Part shown: piece after piece, positions 1 to 64,000 of the stretch | Layout of the letters: every line of letters begins with the position of its first letter | How positions within the stretch are numbered: position 1 is the stretch's first letter | DNA from: Zygnema cylindricum | Lineage: Eukaryota > Streptophyta > Zygnematophyceae > Zygnematales > Zygnemataceae | Length of the DNA stretch: 64,000 nucleotides | Direction: 5' to 3' | NCBI GenBank assembly: GCA_037447655.1 | Contig: JBBHKE010002052.1 | Coordinates: forward strand, 219,996 to 283,995 | Notes under the pieces: generated by a model | The model's input: only the letters and a program-made list of their open reading frames with translations | The model's database searches: none | Told to the model about the DNA's origin: nothing | Program-made: the position numbers and the translations under genes

Positions 1-1068
1 TGTTTCAACTCCAACCTTGTGAGTGGTTAATACCAGGAAATACAAGTGTTTATAGCAACGTTGTACTTAGATAAATTGTGAATTAGTTACAACACTCCTA
101 TAAACATAGCATTGAAATGTATAAATAAACATGTATACAAATATATTTATATGTACATAAATGTTTTAAGTTCATATTCAATGTCTATAACATGCACGTT
201 AGATTTTAGATAAACGAGGCAACAACTATAGAACATGGATTTCAGATAAGTTTTAGCAATGCAATCTTGTGTTTTTAATTACTTGCGACTCTCGCGCACA
301 AAAGATTTTTAAAATCGAATTTCAAAAATTTGTGCAAAGTTTCATCATGGGTTGGCCATTATCATGTGCTACTTTGTGGTTCAATGACAACTTGCATGGC
401 TAAAGAATGGGGATAACGGTTACTTGGGGCACATGACGTTTACATCAAGCAGTACCCAAAAATAAGTCTCCAATAATGCAATGAAATACTTGAAGGTCTG
501 CTTTCTCATGAAAGTTTCATTATTTCGCGGATTTCTGGGTTTTCTGGGCTTTGTGGGCACCTGATGACCAATTTGAAAGACAGCCTCCAGGGGGGCTGAC
601 CATATGAACATTAAGGAAGAGATCTGGTATTGAAGAAAGAACCTTTATATTCTTTTCTAATTCCTAACATCCCGATGGGCAGCCAAAAACAATTTTATGT
701 TGTCAGCCATTTCTCGCTGACAATGTTCTGTAATTTCACCACATTAGGCTTAGAACAATTTTTGGAATCACACGCTTCGCATGCAAATGTTACTCTAAGG
801 TCAGTTCCCTAAAACAGTTTCTTCATTGCCGTGAATATGTTTTTGGGTAAAAGAAAAAAATGTTCAAACAAAGGCCAGACCAGCGATTTGATCTCGTCAT
901 TCACTTTGTTGAAAGAATAGGCTTGTATGACTAAAACTATTCTAATAGAGAGCAAGCTGGAGCCAAAACATATGTCAAAAGCGAGTACTTGTTTCAGACA
1001 TGGAACAACCACATCACGCTAACTCCCACTGAAATGAATGTATTTTTGGCCATCAAAGGTTCACTAAC

Positions 1069-2793
1069 CTGCAGCTTGAAAAGGTTCGTCAGTTTCCCGA
1101 ATTCAGCAGGAAGACCAGTGAGCTTGTTATCCGTAAGGAACAATTCTACTAGACCTATCATGTTTCCCATGGAGGATGGTAACACCCTGCTCCCACCTTG
1201 CCACAGCAGCCAGCAACTTTTAACATCAACATCTTGGTGATAGAGGAGGATAAATATACCACGATAAAGTGTTCTCTAGTACTGGACTCGCGAAACAGCT
1301 GGCAACGAAGAAACAAAGGAATAGAACAAAAAATACAAAATTGTTATCAAAGAAACATGGTGGTCAATAGTTCATGATTCATTGTTGGAACGGCTTTCAC
1401 CGTTTGACCAACTTCAAAGGAAAAGTATAAGGGAATAAATAGAGCAGGTATGATAAACAGGAAGCTCACTCGAGTTTGTTGCTCTTTAGACCTAGTCGAT
1501 ACAATGCAGTGAGTTTCCCAATCTCATCAGGAAGCTCTTTTAGATTGTTCGCCATCAGATTAAGAAATCGCAGCTTGGTTAAGCTCCCAATTTCGCTAGG
1601 TACCGACTCCAATTGATTGCGCCCAACATCTAGATCTTCCAGGTATTCCAAATTGACTAATTTGCCTGGCAAGCTGCAATATCATTTACCGATAGCAGGC
1701 TTTATGAAAGTGGCTTTACAAACCATAATAGGATGAGTAATGTGAGGGTTAACAGCTTGCTACATAACCAGTAGCTCCCCCCTAAGAAGCGAATTCCACC
1801 TTTAGAAAAAAAAAACACCATTAAAACTACAACGCGCAGGATAATGGCAAAAGTGAAACAAAGAAACTAAATGAAGCTTTGAGTTCAAACGATGTACTTT
1901 ACTGACTCGGTTCAAGGAAGAACTCTTAACATCAGTGCACAATCAATAATTGGATGTATAAAGGAAACCTTGAGCTTAAAGCATGAAAACATATAGTGTC
2001 TGCTTCTCTCCTATGCACAGCCGCAGAATTTCGCTAGCTACTAACCTCTTAAGTTTGTTCCTCGAAAGACTCAGTTTTTTTAAATACTTGAGCTGCAAGA
2101 GACTTTCTGGAAACACCTCGAAACCGTTTCCCGAGAGGTCAACTTCGGTCAATGCAGACAGGAAGCCGAATTTAGCGGGTAGGGATCCAATAGATTGTTC
2201 CTGGTTGGTTACTTTCACCTGCACATGTCCAAAGCAATCAGTTCAGGCTTGATCCGAGACCAGCTTGCGTGCAACTTGCTATTTTTTAAGCCCACAAAAA
2301 TGATCGATGAAATTAGAGTTCACAAAACACAGCTCCAAGCTCCTACATTGTCGAGAGCGGCATTTATGCATCAATCAGCTCACTTAGCTTACGCAAGATT
2401 CAGCTGCAATAAAAGCTAACAATGTAATAACACGTAACAAGATTGCATGCGAACCTTGACAGCCTTTTGGCAAATGGCATCAAATGTCCTTCTCTCCCTC
2501 ATTTCCCATTCTTTCATAAGTAAGAAACCCAAACTAGAGCATGTATGACTTACAGAAGTAATAAACGGTGCATAAAAGGCTCGAGCAGCCAAGCCCTTCC
2601 AAGTATCTGAAGCAAAAGCATGAATTTCTTCCACTGAAGCTAATTGTTTGCCAGGCCGAATGCCTTTTGTAACTCGACGAGGCTTTATAAGAAGCCAGTA
2701 GTAATAAGAGCTGGCGAAGGTCACAACAGTGACAATTGCAGCTCCAGCAACCGCACTCCTGGAGTTGCGAACAACCATACTGCAGAAACCCAT
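1069..2793 (-). CDS. Leucine-rich-repeat protein with N-terminal membrane anchor (3' end unresolved)
   Basis: Four exons on the minus strand can be joined: 2793-2554, 2218-2046, 1673-1470 and 1186-1069, all with GT-AG borders and matching phase. The ATG at 2793 opens MGFCSMVV, followed at about residues 15-40 by a hydrophobic stretch (VAGAAIVTVVTFASSYYYWLL), then basic residues, which suggests a signal anchor. From exon 2 onward the protein is tandem 23-residue LRRs of the LP-x-E/K-x-G-x-L type (e.g. LPSEIGSLTKLRFLNL, LPAEFGKLTNLFKL), the pattern of intracellular plant Ras-group LRR proteins. Exon 4 ends in phase 0, but I could not find a convincing next exon between 420 and 1000, so the C-terminus is missing from this model. 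A small extra exon near 2460-2490 is possible. Partners and function are unknown; LRRs bind proteins. Confidence 0.72.
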
Positions 2794-3350
2794 GGCTTCC
2801 AAACAAAAGCTCAACAGACAACAACTACGCCTTCATACGAAAGGTTGGAAGCTAAATTACCGTACGCTCACTGAAGCTGAACGAATGCTATCAGATAATG
2901 TGTTATTCGCTAATTCAAGAAACAGACTCTTCTGACTTCCATGGCGACCGGTACCGTACACCTTAACTTTGTAATAATTACGACGGAATGATGACATGAC
3001 AGCGACTCCACGAGTGTATACGGAAGACATGCAACGCCATGGCGAGCTTAGTACAATAATGCAATGAAAAGACGTCCCGTTTTGCCGTCAACGTTCAGTC
3101 GTCTGTAAATTAAGTTTTTCATGGCCGACAACCTTCCTCCTCTATGTTTATCATTCTCTGCCATTTTCCTCTGAATGGTGGAGAATGAAATGGCTGTGCT
3201 TCGGCTTCGACTACCTGATTTTGCTTAAGTCTGTAGTCTGTCAGGATGCCTGTTCTGCATCCCAGCTTTCACCTCCAATGTTTGTGTAGTAGTTGTTAGT
3301 CTCCAGAGAAGTGGGGTTGTTCATTCTGCAGCAGCATTGTGCTGCAGTCA
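2794..3350. promoter_or_regulatory. Shared 5' region between divergent LRR and TGD4 genes
   Basis: A spacer of 557 bp separates the two inferred start codons, so both promoters and 5' UTRs must lie here if the starts are right. I see no clear TATA box in the expected place for either gene. Its status as a bidirectional promoter is inference from layout only. Confidence 0.4.
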
Positions 3351-6300
3351 ATGATTTCCATGAAGGAGATTTTAGGTGCTCAATTTTGGAACCAGGAGGT
3401 GGAATCTACAAAGTCTTTGGAGGCTATTGTACGGGCTCTGCCTAGCGAGCCTCCACCTCTTGGCAGTCAGCAGTCTTCTAAACTCAGCCGGTCTCAGCAG
3501 CTGCTTCTTTTTCAACGACTTTTCGCAGGTCTGTTTTGTGGTTTTTCGCTGTATAAAGTGCTCAACTTATGTGGTTTATCTTCACTAGAATGTTCTTGGT
3601 TTGTTTATGCCTTTATATGTAAAATGCCGTTTTTTTTGTTTTCTGAGTTGTGCGCAACATAGACCTTGGTTCCTTGTTGATTATGCATTACAGAAAAAAC
3701 CTTCCTATTGGGTGAAGATAAGGCAGAAATGCTTATGTTCTGTGTTATTAGAGCAAGTAATTGTGTGTCCACCATGAAAATGCTGAGGGTTATTTGCAGC
3801 GGCGTATCTCTGTCACCAGTATATGCTGGCATTTCCAAATAAATTTATTGCTAAAAGTGAAAGGAAGAAGTATGGCTGTTAATGTGGGATAGTTCTTTCT
3901 GTACAATGGCAGTGCCATGCACCCCTTCCTACGCTGTTGACAGCGACAATGGTGGTGGCTGGGTGTTCGATCGAGTATTGGCAAGTACTGGTGGTCGTGA
4001 TTGGTGAGATTTCCCACAAATGTGGTTGCTGTGAAGACCTTCAGCTTATTATATCCTGTATTTATGTTAGCCTACGTTTATTCTCAGAATTTGGGACAGT
4101 GACCGGATTGCTTGGATGCTCCTCCATGGTGAATGTGTAAAACACTGTCTTTCTTCATTGTGCTTAGAAGGAATTATGTAGGCTATCTTATCTTGATGAG
4201 TTGACATCGTGCGGTAGACCTTGCTTGTTTTCCATAATGGCTGTAGTTGAGAAAGGTACCCGGGCTCTTTAAAAGGAGAACATTGGGCGATTATGGAATT
4301 GCATAAATGGGTTCACTGCAAGTGTATTCTATCTTTCCTTTTCCTCAAGGACTCTCAGTGTCAACTTTCCAGGTGGGCAACTTTGACTGGCCGAATTCGA
4401 GCCCAGCGTTTATGGTCACCTGGTAGGGGCCAGAACCGTCAAACTGGCTTGTCAAATGATTCTGCAAATCACCATGGCCAGGAACAAAGCAGCAACAGGA
4501 CTCGACTTGCAAGATGGGCTCGCCGAATAAGGGACCCTTCGCTGTATGCACTTTGTGGCAGGGGCCGCTTTCTAATTGGTCCTCAGACATCTCTGAGTGC
4601 CAGTTCTGAATTAAATTCATTATCTGATTTAGTGTCCCAAGACAATGAAGGCAGCAAAACACCATGGCGTGGACGCATCACCTTACGCCACAAGGTTGGT
4701 GATGGGCTAAATTTTCCTTACACTGCTTACTGTAGTCAGTCTTAACCTAGTAATAACGTCGATGTGAAAACAGGGCGGTCCACACCTTTTTATTCATGCG
4801 AAAAGGTCTTCTGTCTTATGTCATTATTTGACATAATGCTTGTTTCAGTCCAAATTAATGTACTTGTTGGTTCAGACTATTTCCGGTGAAAGGTGTATCA
4901 ATTCATGCCACGTGGTCTGTTATTGAATAAACGCAGGTCGTCCATCTTAATGGTTGACATGCTGTTTGTAATTTACACACTATGCTTCAAAAACAATGGA
5001 CTTCCTGGAGGTGTGACACTTCCTCCCTTAGATATTTCTGACTAACTTCCCTGCTGCAATTTCAACAGTGCTGATGTTTCCGTTGTATCTCTGGCCTGGA
5101 CGGTAGTCTTCAAGCCGCAGATACTTCATTATTGCTCCCTCCTTCATTGCACTTGAAGGGCACTGAACACATACCATGCATCGTCATTAGAAAGAATAAA
5201 GAAATTTACTAGTGTGGGGTTTCTCTTAGTCTTATTAACACTAATTCAGTTTCAAATGACGTGACTGTTTTTGAACCGTTCAACGAATTAGCGCTAAGAA
5301 AAAAAACATCAGTATTATTAACGATATTTTGTGGTGAGAAGGCAAAAAAAAAACCAGCACCAAATTAGTGTTAGCAACACTAATAACGATCACGGTGTAG
5401 TCTTCAAGACTCAGATACTTCATAGATGGCGCCTCCTTTGTTCCACTTGCAGGGCACTGCAGGTAGCTAACCAAGAATGAATAAAAGTAGCAGTTTCATG
5501 TGTGCAGGAGCTGATGCTGCAGTAACATGTTGCCTGAACTGAGCTCGCTTACACTCCTGCCAAATTTGCAGTTGCGGAAACACGACATGACGCTTGAAGC
5601 CGCCTGGCATGAATGCTGCGTGGATCGTCAGGCCGCCTACTGGGATGTCCCACAAACTCTGTCCCTTGACCTGTCCAGCCATGGAGCCCGTGGTGGACTT
5701 CGGTATCGTGTGGGCGTACATCGCATCTCTGGCAGTCCCGTGGTATGTTGATTTCACAATTTTTCACCTCTGACAGTCGAGTGTTATGTTGCTTTTCACA
5801 ACTTCTCCTGGAATCACATCACATGTATGTCCTGTAAACACGCATCTCTGGTTTACCATCGATGTATCAGGCAATGCGGAAGCGTTCAGTCAAGATGCAG
5901 GCCAATGGCCAACTTTAGGAAGGGCTCTGTAGTTCATCGATTAAAGAAGAATAAAAAAGAGAGGGAGAGAGAAAGAGAGGGAGCGGGAGGGAGGGAGGTA
6001 GGGAGGAGTGGGAGGGAGGGAAGGGGGGGAGGGGAGGGAGGGGAGGGAGGGGAGGGAGGGGGAGGAGAGGAGAGAGCAAGAGAAAGCGAGAGAGAGAGAG
6101 CAAAAGAGAATGAGAGAGAGTGAGAGAAATGGAGAGAGAGAAAGAGAGCGAGAGAGGGAGAGCGAGAGAGACCTGAACCGAACTGTTGTTGGAGGGAACT
6201 GCAGCGGTGTGAGCAGGCGAGTGTGGTGAAGGTGATGCCTCGAGGTGCAGAGCCCGGGACCAGAGCCCAAGCAGCCATTACTGTGGAAAAGGAGGTCGCC

Positions 6301-8413
6301 CTTTGGAAAGGTCCAACAATGCAGACAAACCGGGCTCACAATGTGATCTCAGCTCGACCGTTTCTTACTGTTTCGGGCCTTTTGGGTAAGTATGGGTCAA
6401 CTATGCTTGGTATTTTCAGATGGAAGGCTGCTATAGGCACAGGAGATGGATATGCATCAAATTCTTATTGACATTTGAAAGGTAGTTGACGTGGAAAATG
6501 GGGACGGAGTGTTGTGTATGGTTAATTGTGTCAAACCAATCTTTTGTCGGTTTGTTTACAATGATCTGCAGTCAATATATTATGTGGGAAATTGCGTTGT
6601 ATAGATCAGACTTACCATCTGTCACTCCTGTACAATTGACAAATGAATGAACCGTATGTTTCCATTCATCTTTTCTAGTACTGATGATGAAATAGGGTGA
6701 TAAGCTTCAGAACCAAAGTTGTCGGTTTCTATTGTATTCCCTATCATTCTTCGCATTTAGAGTCTTTATAAGGTGACTCTAAAAACATTTCCTCGCTTAG
6801 AGCCTCTCTTTTGCGTATCTGCTTGTGAAAACCCCTTCGTAGAATATTAAAAGAAATCTTCACCTAAGTTTGCCTCTTCAGACGAAAAAGGAACATGTTG
6901 CAGAGAACCTTCTGATTCTTTATTTGGCAGGTTCTATAAACATTCTCTGCACATTCTTTGCACATCGTTTAGTACACATACTTTACACATTCTTTACTTG
7001 ACACAGGTGGTTTGTTGAGTGCAAATATGAGAGGTCTATCTCCTACGCAGTCAGTAGTTCCCTTGGAATTGGATGATGGGAGAAGAAGGGATGGGCAGAA
7101 ACAGAGGCCCAAGATTCTTTCCGCCGATCTTTTTGCATCGGCGGGATTGACTTGCCAGTTAGGAAAGTTTGAGAGACTGGTCCTCGACCATACAGCTGTC
7201 AGTCTGAGAGTGGACTGTGGGGCCGCCTCCGCTTTTGCAAATGCCGCGAGACAAGTGTCAACCATAGGAGACCGAGAGGGAGGAGAGGGAGAAACAGTCA
7301 ATTGTCAAGATGAGAGGGGATGTCCTACTCTCGCTGTAACTGTGCAACAGCAGGTGAGAGATGGGAGGTGGGATGAGCTGCTGGGAGTTTATGATCCTAA
7401 TTTTGATACAATGTGGGTTGAGTTTTTGTTCGTTTGTTTCTTTGTTTGTTGGTGACATTTGGAGCCACTTAGTTAATTATTTAATTATATGATGGCCTCA
7501 CATAGTTTGGCTCAACAGCCGAAAAAAACCGTAATCTTCCAGGATTGAGACATGAGACTTGAGTTTGGATGGGATGGGATGGACATGAGAGAGAGTTGAG
7601 GAAGGGAAGGGAAAGAGGAAACTCGAGTGACCGAGTCGGAAAAAGGGAATATTGGAGACTTTAATTTAAATTGAACCAGTTTAAATTTAATTTATGATAT
7701 TAGCTCAATCACAAAACATGAAACTGTTTTACTAGGACTAAATTGTTAGTTGAAAGTGACAATGCTGTTGTTAAAATTCAAACACAAACATTTTAAAACA
7801 CTGTACATTTTTCTTTTTATGATAATGACCATTCATTTTTTATTGAACATATAAGTGACTTATCTATGTTTAAAAATACTAGTGTTAATAAACGACATAA
7901 CGCACTACATATTTTAATTGAATCCTTAGTATGTTGTAACCTATTGACCTCCCGGTATTGATGGGGGACTCCACTACGCTGTTAATCGCTATTACTGCTC
8001 TGAAACAATCAGTTTGAGGATTGTTTTAATATTGATAATTCTATTTTTCGCCCGAATGACGTGGACGATTCTGAACCGCCAAAAGAATTAGCTTTAAGAA
8101 AAAAAACAATTAGTATCAATAGCCCTCTGTTATGTCCAGAGCGCAAAAATGAAAGCGACGGAATCAGTATCGTCAACGTTAATAGCGGTTCACGGTGTAT
8201 CTTTTATGACTGCAGCTATTTGGACCGCTCCGAGCTCGATTCGACACACGCTTTGCTTTGGACCCCGTCCGACTCTCTGACCGCCCTCGCTCCCTTGAGA
8301 CCACATATGGAGTAGACTGTGCACTGGGAAAGCTCGGGGCAGTCAAGCTGGTGGCGTGGTACAGTCCCACGAGGCGAGAAGGAATGGCCGAAGTGCGAGT
8401 TTTGGAAAGATGA
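3351..8413 (+). CDS. TGD4: TGD4-like plastid outer-envelope lipid-transfer protein
   Basis: Seven exons: 3351-3528, 3913-4003, 4373-4694, 5572-5742, 6205-6385, 7007-7353, 8216-8413. All have GT-AG borders, every phase joins, and the model gives about 495 aa (Arabidopsis TGD4 is about 480). Matches run the whole length: LEAIVRALPSEPPPLG near the start, NGGGWVFDRVL, RDPSLYALCGRGRFL, the AYWDVPQTLSLDL block, ISARPFLTVSGLLG, then TVQQQLFGPLRARFD and finally AWYSPTRREGMAEVRVLER before TGA. TGD4 is a phosphatidic-acid-binding beta-barrel protein of the outer chloroplast envelope, needed to move ER lipid to the plastid for galactolipid synthesis. The start could be ATG 3351 or 3360. Introns hold a GA microsatellite, a local duplication and two copies of one MITE family. 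It is head-to-head with the LRR gene, 557 bp between starts. Confidence 0.88.
5093..5481. repeat. Local direct duplication flanking a MITE in a TGD4 intron
   Basis: A segment starting GGTAGTCTTCAAG and running through GATACTTCAT, a CACTTG-AGGGCACTG block and GAATAAA occurs at about 5093-5197 and again at about 5394-5481, with scattered mismatches. Between the copies lies a member of the CTACACCGTGAATCG inverted-repeat family; its right end, CACGGTGTAGT, finishes at 5401. Confidence 0.6.
5250..5401. mobile_element. MITE copy in TGD4 intron 3
   Basis: The right terminus reads AATAACGATCACGGTGTAGT, matching the family terminal repeat. Its interior (5257-5325: GACGTG, GAACCG, GAATTAGC, TAAGAAAAAAAAC) matches the copy at 7973-8199 in the last intron of the same gene. 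The left terminus is not clear. No coding capacity. Confidence 0.5.
5948..6177 (+). repeat. Purine-only (GA/GGA)n tract in TGD4 intron 4
   Basis: About 230 bases are almost entirely A and G: GAGA, then GGGAGGGAGG, then GAGAGAGA blocks. It ends about 25 bases before the acceptor of exon 5 (6204). The open frames across it are low-complexity artefacts. Such tracts can form triplex DNA and vary in length. Confidence 0.9.
7973..8199. mobile_element. MITE copy ending 16 bases before the last TGD4 exon
   Basis: The left end ACTACGCTGTTAATCGCTATTA and right end TAATAGCGGTTCACGGTGTA are imperfect inverted repeats of the family seen at 14442, 33421 and 33863. The interior is homologous to the copy at 5250-5401. 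Its end abuts the splice acceptor at 8215, so it supplies much of the branch-point region of this intron. Confidence 0.6.
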
Positions 8414-10162
8414 GGATTGTTGCCTTGAAAATTGGGTTTCTGAAGGCTACATTTATGGACAGGGTCGTCTGGTCTATTTTTGTCGTGTATTTCCGGGTCG
8501 TAGGCAATATTGCATTTTTGTTTCTGTTTTTTCTTCATTTTTTTTTTGCCTGTTTATTTTTAGTATAGATATTTACTATTGCGAACTCGGCAAAATGTAC
8601 TCCAGAAGAAAAGTGAATGCTGCTTTTGAATTTATGATGAAAACAGAGATGTACGCCCAAGTCTTTTGCTGTTGTCTTATATTTTATTAATTATGTGTAA
8701 CTCTCGCCTGGATTTCTGTTGGTAATACAGAATACAAAATGGATAAATTGCGCTATTGATGTTTACCAACATCGATGGAAGTAAAATGGAAAAAAAATTG
8801 CTTGCTAATAAAATTGTTGATATTCATTGGTAACCCCATTATGCGACAACTGATGCGCTCTTTCAAGGGATGTCCCAACTACACCTAATTACTGTATTCA
8901 CATGGAAGCTGTGTTGAACGAAGCCTGCTAATGATGTTTTCCAGACATTCCTATTGTTGAGTTCGGTCAATTGCTTGCAGTTATTATTGCTGTGCCTGCA
9001 ATATTGGATATCAGAAATCTGACCCTGATAAACATTATTGAGCAATTCCGGTTGGTGTCTTCAGATCTAGAGTCCTCTTAAGTTTCCAGGATGAATAACC
9101 TCAAGACATTATGAGTGTAAGTATAATTTGTGTTCATATTCTGCCTGTATATCGCATGATGTACGAGTAGGAGCCGCATCCATGTCTTTGTTCTCTCACA
9201 AGCTAATACATAACGCTACCTCGATCAGAGCTCCTTAGGAAAGAGTAAAAGGAATGATTTAGCTAAGTGTAATGGCACAGAGTTGCCTATTAAGAACAGG
9301 GAGAAACCCAGAAGCGGTGCGTAGAATAATAACGAAAAATCCACTGCAATTGCTGTATGGCAAGAGAGCAATGTTGTCATTATAAATGTCTTGGGCCCTG
9401 GGAGCCCAAACGCTTCTGTCCTTATCTCGTTTTATCATCGACGTTTACATGTGGCGTTACAGCGCGTGCAAGCCTTGACCTGTTCTGGAACTCCCTCAGC
9501 GTGTTCTGCCAAGCCTATAGTACTCAAGGTTTGCTTTAAATCGTTCTTTAGCTACGTTGCTAAGACGTTTATGTTTTGTGTACGCTGTTTTTTTCTTGTT
9601 TCTGTGCTCCTTTGCTCCTTTCAATGTCATTTGTCGCCTTACCCTTGTTTGTGTGTCAATTTCTTTCGCACTATTTTTCAGTTCAGTTTCCTTTGACACG
9701 TGTTCGGTTTCTGTTTCGTTTGCCTTTCATTTTTTGTTCCCTTCTACTCAGACGGTTTACCATTGTGCTGTAGTCGTACTTCATCACACTTTACCATATA
9801 AATGTGTAAAAAAGTATGAGAAATAAGAACTCACAGCGTTCAAATCAACATCTACGAAATGATTAACACAAATATTCCATTCATGAAAAATCCAAAAATG
9901 GCCAACAGGCTAGGACACAGTTGGAAGACAAAAACAAAAAAAAATCACAGAAGCTTTGCTCATACACGACTCTATGTTAATGTTGACAAATACACTAACA
10001 TGCTTGGTAAAATGGCATTATAACCATTACAAAGGTTTCTGTCACATTACACCATATACAAATTGTCAAAATCTCCCGATCTGGCCTTAACTAAGTAGCA
10101 CAAACATGTATGGTCCTTCTATAGCAACACTTTCACATCATAAGACACCAATTTGCTCATTA

Positions 10163-10200
<38 letters not shown>

Positions 10201-10509
10201 AAGATATTACTTCAGATTCTGCGTTGAGGTTTTACAGGACTTCACATAACCTCACACATCTATATTCTTGCGTGTAGATGTCTAACACATACATTGCTCA
10301 TGATTCACTAACGTATGACACTAACCTACAACGGGAAAATGACGCGAACGAAAAAAGGAAATATATTTACAATCAAAACAGTAAAAAAAAAATGGGGATT
10401 GAAATAATTTATTTAGCGGAGAATTCACGAGGGAGCAATGTGCTCCATCAATCAAAATTTGTAGACGTCTGTAATTGCCATATGATGAACTACAATAGTC
10501 AAGCTGTTG
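8414..10509. other. Intergenic region between TGD4 and the SMP-30 gene (convergent)
   Basis: This should contain the 3' UTRs of two convergent genes. I see no supported coding exon; open frames here lack recognisable motifs and codon character. The only distinct feature is a run of 35 A residues at 10164-10198. Confidence 0.55.
10164..10198 (+). repeat. Poly(A) homopolymer, 35 bases
   Basis: An uninterrupted A35 run lies about 310 bases beyond the stop codon of the minus-strand SMP-30 gene. No retroelement body or target duplication is evident beside it, so it is listed only as a homopolymer. Confidence 0.95.
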
Positions 10510-13438
10510 TTAGCCTGCATATGCGTGAGCAAAGGAAAATCCCTTCACTCCTGGAATGTGGCACTTATAGAGCCCACCACCTTTGCCTGTCACAACCGTC
10601 ACCAACAATAGTTGGTAATTAACAATGTGAATGACTCATTAATTGACAATGAGATTGAATCAAATCCTAAAAGCACCAACTCTTGAAGTTAGTTGTTAAG
10701 CCTCTTCATCTCTGAACTAGACTACTAAAACCGGCAGTGCCCAGCCATACTTACACAGCTTCCAAAGTTGGAGAGCAAGTAAAACAAAAAGTGCTCGTTG
10801 ATTTGTCACTGTGGGCTAAAGCTCCTAGTTCATAAAACATTTTGTTTCAACCAGACTCAAAATTCACAGGTCACGAGCTCAATCTTATATACGTATCGCA
10901 ATTCCATTTTCATTACTTGAGAAGTCGACCGCAAACAATATCGAGAGACAGAACGAGAAAAGTTCATAGTCACGGAGAACTAACCTGTGCCTTCCTCCAA
11001 TTTTGTTGTAACGTAGAGCTCACTCAAGTCTTTGCCTGCGGTACATAAGAGCTTCAAGAATTCCATGAGTAAAAAAGTTTGACAAGAGCCTTGCTTTTTC
11101 ATAACCTTTTACGAACCAATTTGACATTTTTTGATCCAAGTGAAAGTTTTACAGGTTATGTGACACCAAGAATAATTCCTCCAGGATTAATCCTAGTTAA
11201 ATATTAGCACATTTTCTTGGGATCTTACGACAGGAAAAAAACAAGCCAAATAGAACATAAAACATACCGCCAAATGAACAGGAGGTTGGTCGTGCTGCGG
11301 GGATAGTCAGTCTGAAAATTTCTTTGCCTGTTTCTGGGTCCAATTGTCGGACTGTCCCACTCTCTCCTATGGCCACCCAAAGCTTATCATTTGAATCGAT
11401 TGCCATCCCATCAGGTAGGCCTGCATGGTAAGAAGGCAAAACCAGTCGAAAGTTATAATAATAAGAGAAACCAAGCATTTTGAAGTTTACTAGCTTAAAA
11501 ACAAATCCAAAAGCTCATTTCTATGACAAGTTAAAAACATGCATATTAATTGTCCCTTGCTGACAAGCACTGTACATTGGAGAAATTGTCAATCCAATGG
11601 AAAAAAAGTTATCTTCCATAAAGCAGGATCTGAGGCGCAAATTTACCTTTTTCCTCTTCCTTTCCTGTTTTATCGATTTCCTCGCATTCAGGAAATTCCA
11701 CCACTGTCCGGCGATTGTTAATGCTTCCTGTTTCTTCTACATAGTCGAAGCAGTCAACTGTCTGTGGGAAGACATAAAATCAAACATGTAAAGCATCAAT
11801 TGCAAGTACGGCTTATAAGGGGCTTCCGAAACAGTCAAAATTCTTTGAGTCTATGCGACCTTCTGACTAGGAGACTAGGAGATCGGTCCATTGCTATAAT
11901 GAGCTAAACTAAGATTTGTGAACAGGATACCCTGTAGATTCAATGGCAGACAGCAGAATCACACATATATCTTGTGATTACAAATTTCGATGGTGAGAAA
12001 CGCTAAATGACCTGCCAAGACTTTGAATGATAGAATACGCACATAAAGAGTGGAATCGATGTAAAAGAACTTGGAACGATCAGAGGACCAAGCCAGTCCA
12101 TTTGATACTGTAGTGGAGGGCACTTTCTCAATTAGTCGTGATTGACCAGGTTCCAACACATACAAGTACCCTTTTTTGGCCTCCGGATCTGGCCAATCAC
12201 TACCGTTCATGCTTCCAACCCAAAACCGGCCAGCTGGATCCACCTTTCCATCATTGAACCTGCAAAAGGAGCCCCGAAGACAATGCTGAAGGGTCATGGA
12301 AAGTTAACCGTGTGAATATATTGTACAAAGATAGGGAAAAGACAAGCTTGGTATTTTTGACGAGCATCGACTATCTGAATATAGCATGCTCTGCCATGAT
12401 AGGAAATACCAAGAGGTTTGAAATTGTGGTGAGATCAACAGGGTCCACCGGATTTGAAATTGTGATGAGAGTTATGTTCATGCAAATGTGCACATAAATA
12501 CATCGAAAAAATAGAGGCAATTATGGTATTTTATCTTGGAGCAAGGACCATTTTGTTTTTGGAAAGCAGCTTCCTTAATTGTCCAAGCGTATTTCCACTG
12601 TAAAACTGTTACAACCACACATTGGTATCAGAAACTTCATAAGAACATGTACCTGAATTGAGCCCCCCCCTGGCCAAAAGGAATTGCGGATATCTCCTCT
12701 GGAGCTTTCCACATCCCTGACATCAGCACTTCCGTTTCAACATGCACTATCGGTGCCTGCCATTGTCACAAAAAAATACATTTTGAATACCCCTCCACTG
12801 AAAAATGGAGTTTACAAAGGATCATAAGTGAAGAGGAGAAATGGAAATGTTGGTGAAACTAGACTGCGTGGGAAACAAAGTTTACATAGTTTGCCTGATC
12901 CCCTAAATGTGTCATAGTTTTGTTCTCATTATCAACATATCAGCTGACCACAAGCTTATCCAATCATCAAAGAGGTCTTAACTCTCACTTCAACTGTCAA
13001 AAATCACGACATTATAATGCAGAGTTTTGATTCGGATTTGTAACTATTATTGTTGCTGTTCCATGTTATTGAATAGTCAGACGTTACCAAATTTATTGAA
13101 TGTTGCTCAGCAACTCATTAACAAGAAAGCATGCAAGCTGGTAACAACAAGTCAGAACATGCAATCATAGTAAATGCTGTATTTTGTATCCCTGACTCGA
13201 TATAAGTTTCATTCGCAGCTTCTACCTCCATAGCTGCTAGAAGACCTCCTCTGTCACGTGGCACAATGCAGCCAACCTTCTGAGGTGTATCCAGCTTTTT
13301 ATGCGCTCCGCTTAGAGAATCGTACCAGAATATCTTTTGTCCTAGGGTGTCCACAAAGTACACACTCCCAGTGGCATCACATACTGGAGACTCTCCACAC
13401 TCTGTTTTGCAGTCAAGCGCTTGAATGCAACTTGCCAT
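10510..13438 (-). CDS. SMP-30/gluconolactonase/regucalcin-family protein
   Basis: Seven exons on the minus strand: 13438-13226, 12756-12653, 12259-12012, 11757-11647, 11420-11268, 11035-10985, 10586-10510. All GT-AG borders and phases agree, giving 318 aa (family about 300). It is a six-bladed beta-propeller that binds a divalent metal and hydrolyses sugar lactones in characterised members. Metal ligands are visible: Glu in GESPVCD near the N-terminus, Asn in VSNGLAWS and Asp in FFYIDS. Other family blocks are FNDGKVDPAGRFWVGSM, LPDGMAIDSNDKLWVAIG, PTSCSFGG and the terminal GVKGFSFAHAYAG followed by TAA. No signal peptide is evident, so it is probably cytosolic. Substrate cannot be told from sequence. 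A decayed copy of the region around exons 4-5 lies at 17.5-17.8 kb. Confidence 0.88.
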
Positions 13439-15080
13439 GACTCCCGACTTGTTTGCTGAGACTAGAATTGACTCACGAATGGAACAAGTAGTACGACGGT
13501 GAAGTATGTGTGTTGTAACTTTCGTGTTTCGGTATCTTAGTTTATGAAGAAGCTTATATTGTGACAGACAGTATCACACACTCACTACATACACTTTCTT
13601 GTTCTTCTCTGCACTAAAGTTGAGGGTAACCTCGTGAATTCTTTTCAAGGTATGCTCAGTTCATAAATATTTATAGCCTTCATTATTGTTCTTTGAATTG
13701 TGAGATGAGGAAACCTCGCAAGATTCATAGCAAATGCCTTTGGCTGATTTCAGTGCACCGTGAATCGTTAACAGCGTAACGCTAATTCACTGCAGGCTGT
13801 TTTTAGCTCCTCAACATAAAATAGCGTTGATAAAACTAATTTTCCCTTTCATACCATAATTCAATAAGCGGTGAAAAATCGTTCACGTCAAGCTAAACTA
13901 TATTTGATAACCTTAAATAAATCAGGTCCATCCCATTTAATGATTGATGCTAATAGTGTTTAAAGGCGTGGCAGTCGCCCAGCTTGTCGGTAAAAACTTC
14001 TGCTATTGGAGAAGGCTGTTGGCTGACCGATTCGAAATAACCACGTGGCGAACATACACATGACCGTAGTGGATTCATTGCCTTTACCTATGGATGGCTG
14101 CCACGCGGCATGAACATAAAGCAGTAAATAAAATGTATACCCTGGCGTGAGCATCCGGAGGACGTGTCAGCACGACGATGTGACTAGAGAATATGGAACA
14201 GCCGGAGAGATGGGAGCGTACATGCAAGCAACGGAGTACCTATAATCGCGCCTATCCGTGCACAAGTTGCTGTATCACTGTACGGATTGTACATGGAAAT
14301 ACCTGGATATTCAGAATTTATCTGCACTCTAAACAGCAAGATCTGACGGTTAGGCTTATGTCCACAAAGTAAGGAGGTGAATAAGTGCTGATTATCGCAA
14401 AGACGAGATATAATGATTTATCGCTCATAGCTACATAATAAACTACACCGTGAATCGCTATTAGCGTAATAAAAAATATAGCGTAATGAAACAATTAGCG
14501 TACTTTACGGTAAATTGTGTTTTTTCGGGTACACCATGATACTAATTTATCATGTACTCTAATTTGTAAACTGCTTTGTAAAAATTTTCGGCACATAATA
14601 TGTCCATACTAAAACATGTATATGTACGAAATTGTTCAAATCGTACGCCGTCGCGTTTTGGTCCGAATGTTTTAACTGGTCCGAATAGATCCGAATACAA
14701 TATGGGTCTTAAGGTCATATTGTATGTTTTGCATACAATAGGCATATTGTATGGGCCTACTTTCACCTACTTTTGAACTATGAACTCAACCCTGTTACTA
14801 TTTTATTTCATTTTGCGGCCAATACAATATGGGTCTTAACTCTTAAGGCCATATTGTATGTTTTGCATACAATAGGCATATTGTATGGGCAAACGGTCAC
14901 CTACTTTTGAACTATGTCGCAAAGAAGAGATATAATGATTTATCGCTCATAGCTACATAATAAACTAGTAACGATTCACGGTGTAGTGCATGGCTGATGG
15001 GTATGGCATTTCCTACTCTATCGCGGTTTTTGTGAACTTTTGTCCTGCTCTAGTAAATAACTCTTTTGGCATCCATTACC
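13439..15080. other. Divergent spacer between SMP-30 and NYN-1, with repeat insertions
   Basis: This holds the 5' regions of both genes. A partial family terminus (GCACCGTGAATCGTTAACAG) lies at about 13756. A complete compound inverted-repeat element occupies 14442-14987. I see no coding exon. Confidence 0.5.
14395..14987. mobile_element. Compound MITE with inner direct repeats
   Basis: Terminal inverted repeats ACTACACCGTGAATCG (from 14442) and CGATTCACGGTGTAGT (to 14987) match the dispersed family. Just outside the left terminus, 14395-14441 (GATATAATGATTTATCGCTC, CATAGCTACATAATAAACT) recurs almost exactly at 14925-14967, inside the right terminus. Inside, a block with ACAATATGGGTCTTAA and TTTTGCATACAATAGGCATA is present twice (about 14695-14780 and 14820-14915). 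No coding capacity. Confidence 0.65.
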
Positions 15081-17133
15081 ATGGCGACAGCAATCCACTC
15101 AAGCATCTGCCATGAAAATTTTGCGAGTTATTCTATTTTAAAAGCGAATATCAGGGAACAGACTACTGTTCCTAAAGTTAGAGTGCTTTTGGTGCCGGCA
15201 AAGAGTAATAAACGCAGTTCTAAACAGCCTTTGACAACGATATCTACTCAAAAGACAAAATCAAATACTCGTCTTAAACATTGGAGAAACTGGAATGGAA
15301 GTGTATCCGTACGAGCAGCACAAGCAGTTGACATGGAGTCAGTGAGTATCTCAACTTGCAGCTTTTTCATGGCATTTTTTACTGAAGTTACTAACGATGA
15401 CAGAGTGTGAAGCCTTGCACACTGCTACATTCGTGAGTCACATCGTATAAATTAGTTACCTCAGTTTATTTTTATTTTTACTATTGTGGATATTAAGTAT
15501 TAACACACAATTATAAAGGAAAATGCGTCTTATATAATTGACATTTGCATGTTTCTCCAGAAGACAGTAACTCAACAGCAAATGCAACTTGTACCATATG
15601 ATACGCATATTATACTCTTATAACATGATATTTGTATTGTGCAAACACAAGTCTTGCATTGTACAAAGGCCTATCGTTGAAGGCTGTACTGCTATGGTTG
15701 ATTGATAATAATTTGGCTGATAGCTTACATCCACGGTAGAGGACAGGCTCTAGCAACCTTGCCGCAAGCCAGTAACGACGTCGGTATGTCCTGTCACTTT
15801 AGAGGCAGTAGAGCTTATGTGAAGGTTTTAAATATTGTTATCTTTGCGGACTCTAATGTACGTTTTATTTAATAGGGTTTGAATTTAATGATGAAGGAGA
15901 AAATTGAAGGAATGGCGTTCATTGTTTAAAGTTGAGATAGCTAAATGGAAGCCTGCAGTGTCCTGTGTCTGTATGGTGGGACATAGAGAATTGTGGAGTG
16001 CCGTCTGGAGTGGAACCAGGCGCCATTGCCGGAAATATTCGCCGTGCTCTAGCAGGCGAGGGTGTTTTTGGAAGCCTTTCTATTTCCGCATACTGTGACA
16101 CACATACTTTGCCTTTCACAGTAAGGAAAGGCCTCAGTGCCAGCCATGTGAGCCTCCAAGATGTGCCAAGAGGTAAGTCTGTGTGTACACGTGAATGGCA
16201 GAATGCAGGTGTTATTTTAAATATTAGCAAGCTTTTGATCTTTTTCTCATGGCGGACCGGCCTGTCCTTTACACCACTAGCTGTTGTAATCCCTCTAAAT
16301 GCGATTTTCCTTTTCTTTTTTGCTTATGAAAACATTGCTTATAACATTTATTTAATGAAACCTGTTATGTTTCCACGTCTTCCTCTGACCAGGTCTTAAT
16401 GTGCAATATCTGTTATATTAACGTTCTTGGATCTGTTACTGACTTTTTTCATTGACTGACGGGTTACATGATAGTGAATTCGTTCTTTAAGCTCACAAGT
16501 ATCAATTTTCTCATTGTGTTTTTAAAGACCTTTCTTTGTACTTCCATAAGTCTTCTACCAGCATGCTTGTTGGCTGCAGGTGGCAAAGATTCGAGTGACA
16601 AGGCTATCCTAGTTGACATGCTTCTCTGGGCTCTTCAACACCCGCCACCTGCTCACATGTTGCTCATAACTAATGATCAAGGTTTTTCAAAGGCACTCCA
16701 TGCATTGCGTCAGCTGCGATACAGAGTGAGTATATCCTGCGTCCCTTCGAAGGAAGTTCAAGCCAGTCTGCTAAGAGGAGCTGTCAATGACGAATGGGAG
16801 TGGCCGCAAATGGCCAACGGTAGCTGTGTGGCACTTCACTCGGTGCCAAATGTGAATAGTGTGACCAAATTGAAATCGTGTGAAGTTTCTCCCTCTGAAA
16901 TATTGAAAACTCCTCCGGGTAGAGTTTTGAACAAACCAGCTACAGAGCAACAGGTGCCTGATATCAAAAATTCTTTAAAACCTGCAAATGGGCCAGAGAA
17001 AAAACCGAATAGTGTTAAGAACTCTCCTAAACCTGCAAATGGACCAGAGAAAAAACCGAATAGTGTTAAGAACTCTTCTAAACCTGCAAATGGACCAGAT
17101 AAAAAGGGCATCGTTAACAAGGATGTAGGATGA
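15081..17133 (+). CDS. NYN-domain putative ribonuclease, paralogue 1, with transit-like exon
   Basis: Three exons: 15081-15341, 15959-16172, 16580-17133; phases join and give 342 aa. Exon 1 (87 residues) is Ser/Thr/Lys/Arg rich, poor in acids and ends in SVSVRAAQAV, like a plastid transit peptide with a VRA|A cleavage site. Exons 2-3 encode a NYN (PIN-like, MARF1/limkain-type) nuclease domain: SVWWDIENCGVP, AYCDTHTLP, SDKAILVDMLLWAL and LLITNDQGFSKALHAL carry the acidic active-site positions. The C-terminal tail has three copies of an 18-residue Lys/Pro repeat (KPANGPEKKPNSVKNS) and stops 200 residues earlier than paralogue 2. Substrate is presumably RNA, by family. The ATG used by paralogue 2 is out of frame here because of a 4-base difference at 15953, so translation depends on exon 1. 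Confidence 0.75.
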
Positions 17134-19183
17134 TCTCACGTTTTTGAGTGTCCCTATCAGACGGAATTGAAAATCATGGAAGGTGTGTTTTGAGGCTTCA
17201 TATGTCATTTTTCTCGCTTGGCAATGATCCTCCGGTTCTTTGAAGGTCTCAGGGATTGGACGCCTATATCCATGTTCACAAGCAGAAACCATATACGTGA
17301 CAATAGATAAAATTGTCGGCAGTTATATCTCCATCAGAGCCAATGTTCTTGTATGAAATATAGCATTAAGCAAAAAGCCTTTTTCCGTAGGCGGTAACAT
17401 GTATTAAACAACGTGTGCTTTCTGCCAATTGGAATTTGGTACCAGGACTGGCTTAAGTGTAAGGCATTCTATGCAGAGAATTATGTGAAGTGTGCTAGCT
17501 CATTAGTTTCCTTGCTCACTTATGAATTTGCTTTGATCCTCATGCTTTTGCTTTTGCAGGCATGTTTTGTGTGAGTTCAGTGTGAGAATTTCGTGGCCTG
17601 CTTCTTGGTGCACTTGTCCGACTGTCTCGCCCTCTCCTATGGCCGCCCAAAGTACATCATCTGAATCGATTGTCATAAACAGCAAGAGGGCAAAAGCAGT
17701 CTAAATCATAATAATAATGGAAACTAAACATGCTGTAACTTACTGGCTAATTGGCAAAAAAACCAAAAGCTCGTTTCGGTGACAAATTAATGGACATGCA
17801 TATTAACTATCCTTTCCCGACAAGTGGTATACGCGAGAGAAAATGTACTTGACACTGAAGTTGCGCAATTAGTTCCGGAAGCCTTGCAGTTCACTATGAT
17901 CCGGCTGGACAAAATTCTGAATTGAAGGTGTGGGATCAAACCTTTTCACTCGCTGAACAAAATTTATTGAATCACAGTGTAAATTCCCTCACAAGGATAA
18001 GAGCAACTTAAGATGGTTTAATACGCACTAGCCGGCCAACCAGTTGAAACATGTCAAGGATAACTCCACAGTTATGAGTCGCTATTACGACCACGTTCGA
18101 CCGACTATGGTCATTCCTATTTGCTCCCAAATTAGCATGGTTATTCCCTGGGTACAAATGCTGGTGGAGACGTAATTTCAGACCAATGCATAATGATCCA
18201 CTATCAAAGTTTTTACTTTTGGAGGTGTTGATTTACATATAATACCTGAGTAGAAGCCATCGTACACGAACAAGCGATTAGCAAGTTGAGATATAAAAAA
18301 ATGCTTCGAAATCGTCCAAAGTTCATTGGAAATGGGATCATTTGTTTGCAAACTCCCAAGGAGCTTTTGACTACTTCCCAGCGGTCGCAACTACTTCCTC
18401 AATTGTTTCGACATCACTGAGGTTCATAATCCCTGCTGATAAATAAACTCTTAATCGGTAACAGCAGATGATTTCTAGGGGCCAGAAGTCAGTTTTGACA
18501 TAAATTGTGCTTTTGGCATTAGTTTTTCCAGCTTCGTTTTGAGAATAAGACTAGTGATCATCCTTGAAAGAACTCATAAAGACACTCCTGTAAACAGTTC
18601 AACATAGATGATTTCTCACATTAACAATAAAAACGTTGTGATCCAGACACTGAGAATGGAAACAAGTAGGGCACAAATGGAGAGAGGTACCTAAGAATCT
18701 TCACGTGTCCGATTACACACACACTTTGCCTCTCATGCGAGCCTAAGGAGCACCCAATTCATTTAGACACCATTATTGCGAGAGACAAATGGTAGTTTCC
18801 TCTCACACCATCTATCGATACAACGAATTGCCAAATAAGCAAGAACCAAAATTTCTAAAACTAGGAAAATGAAAAAAAAACTGCTACCTTCAAAAAGATT
18901 TCATAAAATTGTCTACACGGAACTTGATAGGTACATCTATGAATTATGTCTACGAACCATACTGTTCTGTCAGTACAGACTTTGCTACTAATCCAGGCCG
19001 GCCACAAACAAAATAAATCAGGAAACTAGCGCAAACCAAAAGGTGTTTCCATAATATTCTCATTCCCAAGGGGACACACTAAATGCCATAAAAACCTTGA
19101 ATGTTTTGCGCAATCTAGCATGTCCTAATCTGAACCTGATTCAAGAGTAATGCACTGCTGGATCTGATCACAACCACCAATTA
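17134..19183. other. Intergenic region between NYN-1 and the BtaB-like gene
   Basis: Apart from the SMP-30 fragment at 17.5-17.8 kb, I see no coding exon. I looked on the minus strand for the BtaA (DUF3419) half expected downstream of the betaine-lipid methyltransferase and found nothing convincing. Confidence 0.5.
17500..17830 (-). pseudogene. Decayed duplicate of SMP-30 exon 5 and flanking intron
   Basis: On the minus strand, 17685-17560 reads TIDSDDVLWAAIGEGETVGQ, clearly derived from AIDSNDKLWVAIGESGTVRQ of the SMP-30 gene, then loses the frame. The adjoining 17700-17830 (AAAACCAAAAGCTCGTTTC, GACATGCATATTAACTATCC, GACAAGTGGTATAC) matches intron sequence at 11440-11580. Because intron sequence is included, this is a DNA-level duplication and not a processed copy. 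No other exons were seen. Confidence 0.75.
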
Positions 19184-21448
19184 TTAACGTGGAGGAAAAT
19201 GACGTCCAAGCCAGACATAGAAAGGGGGCTTCAGTATTGGAACATAAGGTATGGAACCTCTGCTGTTTATCTCAATTACTGCACACCAACCCCACCATTT
19301 GATAAGGACATACATCACTAATGCATGATTTTTCAAAGCCGTAACTCCTCCAGTTTGAAGTCGGACTTGAGCTTCAAAAATAAACAGCATCGAAGACATA
19401 AGCATACATACTTATGTAGACATTATATTTGTCTTCATATGCAAAGGACATATTTCCAAAAAAAAAGTGTCAAAATTGCAACAGCAGTAGCAAACTTGAA
19501 TAGAGACTGAGAAACCAAAAACGAAAAGTGGAGGACAAATGAGATGTTGAATTCCACTACCTTTTTGAAGGCGATGGTCAATGTACATTCGACGCTCAGG
19601 TCCGAGGTCTATGCCATCAAGGTCAAAAATGGCTCGCCAAAACCACCTGGTCAGATAGCTGTGCTGCCGGGATGGGTGATCGTATTTGCTCGACGTATAA
19701 AAATCAGCGATGCCAAAGATGCCTGACCGACTGTCAAGGTAGGAAATTGCCTTGTCAACAGCATCCATAAAGGGTGGAATCACTGCACAAGATATCTTTT
19801 GATTATTACACACTAAAGCAGCCATAAACCATGTTCAAATGTGTGAAAACATTCAGAAACGCTATTCTGATTACCCTGTAACATACGGTATTATACAGTG
19901 TAATACGGGTATAGTATGGAGTGACCACATATAGCATTTGCAATTGTTTCGCACATTTGAACTATGCCATAAACATACTCAAGCAAAGCACACAGCCTTG
20001 AAAGCAGGAAGTAGGTTGGACTGCCACTGATCCTTAAATGACTTACTGGAGAGCGAATACGAGAATGTAACCAGCTTTGCCTGCCCTTCTACAGGCACAA
20101 AGTCACAGACATCGCCCTCCACAACCTCAACATTGCTCCAACCCTTCTCTGCAACCTTTTGTTTAGCTACCTCACAGAGGGGACCACAAAGGTCTACCAT
20201 ATAAATCTTCGTGAACTTTGTAAGGTCCATATAGTCAGACATCATATCTATATTTTCTCCCGTGCCACCACCCAAGTCAACCCACACCAATCCCGATTGG
20301 TCCTCCATCGCCTCGACTTGTCCAGCACAAGCTTGCAGTAACGGGCGACGGCCATGGAGGAAGTTCGCTCTGAAGCGATCATCTGCCCCAATAAAAGAGG
20401 TAAAAGATGCAAGTCATTCTCAAGCACTCGTAATGGTGTATCACAGGCTTGAAAACATCACAAAGTTGAGTGTCAAGTCGAAAGAGCAAGACAATAATCG
20501 AAATACCGAGGCCAAGGTTGGAGATTTCTGCCAGTGACTCAATGAAATTTAGATCCTCGATGTTGGTTAATGAAAGACTGGAACTTGTCAAAAATTGGAT
20601 TCTGACATAAACGGGAAAGAAGAGTGACGGAAGAAAGAGAGGACGAGAGAATATCGTGTTTGACTACTGAGAACAACTTAGCTTGTGATAGCCCAATCAC
20701 AGGTTAAGTTGTTCTCAGTAGTCAAACACTACCTACTCTTTCTCTCCCGCTTACGTCAGAATCCAATATTTGACAAGTTCCAGTCATTTAATAAGCAAAA
20801 TCCAGAGGATCTAAACAAATGTCACGAATGGATACACTTTCCCACTCCCTAACTTTGTAACTTGACCTGGCTTAAGATACTGATTAGTTATGGACCAAGC
20901 TCAACAAAATGAGAGGAACTTGCAAAAACCTATTCATACATTCTTCTTTTCATCAGAAGGAAAACAAGGCCGCTGAAGTGCATCGGAAGATAAAGGGGGG
21001 AACACATCAGTTCTTGGAACTGTGGAAAGATAGAAAGACATCGTTAACAAAGCAAGTTGCAGGATGACTAAGACAGACTCGACTCGTCCGCATGTTCGAT
21101 AAAAAGTGGAAAAGAGACAGGAGTGCTCCCTAAAGAGCTGTACACTTTCTGAAGACAAGACTGAAAATAGTGACACAACTGAAAATCTAATGCGGATTTA
21201 GACAGGCTATAGGAGTCTGGACATGAGCAAGAAAAAAGCTACTGGCGACTCGAAAGATACTCCATGAGACAGCTACATAAGACAGTTACATGAGACAGTT
21301 ACATCCGTCGGCCTGTCGACTTACACGCATGCGCCTGTGGACCATAAAAAGAATCGAGGCGTTCCTTGTGCGTGTCGCCACTAATGGCCGACAACCACAT
21401 GCTCTTTAATACGAGCATGTCGTCGTACAAACCGCGGACGAACTGCAT
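19184..21448 (-). CDS. BtaB-like betaine-lipid N-methyltransferase (half of BTA1)
   Basis: Exons on the minus strand: 21448-21325 (coding part), 20382-20047, 19782-19561, 19278-19184; phases close to 258 aa. The protein matches the S-adenosylmethionine-dependent N-methyltransferase half of BTA1: HKERLDSFYGPQAHAYDRFR, FLHGRRPLLQ, SAM motif I VWVDLGGGTGENID, motif II MVDLCGPLCEVAKQK, VVEGDVCDF, FSYSLSMIPPF, then RWFWRAIFDLDGIDLGPERR and YVPILKPPFYVWLGR. BTA1 makes the betaine lipid DGTS at the ER by adding and trimethylating a homoserine head group. Characterised eukaryotic BTA1 fuses this half to a BtaA-like aminocarboxypropyltransferase; here a TAA follows directly and no BtaA exon is visible. 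Exon 1 opens with an acceptor at 21480, so an upstream exon with an earlier start is possible. Confidence 0.82.
20568..20794. repeat. Foldback element in an intron of the BtaB-like gene
   Basis: A long inverted repeat: the left arm includes GACTGGAACTTGTCAAA, ATTGGATTCTGAC and GTTTGACTACTGAGAACAAC; the right arm has their reverse complements in mirror order, finishing TTGACAAGTTCCAGTC. Arms are about 95 bases with a short centre near 20685-20700. RNA from either strand would fold to a near-continuous hairpin. Likely a MITE. Confidence 0.8.
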
Positions 21449-22175
21449 GGCGGAAGGAGCTGAGAACGACAGGAATTTGCTGAAAAAGATAAATTAGATA
21501 TTCTTGCGATTTACCAAGATTGAAAGATACAAACAAAACTACCATGCAAGTTAAAGTCGTCCAACTTTCAAAAATTCAAATGCGAAAAGTTGCCGCCATG
21601 AATTTCGTCCTCGATCTTTGACGAGGCTGGTCGTGCAATGCTTCCCTGTAAATGATGTTACCACGCTTGTGAGGGATCAGTCCAGATGGTAATCAATCCA
21701 CGGTGGGCTAAATTGTTCCATGTAGAGCATGAAATGAACACACGTGGACCGAACATTTCTATTCAAAATTGACGTCTTTTAACATTTAAAGTCTTGCTAA
21801 TTTGCCATGGAGTCCGGCGTCTTGCTAATTTGCCATGGAGTCCGGCGTCTTGCTGGCAGCAATTCACAGCTACAATATTGTACCCACTCCACAGTCCATC
21901 TGTGCAAAACTGCAAACTCCAAATTCCAAAGCCGATGTCTAGAAGTGAGGGCATTTCGTACGGAGGTCACACGGAATCTCCATATCGTGCGAAAATCAAC
22001 GTAAGAAGTTCCGTGCGTGCGACACCAAATTCTCGTTAGTACAAATGTACAATTGGTCAATTGCAGTGCACTGTACTGTACTATAGCGTGGTGTTAGAAC
22101 ATTCCCTATAGGCACCATAGTCTCTGGCGTTGGATACGTAGGCTTCGCCTATTCGGTTGCCTTACGGTGGCTGCC
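21449..22175. promoter_or_regulatory. Divergent spacer between the BtaB-like and TAF8-like genes
   Basis: The two start codons are 727 bp apart and point away from each other. A 28-bp unit (GTCTTGCTAATTTGCCATGG plus AGTCCGGC) is repeated head-to-tail exactly at 21791-21818 and 21819-21846. The TAF8-side third is GC-rich around 22140-22180. Bidirectional promoter function is inferred from layout. Confidence 0.45.
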
Positions 22176-23441
22176 ATGACGGACGCGTTCCCGCGCGCTC
22201 TCGCGCGGCTGGCGGTCGCGCAGCTCTGCGAGGACGCTAAGTTTCAGGGCGCGCAGCGGTCGGCGCTGGACACGCTGGCGGACCTGCTGCTGCGTCATAT
22301 AACGGAGGTCGGACGCGCCGCACGTGCGTACTCGGAGCACGCAGGCAGAACGGAAAGCAATCTGCATGATGTGTTGCTGGCATTCGAGGATCTGTCTGTT
22401 TCAATGCCTGACGTCATGCGCTACTGTGACGCCGTGGATGAGATTCCTTTTGCACGTGCGGTGCCTCGTCTGCCTGCGAGGAAGAAGAGGAGGCGCCGTA
22501 CGCCGAGTTTTGCGCAGCTGGGAGAGACGCCGCCAAGCGAAAGTATGCCGCCATGGCTTCCTGCGCTTCCTGAGAAGCACACATACATGGCCACTCCTAT
22601 GTGGCCGGAGAGGAAGAGTCAGCCGAAAGCAGACCAATTAGAACAGGGAAAAGAGAGGAGGCGTGCAGAGAAGTCTTTGGTGACACTTCATGAAAGAGTG
22701 GAATCACTGCCACGTGGCGCTTCTGATAAACCTGGGACCGCTCAATTGCTCTGGGGACGTGTGGCAGATGGTGCTCGTTTACCAGTTAGTGAGGGAGGAG
22801 GTTTATCTCTAAATCAAGCTAAACCCTCGAAAGAACCAGAAGCGGTCAGTAATGCTAGTGGAAAGACAGCTAAGCCCGCAGTGAGTGGTGCTTTACGCAA
22901 TCCTTTCACGACTCCGGTCCTTCCAGAAACCGCAGTCAATTTGAATCCAGTTTTAGATTTCGGCTATTCTGCTGAAGATTTAGAAGGAACAGATAAGTGG
23001 AAAGGAACTGAGGAAGGTTCGAGTCGTGTGCTAACAGTATTAGATGTATTTCCGGAGATTATAGAGGCAGGTCGCAAGATGAAACAAAGACAGGAAGATG
23101 ATGATATGGATTCAGAAGCCAAAGGCAACAGGGGCACAGGAGGAGAGGATGACAATTTGCAGATTTGGTCCGGCTGGTTTGTCCCCCCCGCTAAGGATAA
23201 AGGTACAACAGGATTGTCATTTGACTGGAGTAACAAGTTGAAGCAGAGAGCATTAGAGGTTCGTCAGCTGTATGAGGGAGAGGAAGGCCAGGAAGTAAGA
23301 AAGGATGAAAAGAGAGAAAGGGGAAGAGAAGAGGAAAAGGACGAGAAGATACGGCGAGCAGAGCTGATTTTTGAATTGGCCGAGAAAATGGAGAAGGAAG
23401 AGGAGGGAGGCACTGGGACAGAACGGAATTTAATGGAATAA
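22176..23441 (+). CDS. TAF8-like TFIID subunit, single exon
   Basis: A 421-residue open frame from ATG 22176 to TAA 23441. Residues about 5-90 are a bromodomain-associated histone fold (LARLAVAQLCEDAKFQGAQR, ALDTLADLLLRHITEVGRAA, NLHDVLLAFEDL). Around residues 120-145 is the TAF8 C-terminal signature, PPWLPALPEKHTYMATPMW, which in TFIID binds TAF2. A basic stretch (ARKKRRRRTP) between the two suggests a nuclear localisation signal. The last 150 residues are charged and low in complexity (EEGQEVRKDEKRERGREEEK). TAF8 pairs with TAF10 in the core of TFIID. The unspliced structure contrasts with its neighbours. An earlier GTG-started extension is ignored. Confidence 0.82.
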   Translation: MTDAFPRALARLAVAQLCEDAKFQGAQRSALDTLADLLLRHITEVGRAARAYSEHAGRTESNLHDVLLAFEDLSVSMPDVMRYCDAVDEIPFARAVPRLPARKKRRRRTPSFAQLGETPPSESMPPWLPALPEKHTYMATPMWPERKSQPKADQLEQGKERRRAEKSLVTLHERVESLPRGASDKPGTAQLLWGRVADGARLPVSEGGGLSLNQAKPSKEPEAVSNASGKTAKPAVSGALRNPFTTPVLPETAVNLNPVLDFGYSAEDLEGTDKWKGTEEGSSRVLTVLDVFPEIIEAGRKMKQRQEDDDMDSEAKGNRGTGGEDDNLQIWSGWFVPPAKDKGTTGLSFDWSNKLKQRALEVRQLYEGEEGQEVRKDEKRERGREEEKDEKIRRAELIFELAEKMEKEEEGGTGTERNLME

Positions 23442-25953
23442 ACAGTCACCTTTAGCGGCAAGGTCAGAATGTCAGGTGTTGCAGATTTAATGTCCTTGTT
23501 TTTTAAAACAGCTGAAATGACCATGTCAAGAGACTTCTGCTGGACACTGTCAATGGGGTTCGTTCCAGTCAAACCTTTTCCTTGCAACAAAATGGAGACG
23601 TAAAGAAATGCATGCTTTTTTTAAGCAACCCGCCTGCCAATCTGACTCTAGGCTTTTGATGATGGATCCTGAATGTACTTCCATATGAAGAAGGCTGCTG
23701 GCGTCATCGACATTGTCAGAGAATGTTGACATGTCTTTGAGTTTCCATTTGTGTGATGGGAAGGCTTGCCAAAAGCAACTTTGTATATTCTGGCTTGTTT
23801 CTTATAATGGCCAATTGGCAGCAGTTTCAACTCACTATGGATGGACATTCCACATTCACTCTGGGTTTCTGAGCGTGGTGTGGGTGCAATCAGGTGAGGC
23901 CTCTGTTTGTTCCTATAATTTATACCTGTGTACTGAATCTTTGAAGAATAGCTTCAGCTACTTTATGCTAGTTCGAAGAGAAACTCTGCTTTTAGTTATA
24001 TGCTAGTTGGAGATGTTCTTAAAATTGCTGATATACTGTTCATAGCTTGTTTTCTTTCTTCTTTATAGTTTTATATTGTTCAAAAAAGTTTGTACAAGGC
24101 ATGTTATTGGCTTTTGTTCTCCCAGTGAGAGCGATCATCTGGAACATTTTTGCAGGTCTCCTTGGTTTGGCTAAGCGTAGCTGGATATTTCATGTATTTA
24201 TTGCATTATGTTTAGGTTGTGTGATTTTTTAGTTTTGCTTTTGCTCTTTTCTGTGTTGTGATTTATCAGGAGAGCATTTGTTAGTCAGCCAGCCTGATGC
24301 TGACATTCTGAGACTTTTTTTAGAATATTTGATCAATAATCACATTAGCCGGAATTAAATCTCACAACCAGTTTTCCTTTTCTGGTGTTAGGTTGTTGTC
24401 TGTGGAGCTCCTAATTTTCTTCCAACGTGGGCATTAGCTGGAGTGATTTTTATTCAATTGTTAACTTTGAGGTTACCGCTATGTTGGAGTGGTCATGTGA
24501 CAGCCACAAGCTGTTAGTTTACCAAATGATTACTTATTCGATGCCAGACGAGGAGGGCCGTAGTAAGCAAGCAAATGCAGTTGATATGTTTTCTTGTTTA
24601 GACTCGTTGCTACCTGCATTCTAAGTCTTCAGTCAATTTTGCTTGGTTGAAACTGTTTTTTGGTACAGGCAAATTCATCAGTTATTTTAGTCTTTAGGGG
24701 CTTTCAACTATCAAAAATTATGACAGGTTAGCCATCCTGGCACGACATTGTATCCTGTTTTATTTCAAAGTTCAGCCATTGGATTGGAAGAATCTTGTCA
24801 CAAGACTTTTTTATGCTTTAATTCTTCATAATAAAGTGTGTGCAGAATGTGCCAATATTCAGGCTTAAATGAAAGGTGATTCTTAAAGTTTTAAAATCAG
24901 AGTAGCCTGATTTTGTTAAGGTGTGAGAATTGTAATAATTTTGCTTCATTTTCTGGTTAATTCCACCGAGTTACTTGACAATTTTGAATTGTCTCTTATG
25001 CAATGATGTTCAGTAGGTAAGTTCTTTTTTTGTATTTGAGACAGTATCTAGGTTTTCCTATGATTGTTTCAGTATATATTTAGCTCTGTAAAGCATTATG
25101 GTCATCATCAAATTCCATCTGAAAGAGTTCGCTAGACTTTATGTGGACTGCCATTTTGGTATGTGCATTTTTGAGACATTATTTTGCAATTCAAAGGTGT
25201 ACTTTTCCTTGGAAATAATGAAGTGTGTCACAAAAAATGTCATGTCTACTTTGTCACAATTATGTCAGCACTGGAATTATACTTACGATAGAGTCGTTAG
25301 AGGTGGAATGTTGGGCGCCCAAAAAATGAACATCACTTACTGGACAACCAAGCGTGAATGGGCAATGTGTGAAAACCAGGTGAGGAACAAATAAAATGAT
25401 AACCACACTCTGCAAGGAATATGCAATGGTGTCAGAGCTTGCATGACTTTGCACACTAATCCAACTGTATTTGCAACTGGAGCTTGTTGTTCATCAGCGA
25501 CAAAATGAGCCTGTTTGACATGAGGCTGTTTGACACAGCAAGACCAGCGATAGATTGCAAACTTGTTTTTTTCAAATTGGATTAATTCCAGCATATTAAC
25601 TCTGTATGCAACTTCATAAAAAAACAGACTCGTTGCGAATCGCTGCAAACAACAGGTCAATCCTCATTGCATTCGCATCTGTAGAGAGCTCACACTGCTA
25701 GTATTGTAAATCTCCAAAAAATGAAACAGAAAAAAATAATGAGACATGAGGTCATTATGACTCCCTCAAGACAAAGTCTCAAAGAATTCAAAATCACCAG
25801 AAAAACAGTGAAATAAATAAAAAATCTGGACAACAACCGTAGTATATCAATTGCTTTTATTTTGAAAATCAACCATTCAAACATGTAGTAATTCAGTAAA
25901 CAAGAATGGAAAGTCAATGACCTTCAGTATACCGGCTCTTAATGGACCAGCTG
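23442..25953. other. Intergenic region between TAF8-like and NYN-2 (convergent)
   Basis: AT-rich sequence that should hold the 3' UTRs of two convergent genes. Open frames such as those near 24.05-24.6 kb and 25.1-25.4 kb have no recognisable motif and are hydrophobic by AT-richness. I see no repeat family member here. Confidence 0.5.
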
Positions 25954-27905
25954 TTATTGTCTCCGACCATACAGGCCCAGCTGTACGGCAGAATTCAAAA
26001 GCCTACAGAAAGACTGTATCCGACCCAAGCCACCACGCATTGGAAAGGCTCGAAATTGCTGGTTTCTAAATCGGGCTAGCAATGGCGTGGGAGAAACAAA
26101 TGGCCCAGGTCTATGCAATCTAAGCAGTCCCGTGTCAGTTATAACACTTTTCAGGTTATAAATAGAATTTCCATTTGGAATTTGTTCCTGGAGAGCAACT
26201 TCCCGTTTCAAGTTTAAGTTGTTTTTCCCTGTCCTGATCCCACTATTCCCTACAACTACACTGGGTAAAAGAATTCGATGAGCACTATTGACTTCTACTG
26301 CTAGATTATGTAACAGAAATGACTCTTCATTCTTTCTCTTGGAAGAACTGGGACCTTGGCCACAATCTGCTCCATCTCCTGCATTATCCTTGAGAATACT
26401 TCCTTTACACCCTTTCGATTCTAAAACTCCCACAATCAAAGTTTCCTTCTCAGAAACTATCAGGCCCTTGGCAGACTGTGACTGAGCAGCTAATGAGGTG
26501 GACATTATTGATGCCACTAGTTTCGGGGAAAGTTTACCAGGAATTTCTGAAAGTACAGCAGCTACTTTGTCAACTACAGACGTTCCTGGTTTAGGAACAG
26601 ATTTGGAAAAATCTTTAGTTTGCACAACAGGTACTTTAGTCAACTCTCTGGGTTCCACCATCTTAGGAGCAGGCTTGGAAGGAGCTTCAACAGGCACCAC
26701 CTTTTTATCTGGTTCCTTTGCAGGTTTTGGAGAATTCTTGACATCAATTGGTTTTTTACCTGGCCCATTTGCAGGTTTTGAATTCTTGACAGCATTCAAA
26801 TGTTTGTCTTGTACATTTGCAGGTTTTGAAGAATTCTTAACATCATTCGGTTTTTTCTCTGGTCCATTTGCAGGTTTAGGTGCATTCTTAACATCATTCG
26901 GTTTTTTATCTAGTCCATTTGTAGGTTTTGAAGAATTCTTGATGTCAGGCACCTGTTGCTTTGAAACAATACCCCGAGTAGTACTCACGATTTCCAGGGG
27001 AGGAAATTCCCACGCTTCCTCTTTGGTTACAATGCTCACACTTGGCATCAATTGAAGCGCCACACAAGTGCCTCTCGCCATTTGCGGCCACTCCCATTCG
27101 TCATTGGCAGCTCCTCTCAACAGACTGGCAACTGAATCCCTCGAAGGAAGGCAGGATATGCTCACTCTATATTGCAGATGACGCAATGCATGGAGTGCCT
27201 TTGAAAAACCTTGATCATTAGATATGAGCAACATGTGAGCAGGTGGCGGGTGTTGAAGAGCCCAGAGAAGCATGTCAACTAGGATAGCCTTGTCACTCGA
27301 ATCTTTGCCACCTGCAGCCACCAAGCATGCTAGTAATGGACATATGGAAATACAAAGAAAAGTCTTTAAAAACATTGGATAAAATGATACTTGTGAGCTT
27401 ATGAGGGATGTAAAATCACTACCATGTACTTCGTCAATCAAGGCAATACTATATCCAAGAACGTTAAAATACCAGATATCAGAAGAAGGCGATGCACATA
27501 AAAGAGTTTTTGTTGGAAATTAATGGTAGACGCAATGTGCCTTCCATAAGCCGAACTAAAAAGGATTGTCACATTCAGAGGGAATTAAGTACGGCAAGGG
27601 AAAAGGATCAAAAGCTTGCTATCATTTAAAGAAATACCTACATTTTGCCATTCACGTGTAGGCACATACTTACCTCTCGGCACATCTTGGAGGCTCACAT
27701 GGCTTGCACTGAGGCCTTTCCTTACAGTGAGAGGCAAAGTGTGTGTGTCACAGTATGCGGAAATAGAAAGGCTTCCAAAAATACCCTTTCCTGCTAAAGC
27801 ACATCGTATATTTCCGGCTATGGCTCCTGGTTCTACTCCAGAAGGGACACCACAATTCTCTATGTCCCACCATACAGACACAGGACACTGCCTTGGCGCT
27901 TCCAT
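25954..27905 (-). CDS. NYN-domain putative ribonuclease, paralogue 2
   Basis: Two exons: 27905-27674 and 27311-25954, phase 1 junction, 529 aa. The ATG at 27905 opens MEAPRQCPVSVWWDIENCGV, directly at the NYN domain, so unlike paralogue 1 there is no transit-like exon. The domain motifs WWDIENCGVP, AYCDTHTLP, SDKAILVDMLLWAL and LLISNDQGFSKALHAL keep the acidic positions. The linker then has at least five copies of a Lys/Pro/Asn repeat of about 18 residues (KPANGPEKKPNDVKNS type), followed by about 250 residues not present in paralogue 1 and not recognised. It lies in inverted orientation to paralogue 1 about 11 kb away, and similarity continues into the 5' flank (28060-28120). By family it probably cuts RNA. 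Confidence 0.82.
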
Positions 27906-28518
27906 TTATCTTCTCAGCTGCAAACAATGAACATCATGTCACTGACGTGCCCTTCAAGTTTCTCCTTTATCGTAAACATACAAACCCTGCCTAAATACAT
28001 TAGAGTTTGTAAAAACAACAATATTGAAAAACTTCACTTGAGCTCCACTGCCTCTAGAGTGACAGGACATGTCGACATAGCTCAGGTTACTGGCTTGCTA
28101 GAGCCTGTCCTCTACCATGAAAGTATACCCGCCTGCCAAATTATAATGTACTACCTCAGCCTGCGGTTTTGAAGTGCGGGTTTATTCTTTTTACTACTAT
28201 CTTACTGTAGTTCACGGCAGAAAAATAAGTCATCACCTATTGTTACCGGCCGTCGGAGTGGAAAACTGATGAAAAATAGAAAACTTAGAGAGAGTCTAAT
28301 AGTTGACGGAAAATGTTCGTCACCCGTCATGACGCGCAGCCGCACAAAGTGTCCTCGAATGGAGGCTCGAACGTACTGCACACAAAATACAGACGACGGC
28401 GTAACGGAACTTACGGAGCTTTTTGTGTCTGAAGGCAAGCCATCCTCACTGAGCACAACGTACGGCAGGCCTCGCTTTGCAGTGCAGCTGACGAAACTGC
28501 TTCTCTCCCACTCTTGCT
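27906..28518. promoter_or_regulatory. Divergent spacer between NYN-2 and the Lys/Glu-rich gene
   Basis: The spacer is 613 bp between inferred start codons. The part at 28060-28120 is the reverse complement of sequence upstream of NYN-1 (15730-15800; shared GTAGAGGACAGGCTCTAGCA and TGTCCTGTCAC), showing that the duplication included upstream DNA. Confidence 0.5.
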
Positions 28519-31500
28519 ATGCGCATCCGCAGAAGAAATGGCGGGAAATTCCGCAACACTCGTGAAAAGCTGAGACAAAAAGAGAAGAAAGCTGCTAAGC
28601 AGGTTACTAAGTCGGCTGAATTGGAGAAAAAGGAGCGTTCAAAACAGGATGTTTTACAGAAACGCGGCACAACGCTTGTAGCAACTAGGAAAGGCGTTTA
28701 TAAGGTTTCTTCAGATGGCCACTTAAGAGGAAAATTGAAGCAAAGAAAGCTGCGAAGTCTGCGTGACGGTGATATTGAAGAGAGGAAGTTCGTGGAGTGG
28801 GCAAGTAGTGTTAAAGGGAAAAAGAAGGCTGGTCGTCAGCGACCTCCTAGGAATAAGAAAATGACTTCCATTTCTTCTGATGATGAAGATGATGCAGAAA
28901 TGATGGCAGCGTTGACATCAGTGGCTGTTGACTCAGCTGCTGTCGTGCAAGGGGCGGCTGATTTGGCAAAAAGGTAAGCTTTATCAATGAGTCTTCTTTC
29001 TTTTCTTTTGCTCCGTATTTCTGTTGTGAATTTTTTCCAAGTCTCTTCAGACTCCTTTAATCCGTTCAATGCATGATGTCACATTGCAATTGAGAACATT
29101 ATCTTGTCCATATGACCTTGGAATTTTGGGAAAATCTCAAGCTTGGAGATTGTAGGCCTTTTTTTTCACGAGAAAAACCATTCAAATCTCAGTAACCTTG
29201 GAAACATTTTTGAAACCCTAGGAAATTCTCTGAAAACCCTAAAACATTCCCAAATTCCATGAGAAATGCTTCAAAACCGTAGAAGTTCTATTTTAAACCA
29301 CACAAATCCCTGTGTTATGGAAAAAAGTATGAAAATTGGTACACAGTTAAAAACAAGACGATGGTTTCTTTCTGTCAACCCGTGAACTATCTGTTCCAAT
29401 GTTATTCCCCTCCAAACAATTCGAACCTCTCCAATGACTATCTCGAAAAGTTCTGCTGGGTATCACATTGCACAAAACGTGTAATTGGTCAGTTTAAATT
29501 CAAATTGGTCAAATTTACCTTCATGCTTTTGGATCATCCACCCTTTGTAGCATCTACAAGTAAATCCATAAGCGTATATATAAGCATTTCACTGTTCCAA
29601 TTTTCCCTGATTTTTTCTGCACTCTTTTACTTTGGAAATCTCCCATTCGTGATCTTCGGTTGGCTGAGTTTTTCCGACGGATGAGCCAGCCGCTAAGTTT
29701 TGTTATTTGTTCATTGGAATTTTTATTAAAAGCTCATAAAGCTGGAAATGCTTTGTCGTTTTATGCAGTAAATAAGATGATTTTAGCAGTATTGAATCCA
29801 GCAGGCATTGAATACTTAATTCTGTACACCGGTTTGTATCTGTAATTACTAAAATAGCGATACTGCTAAAATGCAGTCTATGTGAAAGCTTTGTCAAAAC
29901 GAGAACTACTGTGCCACACAAAGACCTACAATCCCATAATTTCCTCCTTGCTCTTTCGTTTTAAAGAAGATTTTATGTTTAAACCAATCCATTAGCCCCA
30001 ATTTATAGAGTTCTGGTTTCCAATGGTAAAAGATCATATGTCAAATTAAGTACTCCACTAGAAAGCCTAATAGCATGGCAACTTCAGGAGCTAAATCTTT
30101 GGTATATTTGTCATGAAGTGGCAGGTGGAAGTGTAAGAAAGGTACATATTGAAACGATTAAGATGGAAGGAAGGCAGGGAAAGGAGGGGAGTAAGATAGA
30201 GAGAAGAGGAAGTGATACATTTTATTTTTTTTACTTGTAAATTTGAAGCGGTTTGTTTTTTTTGTGAGTCACTTCCCAAATAGTCTGTTGGCTTGTTTTC
30301 ATTTTTCATTAGCACTTTATTTGCTTTATGCGTTAATTCATGGCTGTCCCTGTCATTTTCTTGTCCTGGTTTTTTACTGTTTGATGGAAACAGGAAAGAC
30401 CGAAGAGTTCGAGGAGCATCCAAATCAGCAAAGAAATCGAAGCGAAGGATCGGCGATAGCAGTGACGAGGATCCGGAGCTTGCACATTATCAGATACGTG
30501 TGAGTGAATGTGGTTTGTTACAATGGGATGTCACATTGCTATCCTCTTGAAGATGGCAATACGTCAGTTTAAGATGCATGTAACGCACTACTGTAAAACC
30601 GCTCCAAATGAACTGAAAATGTGTGTAGAGGGCCAGTTTAATCTCTTTACCACCTCGTCTTAAAAAAAAGACAACAAAAATAAAGTCTGCGTCTTATTTC
30701 AGATGGCCACAAGTCTAATTGATCGCCACAAATTCTTTGCTGGGTCCTGCATAGAATAATGAGTTTTATGTGACAGGTATGGCTGAAGATCTTTTAACAG
30801 CTGAAAAAATATAGAATTGTGGAGGAACATGAAGCTTAATAAAATATACCTAGTCGCAAGTAGGTTATGTCACAGTATGCATTTTCTCTGCTCATCCATA
30901 TAATATCCTCTATTCTATTTGGAGGCAAATGTTTGCATTAGCGTTCAGATATAGAGGAATTCCTTTTTGTCCAGCTTAAGTCAGTAAATTGTCTTTTTGC
31001 TTCTATTTGACTGTTAGATTGGCACATGGTTCATTCTGGTGGGATGAAAGTATCGGCTTAGGCTGATGTATGTACCTTATTATGATCTGCTGATCGCGCT
31101 GTTTGAATCATACTAGTTTGGGTTACTGCTCATTTTTTTGCTTACTTTTTTCCCGCTTTCCAAGTTGACTGTATAACGTGTCTACTTGAAAGGAGGTCCG
31201 CATGATTGTTTGTAAATATTTGAAAGCAGCCTTTTAAGGTATACTCGTAAAGATCTAGATATTTGTTCAGATTCATTTCCAGAAATTTAAGATATAATGT
31301 AAAATTTCATAACCAGCTTTTTAAGATTTACTTTGAACATCTGTTGCAGACTCAAGAGATGCTGCACCGCCATCTGGACCAGACTTTCGGAGCTATTGTA
31401 GGTGATGATTCTTCCGAGGAGGAGGGAAAAACGAATGACCTTTTGACAACCAATGGGAGACAAAAAAGGAAAGGTGATGGAAATGACATGGTGAAGAAAG

Positions 31501-34500
31501 CGAAGAAGCAGCGCAGCTTGACAATAGGCAATGATATTGGAGCTACAAATGAAACCAATGCAAGTGGAACTGCAAACATAGGTGGAAGTGGAGAGGCTGG
31601 AATTCGTTTGTTTACATTCTCCTCGGCTCTATCGAAATCAGAGCTGAAAGGTAGGAAACCTGAAACGAAATGGTAGTATTGCTTCGTTCCTAGAAGACGA
31701 TTTGAATAATTTCTGCCTAAGAAGGAGTTTAGATTGTAAATGTTCAGCCCTTCACTTTTGTGTGTTTATGAAGATGGATATGGATATGGAATTAATTGCA
31801 CTTCTCTTGTGTCCTAGCTGATCTAGTAGTCTACCGATGAGTATATAGGACAGTTTTTGTTTCTGACTGAATGATGTTCAAAAAGCTCGGTATTGCCACT
31901 ATATGATTGTGATATGCTGCATTTCTTTTTTCGTGTTTGCCAGAGGCCTCGAAACAACTTGATCCTGTCATTAGAGAAGCGTCTTTATTTTCGTCTGAGC
32001 AGGTGAGACATACAACGGCGGTATGCGTTAGTAGGAAAGAGATGCAAAAAATGCCATTTATGTTTTACAGTTGGGGGACAATTGGATATGCATGTTTTGG
32101 GCATACGTGATTACACAAATGCGACTGCTTTCTTTACGGATAGTTTTTGCAGTAATTATACAGAAAAGTGTTCGTTCATTTCTGCTTACTATTACGGGAC
32201 AGTAATGCCAGTAGCCTCGTGTGTGTAAATGCTGTAGTCTACTTGATTACACTTTCCATGCAGCTGCTGTTGAAAGCACGTAGTTGGTTTTGAACCATTG
32301 AATTCTTGACAACCTGTAAACCCTAGTCGGCGTATTGCACATTTTTATATAACAGGAAGCTCTGGTAGATAGCACTGTCCACTTTACTTTCACTGTACGG
32401 ATCTGTCTGATTTGAAGAAAGGAGAGATTTGTCTTTGCCTATTGCAAGTAGTGATGCATAGGGTGGATCCCAGTATGATATTCAATACAGAAAAGGCCTG
32501 GAGTATTCGATAGCAAACCGTCCATCGCTGTTAGAGTTAGTGAATGATTAGCTTATGTTTTGCGACTAGGCCACTTAACTAGATAGTGTTATTAACACTA
32601 ATTTTTGATTTTGGGTCCCAAAAAACACTCACTCGGGTTGAGAGTGATTAAATCTAATAGCGATGGGCAGTTTAGTATTGTAGAGATGAATCACATTGTG
32701 ATACAATAATGTCACTGTAATGCATGCTATTTGACGTGCAATAAAAGGAAAAGAAAAGCTGAATGCAGAATGTTGATTACAAAGTGCTAAGAGTAAATGT
32801 AGAATCTAAAGTACACTATGTAGAATTAAAACAAGACTTCAATGTAGAAAAAGGAAATCGCACACAACAAAAGATATACAAATTAAATTGAGTAGATAGA
32901 GAGACTTGCAGATTTTCAGAGTTCATAATTATGAAAGGATAAGGAGTACATCACATTAAGAAGCGGTATTTCAAATATGATATTATTTTTCAATAAGATG
33001 TTTTGAATTGTAATCAATAAGCTTCCTAAAATGTAGAGAATGGTAATAGAGAAGCTTTCAGACGGCCTTTTTTTGGTGACTGTTTAGTTGGAAGATCAAT
33101 GGTGGTCAATGATTGACATACAGGTGAAGTAAGCCACAATGAGTGAGGATAGTGGAAAGTTGTTTGGAAATGAAAAGTACACAAGTAGGCACTGTAGTCT
33201 GTATTCCCCCTCTATGTTATCCGTCCTGTATACAGTACTTTTATAAGGTTACTATAAAACCTTACAAAAGCTTCTGTGAGCTTTTCATGAGGACACCACG
33301 CTACTATATGCTTGGATACGACCTATCATATATCACCGAAAAATGAAGTAGATCCTGTTACACTTTCATATGGACAATAGTACGCTATATAATGAATGGC
33401 CATACAATATGATAGGGATCACTACACCGTCCAATTGCTGTTAAAGTTAAGAACAGTAAGCCGGTCACGACTTTTCTTGGCCGGAAATTATGTGTTAATA
33501 ACACTATTTAAGAGAGAGGTTTACAATTCGCATGTCTCCCTACACTAAATTAGTATCATGCATTATAATTTTGCATTTACATTAATAATTCCTTTAATAG
33601 CGATAGGCGGTGCAGTTGCAAATGCACACAGTCTATTCATTCTATTTTTTTGGCAAATACTGGATAATATGTGCTCTCATCCTCGGCTCTCTAATCTCGG
33701 AGCCACGGGTTGAGTACACTGCACTTTAAGACAAGTAAGTGTTTTTTTTTTCCAAAATCATAAATCAGTGATAAATTGATAATAACACACTGTAGGTAAG
33801 TGGACCACAACGAGCCACGTTGCAAAACATGTTTTAGTGTAGCTGATTCTAATACAGTGTTAACTACACCGCGAATCGTAATTAGAGTAAAGAAAAAATT
33901 AGAGTAAAAAAGCAAAAAAAAACAATTAGAGTTATGAACGCTAATTTGTGTGATATAACTTTTTCACAGAGGAAGTTTACTTTAATTTATTTAAGTACTC
34001 TATATTGGGTTATGTCGGCAATAATTATCCGCGCTGTAATTATGAACACTAAATTACGTAGACGTACAAAATCTGTCAGTCCTTTGACGTCATTATGACG
34101 TTAGTACTATTTGTCGTGCTGAATGTTAGTTAATGTTCACACTGACGACGATGCTGTCGACGGACGAGAGTTATGCGAACGGCTTTTTTTTTATGTGATT
34201 GATTTTTTGTTTAGTGCGATTTCACGTGCGAGCGCGATTCTATTAAATCATTATTTGTACCTTTTTACTTATAAAAGTACAATTTTGCACGGTAGGACGT
34301 CGTCCGTACTCCACACTATTTAAAACGAACCTATATTATATTTTTTTACGCTAATTAAACCTTACCTTAAATAGTATAATGAAAAATTTAGAATCATTTA
34401 CTCTATTTAAGGTGATAGAGTCGAAATTTAGGGCGACCGAATTAGCGTTATTTACTCTAATTACGATGCGCGGTGTAGTGTTGTGTATCGGCAGGGTTTT

Positions 34501-35925
34501 GCCGATAATCGATATGCACCTTTTTTTGGCTTGCCGACAATCGATATATTGGCACGATATATCGACATCGGTGTTATCGCCGATAAAAAACCGATATTAT
34601 CGGATTTTTATCGCGATAATACCGGCACCGATAACTATCGGCGATAATTGTACGGTTCAATCCGTACGGTTGTACGCTTTAATCCCTCTTACTGAACCGC
34701 CGTTATTCCGTTACACAGAGTACGGAACAGATTGTTACACGTGGCATGCCACACTATATACAGTGAAAAATATAACACAGTATATTATAAAGTACTATTA
34801 TATGGCATACTATTATATAGCATACTATATTTTTTCCATTTATCGCCGATAAGGAATTTGTTGGTCTCAGAGCGATATATCGGGACCTCTGACCGTTCGA
34901 TAACCGATAACTATCGGTATCGGTGTTATCTCCATAAATTTCTTGCCGATACACAACACTAGTGTTAACGCTAAGAATTCATTAACTCCAATAGCAATGG
35001 GCGGTGTAGTGACTTCATTCGCTTGGATTTCTCTCTATTCGTGCAGTAGAGATACTGCATTGCCTGCATTTTTCTGCAATTTTTTCTATTTTTTTCTTTT
35101 TTCTTTTTTCTTTTTACTGCGAAGGTTTGATGGAAATGCCGATTGGAGGAATTGTGACAGGAAATGACGAAAGACTCCACAGTCAAGAGCAAACGCAAGA
35201 AGGATTTGGAGGGAGAGGACACATTGGTTAAGATAAAGGATAAGAAAAAAAGGAAGGAGCATAAGAAGTGTGAAGGAGCACCTGGCAATCTTGATGTGGG
35301 GACAGTTGCAGGTCAACAATCTCTGGAGGGAGAGGGCACAAAGGGAACCAACAAGTTAGACATCTTGATTGATGAAAACAATTCAGTAGACAAGGAGGAG
35401 GGGATGGGAGCAAATTCACAAGAGAAGAAGAAGGAGAGGAAGAACAAGAGGAAATTGGAGCAGGATAATGGGAGGGAAATCTCTCAACTTGAATTGCCCG
35501 GATGTGTGGAAAGAGAGGATTCTGTAGGGCAAGAGAAGAAGAAGAAACATCGAAAAGATAACAAGAGGAATCTACAGTTAGAGGACAGGATGGACTGTAA
35601 GGAAAACTCTCAACTTGTTTCGCCCAACGAGAGCGACGCGACAAGATCTCAAAAGAATAAGTCAAAAAAAGCCAAAAAAGAAGGCCAGAAGCAACTAGTC
35701 AAAGGTGAATCAGTGAAGGAAAATGGGAGAATGAACGAAGGAACAGAAAATGACGATAGACCAGGACAGTCTGGTGATAGTAATCACGTAAAGGACGATT
35801 CTTGTAAAGGGGCTGGTACTGAAGTGGCGCGAAAGGAAGGAAAGAAGTCGAAAAAAGGGAAGAGAAAGAATAGAGAATTGGCCGACAAAGGGACAAATAT
35901 AGATGGTAACGACAGCACAGGTTGA
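28519..35925 (+). CDS. Unrecognised Lys/Glu-rich protein, probably nucleolar
   Basis: Five exons: 28519-28973, 30394-30499, 31350-31650, 31944-32002, 35161-35925. Phases agree at each junction and the total of 1686 bp gives 561 aa. I do not recognise the family. The N-terminus is strongly basic (MRIRRRNGGKFRNTREKLRQ). Acidic serine clusters resembling CK2 sites recur (SSDDEDDAE, DSSDEDPE, GDDSSEEEGK). A short moderately hydrophobic block, GIRLFTFSSAL, precedes a small exon KQLDPVIREASLFSSEQ. The final exon is a 250-residue Lys/Glu-rich tail with many KKKRK-type patches, typical of nucleolar or rRNA-processing proteins, but that role is inference. The last exon is less certain: its acceptor (35159-35160) follows a pyrimidine tract but lies after a 3.2-kb intron packed with MITEs. 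Confidence 0.6.
32513..32675. mobile_element. Short MITE
   Basis: Ends AAACCGTCCATCGCTGTTAG and CTAATAGCGATGGGCAGTTT are inverted repeats, diverged from the main family. About 163 bp, non-coding. Confidence 0.55.
33421..33616. mobile_element. MITE, about 196 bp
   Basis: Left end ACTACACCGTCCAATTGCTG and right end TTAATAGCGATAGGCGGTG pair as imperfect inverted repeats of the ACTACACCG family. Non-coding. Confidence 0.6.
33863..34479. mobile_element. MITE, about 617 bp
   Basis: The 29-bp termini, ACTACACCGCGAATCGTAAT and (reverse complement of the right end) ACTACACCGCGCATCGTAAT, differ at one base over the shown part and both continue TAGAGTAAA. The interior is AT-rich and non-coding. Its right end overlaps the start of the next element. 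Confidence 0.72.
34477..34960. mobile_element. CGATA-rich MITE with perfect 17-bp termini (hAT-like)
   Basis: The left terminus AGTGTTGTGTATCGGCA and the right terminus TGCCGATACACAACACT are perfect reverse complements. The interior is full of CGATA/TATCG palindromes (ATCGCCGATAAAAAACCGAT, CCGATAACTATCGG). The start resembles hAT-type MITE ends, but no clean 8-bp target duplication could be read. Confidence 0.68.
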
Positions 35926-38873
35926 GGATCTTCTTGTTCGATCCAAGCCAAAGTGTAAGTTGATTAAACGGAGAGTGAAGGGACAGGTTCCGATAAGAAA
36001 ATGAAACTATCTAAGAAGCGGAAAAATTAAGGATGGAAATGGGTTCCTGGTGAGGATAAAAAGAGCGGAAGATGTGAATGAGAACCCAATTTATAGGTCA
36101 ATTAAGCTGCTTTAGAGTTAAAAGTGAGAATGATCTAAGGAAAGGGAAAAAAATTACAGTCGTTGTTGTGAGCATATTTCAAAAGAAGGCATTGAACCTT
36201 CAGAAAGTAGTCAATCATTAATCGATTCTTCAATCTGAGTACACAACTCATTAGAAAATTCGGGTTTAATTCTGAGAAAAGCACGAAATCTGCGCACATT
36301 TACCAAGACACTCACTAATAGAATAGAGGCATGTGGTTTTTTTTTTCAAGCTATGTCAGACTTGTACGGTTTGACGAATTTTGTTGTGTTTACTTGAATT
36401 TTGAAAATGGTGGTATCAACATATCCACATCCTTTTGCTTACTGTCAATGGGGATATTTGAACCTGGACGGTGCTTCTAATTGGCTTTGCAAAACTGCAC
36501 TGCCCATTGCTATTCGTGTTAATAATGCTGATTCGGTTGTGACTGTTTTTCATCAAAACTCACAATATATTGTTATCTACTGTTTATATATGTGAAACAG
36601 CATTGAGCACCTCAACTAGGCCATGTTTAATATGACAACATCATGACACACGCTTTTACACTCGTCGTTACATTGACAGCCATATTAGGTCTTATTACGC
36701 ATCCAGAACACTATTAAAACGATTATAAAATTCCGGAAAAATGGCCATTTATAACTCTGGTTGAGAATTGAACATGTGTGTGAGTTGCCAATAGATCGAG
36801 GACCACCAAATTTTAGCTTTTAAAGGCTTTTTTAGGGTTTTTTGGTGTTTTTTAGGGTTTAAAAGGATTGTTGGATGATAAATACATCCGACCATGGAAA
36901 AGTGACACGTGGCTGATACATATAAATAAAATTTGCACAGAAAGCAACCAAAATCATCCCAACGGTGTTTGTAAAGTCGCACATCTTGGTTTTCTTTGTG
37001 TGCCACATAAATGTGCATGTCATACTAAAACAGCGATAAGTTTGATGAATAAAAAAGCAAAAACATACCTTCTCCTGGAACTTCGAAAAGTTGTTGGTCC
37101 CAACATGTCTTTCAACTTTGGACAACGACGTCGAGAAATACGCGATAAGTGTGTGGGCTTGGCTTGAGCCATCGCCTCTTTAACAGCATGAAAATAAACA
37201 TGTTCAGAATATGGATGAAGCTTTTGGAGTCTAAGAAAGACAAACATGAATCAATAAGTAGTATGGGTAGAAGAAACTGGTGAATTTTATGAGAGTCAAA
37301 AACAAAGTTTTCATCGTCGACAATTTTACCTCAGTTGTTATTTAGCATGTCCTAAGATTGTTTGTAAGAAGAGCCAAGGAGTGAGCTTACCTTTGCCAGA
37401 TAAGGCTGTACTGCTCACGGCACATTCATGTCGGGACACGTCATCAGCAAAAATTAACAATAGAAAATAAAACTACGATTAAAAAAGATGTAAGGTGCAC
37501 ATGTGTTTCAGAGGAACGGATAGCACCAAAGTCACCTAACAAGGAGTAGATGTTTTCTAGGAACCAAAGTAGTGTTAATTGTATATGAAAGAAAATCCGC
37601 TCTAGCGATAAGTTTCAATTGCAATAACATTTAAAAAGGTTTGCTGTCGAGGGCAATAGTACAGTACTGTAAAGTACAGTACTGTACTGTAGTTTAGGGT
37701 GAAAGTCCATACAGCCCGTAGTGCCCAGTTTAATTAAGGGAATGTTTTAGGGTGAAAGTCCATACTACCGGTATTTTCAAGACTAAATAAGGGATACTGC
37801 CCTAGTACCCAATTTAAAAAAAGGAATTGATATTGGCCTTCGTTGTTTCGTATTACGCAAGCGCAGACGTCAGCAGGTGCCGAAATGAAGGTACGGTTTT
37901 GGTACAACCGTATCAAACTTGACAGCAATTTTTTGGATTTTCCGAAGCAGTGGTGGTTTTGTACGCAACACCGTGAATCGCTATTAGACTATAGAAATAA
38001 TTAATGTCAATAATAAATTAGGGTCATTGATGCTAATTTGTGTATCAATACCATCGTCAAATAAAATGTTTAATTGTAATTTCTCCTTAACGCTGATTTA
38101 GGTGTACAAGATCCGCCGTCACGACATACACGTATAATAGTAATAAGGGTTTGTGTCACACGCGTGAATACTATTACAGTAAAAGAGGTGCGAGTATAAC
38201 ATCTCAGAAACCGTACACTGTGACGTGGTGCAGTCTATTTCATGTTTGGGGTTGTAAAACGCAGCTACATTTCAACGCTACTGGACCGTATATCTTTAGT
38301 GCGTCTATTCAGTTCAGTTTGTTATCGTGTATGAAGGAAACTATAGCGACATGTATTCTATGTATTCGTTTTGTTTTATTTAACTTACACTGAACTATGT
38401 GATTGATTATAATTTTCCATGTCGTTCGCGCGGAAATCGACCGTTGTGTGACGTTAAATATGGTCCATCAACTTTAATAAGGTGCCCGTTGGGTTGTTTT
38501 ATTAGAATTCATACATTGTATTATAGGAACTTAATTCTAATAAGGATGCATTTAGTCACGTGAAACGTAGAACGAACCTCTTATTAGTATCATTGTTAAC
38601 TGTAATCGAGGGTGGACCGGAGAACAAACCACATTTAAGATAGAAGTTAATTCTAATTGGCGGTAATACACCGACGAAAGCTGGTGATCCGCCGTCGGAA
38701 GAGTATCATTGGCTATTGACGAAATCACGTGGCGTGTTTAATATCCACGTATTTGTAAAGTTGGTCGTTGATCGTAGACGACGTTGGAAAAACCGTTTGT
38801 CAGCATTACAAACCCACGCATGTCATCCTATTAACTTTTAGCCATACAACCTGTATGCTGGAGGTGTACCATG
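35926..38873. other. Region between the Lys/Glu-rich gene and the gypsy element
   Basis: Contains the 3' flank of the upstream gene, a possible orphan exon at 37069-37230 (minus), a palindromic patch of GTACAGTACTGTA units near 37665-37695, a repeated AGGGTGAAAGTCCATAC at about 37697 and 37749, and a partial MITE terminus CACCGTGAATCGCTATTAG near 37969. Nothing else coding is supported. Confidence 0.5.
37069..37391 (-). CDS. Possible orphan exon(s) of an unidentified gene
   Basis: On the minus strand 37230-37069 is a 162-bp open segment with a good acceptor (TTTCTTAG before 37230) and donor (GTATGT after 37069). It encodes LQKLHPYSEHVYFHAVKEAM followed by a basic stretch (SRISRRRCPKLK). A possible upstream exon ends at 37391 with donor GTAAGC (TAC AGC CTT ATC TGG CAA AG), and its phase fits. 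No family was recognised and no flanking exons were found, so this may be a fragment of a gene broken by transposons. Confidence 0.35.
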
Positions 38874-40050
38874 TGTCAAGCTCGTGTGCATTTCAGACAC
38901 ACCTTTATATCCTTGAGGATTTCCGGGCCTTTTCTCCCTTATACGGTCCACAATGTACAGAGGAGTGAGTGCACCAAGCCGGATCAGCTCCTTCGATTCT
39001 CTAGACTAAGTGGAACGCACTTTACTTCGCGCCTAACGGAGGTCGGACGACCAAGTTATTCCGCCTCAAAGATTGCAAGTCCGTTACATGGGATCAGTTG
39101 CCACGAGCCCTTTTGGAGGGTACATTGTAGATCGCCACGTAACTTTCCGGATTATCATCTAGATTAGGCTGTTAACTGTCCGTAGAAATTTAGTTCAGTT
39201 TCAGCTGACTTTCGGTCCATTAATTACCTTAGGTCAAAGTCTCGCACTTCCGTATCATTTTTAGTACTTTGTTTTATAATAGTGGACTAAATAATTACTT
39301 CCGGCCGCGGATCTAGCCGCAGTCAGAAGCATAACTTTTTTCCCTAAGTGCAGTACGGATTAATTTGTCATATGTCAGTTCAATTACACTTGCTTGCCGA
39401 TGATTGGCTAATATCACAACTTTGACCTTTGGGCCTAAGATTAGACAAACTTTTGATGTATAAGGCACTTGGGGCCGAAGGAGACAGGTTGCTTTTCAGT
39501 ACTGTCTCTTGTGAAAACCCTAATAAATTCCAACAAACTTTCTTTTAGAGAATCTTTGTTTTGTTTTGACTTTATTGCCATCTTGGTTTTAGATTTGTCT
39601 TTTGTGGGAATCACAGTCTGGGCGGGTAGTTGGCACTATCTGCGTTTTGGGTGATTTTTGGAATTTTTACTATTTGAAACCGAGAAGAGTCTAGTTCGTT
39701 CCGAGTTGCGGACACTGGAGGTTGAAGGAGCTCCATCCCAATTCACGATACTATCGGGAGAGGGGTCTCCTTTTTCTCATTGTCATCGTTGATTACTAGG
39801 TTATGTTAAGCTTACTTCACTATTTTTCACATTTTCTATCTTTTATTCGCTTTTCTGGTGCAAGGTGATATTGTTAAGCCTGGAAAGCCAATCATATTCA
39901 TCGATATATTTCTACGTGTTAGTGCACTTGTGTCTTCGTCTGGAGTTCTCTTTTGTTTTGGAGTGACCGTTCCGGAGTAAACTGAAACCCCTTGATCAGG
40001 ACACAAGGTTTTGAGGGAACAAGTGTAATAGAATTCTTGTAGATAAAGCA
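38874..40050 (+). repeat. 5' LTR of the gypsy element
   Basis: Begins TGTCAAGCTCGTGTGC and ends ATAAAGCA. It aligns end to end with 56450-57625, with scattered substitutions. Sequence just upstream (to 38873) does not match the 284 bases that precede the 3' copy. Confidence 0.85.
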
Positions 40051-40257
40051 CAGTACTTAAAAGCAAACCTTGTCCGCTCGTATTAGAGGGGATAGGAGCT
40101 TTGACTTTGGAAGCTCTCTTTTTGGAATTGAACTCCGGCGACATTCAATGCACTTTCTCTCGTTACCTATGTCATCATGGTGGGAGGAGAGACTCCGGAT
40201 AACGGATCTGGAGAGCAAGGTAGGCAAGAGTAGCCCGTACAGGAGGAGAAGTCTCAG

Positions 40258-43200
40258 ATGTCTGAGGAGTCTATACCCTTGGAGTCTGTCTTTGATTCTC
40301 CAACCAAGGAACCAGCTGGAGCTTCTTCTCCTCCTCCTCCCAGTCTGACTCTCGAACATTACCCTTCCTTGGCGGAGGCCGCTAGGGCATATGCTGAGGA
40401 AAGGAAAGAAGCCCGGGCTCAGGCTCAGGAAAAGAATCGAGTGTCTCCCAATGCCCGGCCAGAGCGGCAGGCGCAGAGGGAGCCCCATTTGGATCCTCTT
40501 CCGAAGGTCGGGCTTCACACCAAATCCAATATTCCCCGGGCGGAAATCTAGATTGACCCCGCAGTTTTGACAGATCCACGTCGCCCAGGTTGTAAGGAAC
40601 TCCTTGCCCTTCACGACCACTATGAGCTGTAGGTGAAGAAGGAGTTGGTGCACAGAGTGGCTTGGACAGATTGAGTCAGTGTGGTTAGACCCGTGGGAGG
40701 GGTGGTGGAGATTTTGAGCAGTTCTTCAAAGAGCAGCTCTTCACAATCGGTGCCGGACCGGTCACAGAGAGTTCCCTATTCTCGCTCTCCTCCATCTTCC
40801 TCTCAGGTTACAGTAGCCAGCAGACCCTCCCAGGGACGCACCTCTTCGAGGCCTCGTAGAGGAGAAGGGGATAGCGAGAGGGAGGCTCGAGATCCATTGA
40901 GGGGAAAGAGGTTTGACCACAGGGACAACAAGGGGAGATTCGCACCTCTTCCCAAGGAGGAGATGTCCCCAACTCCTGTGTCAACCTCAACCGAGAGACC
41001 TTCTACAACAACAACTTGTGTTTGCCCTGCCAAAGGGCTCTGGCAATCCGAACCGACTGATCCAAAGGTTCCGGGTATGAGACCAGAAGATTTGTCCGAG
41101 GGCGGGTGGCGGACCAAACCTAATGATCCCGAAATTCCAGGGATGGGGATAGCGGATCTTACCAAAGTAGTCAAAAAGGCCAAGAACTAGGGGAGGTTCT
41201 AAAATCCTAAGGCAAGGAGGCTACGGCGGGGGCAGGACCCGTCACGGTAGATTGGGAAGCCTTAGTGGTAGAAAGGCGGAATTTATGGGAACAAGAATTG
41301 AAACTTATTCGGGAAGCTAGGCGTAGATCTAGTGGGATGCTCAACGGGCAGATTCCTCCTACACCAAAGACAGAGCCGCATCTGGAAGCGCCCGCTTAGG
41401 GGACTTCTCATCTTGCAAGCACCCAACCCAAAGTTCCTTCCTAGGAAACCAGCCGAGAGCCTCATCTTCAGCGGGATTGGGGGGGAAACATTGTACCTAA
41501 CTTGAAGGGATTGGGTGCAGATTTACCTCCTAAGTCTGCTTTAGAGCCTACCATTGTCTCGGTGGAGGTTGCTTTTGCCGTGGAGGCTTTGGTGGAGTTA
41601 CGACCGGACGAGAGGATTCACATTCCCTTGAGGCCGTCAACACCCCCTTCACTATCTCTTGGAATATCCCCAAATCTTCCATCTTCTCACTCCTCGTGTC
41701 CTACAATAGAGCCCCGAGAAGTTCCCGCCTCCTCTCCCTCTTCATCCTTTTCTCTCGCTGCTGCAGTCGGTGGGTCACCGGATCTGCCTGTCTTACCCTA
41801 TTAACACGACGTCTACTCCCCTCCTCACCGGCGTTCCCCATCCTCTAGTTCAGGAACTCCTCCTCCCGAGAGTTCCCAAAGACGATCAAGGAGACAAACA
41901 CCATTCACGAGACATACAACTTCTCCTCAAAGCCTCCAGTCGTCCCCTTCTCCCCCACCACCCATTCCCCAAGGACCTCCTTTGAACCGACCTCGCCTCC
42001 ACATCCCATTGGTGGAGCAAGTCCTCGGGGAAGAACAATACTCTCTTGGATATAGAGGATTAGTGGGGAACATCCTTCCTCTAACTATATTTTCAGGCGC
42101 TGGTACTTCCTCTTTGAGAGGGGGGTCCACACCTCTCAGGGAAACACCTCCCACCGCAGGAGGAGACGGTTCCGTTCTCGAGGAAGAGGACACAAGAGTC
42201 ATCTTGCCTGCTCAGTTTGTCAGCCCCACTTGGCCTTCCTCTTCCCATTTCACCAATTCTAGAGAGGAAGAAAAAGAAATGGGGGACATCCGGATCTTTA
42301 CCGGAGATAGCTAGGGGATCGCATTTTCAAATTTTTAATTGTTGTGGAAATCCTTCACACATTTGAGATCAACAAATACAGGGGAGGAGCCATTCTGGAT
42401 GAATTTGAAACAACCCTTTTCCCAATGATGGTCAACTACCTTTTTGGAGGGGCGTTCGCGGATTACAAAGAGCGACAACCACTCTTGATGGCTCCCAACA
42501 TCAAGATCTCAGATCCAGCTCTGGACACGGCTGTTTTACAAGCAGAGACTGACTTGTCTGCAGCGGTTGCAACACCTGTGACTGCTACCTTCACAAATGA
42601 TATGAAACTACAGGTCCAAGTAAGAGCCTATGTCAACCAGCTACAAGCCATTCAGGCGGCTCGGGCGGCAACTTGCATGGTTGCCAACCATAACCCTTGT
42701 ACAACTCTGCTGAATATCTGGAGGCTCCTCTACACCGAGAGGAACGAGTCTGCGATCAAGGAATTCATGGAATTCCGCTCTTTGAAGAAAGAGACTCCGC
42801 AGATCCTCTTTAACCAACTCTCCAGCCTTTGTCAGAAGACAAAGTTGTCCACTATTGATCTTCCTTGATGGGCCAGTATTTCATGCCGAAATGATTCATT
42901 AGGCCAACAGGCGGGCGCTCTTGGTAATTCGGTGCTGGACAGGCGGTTGGGCGTAATCCCTCAGGGACATTTCTTGGTGGCAATGAAGTTGTAGGATCAC
43001 TTTGTCCACATGGGAGCAGGGGAGAAAGTGACCCGACTGGCGAAATTGCAGGTTCGCAGGACCCGCGCGGGTGGGGAGGAAAAGGCTGAATTCAAGCACA
43101 GCTCAAAACAAGTGGTGACAGTAGTCAGAACGGCAATGGGAGCAGTCGATTGAGTTTTTTTTTACTATTGCCTAAATTTTCAGCAATTTGGTCATGGGTG

Positions 43201-43804
43201 GAAGCACTTCACACGGAAACTTAAACCGGAGCTTGCCTTGAAGCTAAAGAAATGGGAGAAAGAACATGCAGAAAGGACCCGGAAGCAGCCAGAAAGGCTC
43301 AAAGGGGAAGGAGGGGGGGAGAAGACGCCAGTAATCAAGGACACTTACCGTCTGACTCCCCGAAAAGAAACCGCCAAAATGTCGCAATCTTAGCTGCGAC
43401 AAATCAAACTTCCAAAGTTTGATGACGCCCAGATCTCAAATGAAATCTGCACTAAATACACCTCCGATGGAATGAAATGCAAGGCTTGCGGCTTCCTCGG
43501 GCATAAGGAAACGCAATGTTTGCGAAAGAATGGAGTTCCTAAAGAAATGATGCAGTTCGTCCTATTCACTAGAGAAGGAGAAACTGTTGTTAACCCTCTC
43601 CCACTTCAACTCCTCTATCCTTGGGAACGCCGAGTTCCGCTTTCCCAGGAGGAACCGGAGCAAGCTCTGGTAGCTACACCAAGACTTACACCGAAATTCA
43701 TCATCCAGCAGCAAAGTCAGCAACTAGCCGCAATGGCTGCAGAGTTGGTTGCACTCCGCTTGGGATCTTCTTCCCGGCTTGCTCCGCTCACAGCAGCACA
43801 ATGA
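40258..43804 (+). pseudogene. Gag region of the gypsy element, broken
   Basis: Frames broken by stops cover a long Pro/Ser/Arg-rich N-terminal part (40258-42314), containing a twice-repeated motif with NDPEIPGM and TDPKVPGM at 41060-41150. A capsid-like helical segment follows (42344-42868; ends near SLCQKTKLSTIDLP). A classic zinc knuckle lies at 43478-43519, C-x2-C-x4-H-x4-C (CKACGFLGHKETQC). Gag packages the RNA in virus-like particles; the knuckle binds nucleic acid. The N-terminal Pro-rich extension is long for a gypsy Gag. Not functional as read. Confidence 0.7.
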
Positions 43805-44415
43805 CTCCAAAAAATTGAAACATGAGTTGTTTCAATAGCTCGCGGAGCCTGAGCTTCAAAGCACAGCGGGTGCTAATGATGATGACTTATTAGGCTGGGC
43901 CATGTTGGAACTTTCTTGTCGGGAGCTTGGAATGTTGGGGTGGGAGATAGTTGCTGCCAACTCTGCAATTCCACCTCGATGTAAAGACAGGACAGGCAGA
44001 AAATGGGTCACAGGGACCACAATCGGAAAAAGCTATCGGTCGTTTGTCCTTTTCTCCCCGGGCAGTAAGGCTGAACAGTGACATTCGCCTCGGAATCAAA
44101 CCCACTCATTCCCCATCTCTTCCTCCCAAACCTAAATTGCTTCCCAATTTTGAGAACTACCAGAGTGAGAAATAACAACGGGAAAAGGAGTCGCTGGAGA
44201 GAGAGAAAAATGACAATCAGGACTGGTTTGAAAGATACATGGCCGAACGCTCGGAAAATGACACTCCCTATACTCCGCGAATCCCAAATTCCGGCTCTGA
44301 GAATGACGAGAAGGAAGAACATGATTAGGATCCGCAGGAACCGAATTCACACCCTTCTTCACCGAAAGCTACCATACCTTCCTCCAAACCCGCTATCATG
44401 CTAGTCTGACATCTC

Positions 44416-45190
44416 ATGCCATACGCCCTCACCCACGTAAATATTCAAGCATCCTCCCACAACCTGCTCAAAGAAATCCTCATTCAGGCATTGGGAGAAA
44501 AAATCCACTCTGGAAAAGGAAGGGTCGACAAGGCTACTTCGCCAACCGTAGTCGTTTTGTCCACAGATCGGAAAACCCCTATAGTGGATAGGGACTACAA
44601 AGCCTTATCAGTGGCTCTTATAGTGAAGCGAACAGGAAACTTGAAGCTCAACGGGTACGGAGGATACCAGGACGTTGTGGTCGACTCTGGAGCGCTCCCT
44701 AATCTCATCACCACCTCCGCTTTGCAGAAAATGCCTATGGAACACTGACCCGAAATCTGCCCAACAAATATCTGTTTAAGCACCGTAAGCAGCGGCAGTC
44801 AACCCGTCCATGGGATTATCAAGGCCATGGAAGTCGAGTTTTCTGATGACGGAGGCCAACGGGTGAAAATTGAGCTTCCCTTCCTAGTGGTGGAAGGGAC
44901 TCAATTCGAAATTCTGTTGGGAACTCGGCTAAATATGAGTTTAAGCGTGTGGAAATAACAGTGTACCGTTCAGGACCTCGGAAATCCCGAAGGAACCAAA
45001 GTGGTGGTTCCTTTCGATTTATGGAACCGGGGGAAGACAAATGTCTTGGTTTTTGGTTGCTACCCGGTGTATACTACATCATCTCCGACAAGACTGTTTG
45101 GCAGTTCCACAGATATCGCCGAAGAAATCTAGCAATTCCCCATTTCCAAGCGGTGGGAAGAGGAATACAAGATTAGATTATTACTGGTGG
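44416..45190 (+). pseudogene. Retropepsin-like aspartic protease region of the gypsy element
   Basis: The frame 44416-44748 contains QDVVVDSGALPNLITTSAL, where DSG is the active-site Asp motif of retroviral-type aspartic proteases. Sequence continues after a stop with LPFLVVEGTQFEILLGTRLN, the usual second half (hydrophobic-hydrophobic-G). The same frame then leads into the methyltransferase domain across two TAG codons (at about 45130 and 45192). The enzyme would cut the polyprotein into mature parts. Confidence 0.7.
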
Positions 45191-45207
45191 GGAAACTCTA
45201 GCGGGGA

Positions 45208-45996
45208 GTGGATCGGACTTTCTCGGCTTTACCAATAAAGGAAGCCGTTTCTACACCCCTGGCTGATGCTTCCAAAACGAGGTCCGATAACGAGGAATTT
45301 AACCGACATGTGGTGTCATTCACAATCCCAGATTCCGGACTCCAAATTTTATCTCTATTTTTTGGAATCAGTTTTAATTTAGAAGTTGTTCTAAAAACAA
45401 GATATCGGGTAGAGTCATATACACCTGTGGAGATATCACCAGAGGCACGGGCTGTCGGCGAACACCCCGTTCACCAACTTCAGACCATATACCCTCAACA
45501 ACTTCCAGTGTCTGCCTTTTCCAAAGCTCACCGGAGTCTTCCGCAGAATATTAAAAACATCCTGAAACCCCATCTAGCCAGTTTGGAAAGAATAGATCTG
45601 GTGATGGAAGGATGGCCTTGTCAGGGATACTCCCTAGCGGGACAAGGCAAAGGGCATCAAGACCGCAAGAGCCGAACATTTTATCGGTTGATCGAATTAA
45701 TCTCGTGGATTCAACAACTCGAATACACACCGGTGAGGTACGTTTTGGAGAATGTCCACCCAGAAGATGATAAACGGAAACATGTTGCTGACAGCTGGAA
45801 TCAAATAACCCGAATTATAAGAGCTCCTTTGGTTTTCGACGCCGCCCAGATAGGATCAAGAGCACACATAGTCAGGGCATATTGGACCAATATGATCCCG
45901 CTTCCAGTTCTCCGACAGCTATTGGATAAGCAGACCCCGACCCGAACAATTCGGTGCAGCACATACTTGGGGAAGGTAGGATGGCCACCCCTGTGA
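45208..45996 (+). CDS. C5-cytosine DNA methyltransferase domain inside the gypsy polyprotein
   Basis: A 262-codon open stretch with the ordered motifs of C5 DNA methyltransferases. Motif I is at residues 46-56 (QILSLFFGISF; the usual second Gly is not conserved), and a motif II acid is at Glu75 (YTPVEISPEA). Motif IV is GWPCQGYSLAGQGKG with the catalytic Cys138 (codon 45619-45621). Motif VI is LENV with Glu181, and a motif VIII-like block GSRAHIVRAYWTN is at 216-228. The enzyme class transfers methyl from SAM to C5 of cytosine. Spacing and the last block resemble the DRM/Dnmt3 side more than Dnmt1, but placement needs a tree. The C-terminal motif X is not evident. The domain lies between protease and RT, in the protease frame, and is the longest unbroken part of this region. 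It is probably inactive here because the polyprotein upstream is broken. Confidence 0.82.
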   Translation: MDRTFSALPIKEAVSTPLADASKTRSDNEEFNRHVVSFTIPDSGLQILSLFFGISFNLEVVLKTRYRVESYTPVEISPEARAVGEHPVHQLQTIYPQQLPVSAFSKAHRSLPQNIKNILKPHLASLERIDLVMEGWPCQGYSLAGQGKGHQDRKSRTFYRLIELISWIQQLEYTPVRYVLENVHPEDDKRKHVADSWNQITRIIRAPLVFDAAQIGSRAHIVRAYWTNMIPLPVLRQLLDKQTPTRTIRCSTYLGKVGWPPL

Positions 45997-46579
45997 CTCG
46001 ACCCGACCGCTCCCCCTTCTTTCGGTGTAATCGACCAAGATTCCCATGGAAGGCACTTCCCACAATGGTTTTTTTCCCACACAGCCACGCATATAGGAAA
46101 AGAGCAGCGGGAATGATGTTTGACAGCAAGGCGGGTATTTAGACGCCACCGACAAACGCTGAACAAATAATAAGCCATGGGATTCCATAAAGACACCACG
46201 GCAGCAACTCGTATTTGAGACCCCCAGAGGTGCAACCTTATAGGGCAAAATATGGATTTGAATTCCATCACATGGGTGCTCAAGGATGCACTCGCTTTTT
46301 CCAGTCTCAAGTCCCCAAAATCACGAGCTATTTACCTTCAAGCTCCTCAGTTGTTAGCGATGTAGGAAACTTTACAGCTTGAGGGGGGGAGAGAAAAGAG
46401 GAGAAAAATTCACATTTCACCAGCGCAAGTTTTCCTAGTTGGGGGGGGGCGGCAGCTCAGACGGCGACAGCTTAGCGGAAGTTGTCAGCAGTAGTGTCCT
46501 AGCCGGAGGGGTAGGGGCAGATCCACTGTTACGGTTGGAATTCGACAAAACCTCTGGGGTAGACTGCCGGAAGCTTAGG

Positions 46580-46648
46580 CTGCCGTAGAGCCGGGGAAAA
46601 TAGATTTGACCTTGGGGGAGCAGTTGGACCCTCAACAGAAGGCGTGGC
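46580..46648 (+). pseudogene. Gypsy pol just before RT, cut by the copia insertion
   Basis: The frame reads IDLTLGEQLDPQQKAW, the acidic lead-in found just before gypsy reverse transcriptases, and is broken at 46648 by the copia LTR. The continuing frame (ENKQVFSWSVTD) is found immediately after the copia element at about 53137. The 46000-46580 stretch between the methyltransferase and this point shows no recognised domain. Confidence 0.65.
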
Positions 46649-47687
46649 TGAAACTCTGAGACCTCCATAAGTCCTCAGAGTAGACAGCTTCCAAGAAGCC
46701 TCTAGGATAATCCTGACCCCTTTGTGTTCCAGCAAAAATAGCTGCCACCCTGGCAGACAAAAACCCTGACCACCTGCACCCCTGTGAAGGCAAGACTCCC
46801 CTGAGTCAATAGCAAAAAGAATCTCTGAATTTGCTCCCCTGAGCAGTAAGTTATGGAGGGTCAAAGTTGACCTTTTGTACAGAAGCTCTCTGGGAGAGAG
46901 GGTCCTATCTTCTAATTTTTCTAAGTCCTATCTCTCTCACAGACTCTATCTACTGATGTACGGAACCAATCATAATTGAGTTCCGTACGCAAAAGTACAG
47001 CCGCCGGTGTACTTTCAGTACGGACATTGTACGACATGCCCTAAATGTCGACACATGTCAAATCCGGATTCGGTGCCGTAATCTCCGGAGATTCCACAAT
47101 CCAACGGAATTTCGCCACGCGTCATCCGATGTGGCGATGGCCACAAACCGCCGAAATCTTCCTCCGCGATCTCGGCGCTAATTCCGGCCGTCCGATTAAA
47201 TTCAGATTTAATCGTAGCCGTAATAAATACATGCGCGGTATTTATTTCACTTCCGAAACAAATGCGCGGTATTGATTCGTAATCCGTACCGTCATCCGTA
47301 CCGGATCTATGTATCCCGTAATCCGTAACAGTTAAATGAATTTATCGTACGTATACGTCTTTAAATTATTATCAAACTATATAGTACCTAACACTAATCC
47401 TAGACTTAACGGCTAAGGCTACCGGCTACTTCCTATTTGCCGGCCGGGAGGTACAGTGATCAAATCCTGCCGCCGGCACATATCTTTTAGATAAATAAAT
47501 AATCCCTAAAATAAAATTCCCGTAAACCTTAGGATAGCCAAGGTAGCCATGGCTCTAGCTTCCTCTCCAATGTCTCAGTGACTGCGACAAGTTTGAGAGT
47601 TGGAGAGAGAAGTTAGAAGTACTGCCTCGGCTTCTTTCTATTTCTATTTAGACCTAGAAAATACTAATAAATCCATTAGTTTCTACA
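46649..47687 (-). repeat. 3' LTR of the copia element
   Basis: 1039 bp; on the minus strand it starts TGTAGAAACTAATGG and ends GAGTTTCA. The plus-strand frame at 47045-47275 is antisense LTR sequence, not a gene. Confidence 0.95.
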
Positions 47688-47698
47688 CTCCCCTTATT
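47688..47698 (-). other. Polypurine tract of the copia element
   Basis: Minus strand AATAAGGGGAG lies directly before the 3' LTR and a few bases after the stop codon of the polyprotein (47703-47701). It would prime plus-strand DNA synthesis. Confidence 0.9.
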
Positions 47699-47700
47699 TT

Positions 47701-50700
47701 CTAGTCAATCTTTAATTTCAGACCACACTTCTCCCTGCAAAAAATTAGCTTAGGGGAAGGCACAGGTTTGGTCATCATATCTGCTACCATCTCACTATCT
47801 GGTCTGTACTCTAAACTGATTATTTTGTTTTCTACTTTCTCTCTAACAAAGCTGAGTCTGATGTCCATGTGTTTGGCTTTAAAATGGTGTTTAGGATTGG
47901 CAGAAATAGCGATTGCTGCCTGATTATCACAAAATATTTTCTGCACACCACTCTTAAGGTGACCAAGCTCACCAAGCAAAGACTTGACCCACATCAATTC
48001 TTTTACAGCAGAGCAAGAGGCCATATACTCAGCCTCCATGGTGGACTGAGCAATAACCTTTTGTTGTTTGCTACTCCAACAGCAAGCCCCATCACCCACA
48101 TATAATACATATCCAGAAGTACATCTCCTCATCGGAGCATCACCATAACTGGCATCACTCCAAGTAGTGATGTCAGTATTCTCCCCACCCAAATGCAACC
48201 ATAGATCTCTAGTTCCTACCAAATATCTAAGGACTCTCTTAGCTGCCTCCCAATCCCTTTTAGTGGGAGCATTTAGACTTCTACTCAGCACTCCTACAGC
48301 TGCAGCTAAATCCGGCCGGGTACAATTCATAAAATAGATTAGACTTCCCACTACTTGCCTGTAAGGAATAGTCTGCATGAACTTCTGTTCATCAGGAGAT
48401 AATTCCTCGTCTATGACTATGACTCCTTCTTCCTCACTCCCCTCACTTCCCTTCTTCAACTCCATTGGAGTTGTACAACTATTAGCTTTATCCATTTGAA
48501 ATTTTTCAAGCATGTTCCCTATTGCTTCCTTTTGAGTCAATTTTATAATTTTCCTTTTCCGGTCTCTCTCTACTTGAATTCCCAAAATATATCTTGCTTC
48601 TCCCATATCCTTCATTTCAAATCTCCCCTTAAGATCGGTTTTCAGTTTGTTAATTTTTTCCATTGATTTACTTAATACAAGCAAATCATCAACATAAATT
48701 GCAATAAATATCAAACCTTCCTCATCTTCAAAAACATAGATTGAGTGATCTGAGCTGATCCGAATATATCCCAGACCGGTAAGAAACTCATCAAGCTTCT
48801 TATTCCATTGTCGAGGTGCCTGTTTCAAACCGTAAAGAGATTTAATCAGCCGGCATACCTTACTCTCCTCTCCTTCCTCCACAAAACCTTCGGGTTGTCG
48901 CATGAAGATCTCCTCTTCCAATTCTCCATGCAGAAAGGCTGTCTTGATGTCCATCTGATGCACTTCCATGTCTTCCGCTGCTGCTAAACTGAGAAGTATG
49001 CGGACGGAGGGAAATCTGACCACCGGGGCAAAGGTTTCCTCATAGTCAATTCCTTCCTTTTGTGTAAATCCCTTTGCCACTAATCTGGCCTTGTAGCGTT
49101 CGATTGTGTTATCTGGGTTCAGTTTTAATTTGAAGACCCACTTACAACCAATTGGTTTTCGGTTAGGTGGACAGTCCACCAGCTCCCAAGTATCGGCTGC
49201 CATGATTGAAGCCATCTCCTCATTGATGGCTGTCTTCCACCGGTTTCTTTCTGGACAAGTCATCGCCTCTCTATAAGATTGAGGTTCATCTTGATGAGAT
49301 AGTTTAGTTACCTTGTTATTAACCTGTTTTTCTTGCAGTCTTTTGCTACTTCTCCTCCCCCCCTCAAAATCTGATGCCGGATGAGATGGTTCTCGTGGAT
49401 TCTTTCGAACAAACTCGGCTTCTCCCCTATCCCTTGATTCCGAATCAATTTCCACCACGTCTTCCGCTTCGAGTAGAGTTGTCACTGGAGTTTCCACAGC
49501 CGAGTCCTTTTCGGTCTGATTTGTTCCTGCAAGAATGTCATCTTCTCTAAAACCTGGATAGTTAGGAAGCTCAAAGTCATCGGAATTTTCTGACTCAAAT
49601 CTGATTTTTACTGACTTTGTATATTTGAAGGGATCCACAGACTTTCCTTCATCCATAACTACTAGATGCTTTACTAAGATTATATCTTCCCTTTTTAAAT
49701 CATAAACTCTATATCCTTTAACATCTTCATCATATCCTAATAAGTATCCCGGTTTTCCTTTAGGATCTAGCTTCCAATTGGACCGATCAGTATCTAGACT
49801 GAATACTTGACTGCCGAAAACCTTTAAGTGAGATATGTATGGTTTCCGGCCTGTCCATCTCTCATAAGGTGTTTGATCTTTTATAGCTGAAGTAAGAACT
49901 CTATTCTTGAGGTAATTAGCACAGTTCATTGCTTCTGCCCAAAACCTTTTTCCTATCTTTTTATCTGACAACATACTTCTAGCACTATCACTTAGTGTTC
50001 TATTTAACCTTTCAGCTACCCCATTCTGTTCCGGATTTTCTGGAACTGTCTTTTGGTGTTGAACCCCATCTTCCCTCAGAAAATCCTCAAACTGGTTAGA
50101 AGTATACTCTCCACCATTGTCACTCCTTACTCTCTTGATTGGAGTTTCATGGAGTTTTTCGCTCCATGCTTTATATTGTCTAAAACAATCCTCAGCTTCG
50201 GACTTGTTTTTCAAAAAATATACCCGGGAATATCGAGACCAATCATCAGTTATAGTCATCATAAATCTCTTCCCCCCCGGTGAGGGCACTCTAGCCGGTC
50301 CCCAAATATCTGTGTGTACTAGATCTAGAAGTTTTTCTCCCTTATAGGTGGCTGTTTTAGGAAAGGGTAATCTGTGTGCTTTACCTTGAGCACATCCACT
50401 ACAATCACTTATATCATCACTCTCACTGAACTGAATCCCTTCCACCACTCCCATCTTTTTCATCTCTCTTAACTTATCTAGATTCACATGCCCAAGCCTC
50501 TTATGCCACATCATAATATCATGAACACCAGCATAGTAAAGTTTCTTCTTTTCATTACTTAAGATCAGCCTAAACATCCCATGGCTACCTTTCTCAGCAA
50601 TGAAATAGACATCATCCTCAAAACTAGCAGTAAAGACTCCTTCCCTAGTGCTAGTAAAAAAACCCTTATCATCTAATACTGATGTAGAGATAAGATTTTT

Positions 50701-52035
50701 GTTCAGCTCCGGAATAAACAATACATCGGAGAATGTTAATATGGATGTCTTTCCTTCTACTAACACTTTTAGATCTACCGATCCTACAAGAGTAGTGGTG
50801 ACTATCCTCCCATCCCCGTACTCTATCTCTACGGTGGGAATCTTTCTTATCTTAGTGAACAGGTGTCTATCCTTACACATGTGCATGGAAGCACCTGAAT
50901 CTACAATCCAGCCTGCTTCACCTTTCAATCCACCGTAAGCACATTTCTGCCTCCGTGGAATTTCGACCTCTTTTTTCGCCTCCAACTCCTCATCCAAAAG
51001 GAGCTCATCGTCCTCGTCCTCGGATTCAGCCTCAAGTACCTGTGTGACAAGGGCATTTTTCTTTCCTCTCGGGCTTCCACCGGTCTGCCCCTCCTTTAAC
51101 CGAAGCTCGGTTAGCTTAGTGCACTCTGCCATATAGTGCCCCGGTTTCTTACAAAAATGACATAGACCTTTGGGAGCCCTTGGTTCGAACTCATCTGCCT
51201 GTTTTTTCTGCTCCCTACCCCCATAGTTTCCGACCGGTTTTCGGGAATCCCTATTCCTCCAATCACTCGCTGTTGCCAAGGCTTGGCCACTCTTTCCTCC
51301 CCTTCGGATCTCAATTGTATTCTCTTGAACGAGAATCATCCCTACCACTGAGTTCCATATCCACCTTGAGTCAGGCAAGTCCTGCACACGGTAAACTATG
51401 TTCACGAACTCATCAGGTAACTTCATCAGTAAACAGTTAACCTTTTCTTTTTCACTAAAATCTTTTCCCGCACTCTGTAGCTCCATGAAGAGTGTAGCAA
51501 GCTCATTGCAAAAATCCAACATATTTCCCCCTTTGTATACATACTCCTTAACTTTCTGATCAGCCAACTGTTGTTGCTGAATCGTACCACTTCGGTACAT
51601 CTCTATGAGAGCCATCCAAAGATCGGATGCTCTTTCTACCTGCAAATGAGGACATGCAAGTCCTTGAGTGAGATGGCGTAGGATGAAGTGTTTTGCCGCC
51701 ATATTGTTGAAGTCCCAGGTTTCAGTATCATTCTCCTCATTCCTCGGAATAGGTGACATGAATGTGGAACCAGTTGCTATTGGTGTGGTCGTCTCCTTCT
51801 CCTTTCCTTTGTCCACTACCTCTCCTTCATTTGTTTCCTCCGTTGAAGGTGGGTCCTCTTTCCTGGTGAATCTGGTTCCTCCAAACCCTGGAGGAATTCC
51901 AAGACTTGATGGACGCCCCAACCGTCCACTCACTATCCCCCAAAACCTTTTTTCGCATAGAGCTCCTATCATCATACTTTCCCAGTATATGAAGCCAGTT
52001 CCATTAAAGATTGGTACCCTAGAGGGTGGGCCCAT
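47701..52035 (-). CDS. Copia Gag-Pol polyprotein, intact
   Basis: One frame of about 1444 residues from ATG 52035 (MGPPSRVPIFNG), or 1452 from an in-frame ATG inside the 5' LTR (52059). Order: Gag with a UBN2-like helical core (residues about 100-250), CCHC knuckle CHFCKKPGHYMAEC, and protease WIVDSGASMHMC. Then integrase with HHCC (HKRLGHVN ... CSGCAQG) and the D,D,E set (HTDIWGP, SDNGGEY, PEQNGVAERLNRT). Then RT (KWVFKLKLNPDNTIERYKAR, MDIKTAFLHGELEEEI, YVDDLLVLS) and RNase H (SDASYGDAP, STMEAEYMA, KHMDIRLSFVREKV). Integrase before RT defines Ty1/copia. All catalytic residues are present and no stop interrupts it. Gag and Pol share one frame, so the Gag:Pol ratio must be set by another route, such as splicing or protein turnover. 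Confidence 0.95.
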   Translation of the reverse strand: MGPPSRVPIFNGTGFIYWESMMIGALCEKRFWGIVSGRLGRPSSLGIPPGFGGTRFTRKEDPPSTEETNEGEVVDKGKEKETTTPIATGSTFMSPIPRNEENDTETWDFNNMAAKHFILRHLTQGLACPHLQVERASDLWMALIEMYRSGTIQQQQLADQKVKEYVYKGGNMLDFCNELATLFMELQSAGKDFSEKEKVNCLLMKLPDEFVNIVYRVQDLPDSRWIWNSVVGMILVQENTIEIRRGGKSGQALATASDWRNRDSRKPVGNYGGREQKKQADEFEPRAPKGLCHFCKKPGHYMAECTKLTELRLKEGQTGGSPRGKKNALVTQVLEAESEDEDDELLLDEELEAKKEVEIPRRQKCAYGGLKGEAGWIVDSGASMHMCKDRHLFTKIRKIPTVEIEYGDGRIVTTTLVGSVDLKVLVEGKTSILTFSDVLFIPELNKNLISTSVLDDKGFFTSTREGVFTASFEDDVYFIAEKGSHGMFRLILSNEKKKLYYAGVHDIMMWHKRLGHVNLDKLREMKKMGVVEGIQFSESDDISDCSGCAQGKAHRLPFPKTATYKGEKLLDLVHTDIWGPARVPSPGGKRFMMTITDDWSRYSRVYFLKNKSEAEDCFRQYKAWSEKLHETPIKRVRSDNGGEYTSNQFEDFLREDGVQHQKTVPENPEQNGVAERLNRTLSDSARSMLSDKKIGKRFWAEAMNCANYLKNRVLTSAIKDQTPYERWTGRKPYISHLKVFGSQVFSLDTDRSNWKLDPKGKPGYLLGYDEDVKGYRVYDLKREDIILVKHLVVMDEGKSVDPFKYTKSVKIRFESENSDDFELPNYPGFREDDILAGTNQTEKDSAVETPVTTLLEAEDVVEIDSESRDRGEAEFVRKNPREPSHPASDFEGGRRSSKRLQEKQVNNKVTKLSHQDEPQSYREAMTCPERNRWKTAINEEMASIMAADTWELVDCPPNRKPIGCKWVFKLKLNPDNTIERYKARLVAKGFTQKEGIDYEETFAPVVRFPSVRILLSLAAAEDMEVHQMDIKTAFLHGELEEEIFMRQPEGFVEEGEESKVCRLIKSLYGLKQAPRQWNKKLDEFLTGLGYIRISSDHSIYVFEDEEGLIFIAIYVDDLLVLSKSMEKINKLKTDLKGRFEMKDMGEARYILGIQVERDRKRKIIKLTQKEAIGNMLEKFQMDKANSCTTPMELKKGSEGSEEEGVIVIDEELSPDEQKFMQTIPYRQVVGSLIYFMNCTRPDLAAAVGVLSRSLNAPTKRDWEAAKRVLRYLVGTRDLWLHLGGENTDITTWSDASYGDAPMRRCTSGYVLYVGDGACCWSSKQQKVIAQSTMEAEYMASCSAVKELMWVKSLLGELGHLKSGVQKIFCDNQAAIAISANPKHHFKAKHMDIRLSFVREKVENKIISLEYRPDSEMVADMMTKPVPSPKLIFCREKCGLKLKID

Positions 52036-52039
52036 AACC
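52025..52039 (-). other. Primer-binding site complementary to the initiator tRNA-Met anticodon arm
   Basis: The 15 bases directly after the 5' LTR (minus strand GGTTATGGGCCCACC) are complementary to the anticodon arm of plant initiator tRNA-Met (GGUGGGCCCAUAACC), not to its 3' end. The gag start codon ATG (52035-52033) lies inside it, opposite the CAU anticodon. The same 15 bases follow the 5' LTR of the copia copy at 62073. Drosophila copia is known to prime from an internal tRNAi-Met fragment. Confidence 0.82.
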
Positions 52040-53117
52040 TGAAACTCTGAGACCTCCATAAGTCCTCAGAGTAGACAGCTTCCAAGAAGCCTCTAGGATA
52101 ATCCTGACCCCTTTGTGTTCCAGCAAAAATAGCTGCCACCCTGGCAGACAAAAACCCTGACCACCTGCACCCCTGTGAAGGCAAGACTCCCCTGAGTCAG
52201 TAGCAAAAAGAATCTCTGAATTGCTCCCCTGAGTCAGTAGCAAAAAGAATCTCTGAATTTGCTCCCCTGAGCAGTAAGTTATGGAGGGTCAAAGTTGACC
52301 TTTTGCACAGAAGCTCTCTGGGAGAGAGGGTCCTATCTTCTAATTTTTCTAAGTCCTATCTCTCTCACAGACTCTATCTACTGATGTACGGAACCAATCA
52401 TAATTGAGTTCCGTACGCAAAAGTACAGCCGCCGGTGTACTTTCAGTACGGACATTGTACGACATGCCCTAAATGTCGACACATGTCAAATCCGGATTCG
52501 GTGCCGTAATCTCCGGAGATTCCACAATCCAACGGAATTTCGCCACGCGTCATCCGATGTGGCGATGGCCACAAACCGCCGAAATCTTCCTCCGCGATCT
52601 CGGCGCTAATTCCGGCCGTCCGATTAAATTCAGATTTAATCGTAGCTGTAATAAATACATGCGCGGTATTTATTTCACTTCCGAAACAAATGCGCGGTAT
52701 TGATTCGTAATACGTACCGTCATCCGTACCGGATCTATGTATCCCGTAATCCGTAACAGTTAAATGAATTTATCGTACGTATACGTCTTTAAATTATTAT
52801 CAAACTATATAGTACCTAACACTAATCCTAGACTTAACGGCTAAGGCTACCGGCTACTTCCTATCTGCCGGCCGGGAGGTACAGTGATCAAATCCTGCCG
52901 CCGGCACATATCTTTTAGATAAATAAATAATCCCTAAAATAAAATTCCCGTAAACCTTAGGATAGCCAAGGTAGCCATGGCTCTAGCTTCCTCTCCAATG
53001 TCTCAGTGACTGCGACAAGTTTGAGAGTTGGAGAGAGAAGTTAGAGGTAGACTGCCTCGGCTTCTTTCTATTTCTATTTAGACCTAGAAAATACTAATAA
53101 ATCCATTAGTTTCTACA
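52040..53117 (-). repeat. 5' LTR of the copia element
   Basis: 1078 bp, 39 bp longer than the 3' LTR. The excess is a 37-bp head-to-tail duplication around 52195-52265 (units containing CTCCCCTGAGTCAGTAGC and AAAAAGAATCTCTGAATT) plus a 2-base indel near 53045. Confidence 0.95.
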
Positions 53118-54072
53118 GTGGCTTTCCGAACTGTTGGTCGAAAACAAGCAGGTGTTCTCATGGTCAGTAACAGATGTCAGTATCTACAAAAGAACCCCTT
53201 TCCGAATCGATTTGATCGACGAGACGGCTTCTGTTTGGCAGAAGCAGTATCCTCTCAGCTTCAAAAAGAAGGAATTCATCATGGCAAAAGTCTAGACTTT
53301 GGTGGAAGCCTGATTGGTTCAGGAAAGTACAGGACTTCATGGGTTTGCCTCCTCGACACTTCTCCCTCCCAAGAAGGACTCGTTCGCAAAAACTGTAGAT
53401 TTTCGGATGTGTGGAGATTGTCGCATGCTGAACACTGCCACCATTTCTGACTGGTATTCGATGCCGACCCCGGAAGACATATTCGAATCACTTGCTGGTG
53501 CCCTTATCTACTCCACTCTGGACATGAAAAACGGTTTCCACCAGATTGCCATGGAACCAAAGAACCGGGAAAGAACGGCCTTTTGGGCGGGCTTTTGGCT
53601 TTATGAATGGATTTACATGCCATTCGAGCTTAAGAATACGCCGGCCAAATTCCAACGGGCCATGGACGAAGTACTCCGAGGAATCGATTCTGCCTGGTGC
53701 TATATTGATGATGTTATCATCTTCTCAAAGACCTTTGAAGAATACTTGGAGCATTTCCAAATCGTCCTCCGAGCCCTTCAAGCTGCACGCTTGAAATGTA
53801 ACCTGGGCAAAGGTATTTTTGGGGTACATAAAATCGTTTACCTCAGAAATGAGGTGACTCCTAGGACTGTGGGTCCCCACATGGTCAAGGTGGCAACCCT
53901 TGACGCCCTTCTCCCACCGCAGAACATCTCGGCCGTTCGAACCTTTCTGCGTCTAGCCAACTACTATCGGCGGTTTATTCCTAAGTTCAGTAGTCACGTT
54001 CAGCCCCTCGATGAGCTATTGCGGAAAGACCAAGGATGGCAGTTGGCCGAAGAACAACAGATCGCCTTCTAG
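53118..54072 (+). pseudogene. Gypsy reverse transcriptase region
   Basis: After the copia insertion the frame resumes (ENKQVFSWS), has two stops near 53295-53310, then runs open from about 53314 to a TAG at 54070. RT landmarks: VDFRMCGDCRMLN, STLDMKNGFHQIAM (first catalytic Asp), RTAFWAGFWLYEW-MPFELKNTPAKFQ, and the active-site box YIDDVIIFS (53701-53727). LRLANYYRRFIPKFS follows at the RT/RNase H connection. RT copies element RNA into DNA. Confidence 0.85.
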
Positions 54073-54075
54073 TTC

Positions 54076-54645
54076 TTGAAGGATGTTTTGAAGCAACACC
54101 GCGTGCTGCGGATGCCTGATCACCAAAGGCGTTTCCTCCTTTACACTGATTGGAGCAGGTTTGGATTGGGAGCGGTTTTGGCTCAAGTCGATGATGTAGG
54201 AGCTGAATACGTGGTGGCCTACGCCAGGCGGAGCAACAACAGAGCAGAAGGGAATTATAGCAGTTACCACGGAGAGCTACTCGCAGCGGTTTGGGCAAAT
54301 GAACATTTCTTACCTTATTTGTACGGGGTCTATTTCACCCTGATCACAGATCACCAACCCCTGAAATGGATCATGGAAAATAGTCAGTTAACAGGCAAAC
54401 TCGCCAGATGGGTTTTTATCCTGCAGGAATATGATTTCAAATTTGTTCATAAAGCAGGGCAAATCCATGGGAATGCCGACGGACTTAGCCGGAATCCCGA
54501 TCCCTCCACTATGGATTCTACGGTGGCTCGACATGATGAGGACCTTGAAATCAGTCTGGGACTCATCTGGGCATCCTCCGCTTTCATCTGGCTTCTTCAA
54601 TCTGGGGGGGAATCGTCAACTTTTTTGGCCGACGTGGAGGGGTAG
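54076..54645 (+). pseudogene. Gypsy RNase H region
   Basis: In frame with RT after one TAG. RNase H acidic residues are visible: LYTDWSRFGLGAVLAQ (Asp), YSSYHGELLAAVWANEHF (Glu) and LITDHQPLKWIM (Asp), ending with HKAGQIHGNADGLSRNP, the usual gypsy RNase H tail. It removes RNA from the RNA-DNA hybrid. It is followed by a broken linker (54645-55020) leading into integrase. Confidence 0.85.
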
Positions 54646-55019
54646 GCGCCCATAGGGGCCGGACGGAAGGATATCTGGAACGACCCCGATGCTCTCCGAT
54701 TTATCCAGCAAGGGTTGCCTCTTCCCCACTTGACTGGAATCCGATTATCTCGAGTGCAGACCCGGATACTGCGTATAATTAGGAAAGAGGCGTTCTCCTC
54801 CGGAAATGGTCAGACGGCACGAGGAAAGTGGTTCCTCCCCACCGAGAAACTATGATTTCCATTCTCCATCAGCAATGTGGACATTTCGGGCAAAAGCGGA
54901 CCACTTCCCTTGTTTTGGGGTCTTATTGGTGGCACGAGTTGTAGACCCAAGTCAAGAGAAATGTGTAGACTTGCTCCTCCTGCGATCGAGTCAAGGTAGC
55001 TTTTGACAAGAAAGGCGGA

Positions 55020-55865
55020 ACTGAACTTCATTCGCTTCCAATCCGGGGGATGTTTTATCGATGGTCTTTGGATCTTTTGGTACCTCTTCCAACCAGGAGG
55101 CGGGGGAACCGTTTCGTGCTGGTCATGATAGAACATTTTTCCAAGTGGATCGAGTTGGTGGTTTTGCCCCGGAAGGAGTCCAAGGCAATTGCAGATGCGT
55201 TTTTGCAAAGGGTTTTAGCTCAATTCGGGGCGCCTACGGAAGTTCTAACAGACTAAGGCTCCGAATTTGCCAGAGAATTTTCCAACCTCTTAGAAAAATG
55301 CCTTGTCAACCATTGGCTGACAAGCCGTGACCACCCGCAAGCTGACGGTTTGGCCGAAAGGTGCGTACAGACAGTGAAACGGTCACTACGAAAATATGCA
55401 GTTGAAGAAGATTTGGGGGAGTGCGACAAAAGGGTACCTTGGATTGCTATGGGATACCGATTCAGCAGACAAGCTTCTCTCCACTTCTATAGTCTTTACT
55501 TCATTTTATTTGGACGGCATCCCATCCTGCCCAGGGCTGCATCGGCCCAAGCGGTGGTCCTCCCAGAGATAGATGACAAAGGGACTGTCAAAAACCTGAT
55601 TGCCGACCGAGCCAAGATATTCTACCGAGAGATGCCTCTCTCCATTGGGAATTTACAAGCGGCTCAGCACCGAGACCAGTTGTGGTACTCCCATCGCCAG
55701 AGCGGGAATTATGTGCCCTGGCAGCGACGATTTATGCCGGGGGACTTTGTATATCAGATGCAACAGAAAAAGGACACGCTGGATATTTCTGCCGGCCGCG
55801 TAACTTTGAGAGTGGTGGAACTTTCCAACAAGGGGGTTCTTACATTGGAGGGAAAGGATGGTTGA
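55020..55865 (+). pseudogene. Gypsy integrase core and C-terminal domain
   Basis: Frames 55050-55256 and 55350-55865 carry the catalytic triad: Asp in WSLDLLVPLPTRR, Asp in GAPTEVLTD (directly before a TAA at 55254, where a Gln codon is usual) and Glu in HPQADGLAERCVQTVKRSL. The C-terminal beta-barrel part includes FMPGDFVYQM and GVLTLEGKDG, and after a TGA the frame continues KENQINVAPCHL, the normal end of a gypsy integrase. The enzyme inserts the DNA copy into the host genome. Inactive here. Confidence 0.8.
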
Positions 55866-55938
55866 AGAATTAAAGAGAATCAAATCAATGTGGCCCCTTG
55901 CCATCTTCGAGGATGACGAAACCACTTTCCACTTAACT

Positions 55939-56118
55939 TACTTTGCCGATCCTCCTTCCTGTTCATCAGTTTGCAATCAGTCCTCCCAGCTGGACGACGT
56001 CTTGGTCTGCAATCACTGTTGTCTGTGTTGGCATCCAACTTGTATCCCCTCCTCATGGGAACCATGCCCTTTACCCTCCAACTCATGGTTATGTGGGAAC
56101 TGCGAATGGAGCGGGTAA
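55939..56118 (+). CDS. PHD-type zinc finger at the end of gypsy pol
   Basis: In the frame ending TAA 56118, 55960-56104 encodes C-x3-C-x11-C-x2-C-x4-H-x2-C-x16-C-x2-C (CSSVC ... LVCNHC ... WHPTC ... WLCGNC). This is the Cys4-His-Cys3 pattern of PHD fingers, including the Trp before the seventh Cys. PHD fingers bind histone H3 tails in known proteins. It is one frame away from the preceding integrase end, so a 1-base shift has occurred between them. Placed after integrase, it occupies the position chromodomains take in chromoviruses. Confidence 0.72.
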   Translation, partial: YFADPPSCSSVCNQSSQLDDVLVCNHCCLCWHPTCIPSSWEPCPLPSNSWLCGNCEWSG

Positions 56119-56151
56119 TCATTTTTTTTCATGTCTTAGTCACGGTTGACT

Positions 56152-56166
56152 AAGAGGGGGGGAAAT
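56152..56166 (+). other. Polypurine tract of the gypsy element
   Basis: AAGAGGGGGGGAAAT follows the PHD stop by about 33 bases and directly precedes TGGGATACC. This is the expected signature just before a 3' LTR, and argues that the 3' LTR starts at 56167 and not 56450. Confidence 0.7.
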
Positions 56167-57625
56167 TGGGATACCAACCCGATTACCGAGACCCCAATCC
56201 CTTTCCCCGGCTAGGTGGGGAACGGAAGGGGGAGGGGATTACCTTCGCCTTCCCAAGCTCTTATTCCCTTTCCTAGTCCAAGTGTCTCTCCTATTTGGCA
56301 TGCATATCTATGAGAGGGATATAAGCTGCAGTGGGCATGATCATTTTTTGTGGGAAGCACTCGCATTTGGGACTTATTTGCGGGACTCCTATGTTGACGA
56401 CTCCGGGGTGGGTGCCCTTCTCTTATGTTTCTCAAGCACGCTTGACAGCTGTCAAGCTCGTGTGCATTTCAAGCACACCTTAATATCTTTAAGGATTTCC
56501 GGGCCCTTTCTCCCTTGTACGGTCCCCATAGTACGCAGGAGTGAGTGCGCCAAGCCAGATTAGCTCCTTAGATTCTCTAAACTGAGCGGAACGTACTTTA
56601 CTTCGCGCCTAACGGAGGTCGGACGACCAAGTTATACCGCCTCAAAGATTGCAAGTCCGTTACATGGGATCAGTTGCCACGAGCCCTTTTGGAGGGTACA
56701 TTGTGGATTGCCACGTAACTTTCCGGATTATCGTCTAGATTATGTTGTTAACTGTCCGTAGAAATTTAGTTCAAGTTCAGCTGACTTTCGGTCCATTAAT
56801 TACCTTAGGTGAAAGTCTGGCACTTACGTGTGATTTTCAGTACTTTGTCTTATAATTGTGGACTAAATAATTACTTCCGGTCGCGGATCTAGCCGCAGTC
56901 AGAAGCATAACTTTTTGCCCCGAGTGCAGTACAGATTAATTTGTCATATGTCTGTTCAATTACACTTGCTTGCTGCTAATTGGCTAATAGCACAACTTTG
57001 ACCTTTGGGCCTCAGATTAGACAAACTTTTGATGTAAATGGCACTTGGGGTCGAAGGAGACAGGTTGCTTTTCAGTAATGTCTCTTGTGAAAACCCTGAG
57101 AAATTCCAACAAACTTTCTTTTGGAGAATCTTTGTTTTGTTTTGACTTTATTTCCATCTTTGTTTTGGATTTCTCTTTTGTGGAGTCATAGTCTGGGAGG
57201 GTAGTTGGCACTATTTGTTTTTTGGGTGATTTTTGGACTTTTTACTGTTTGAAACCGAGAAGAGTCTGGTCGGTTCCGAGCTGCGGACACCGGAGGTTGA
57301 AGGAGCTCGATCCCTATTCACGATACTATCAGGAGAGGGGTCGCCTTTTTCTCATTGTCATCGTTGATTACTGGGGTATGTTAAGCTTGCTTCACTATTT
57401 TTCACATTTTTTATCTTTTATTCGCTTTTCTGGGGCAAAGTGATATTGTTAAACCTACAAAGCCAATCATATTCATCTATATATTTCTACATGTTAGTGC
57501 ACTTGTGTCTTCGTCTGGAGTTCTCTTTTGTTTTGGAGTGACTGTTCCGGAGTAAACTGAAACCCTTTGATCAGGACAGTGGGTTTTGACGGAACAAGTG
57601 TAATAGATTTCCCGTAAACAAAACA
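56167..57625 (+). repeat. 3' LTR of the gypsy element (long form)
   Basis: 56450-57625 is the copy of the 5' LTR. The preceding 56167-56449 starts TG after the polypurine tract and recurs, broken by a solo LTR, right after 57627, so it too is LTR-like. It ends GTAAACAAAACA. Confidence 0.72.
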
Positions 57626-57627
57626 AT

Positions 57628-59053
57628 TGGGATACCAGCCCGATTACCGAGACCCCAATCCCTTTCCCGGGCTAGGTGGGATACTGCAGGGGGAGGGGAT
57701 AACTTTCGCCTTCCCATGCTCTCATTTCCATTGCCGGTCCAAGTGTCTGTTGATATTTGAGTGTTTTCTAGGTCTATGAGGATAAAAAAAGAGTAGAGGC
57801 AGCCTGCCTCTAACTCCCTTCTCCAAGCCCCCACACTTGTCGTAGTCACTGAAGGCTGGATTGGGAGCTAGAGCCATGGTAACCTAAGCTCACTAGAGAA
57901 GACAAGGGTTGATTTAGGTAGATGTACCAAAAGGTACTTGACGGACCCAGGAATTGATTCTAGTACCTGCGGTCCGTGAAGTCACCCGTAGCCGGTAGCT
58001 TTGTCCGTTTAGTCTACGACTAGTGGTAAAGTATATTGGGTTTGGTATGTATATAAACATGTACACGTAGGATTTTCCATTTAACTCGATTACGGTTTAT
58101 TGGACATAGAAACAGTTGTACTATTTGTACTGGACGAAACAAATAGTACGGACATTTGTTTGGACGGTCCGTATTAAAAACCGATATCAATCGGACGGCC
58201 GTGGTTAGCGCCGGTTTTGCGGAAAGGAACATTTGGCGGTTTGAGGACTGCGCCACTCCCGATGACACGTGGGAACATCATACGGGTTTACGAAATCTCC
58301 GAAACGGAAGACAACAAATCCGAATGTGACAAATGTTGCAAAATGGCGACATCGTACACTGTCCGTACAAAAAGTACACCGGCATCTGTACTTTATTGTA
58401 CAGTACAACCCTATGATTGGTCAGTACCTAAGTACTACAGGGTTTTGAGAGGCGTTTAGGACTTAGAATATTTTGGGTAGGTAGCCGCCTCTCTCAGAGA
58501 GCATCTTGTATAAAAAGCAAACTTTAGCTATCCATATCTATCAATCCAGTTGACCATTTTAAGTGATTCTTGTTGCTACGGACTCAAGGGAGTCCAGGCT
58601 ACACAATGGTGTGTTTGGCCAGAGTTTCTGTCTGCTTGGGTGGCTACATTTTTAAGGGAAAGTCAAAGTGGGTGAATGTGTCCAAATCTCATATTCTAAC
58701 TTTGCATTCTGTGGTGGAACTGAGCACACAGAAAGTCTTATTTCACATGGGTGAAGATGTAATGGGGTTTTGATTTTCAAGGGGTCAATCATTTGGGTTT
58801 ATATAAACTTGGAGTCGGCACTATCTAGATTAGCTTCTTTTGATCTGCGAATTCTGTGTGGCAATGGAGCCCATAGAATTTCATTGTCTCTCCTATTTGG
58901 CATGCATATCTATGGGATGGATGTAAGCAGCAGTGGGCATGATCATTTTTTGTGGGAAGCACTGGCATTTGGGAGTTATTTGCAGGACTCCTATGCCGAC
59001 AACTCCGGGCTGGGTGCCCTTCTCTTATGTTTCTCAAGCACGCTCGACACATG
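57628..59053 (+). repeat. Second, truncated gypsy LTR copy, split by a solo copia LTR
   Basis: 57628-57747 and 58889-59053 together match 56167-56449 (TGGGATACCAGCCCGATTACC ... CTCAAGCACGCTCGACA). After 59053 the match stops. It lies two bases beyond the first LTR, as in tandem LTRs left by recombination or by insertion of one element into another's end. Confidence 0.7.
57748..58883 (+). mobile_element. Solo copia LTR
   Basis: 1136 bp starting TGTTGATATTTGAG and ending GAATTTCA, alignable with the LTRs at 61074 and 52040 (shared TTTTCTAGGTCT, TCGTAGTCACTGA, a TTTTAAGTGATTCTTGTT region). Flanked by GTGTC (57743-57747) and TTGTC (58884-58888), a 5-bp target duplication with one mismatch. A TATA box (TTGTATAAAAAG) is at about 58506. 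No internal region remains, so the rest was lost by LTR-LTR recombination. Confidence 0.82.
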
Positions 59054-59429
59054 GCGCTGTCAACATTTCCGTCGACGACGTAATTTTTGAAATATTCAGT
59101 GAAATTGACCAAATTTTATGAGTTCTCGCTTTTATTCTCTTATTTTTTAATAATTTTAATTTTGAAAGGCAAAAACAAGTTCAAATTTTGAAATTTCAAC
59201 GTAATCAAGCAAGATGGCGATTCCCTCCATTTTATCGCAAGAATTCCTTTCGTTTTGCCTCTGTTGTAATATATAAATGCATTTGTGAATATGACAACTA
59301 TATTACTAACTCTTTTTTTTCATTTCCTTCGGTTGCCATTCTTTTCCTTTTGGGCTGCACCTTCATCTTTTTTATTTAGTGATATTCAAATTTTGAAAGT
59401 ACGTGGACTCTCACTAGGATTTGGGGTGC

Positions 59430-59809
59430 CAACCCTGGGAATAGCACCAATGGTCCCCATAATCCACAATCTGAACACGATGATGAAGATGGGAGGAACA
59501 ACGAGGAAAACTCATTTATGAACGAGGAAGTGGGTAAAGCGAATGACAAAGAGAGTGAGCCAGAAGTAGAAAACCTCGGTTGATCCGGCGGCGATCGTGG
59601 AAGGTTTTTCTCCTTCCTCAGCCAATGTGAGAGGACGTGTTCCCTACCGAAAAAATCAACACGTGTCGACTAAGGTTACTCGACTGCGAGTAATAAATTG
59701 GATGTTGAAAAACTACGAAAAGAACGTGTCGAAAGAACTAATTCCAAGGACCATGAAGAAGTTTCCGAAACATTTTACCGGAGTGTATGGTAAAAGTAAG
59801 CTATTCTAA
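59430..59809 (+). pseudogene. Possible transposon-derived coding fragment
   Basis: An acidic Asn/Glu-rich frame (GPHNPQSEHDDEDGRNNEEN) ends at a TGA near 59583 and is taken up one base over by a second frame to 59809. The second frame contains RVPYRKNQHVSTKVTRLRVI followed by NWMLKNYEKNVSKE. The Arg/Lys-rich helix-like start resembles the DNA-binding N-terminus of some transposases, but I do not recognise the family. One frameshift and the lack of flanking domains suggest a remnant. A possible donor (GTAAAAG) lies at about 59790. Confidence 0.35.
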
Positions 59810-60219
59810 TCATGCCTTCTCCCATTCATTAAATGATTTTATTTTTTGGGTTTCAATTTTATATTATTTCCACATATAATGCGTTTTTAAATGTTGTTTC
59901 TTTATGCCTTTTTAGAAATTGCATATGTTAATTTTGGACGGCAGCCTTCCGCTATCATTCTACATCCTAACCTCTTATTTCTTCCCCATTAGTGCTTGTT
60001 TTTTATTGTTGTCAAAGGGTTAGCATTGTGTTTGGTATATTTTTGTTTTTTTCCAAATGTCGAGCGATTCTCTTTTGGAGTCAATGTACGATTGACGACA
60101 GTGCCTTGTGTCATGCCGCATCTCGTCGGCTATTTTAATTGTTTATATTTAGGTATTAGGACGGGCAGCCGCCACACTAATTTGTATTTGGGTGTTTTTT
60201 GGGTTTTACAGGACCGTAC

Positions 60220-60480
60220 ATACCTACATATCGCCGTACGCGTCAACCGTACATATGTATTTTTGGCCGTAATATGCGCCGACGTACGACTCGGAATTTT
60301 CGTAATTTCCGCCGACGGCTAGTTCGATCGTACAATATGTATTTTCCGCGATTTTTGCCGACGGCGACTTCGTCATTTCACGCCAACCGTACGACATACA
60401 TTCTCCTGGGATTTCCGCCAACGGTGAATTTGATTTTTCACGTCGACCGTACGACTTCCTTTGTCCAAATTCCCACGATT
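60220..60480 (+). repeat. Divergent tandem repeat with CCGTACGAC / GCCGACGG motifs
   Basis: Units of roughly 65-70 bases carry, in order, a CGTACGAC-like motif, an AT-rich TTTTCCG stretch, TTTCCGCCGACGG and a TTCACG motif. Three to four diverged units are visible. No coding role seen. Confidence 0.5.
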
Positions 60481-61073
60481 GTAAAGTGGACCGTACCCGC
60501 CGTCCTAACGTACAACCTTTTATTCCCTTGAATCCCTGTCGACGACAATTTGAAATCATTTCACGTGAGGGAGCATCTTGGCCGTCGACGCCGAATATGC
60601 ATTTTTTGTTACATCATATTTGGATCGTCGATGCAAATGACAGACAAATCGGCTGTCAGTTTTGACGAAGCGACGTCATTAGACCATTTTAAGCCGTGAA
60701 CCATTTGGAGGTTCATGCGTTCACACGTAGATAGGAAGGGTATTTAATCCGTAGGTTATAGATCTCGTAACGTAGGGCATAGGATTTCGGCCTCCTATTA
60801 GTTGAATCCAAACTAGACGCAAATATTTACATAGCACGCTGTACTCTGATTGGCCTATTTTCGCTAGGCGTAGTTTTGATTACTTAGTTCATTTTAGATT
60901 ATTTCTTCGTCACAATTTTCAAGTGCAGGAATTATTCATTTTATTTATTTTCAGTATTGAGGATTTTTCTGCAGCCATCTTTATATTTGTAAAATTGTCC
61001 GGACAGCTTAGAGGCAATTTTATGCCTTTGCGTGAAGCGTCTAGTTTTCTATTACATTATCGATATCTTATAA

Positions 61074-62072
61074 TGTTGAAATCCCTAGATTTATGGGAGG
61101 TATTTTCTAGGTCTTAATTAGAATAAAAAAATGAAAAAGAGAAAACACAGGCAGCCTGCCTCCACCTTCTCTCTCTAGCCCCCATACTTGTTGTAGTCAC
61201 TGAAGGAGAGAGAGGGTGGTGGAGCCATGGCTGCCTTAGCTCCATAGGCAGGGCTTAAGAGTGACCTAAGTCACTCTCAACCAAAAAGGTTGAGTCCGGC
61301 AGGACTCAACCTCCGACCGGTAGGGCGAGGCGTAGCCGTCTACCCTTACCAGTTTGTCGTAGTAGTCCGTTAGGATGCATAGGGTTTGATAGCTATTTAA
61401 ACAATAGATAGGCGACTAATCCGATTAACGGAATTACAAATAGAATACATAGAAACTAGTTGGAGTTTTAGTGCGCACGAAACAAATATATCGGACATTT
61501 GTTTTTTGAACGGTTGTCGTTTAAAGCCGGGTTTGATCCGACGGCCCGCACCATCGCCGAGATCTAGGAATAGCTGCCTTGGCGGTTTTTGTTTGTGACA
61601 TGACCTGGCGATACGTGGCACGATGTCATTGAGAAGAGGAAATCCCGGAGAACATTAGGACAAGTCCGAAGGAGACATGCGTCCACTCCATGGCCTGGTC
61701 GCACACAGCCGTACAGAAAGTACATCGGCCATAGTACTTTCTATAATGTACAGTCTTTTGATTGGTTCCGTACCTCACTAGATAGGAGTTGTGAGAGGGT
61801 TTAGGACTTAGTGGATTGAGGAGATAGCGGCCTCTCTCCCAACAAGCTTGTATAAATATTGGCATCTTTGCCTCTTGATAATTAATCGCCTGGTTGGGCG
61901 TTTTAAGTGATTCTTCTTTCTGTGGACTCAGGGGAGTCCAGACTGCACAAGGGTGCAGTCAGATTATCTATTTGTCTGCTTGGGTGGCAGTTGCTCTAGT
62001 TGAAAGTGGGTTAGTTAAAAACTACCTAGAGGCTTCCTCAATTTTGGTCCAAATGGGGGACACATAATTGCA
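61074..62072 (+). repeat. 5' LTR of the decayed copia element
   Basis: 999 bp, TGTTGAAATCCC ... CATAATTGCA. A TATA box (TTGTATAAATATTGG) lies at about 61849. Upstream of it is a GTAC-rich block (CAGAAAGTACATCGG, TAGTACTTTCTATAATGTAC) conserved in the other LTRs of this family. Confidence 0.85.
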
Positions 62073-62076
62073 GGTT

Positions 62077-64000
62077 ATGGGCCCACCCTCTAGGGTTCCC
62101 ATATTCAACGATTATGGGTTCATTAACAAGGAAGCTATGATGACAAGGGCATTGACTGAGAAACGATACTGGGGTATTGTTAGTGGACAAGTGAAACGTC
62201 CATCTCAAGGAACTCCACCAGGGTTTGGAGGAGTGAGGTTTTCTTCAACAGGATCTGCTCCAAAGGAGGAGACAGATGATGGGGACAACAATGTGTCCGA
62301 AAAGGGGAAAGGAAAATAGACACCTCTCACTCCTATTGCCACGGCACCCGGAGCGGTGGCCGTGAAGACTGAGAAAAACGACATTCAGATGTGGGAGTAC
62401 ACCAACATGAATGCCATACACTTCATTCTGAGGCACCTCACTCAAGCTTTGGCGACCTCTCACCTTCTTATCCTTAAGGCTGAGGAGTTGTGGATGACCT
62501 TAGTGGAGATCTATAAAGCAGGCACCATTCTGGAGCTCTAGCTGGTTGAGCAAAGGTTGACGAGTTACACTTTCAAAGTAGAAAAGATGTCGGACTATTG
62601 CATCGATCTCTCTTGTCTGTACATGGAGTTGGAAAGTGTTAGATGGACAGGCACTATGAAGATGAAAGTTAACACTCTCATCATGAAGTTGGCGGAGGAG
62701 TATGAAAATATAGTGTACCAAGTGCAAGAAATGGATGACACTGCTTGGAAGTGGAACACCGTGGTCCGAATGATACTTGTGCGGGAGAACACCATTGAGA
62801 TCCGGAGAGTAGGAAAGAGCGTTCAAGCTCTAGCTGCCGGAATGGACTGATGGAGGAAAGATCCGAAGAAGCCATACAACAACTTCAAAGGGGAAAAGAA
62901 CCAATCTGGAGAACCGAGGACTCCAAAGGGCCTTTGCCATTTCTGCAAAAAGCGGTGGTACTTCATAGCTGATTGCATCAAGGTATCAGAGCTGAGGCTT
63001 CAAGAAAATCGTGGAGGGGGTTCTCCTGGAGGGAAGAAGAAAGCACTTGTGGTCACACGAGTGAAAGGAGAGACCGAGGAGGACGAAACTTCCGAGGAAG
63101 ATGGGGACCTCCTTCTTGACGAAAATTTTGAGGAGAAGGAGATCCCTCGGAGACAGAAGTGTGCCCTTGGAGCCATTCGGGAAGCTCCACAGGAGGGATG
63201 TATCATCGACTCAGGTGCATCCATGCATATGTGTCGTGATAGGCACCCCTTCACTAAGCTAAGAAAGATCCCTATTGTGGAAATAGAGTATGGGGATGGG
63301 AGAGTAGTTACCACAGATCTAGTGGGCTCGGTAGATCTGAAAGTCTTAGTGGAGGGTAAGACTTCTATTCTCACCTTCTCAGATGTTTTCTACATTCCTC
63401 AGCTGAGTAAGAATCTTGTGTCTACCTCTGTATTAGATGACAAGGATTTTGATACCTTCACTAGAAAAGGAGTCTTTACAGCTAAGTATGGAGATGAAGT
63501 TTACTTCACAGCAGATTAGGGTAGCCAAGGAATGTTTAGGCTTAACCTGAGTAATGAAAAGAAAAGTGCTTACTATGGTGGTGTCCCAAGCTTGATGATC
63601 TAGCATAAATGTTTGGGACATGTGCATTTTGATAGACCGAGGGAAATGAAGAAGTTGGGTGTAGTAAAAGGCATTCAGTTTGGGGAGAATGAAATGATGG
63701 ATGATTGTAGTGGCTGTGCCCAAGGTAAGACTCACAGACTTCCCTTTCCCAAAACTGCCACATATAGAGGTGAGAAAGTACTAGATCTGGTCCACACAAA
63801 AATCTGGGGACCAGGAAGAGTACCTTCGGTTGGGGGGAAGAGGTATATGCTGACAATTACTGATGATTGGTCTAGATATTCCAGAGTTTACTTCTTAAAA
63901 ACAAAGTCTAAAACATTAAAATACTTTAAAGAATACAAAGCCTGGAGTGAGAGGTTGCACGGAACCCCCATTAAGAGAATAAGGAGTGAAAATGGGGGAG
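62077..64000 (+). pseudogene. Gag-Pol of the decayed copia element
   Basis: Starts MGPPSRVPIFND at the primer-binding-site ATG and follows the intact copia protein through Gag, protease (CIIDSGASMHMC) and into integrase (CSGCAQGKTHRLPFP, LTITDDWSRYSRVYF). It is broken by in-frame stops at about 62317, 62539, 62848, 63517 and 63600. The zinc knuckle has lost its His (CHFCKKRWYFIADC, Tyr in the His position). The first His box of integrase has a stop where Trp stands. Not functional. Confidence 0.85.

Follow-up and report, generated by a model that had tools for sequence, protein, structure and literature searches.

A Dnmt3-type methyltransferase domain in the pol region of a Ty3/gypsy retrotransposon family of Zygnema cylindricum

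Layout of the element and of its surroundings

The window analysed here, a stretch of 64,000 nucleotides of the Zygnema cylindricum genome (assembly GCA_037447655.1, contig JBBHKE010002052.1), carries genes that look streptophyte by our own reading (betaine-lipid synthase, TAF8 and NYN-domain proteins). Two NYN-type gene pieces, at 15941-17130 (+) and 25957-27519 (-), are similar by eye and lie in opposite orientation, perhaps as an inverted duplication of a host gene. The element under study has two direct LTRs together with protease (PR), reverse transcriptase (RT) and RNase H domains followed by an integrase (IN), the arrangement of a Ty3/gypsy retrotransposon. Its domains follow one another in the order Gag-like, CCHC, PR, C5-cytosine methyltransferase (MTase), RT, RNase H, IN and PHD-like end, at the following positions of the window.

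38874..40050, + strand: 5' LTR of the gypsy element, TG...CA, 1177 bp; ends match the LTRs of some other copies
42311..42865, + strand: Gag-like segment; found by tblastn in 14 of the 20 copies fetched
43394..43801, + strand: CCHC zinc knuckle segment at the end of Gag, CKACGFLGHKETQC by eye; matched in 15 of 20 copies
44575..44949, + strand: aspartic protease with one internal stop; recognised by DSGALPNL and by alignment with the PR of copy L048
45130..45132, + strand: conserved TAG between PR and MTase, candidate readthrough site; context ATC TAG CAA TTC CC
45202..45996, + strand: open stretch with MTase motifs I, IV, VI and VIII; from motifs, Pfam and PDB matches
45316..46335, + strand: whole MTase domain, motifs I to X in a single frame with five stops; from similarity and alignment to copies
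46649..53117, - strand: nested copia element with a 1454-aa open frame (47701-52065) and LTRs at 46649-47687 and 52040-53117
53296..54027, + strand: gypsy reverse transcriptase with one stop; Pfam RVT_1 7e-19, aligned to copies
54028..54522, + strand: RNase H with one stop; Pfam RT_RNaseH 1.4e-29, aligned to copies
54822..55556, + strand: integrase, H2C2 and rve, with three stops; Pfam 1.7e-10 and 2.2e-10, aligned to copies
55912..56115, + strand: PHD-finger-like C-terminus of Pol; 19.2 bits with Pfam PHD, short of the cut-off of 24, matched in 13 of 20 copies
56450..57625, + strand: 3' LTR of the gypsy element, aligned to the 5' LTR

The LTR pair of the gypsy element is 91.6% identical, with 98 mismatches (57 transitions and 41 transversions) and one gap, and no target-site duplication of the element itself was recognised at its LTR ends. 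No Pfam gag family was found in the Gag-like segment, the PR of L048 scored 22.3 bits with Asp_protease_2, just under the cut-off of 24.3, and an Rfam scan returned no family at the gathering score. The nested copia, which is about 6.5 kb long and separates the gypsy MTase from the RT in this copy, has LTRs that are 95.8% identical and a target-site duplication, GTGGC, at 46644-46648 and 53118-53122. Its frame is uninterrupted, and it is younger than the gypsy element that hosts it; a related copia begins near 62053 on the other strand. We read the gypsy element as an old, dead copy of a family bearing a Dnmt3-type MTase in pol, a reading that, taken jointly with the whole mechanism proposed below, we hold with moderate confidence.

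The methyltransferase domain and its family in the host genome

The first-pass annotation had placed a cytosine DNA methyltransferase at 45208-45996, between the protease and the reverse transcriptase of an LTR element and in the protease frame, from the motifs LSLFFGIS, a catalytic-Cys motif, LENV and RAHIVRAYWTN. All four motifs were found in this order and frame, 44575-44949 and 45208-45996 share one frame, and RT, RNase H and integrase lie downstream, past the nested copia that had been omitted. The assignment was borne out by a profile search (Pfam PF00145 DNA_methylase, 34.6 bits with a cut-off of 22, E 1.9e-8) and by comparison with the solved structures of the PDB, in which DNMT3 was nearest by both sequence and fold, phmmer giving DNMT3C as best match (4.4e-7) and then DNMT3B and 3A. 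DNMT1, CMT and Dnmt5 were absent from these PDB match lists, which cover solved structures alone and do not imply their exclusion.

The segment 45208-45996 represents the N-terminal two thirds of a C5-cytosine MTase, and the similarity continues in frame to about 46335 with motifs IX and X. Motifs I, IV (PC), VI (ENV), VIII, IX and X are thus in order in a domain that scores above the PF00145 cut-off. DRM enzymes have a rearranged order, with motifs VI-X ahead of I-IV, and a DRM-type enzyme was rejected on the order observed. In-frame stops occur at 45994, 46114, 46168, 46171 and 46216, and the MTase of the window copy is therefore broken. Because of these stops, the earlier argument, which contrasted a domain open over 262 codons with its broken surroundings, does not hold for this copy, and it takes a comparison of many copies to reveal selection. 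In a set of 24 loci that includes several broken ones, the catalytic Pro-Cys was kept in all, the Glu of ENV in 23, the His of motif VIII in 24 and the adjacent Arg in 21. Motif X reads mostly GQSMD in these loci; many C5 MTases carry GNS there.

A tree of 66 MTase sequences, including 50 of the 111 homologues and nine genome copies, grouped the genome copies in a clade with support 99; the sole DNMT3 representative, one mouse DNMT3C fragment, was placed with an unsupported value of 31. A search with the MTase among proteins of Pol length gave no match. One scan of viral contigs gave 22 relatives, which were taken as viral MTases, and a second scan gave none.

The host assembly (352.8 Mb, 2689 contigs) contained at least 148 MTase match rows, among them the window itself and two copies that were each divided in two. 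A DNA pattern for motif IV had 191 exact matches in the same assembly, and its reversed control had none. Twenty copies, chosen for stop-free MTase stretches, were fetched. PR and MTase were adjoined in 17 of them, MTase and RT in 18, and the complete PR-MTase-RT order recurred in 16; in L048, MTase, RT, RNase H, IN and PHD occupy one frame of 1520 codons. The frames of PR and MTase differ in 7 of the 17 copies that have a PR, which we read as decay. Relatives of full length but devoid of the domain, which would have spoken for a chance insertion, were not encountered, since an upstream MTase was present in all 11 RT-bearing loci tested (L053-L059 and L060-L063, the window not being counted). 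When 150 RT places of the host genome were checked for an upstream MTase among the matches listed, one was found within 2 kb at 59 and at a distance of 7-11 kb at 5, the window included. A search with the MTase of another subfamily, together with the motif pattern, added 24 RT places, and a third search with four fetched stretches added 12, bringing the total among the matches listed to at least 95 of 150 close and 5 of 150 distant. Four of the 86 initially unpaired RT places were inspected and the MTase was present in all four. At one place (G000:C961:71659-72414) the RT match lies inside a frame that stays open for 5743 aa, which may reflect an assembly gap and not a true open frame.

Codon comparisons, proposed in the first-pass annotation, showed purifying selection. 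Using the MG+F3X4 model with kappa 1 on copies picked for open frames, so that the values mix in decay after insertion, omega was 0.20 for the MTase (0.17 for its N part and 0.23 for its C part), 0.12 for PR, 0.10 for RT, 0.15 for RNase H and 0.10 for IN, which amounts to a constraint on the MTase about half that on RT. Copies entered the sets at a coverage of 80% or more (16 for PR, 20 for MTase, 14 for RT, 17 for RNase H and 12 for IN), excluding L039, which was dropped, and L025 and L029, which had no plus-strand match; 126 of 231 MTase pairs were usable, the others being saturated, too short or too close. Between subfamily A (eight copies) and the rest, divergence at fourfold sites was 0.61 for PR, 0.59 for MTase, 0.56 for RT, 0.54 for RNase H and 0.53 for IN, and protein identity was 71% for the MTase and 89% for RT. 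The nearly equal fourfold divergence, together with the lower identity of the MTase, indicates that the MTase travelled with the element and was conserved, less tightly than RT. A swap of the module between subfamilies was rejected as the cause of its faster change, the fourfold distances being alike along the element. Pairwise distances of MTase and RT agreed as well (Spearman 0.80, 168 pairs).

A conserved stop codon and a PHD-like end

The MTase is separated from PR by a TAG codon, located at 45130-45132 in the window and at 3423-3425 in L048. Counted copy by copy, without motif seeding and within the 10 of 17 PR-bearing copies in which PR and MTase share a frame, TAG stood at the same place in 10 of 10 and was the only in-frame stop between the two domains in 9. 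In a motif-seeded examination of 28 loci (L043, L060 and L063 were without a credible match and L062 without any), TAG was invariant in the 24 aligned loci and was followed by CAATTC in 23, with variation at some surrounding positions. The leaky context of plant-virus type is UAG CAR YYA, and the sequence of the window family, UAG CAA UUC, follows it save for the last base. A conserved RNA structure after the TAG was considered and dropped (-6.3 kcal/mol, few pairs, 3 of 100 column shuffles as low).

A distant relative, L023 (contig CADCWO010000201.1), was found in a cyanobacterial metagenome-assembled genome (GTDB) and is probably eukaryotic contamination. Like the window family, it has the order Gag-CCHC-PR-MTase and then RT-RNase H, with an MTase that is 36% identical. 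By contrast, its single in-frame TAG (3261-3263) comes after the MTase and not before it: a frame of 1086 aa spans Gag, PR and MTase and is followed by TAG CAA TCA, a full fit to the leaky context, and by RT and RNase H in the same frame. Among the 111 homologous proteins, 72 hold motif X by pattern, and no RT motif was found after motif X in those 72. Protein ends recur among them, LSATK in P0037-P0039, which are closely related to L023, and elsewhere SPGIQ or SLGIQ. This suggests that homologues often have a stop behind the MTase, although some of these ends may be contig ends. Since the protein of L023 and of several other relatives ends after the MTase, the stop can lie on either side of it. 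In P0054 and P0067 an MTase of the same family runs directly into an integrase with no RT between. Members of this MTase family were also found in the liverwort Calypogeia fissa (P0014, E 1.3e-77) and the moss Sphagnum jensenii (P0111, E 2.9e-4). Both proteins have, by eye, a protease-like segment ahead of the MTase, as in the window element, with LLDSGAQP in P0111, but both end after the MTase; P0014 has PF00145 as its sole Pfam family and lacks a DSGA-type motif, and P0111 has no Pfam match and lacks motif IV.

From these sequences we read the TAG as a putative programmed readthrough signal, with the MTase encoded after the stop here and ahead of it in L023. The first-pass annotation had the gene inside pol, made and cut out with the other enzymes; its place inside pol holds, for a domain of Dnmt3 type and in many copies, and the account of its production has to be changed, for the conserved TAG splits PR from MTase, so that the MTase would probably be produced only by readthrough, as part of Pol. 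The TAG might instead simply terminate a Gag-PR or PR protein, with the MTase-Pol part expressed from a spliced or internally initiated RNA, as a Met 19 codons past the TAG in L048 and the lack of a convincing RNA structure 3' of the stop would allow. Nevertheless, the frame is kept across the TAG in the 10 copies mentioned above, the CAATTC that follows is held while other nearby positions vary, and the distant L023 likewise has TAG CAA, and we therefore regard an ordinary stop as unlikely, though a serious alternative to readthrough.

At the other end of Pol, a C4HC3-like pattern after the integrase was matched in 13 of 20 copies and in the window, a cysteine being lost in some. The pattern, which lies at 7716-7985 in L048, remains below the Pfam PHD cut-off (scores of 17.5 and 19.2 bits), and its PDB matches were the PHD of MLL3 (8e-4), MTF2 (0.0019) and the PHD of plant ATXR5 (0.0048). 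Chromoviruses are Ty3/gypsy elements with a chromodomain at the C-terminus of Pol, after the integrase. The family described here resembles them in having a putative chromatin reader in this position and differs in that its Pol ends in a PHD-like C4HC3 pattern and not a chromodomain; the 1520-aa Pol of L048 gave no match to the Chromo family with an E-value limit of 0.1. The PHD-like end is a possible histone reader for integration. In the accessible part of a genome report on Zygnema cf. cylindricum SAG 698-1a (PMC9915684), 29.8% of the genome is given as Copia and 5.9% as Gypsy, and the PHD family as at least nine times larger than in other Zygnema strains. This expansion might partly consist of transposon Pol proteins counted as host factors.

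Possible roles of the methyltransferase

A Dnmt3 domain in a gypsy Pol is already known from Klebsormidium nitens, in which the available text of de Mendoza et al. 2018 (PMC5890265) describes KnitGypsy-Dnmt3, an LTR Gypsy element whose Pol ORF includes a Dnmt3. The present family is of the same kind, with a Dnmt3-type MTase of unrearranged motifs in the Gypsy Pol of a streptophyte and under purifying selection. By the same text, KnitGypsy-Dnmt3 has a DIRS-like repeat arrangement, whereas the element here has two whole direct LTRs and no split internal repeat listed. The conserved TAG and the PHD-like end, compared by description only, are not mentioned for KnitGypsy-Dnmt3 in that text. SymbioDIRS-Dnmt3 (PMC5890265, as available) similarly has a Dnmt3-type MTase in Pol with RT, within a tyrosine-recombinase DIRS element, whereas the gypsy here uses an integrase. 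SymbioLINE-Dnmt (same source) shares a retroelement-borne C5 MTase and differs in its orphan lineage, its place in LINE ORF1 and its CpG depletion; no such depletion was seen here. In a literature search, conducted mostly at the level of abstracts and with few subscription papers, no report was found of the conserved UAG, the PHD end or liverwort and moss members. On this search, the conserved UAG, the PHD-like end and the MTase relatives in a liverwort and a moss appear to be new.

We propose that working members encode a protease part, a leaky UAG, and then MTase-RT-RNase H-IN-PHD. Occasional readthrough of the UAG would bring the MTase into the Gag particle in an amount as small as that of RT and IN, PR would free it inside the particle, and the freed enzyme would methylate the new cDNA, most likely at CpG by analogy with the DIRS Dnmt3 domains. 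The cDNA copy would then enter the nucleus and integrate already marked, and the PHD-like module may steer the integrase to a histone state. The best reading, we infer, is that the MTase enters the particle together with RT and IN and methylates the cDNA. Its place in Pol, the selection on it, its co-inheritance with RT and the activity of SymbioDIRS-Dnmt3 domains on CpG in yeast (available text of PMC5890265) all point to this. Several results speak against it, namely a constraint on the MTase that is about half that on RT, the variable side of the stop, the 7 copies in which PR and MTase differ in frame, the KnitGypsy-Dnmt3 domain, which gave no methylation in yeast, a result its authors call inconclusive in the same text, and the lack of CpG depletion. 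Observed/expected CpG was 0.69 in the gypsy, 0.66 in the copia and 0.72 in the flank, with a median of 0.67 in 20 copies, and depletion of CpG or CWG as a footprint of self-methylation was rejected, none being found in the gypsy relative to copia and flank. On balance, the whole explanation, from leaky UAG and packaging to methylation of the cDNA and steering by the PHD-like module, appears somewhat probable.

The MTase may instead have lost or changed its task, serving as a nucleic-acid-binding module in the particle or methylating RNA such as the tRNA primer or the genomic RNA. An omega twice that of RT, a motif X that is mostly GQSMD and not GNS, and the absent CpG footprint would fit this; against it, the catalytic Cys and Glu are retained almost throughout the loci and the best PDB matches are DNA enzymes, and we hold it improbable. 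A slightly smaller probability goes to an enzyme directed at the host, acting in trans on host chromatin or on other copies and limiting copy number or superinfection. Effects on the host and slowed retrotransposition are discussed by de Mendoza et al. in the text available (PMC5890265), and copies are many in the host genome. However, the MTase lies in one pol frame with RT and IN and has co-evolved with the former, and a role in the particle therefore fits better. The window copy is visibly nested and broken, as might be expected if the domain were a chance later insertion or a shuffled host fragment in this copy alone. Such an origin is rejected and has next to no probability, given the match rows and the same order in other copies and in L023; because of the 191 genome patterns and the PR-MTase-RT order in 16 of 20 copies, the MTase is no late accident.

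Hosts silence transposons by cytosine methylation, and it is therefore a paradox that an element should retain a Dnmt3 of its own, under selection, across a long divergence. In different lineages the MTase stands on either side of the stop, with Gag-PR or with RT-IN, or beside an integrase, which may mean that it was kept while its dose and partner changed, and the relatives in a liverwort and a moss extend the case beyond one charophyte and dinoflagellates. A streptophyte Ty3/gypsy family might thus possess its own epigenetic writer and reader, in that a single Pol would combine a Dnmt3-type MTase, dosed by a leaky UAG and varying in position, with a PHD-like module, a view that we put forward tentatively, its chances being a little short of even. 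The conserved UAG and the PHD-like end provide handles on how the dose of the MTase may be controlled and on how the marking of DNA may be coupled to the choice of integration site.
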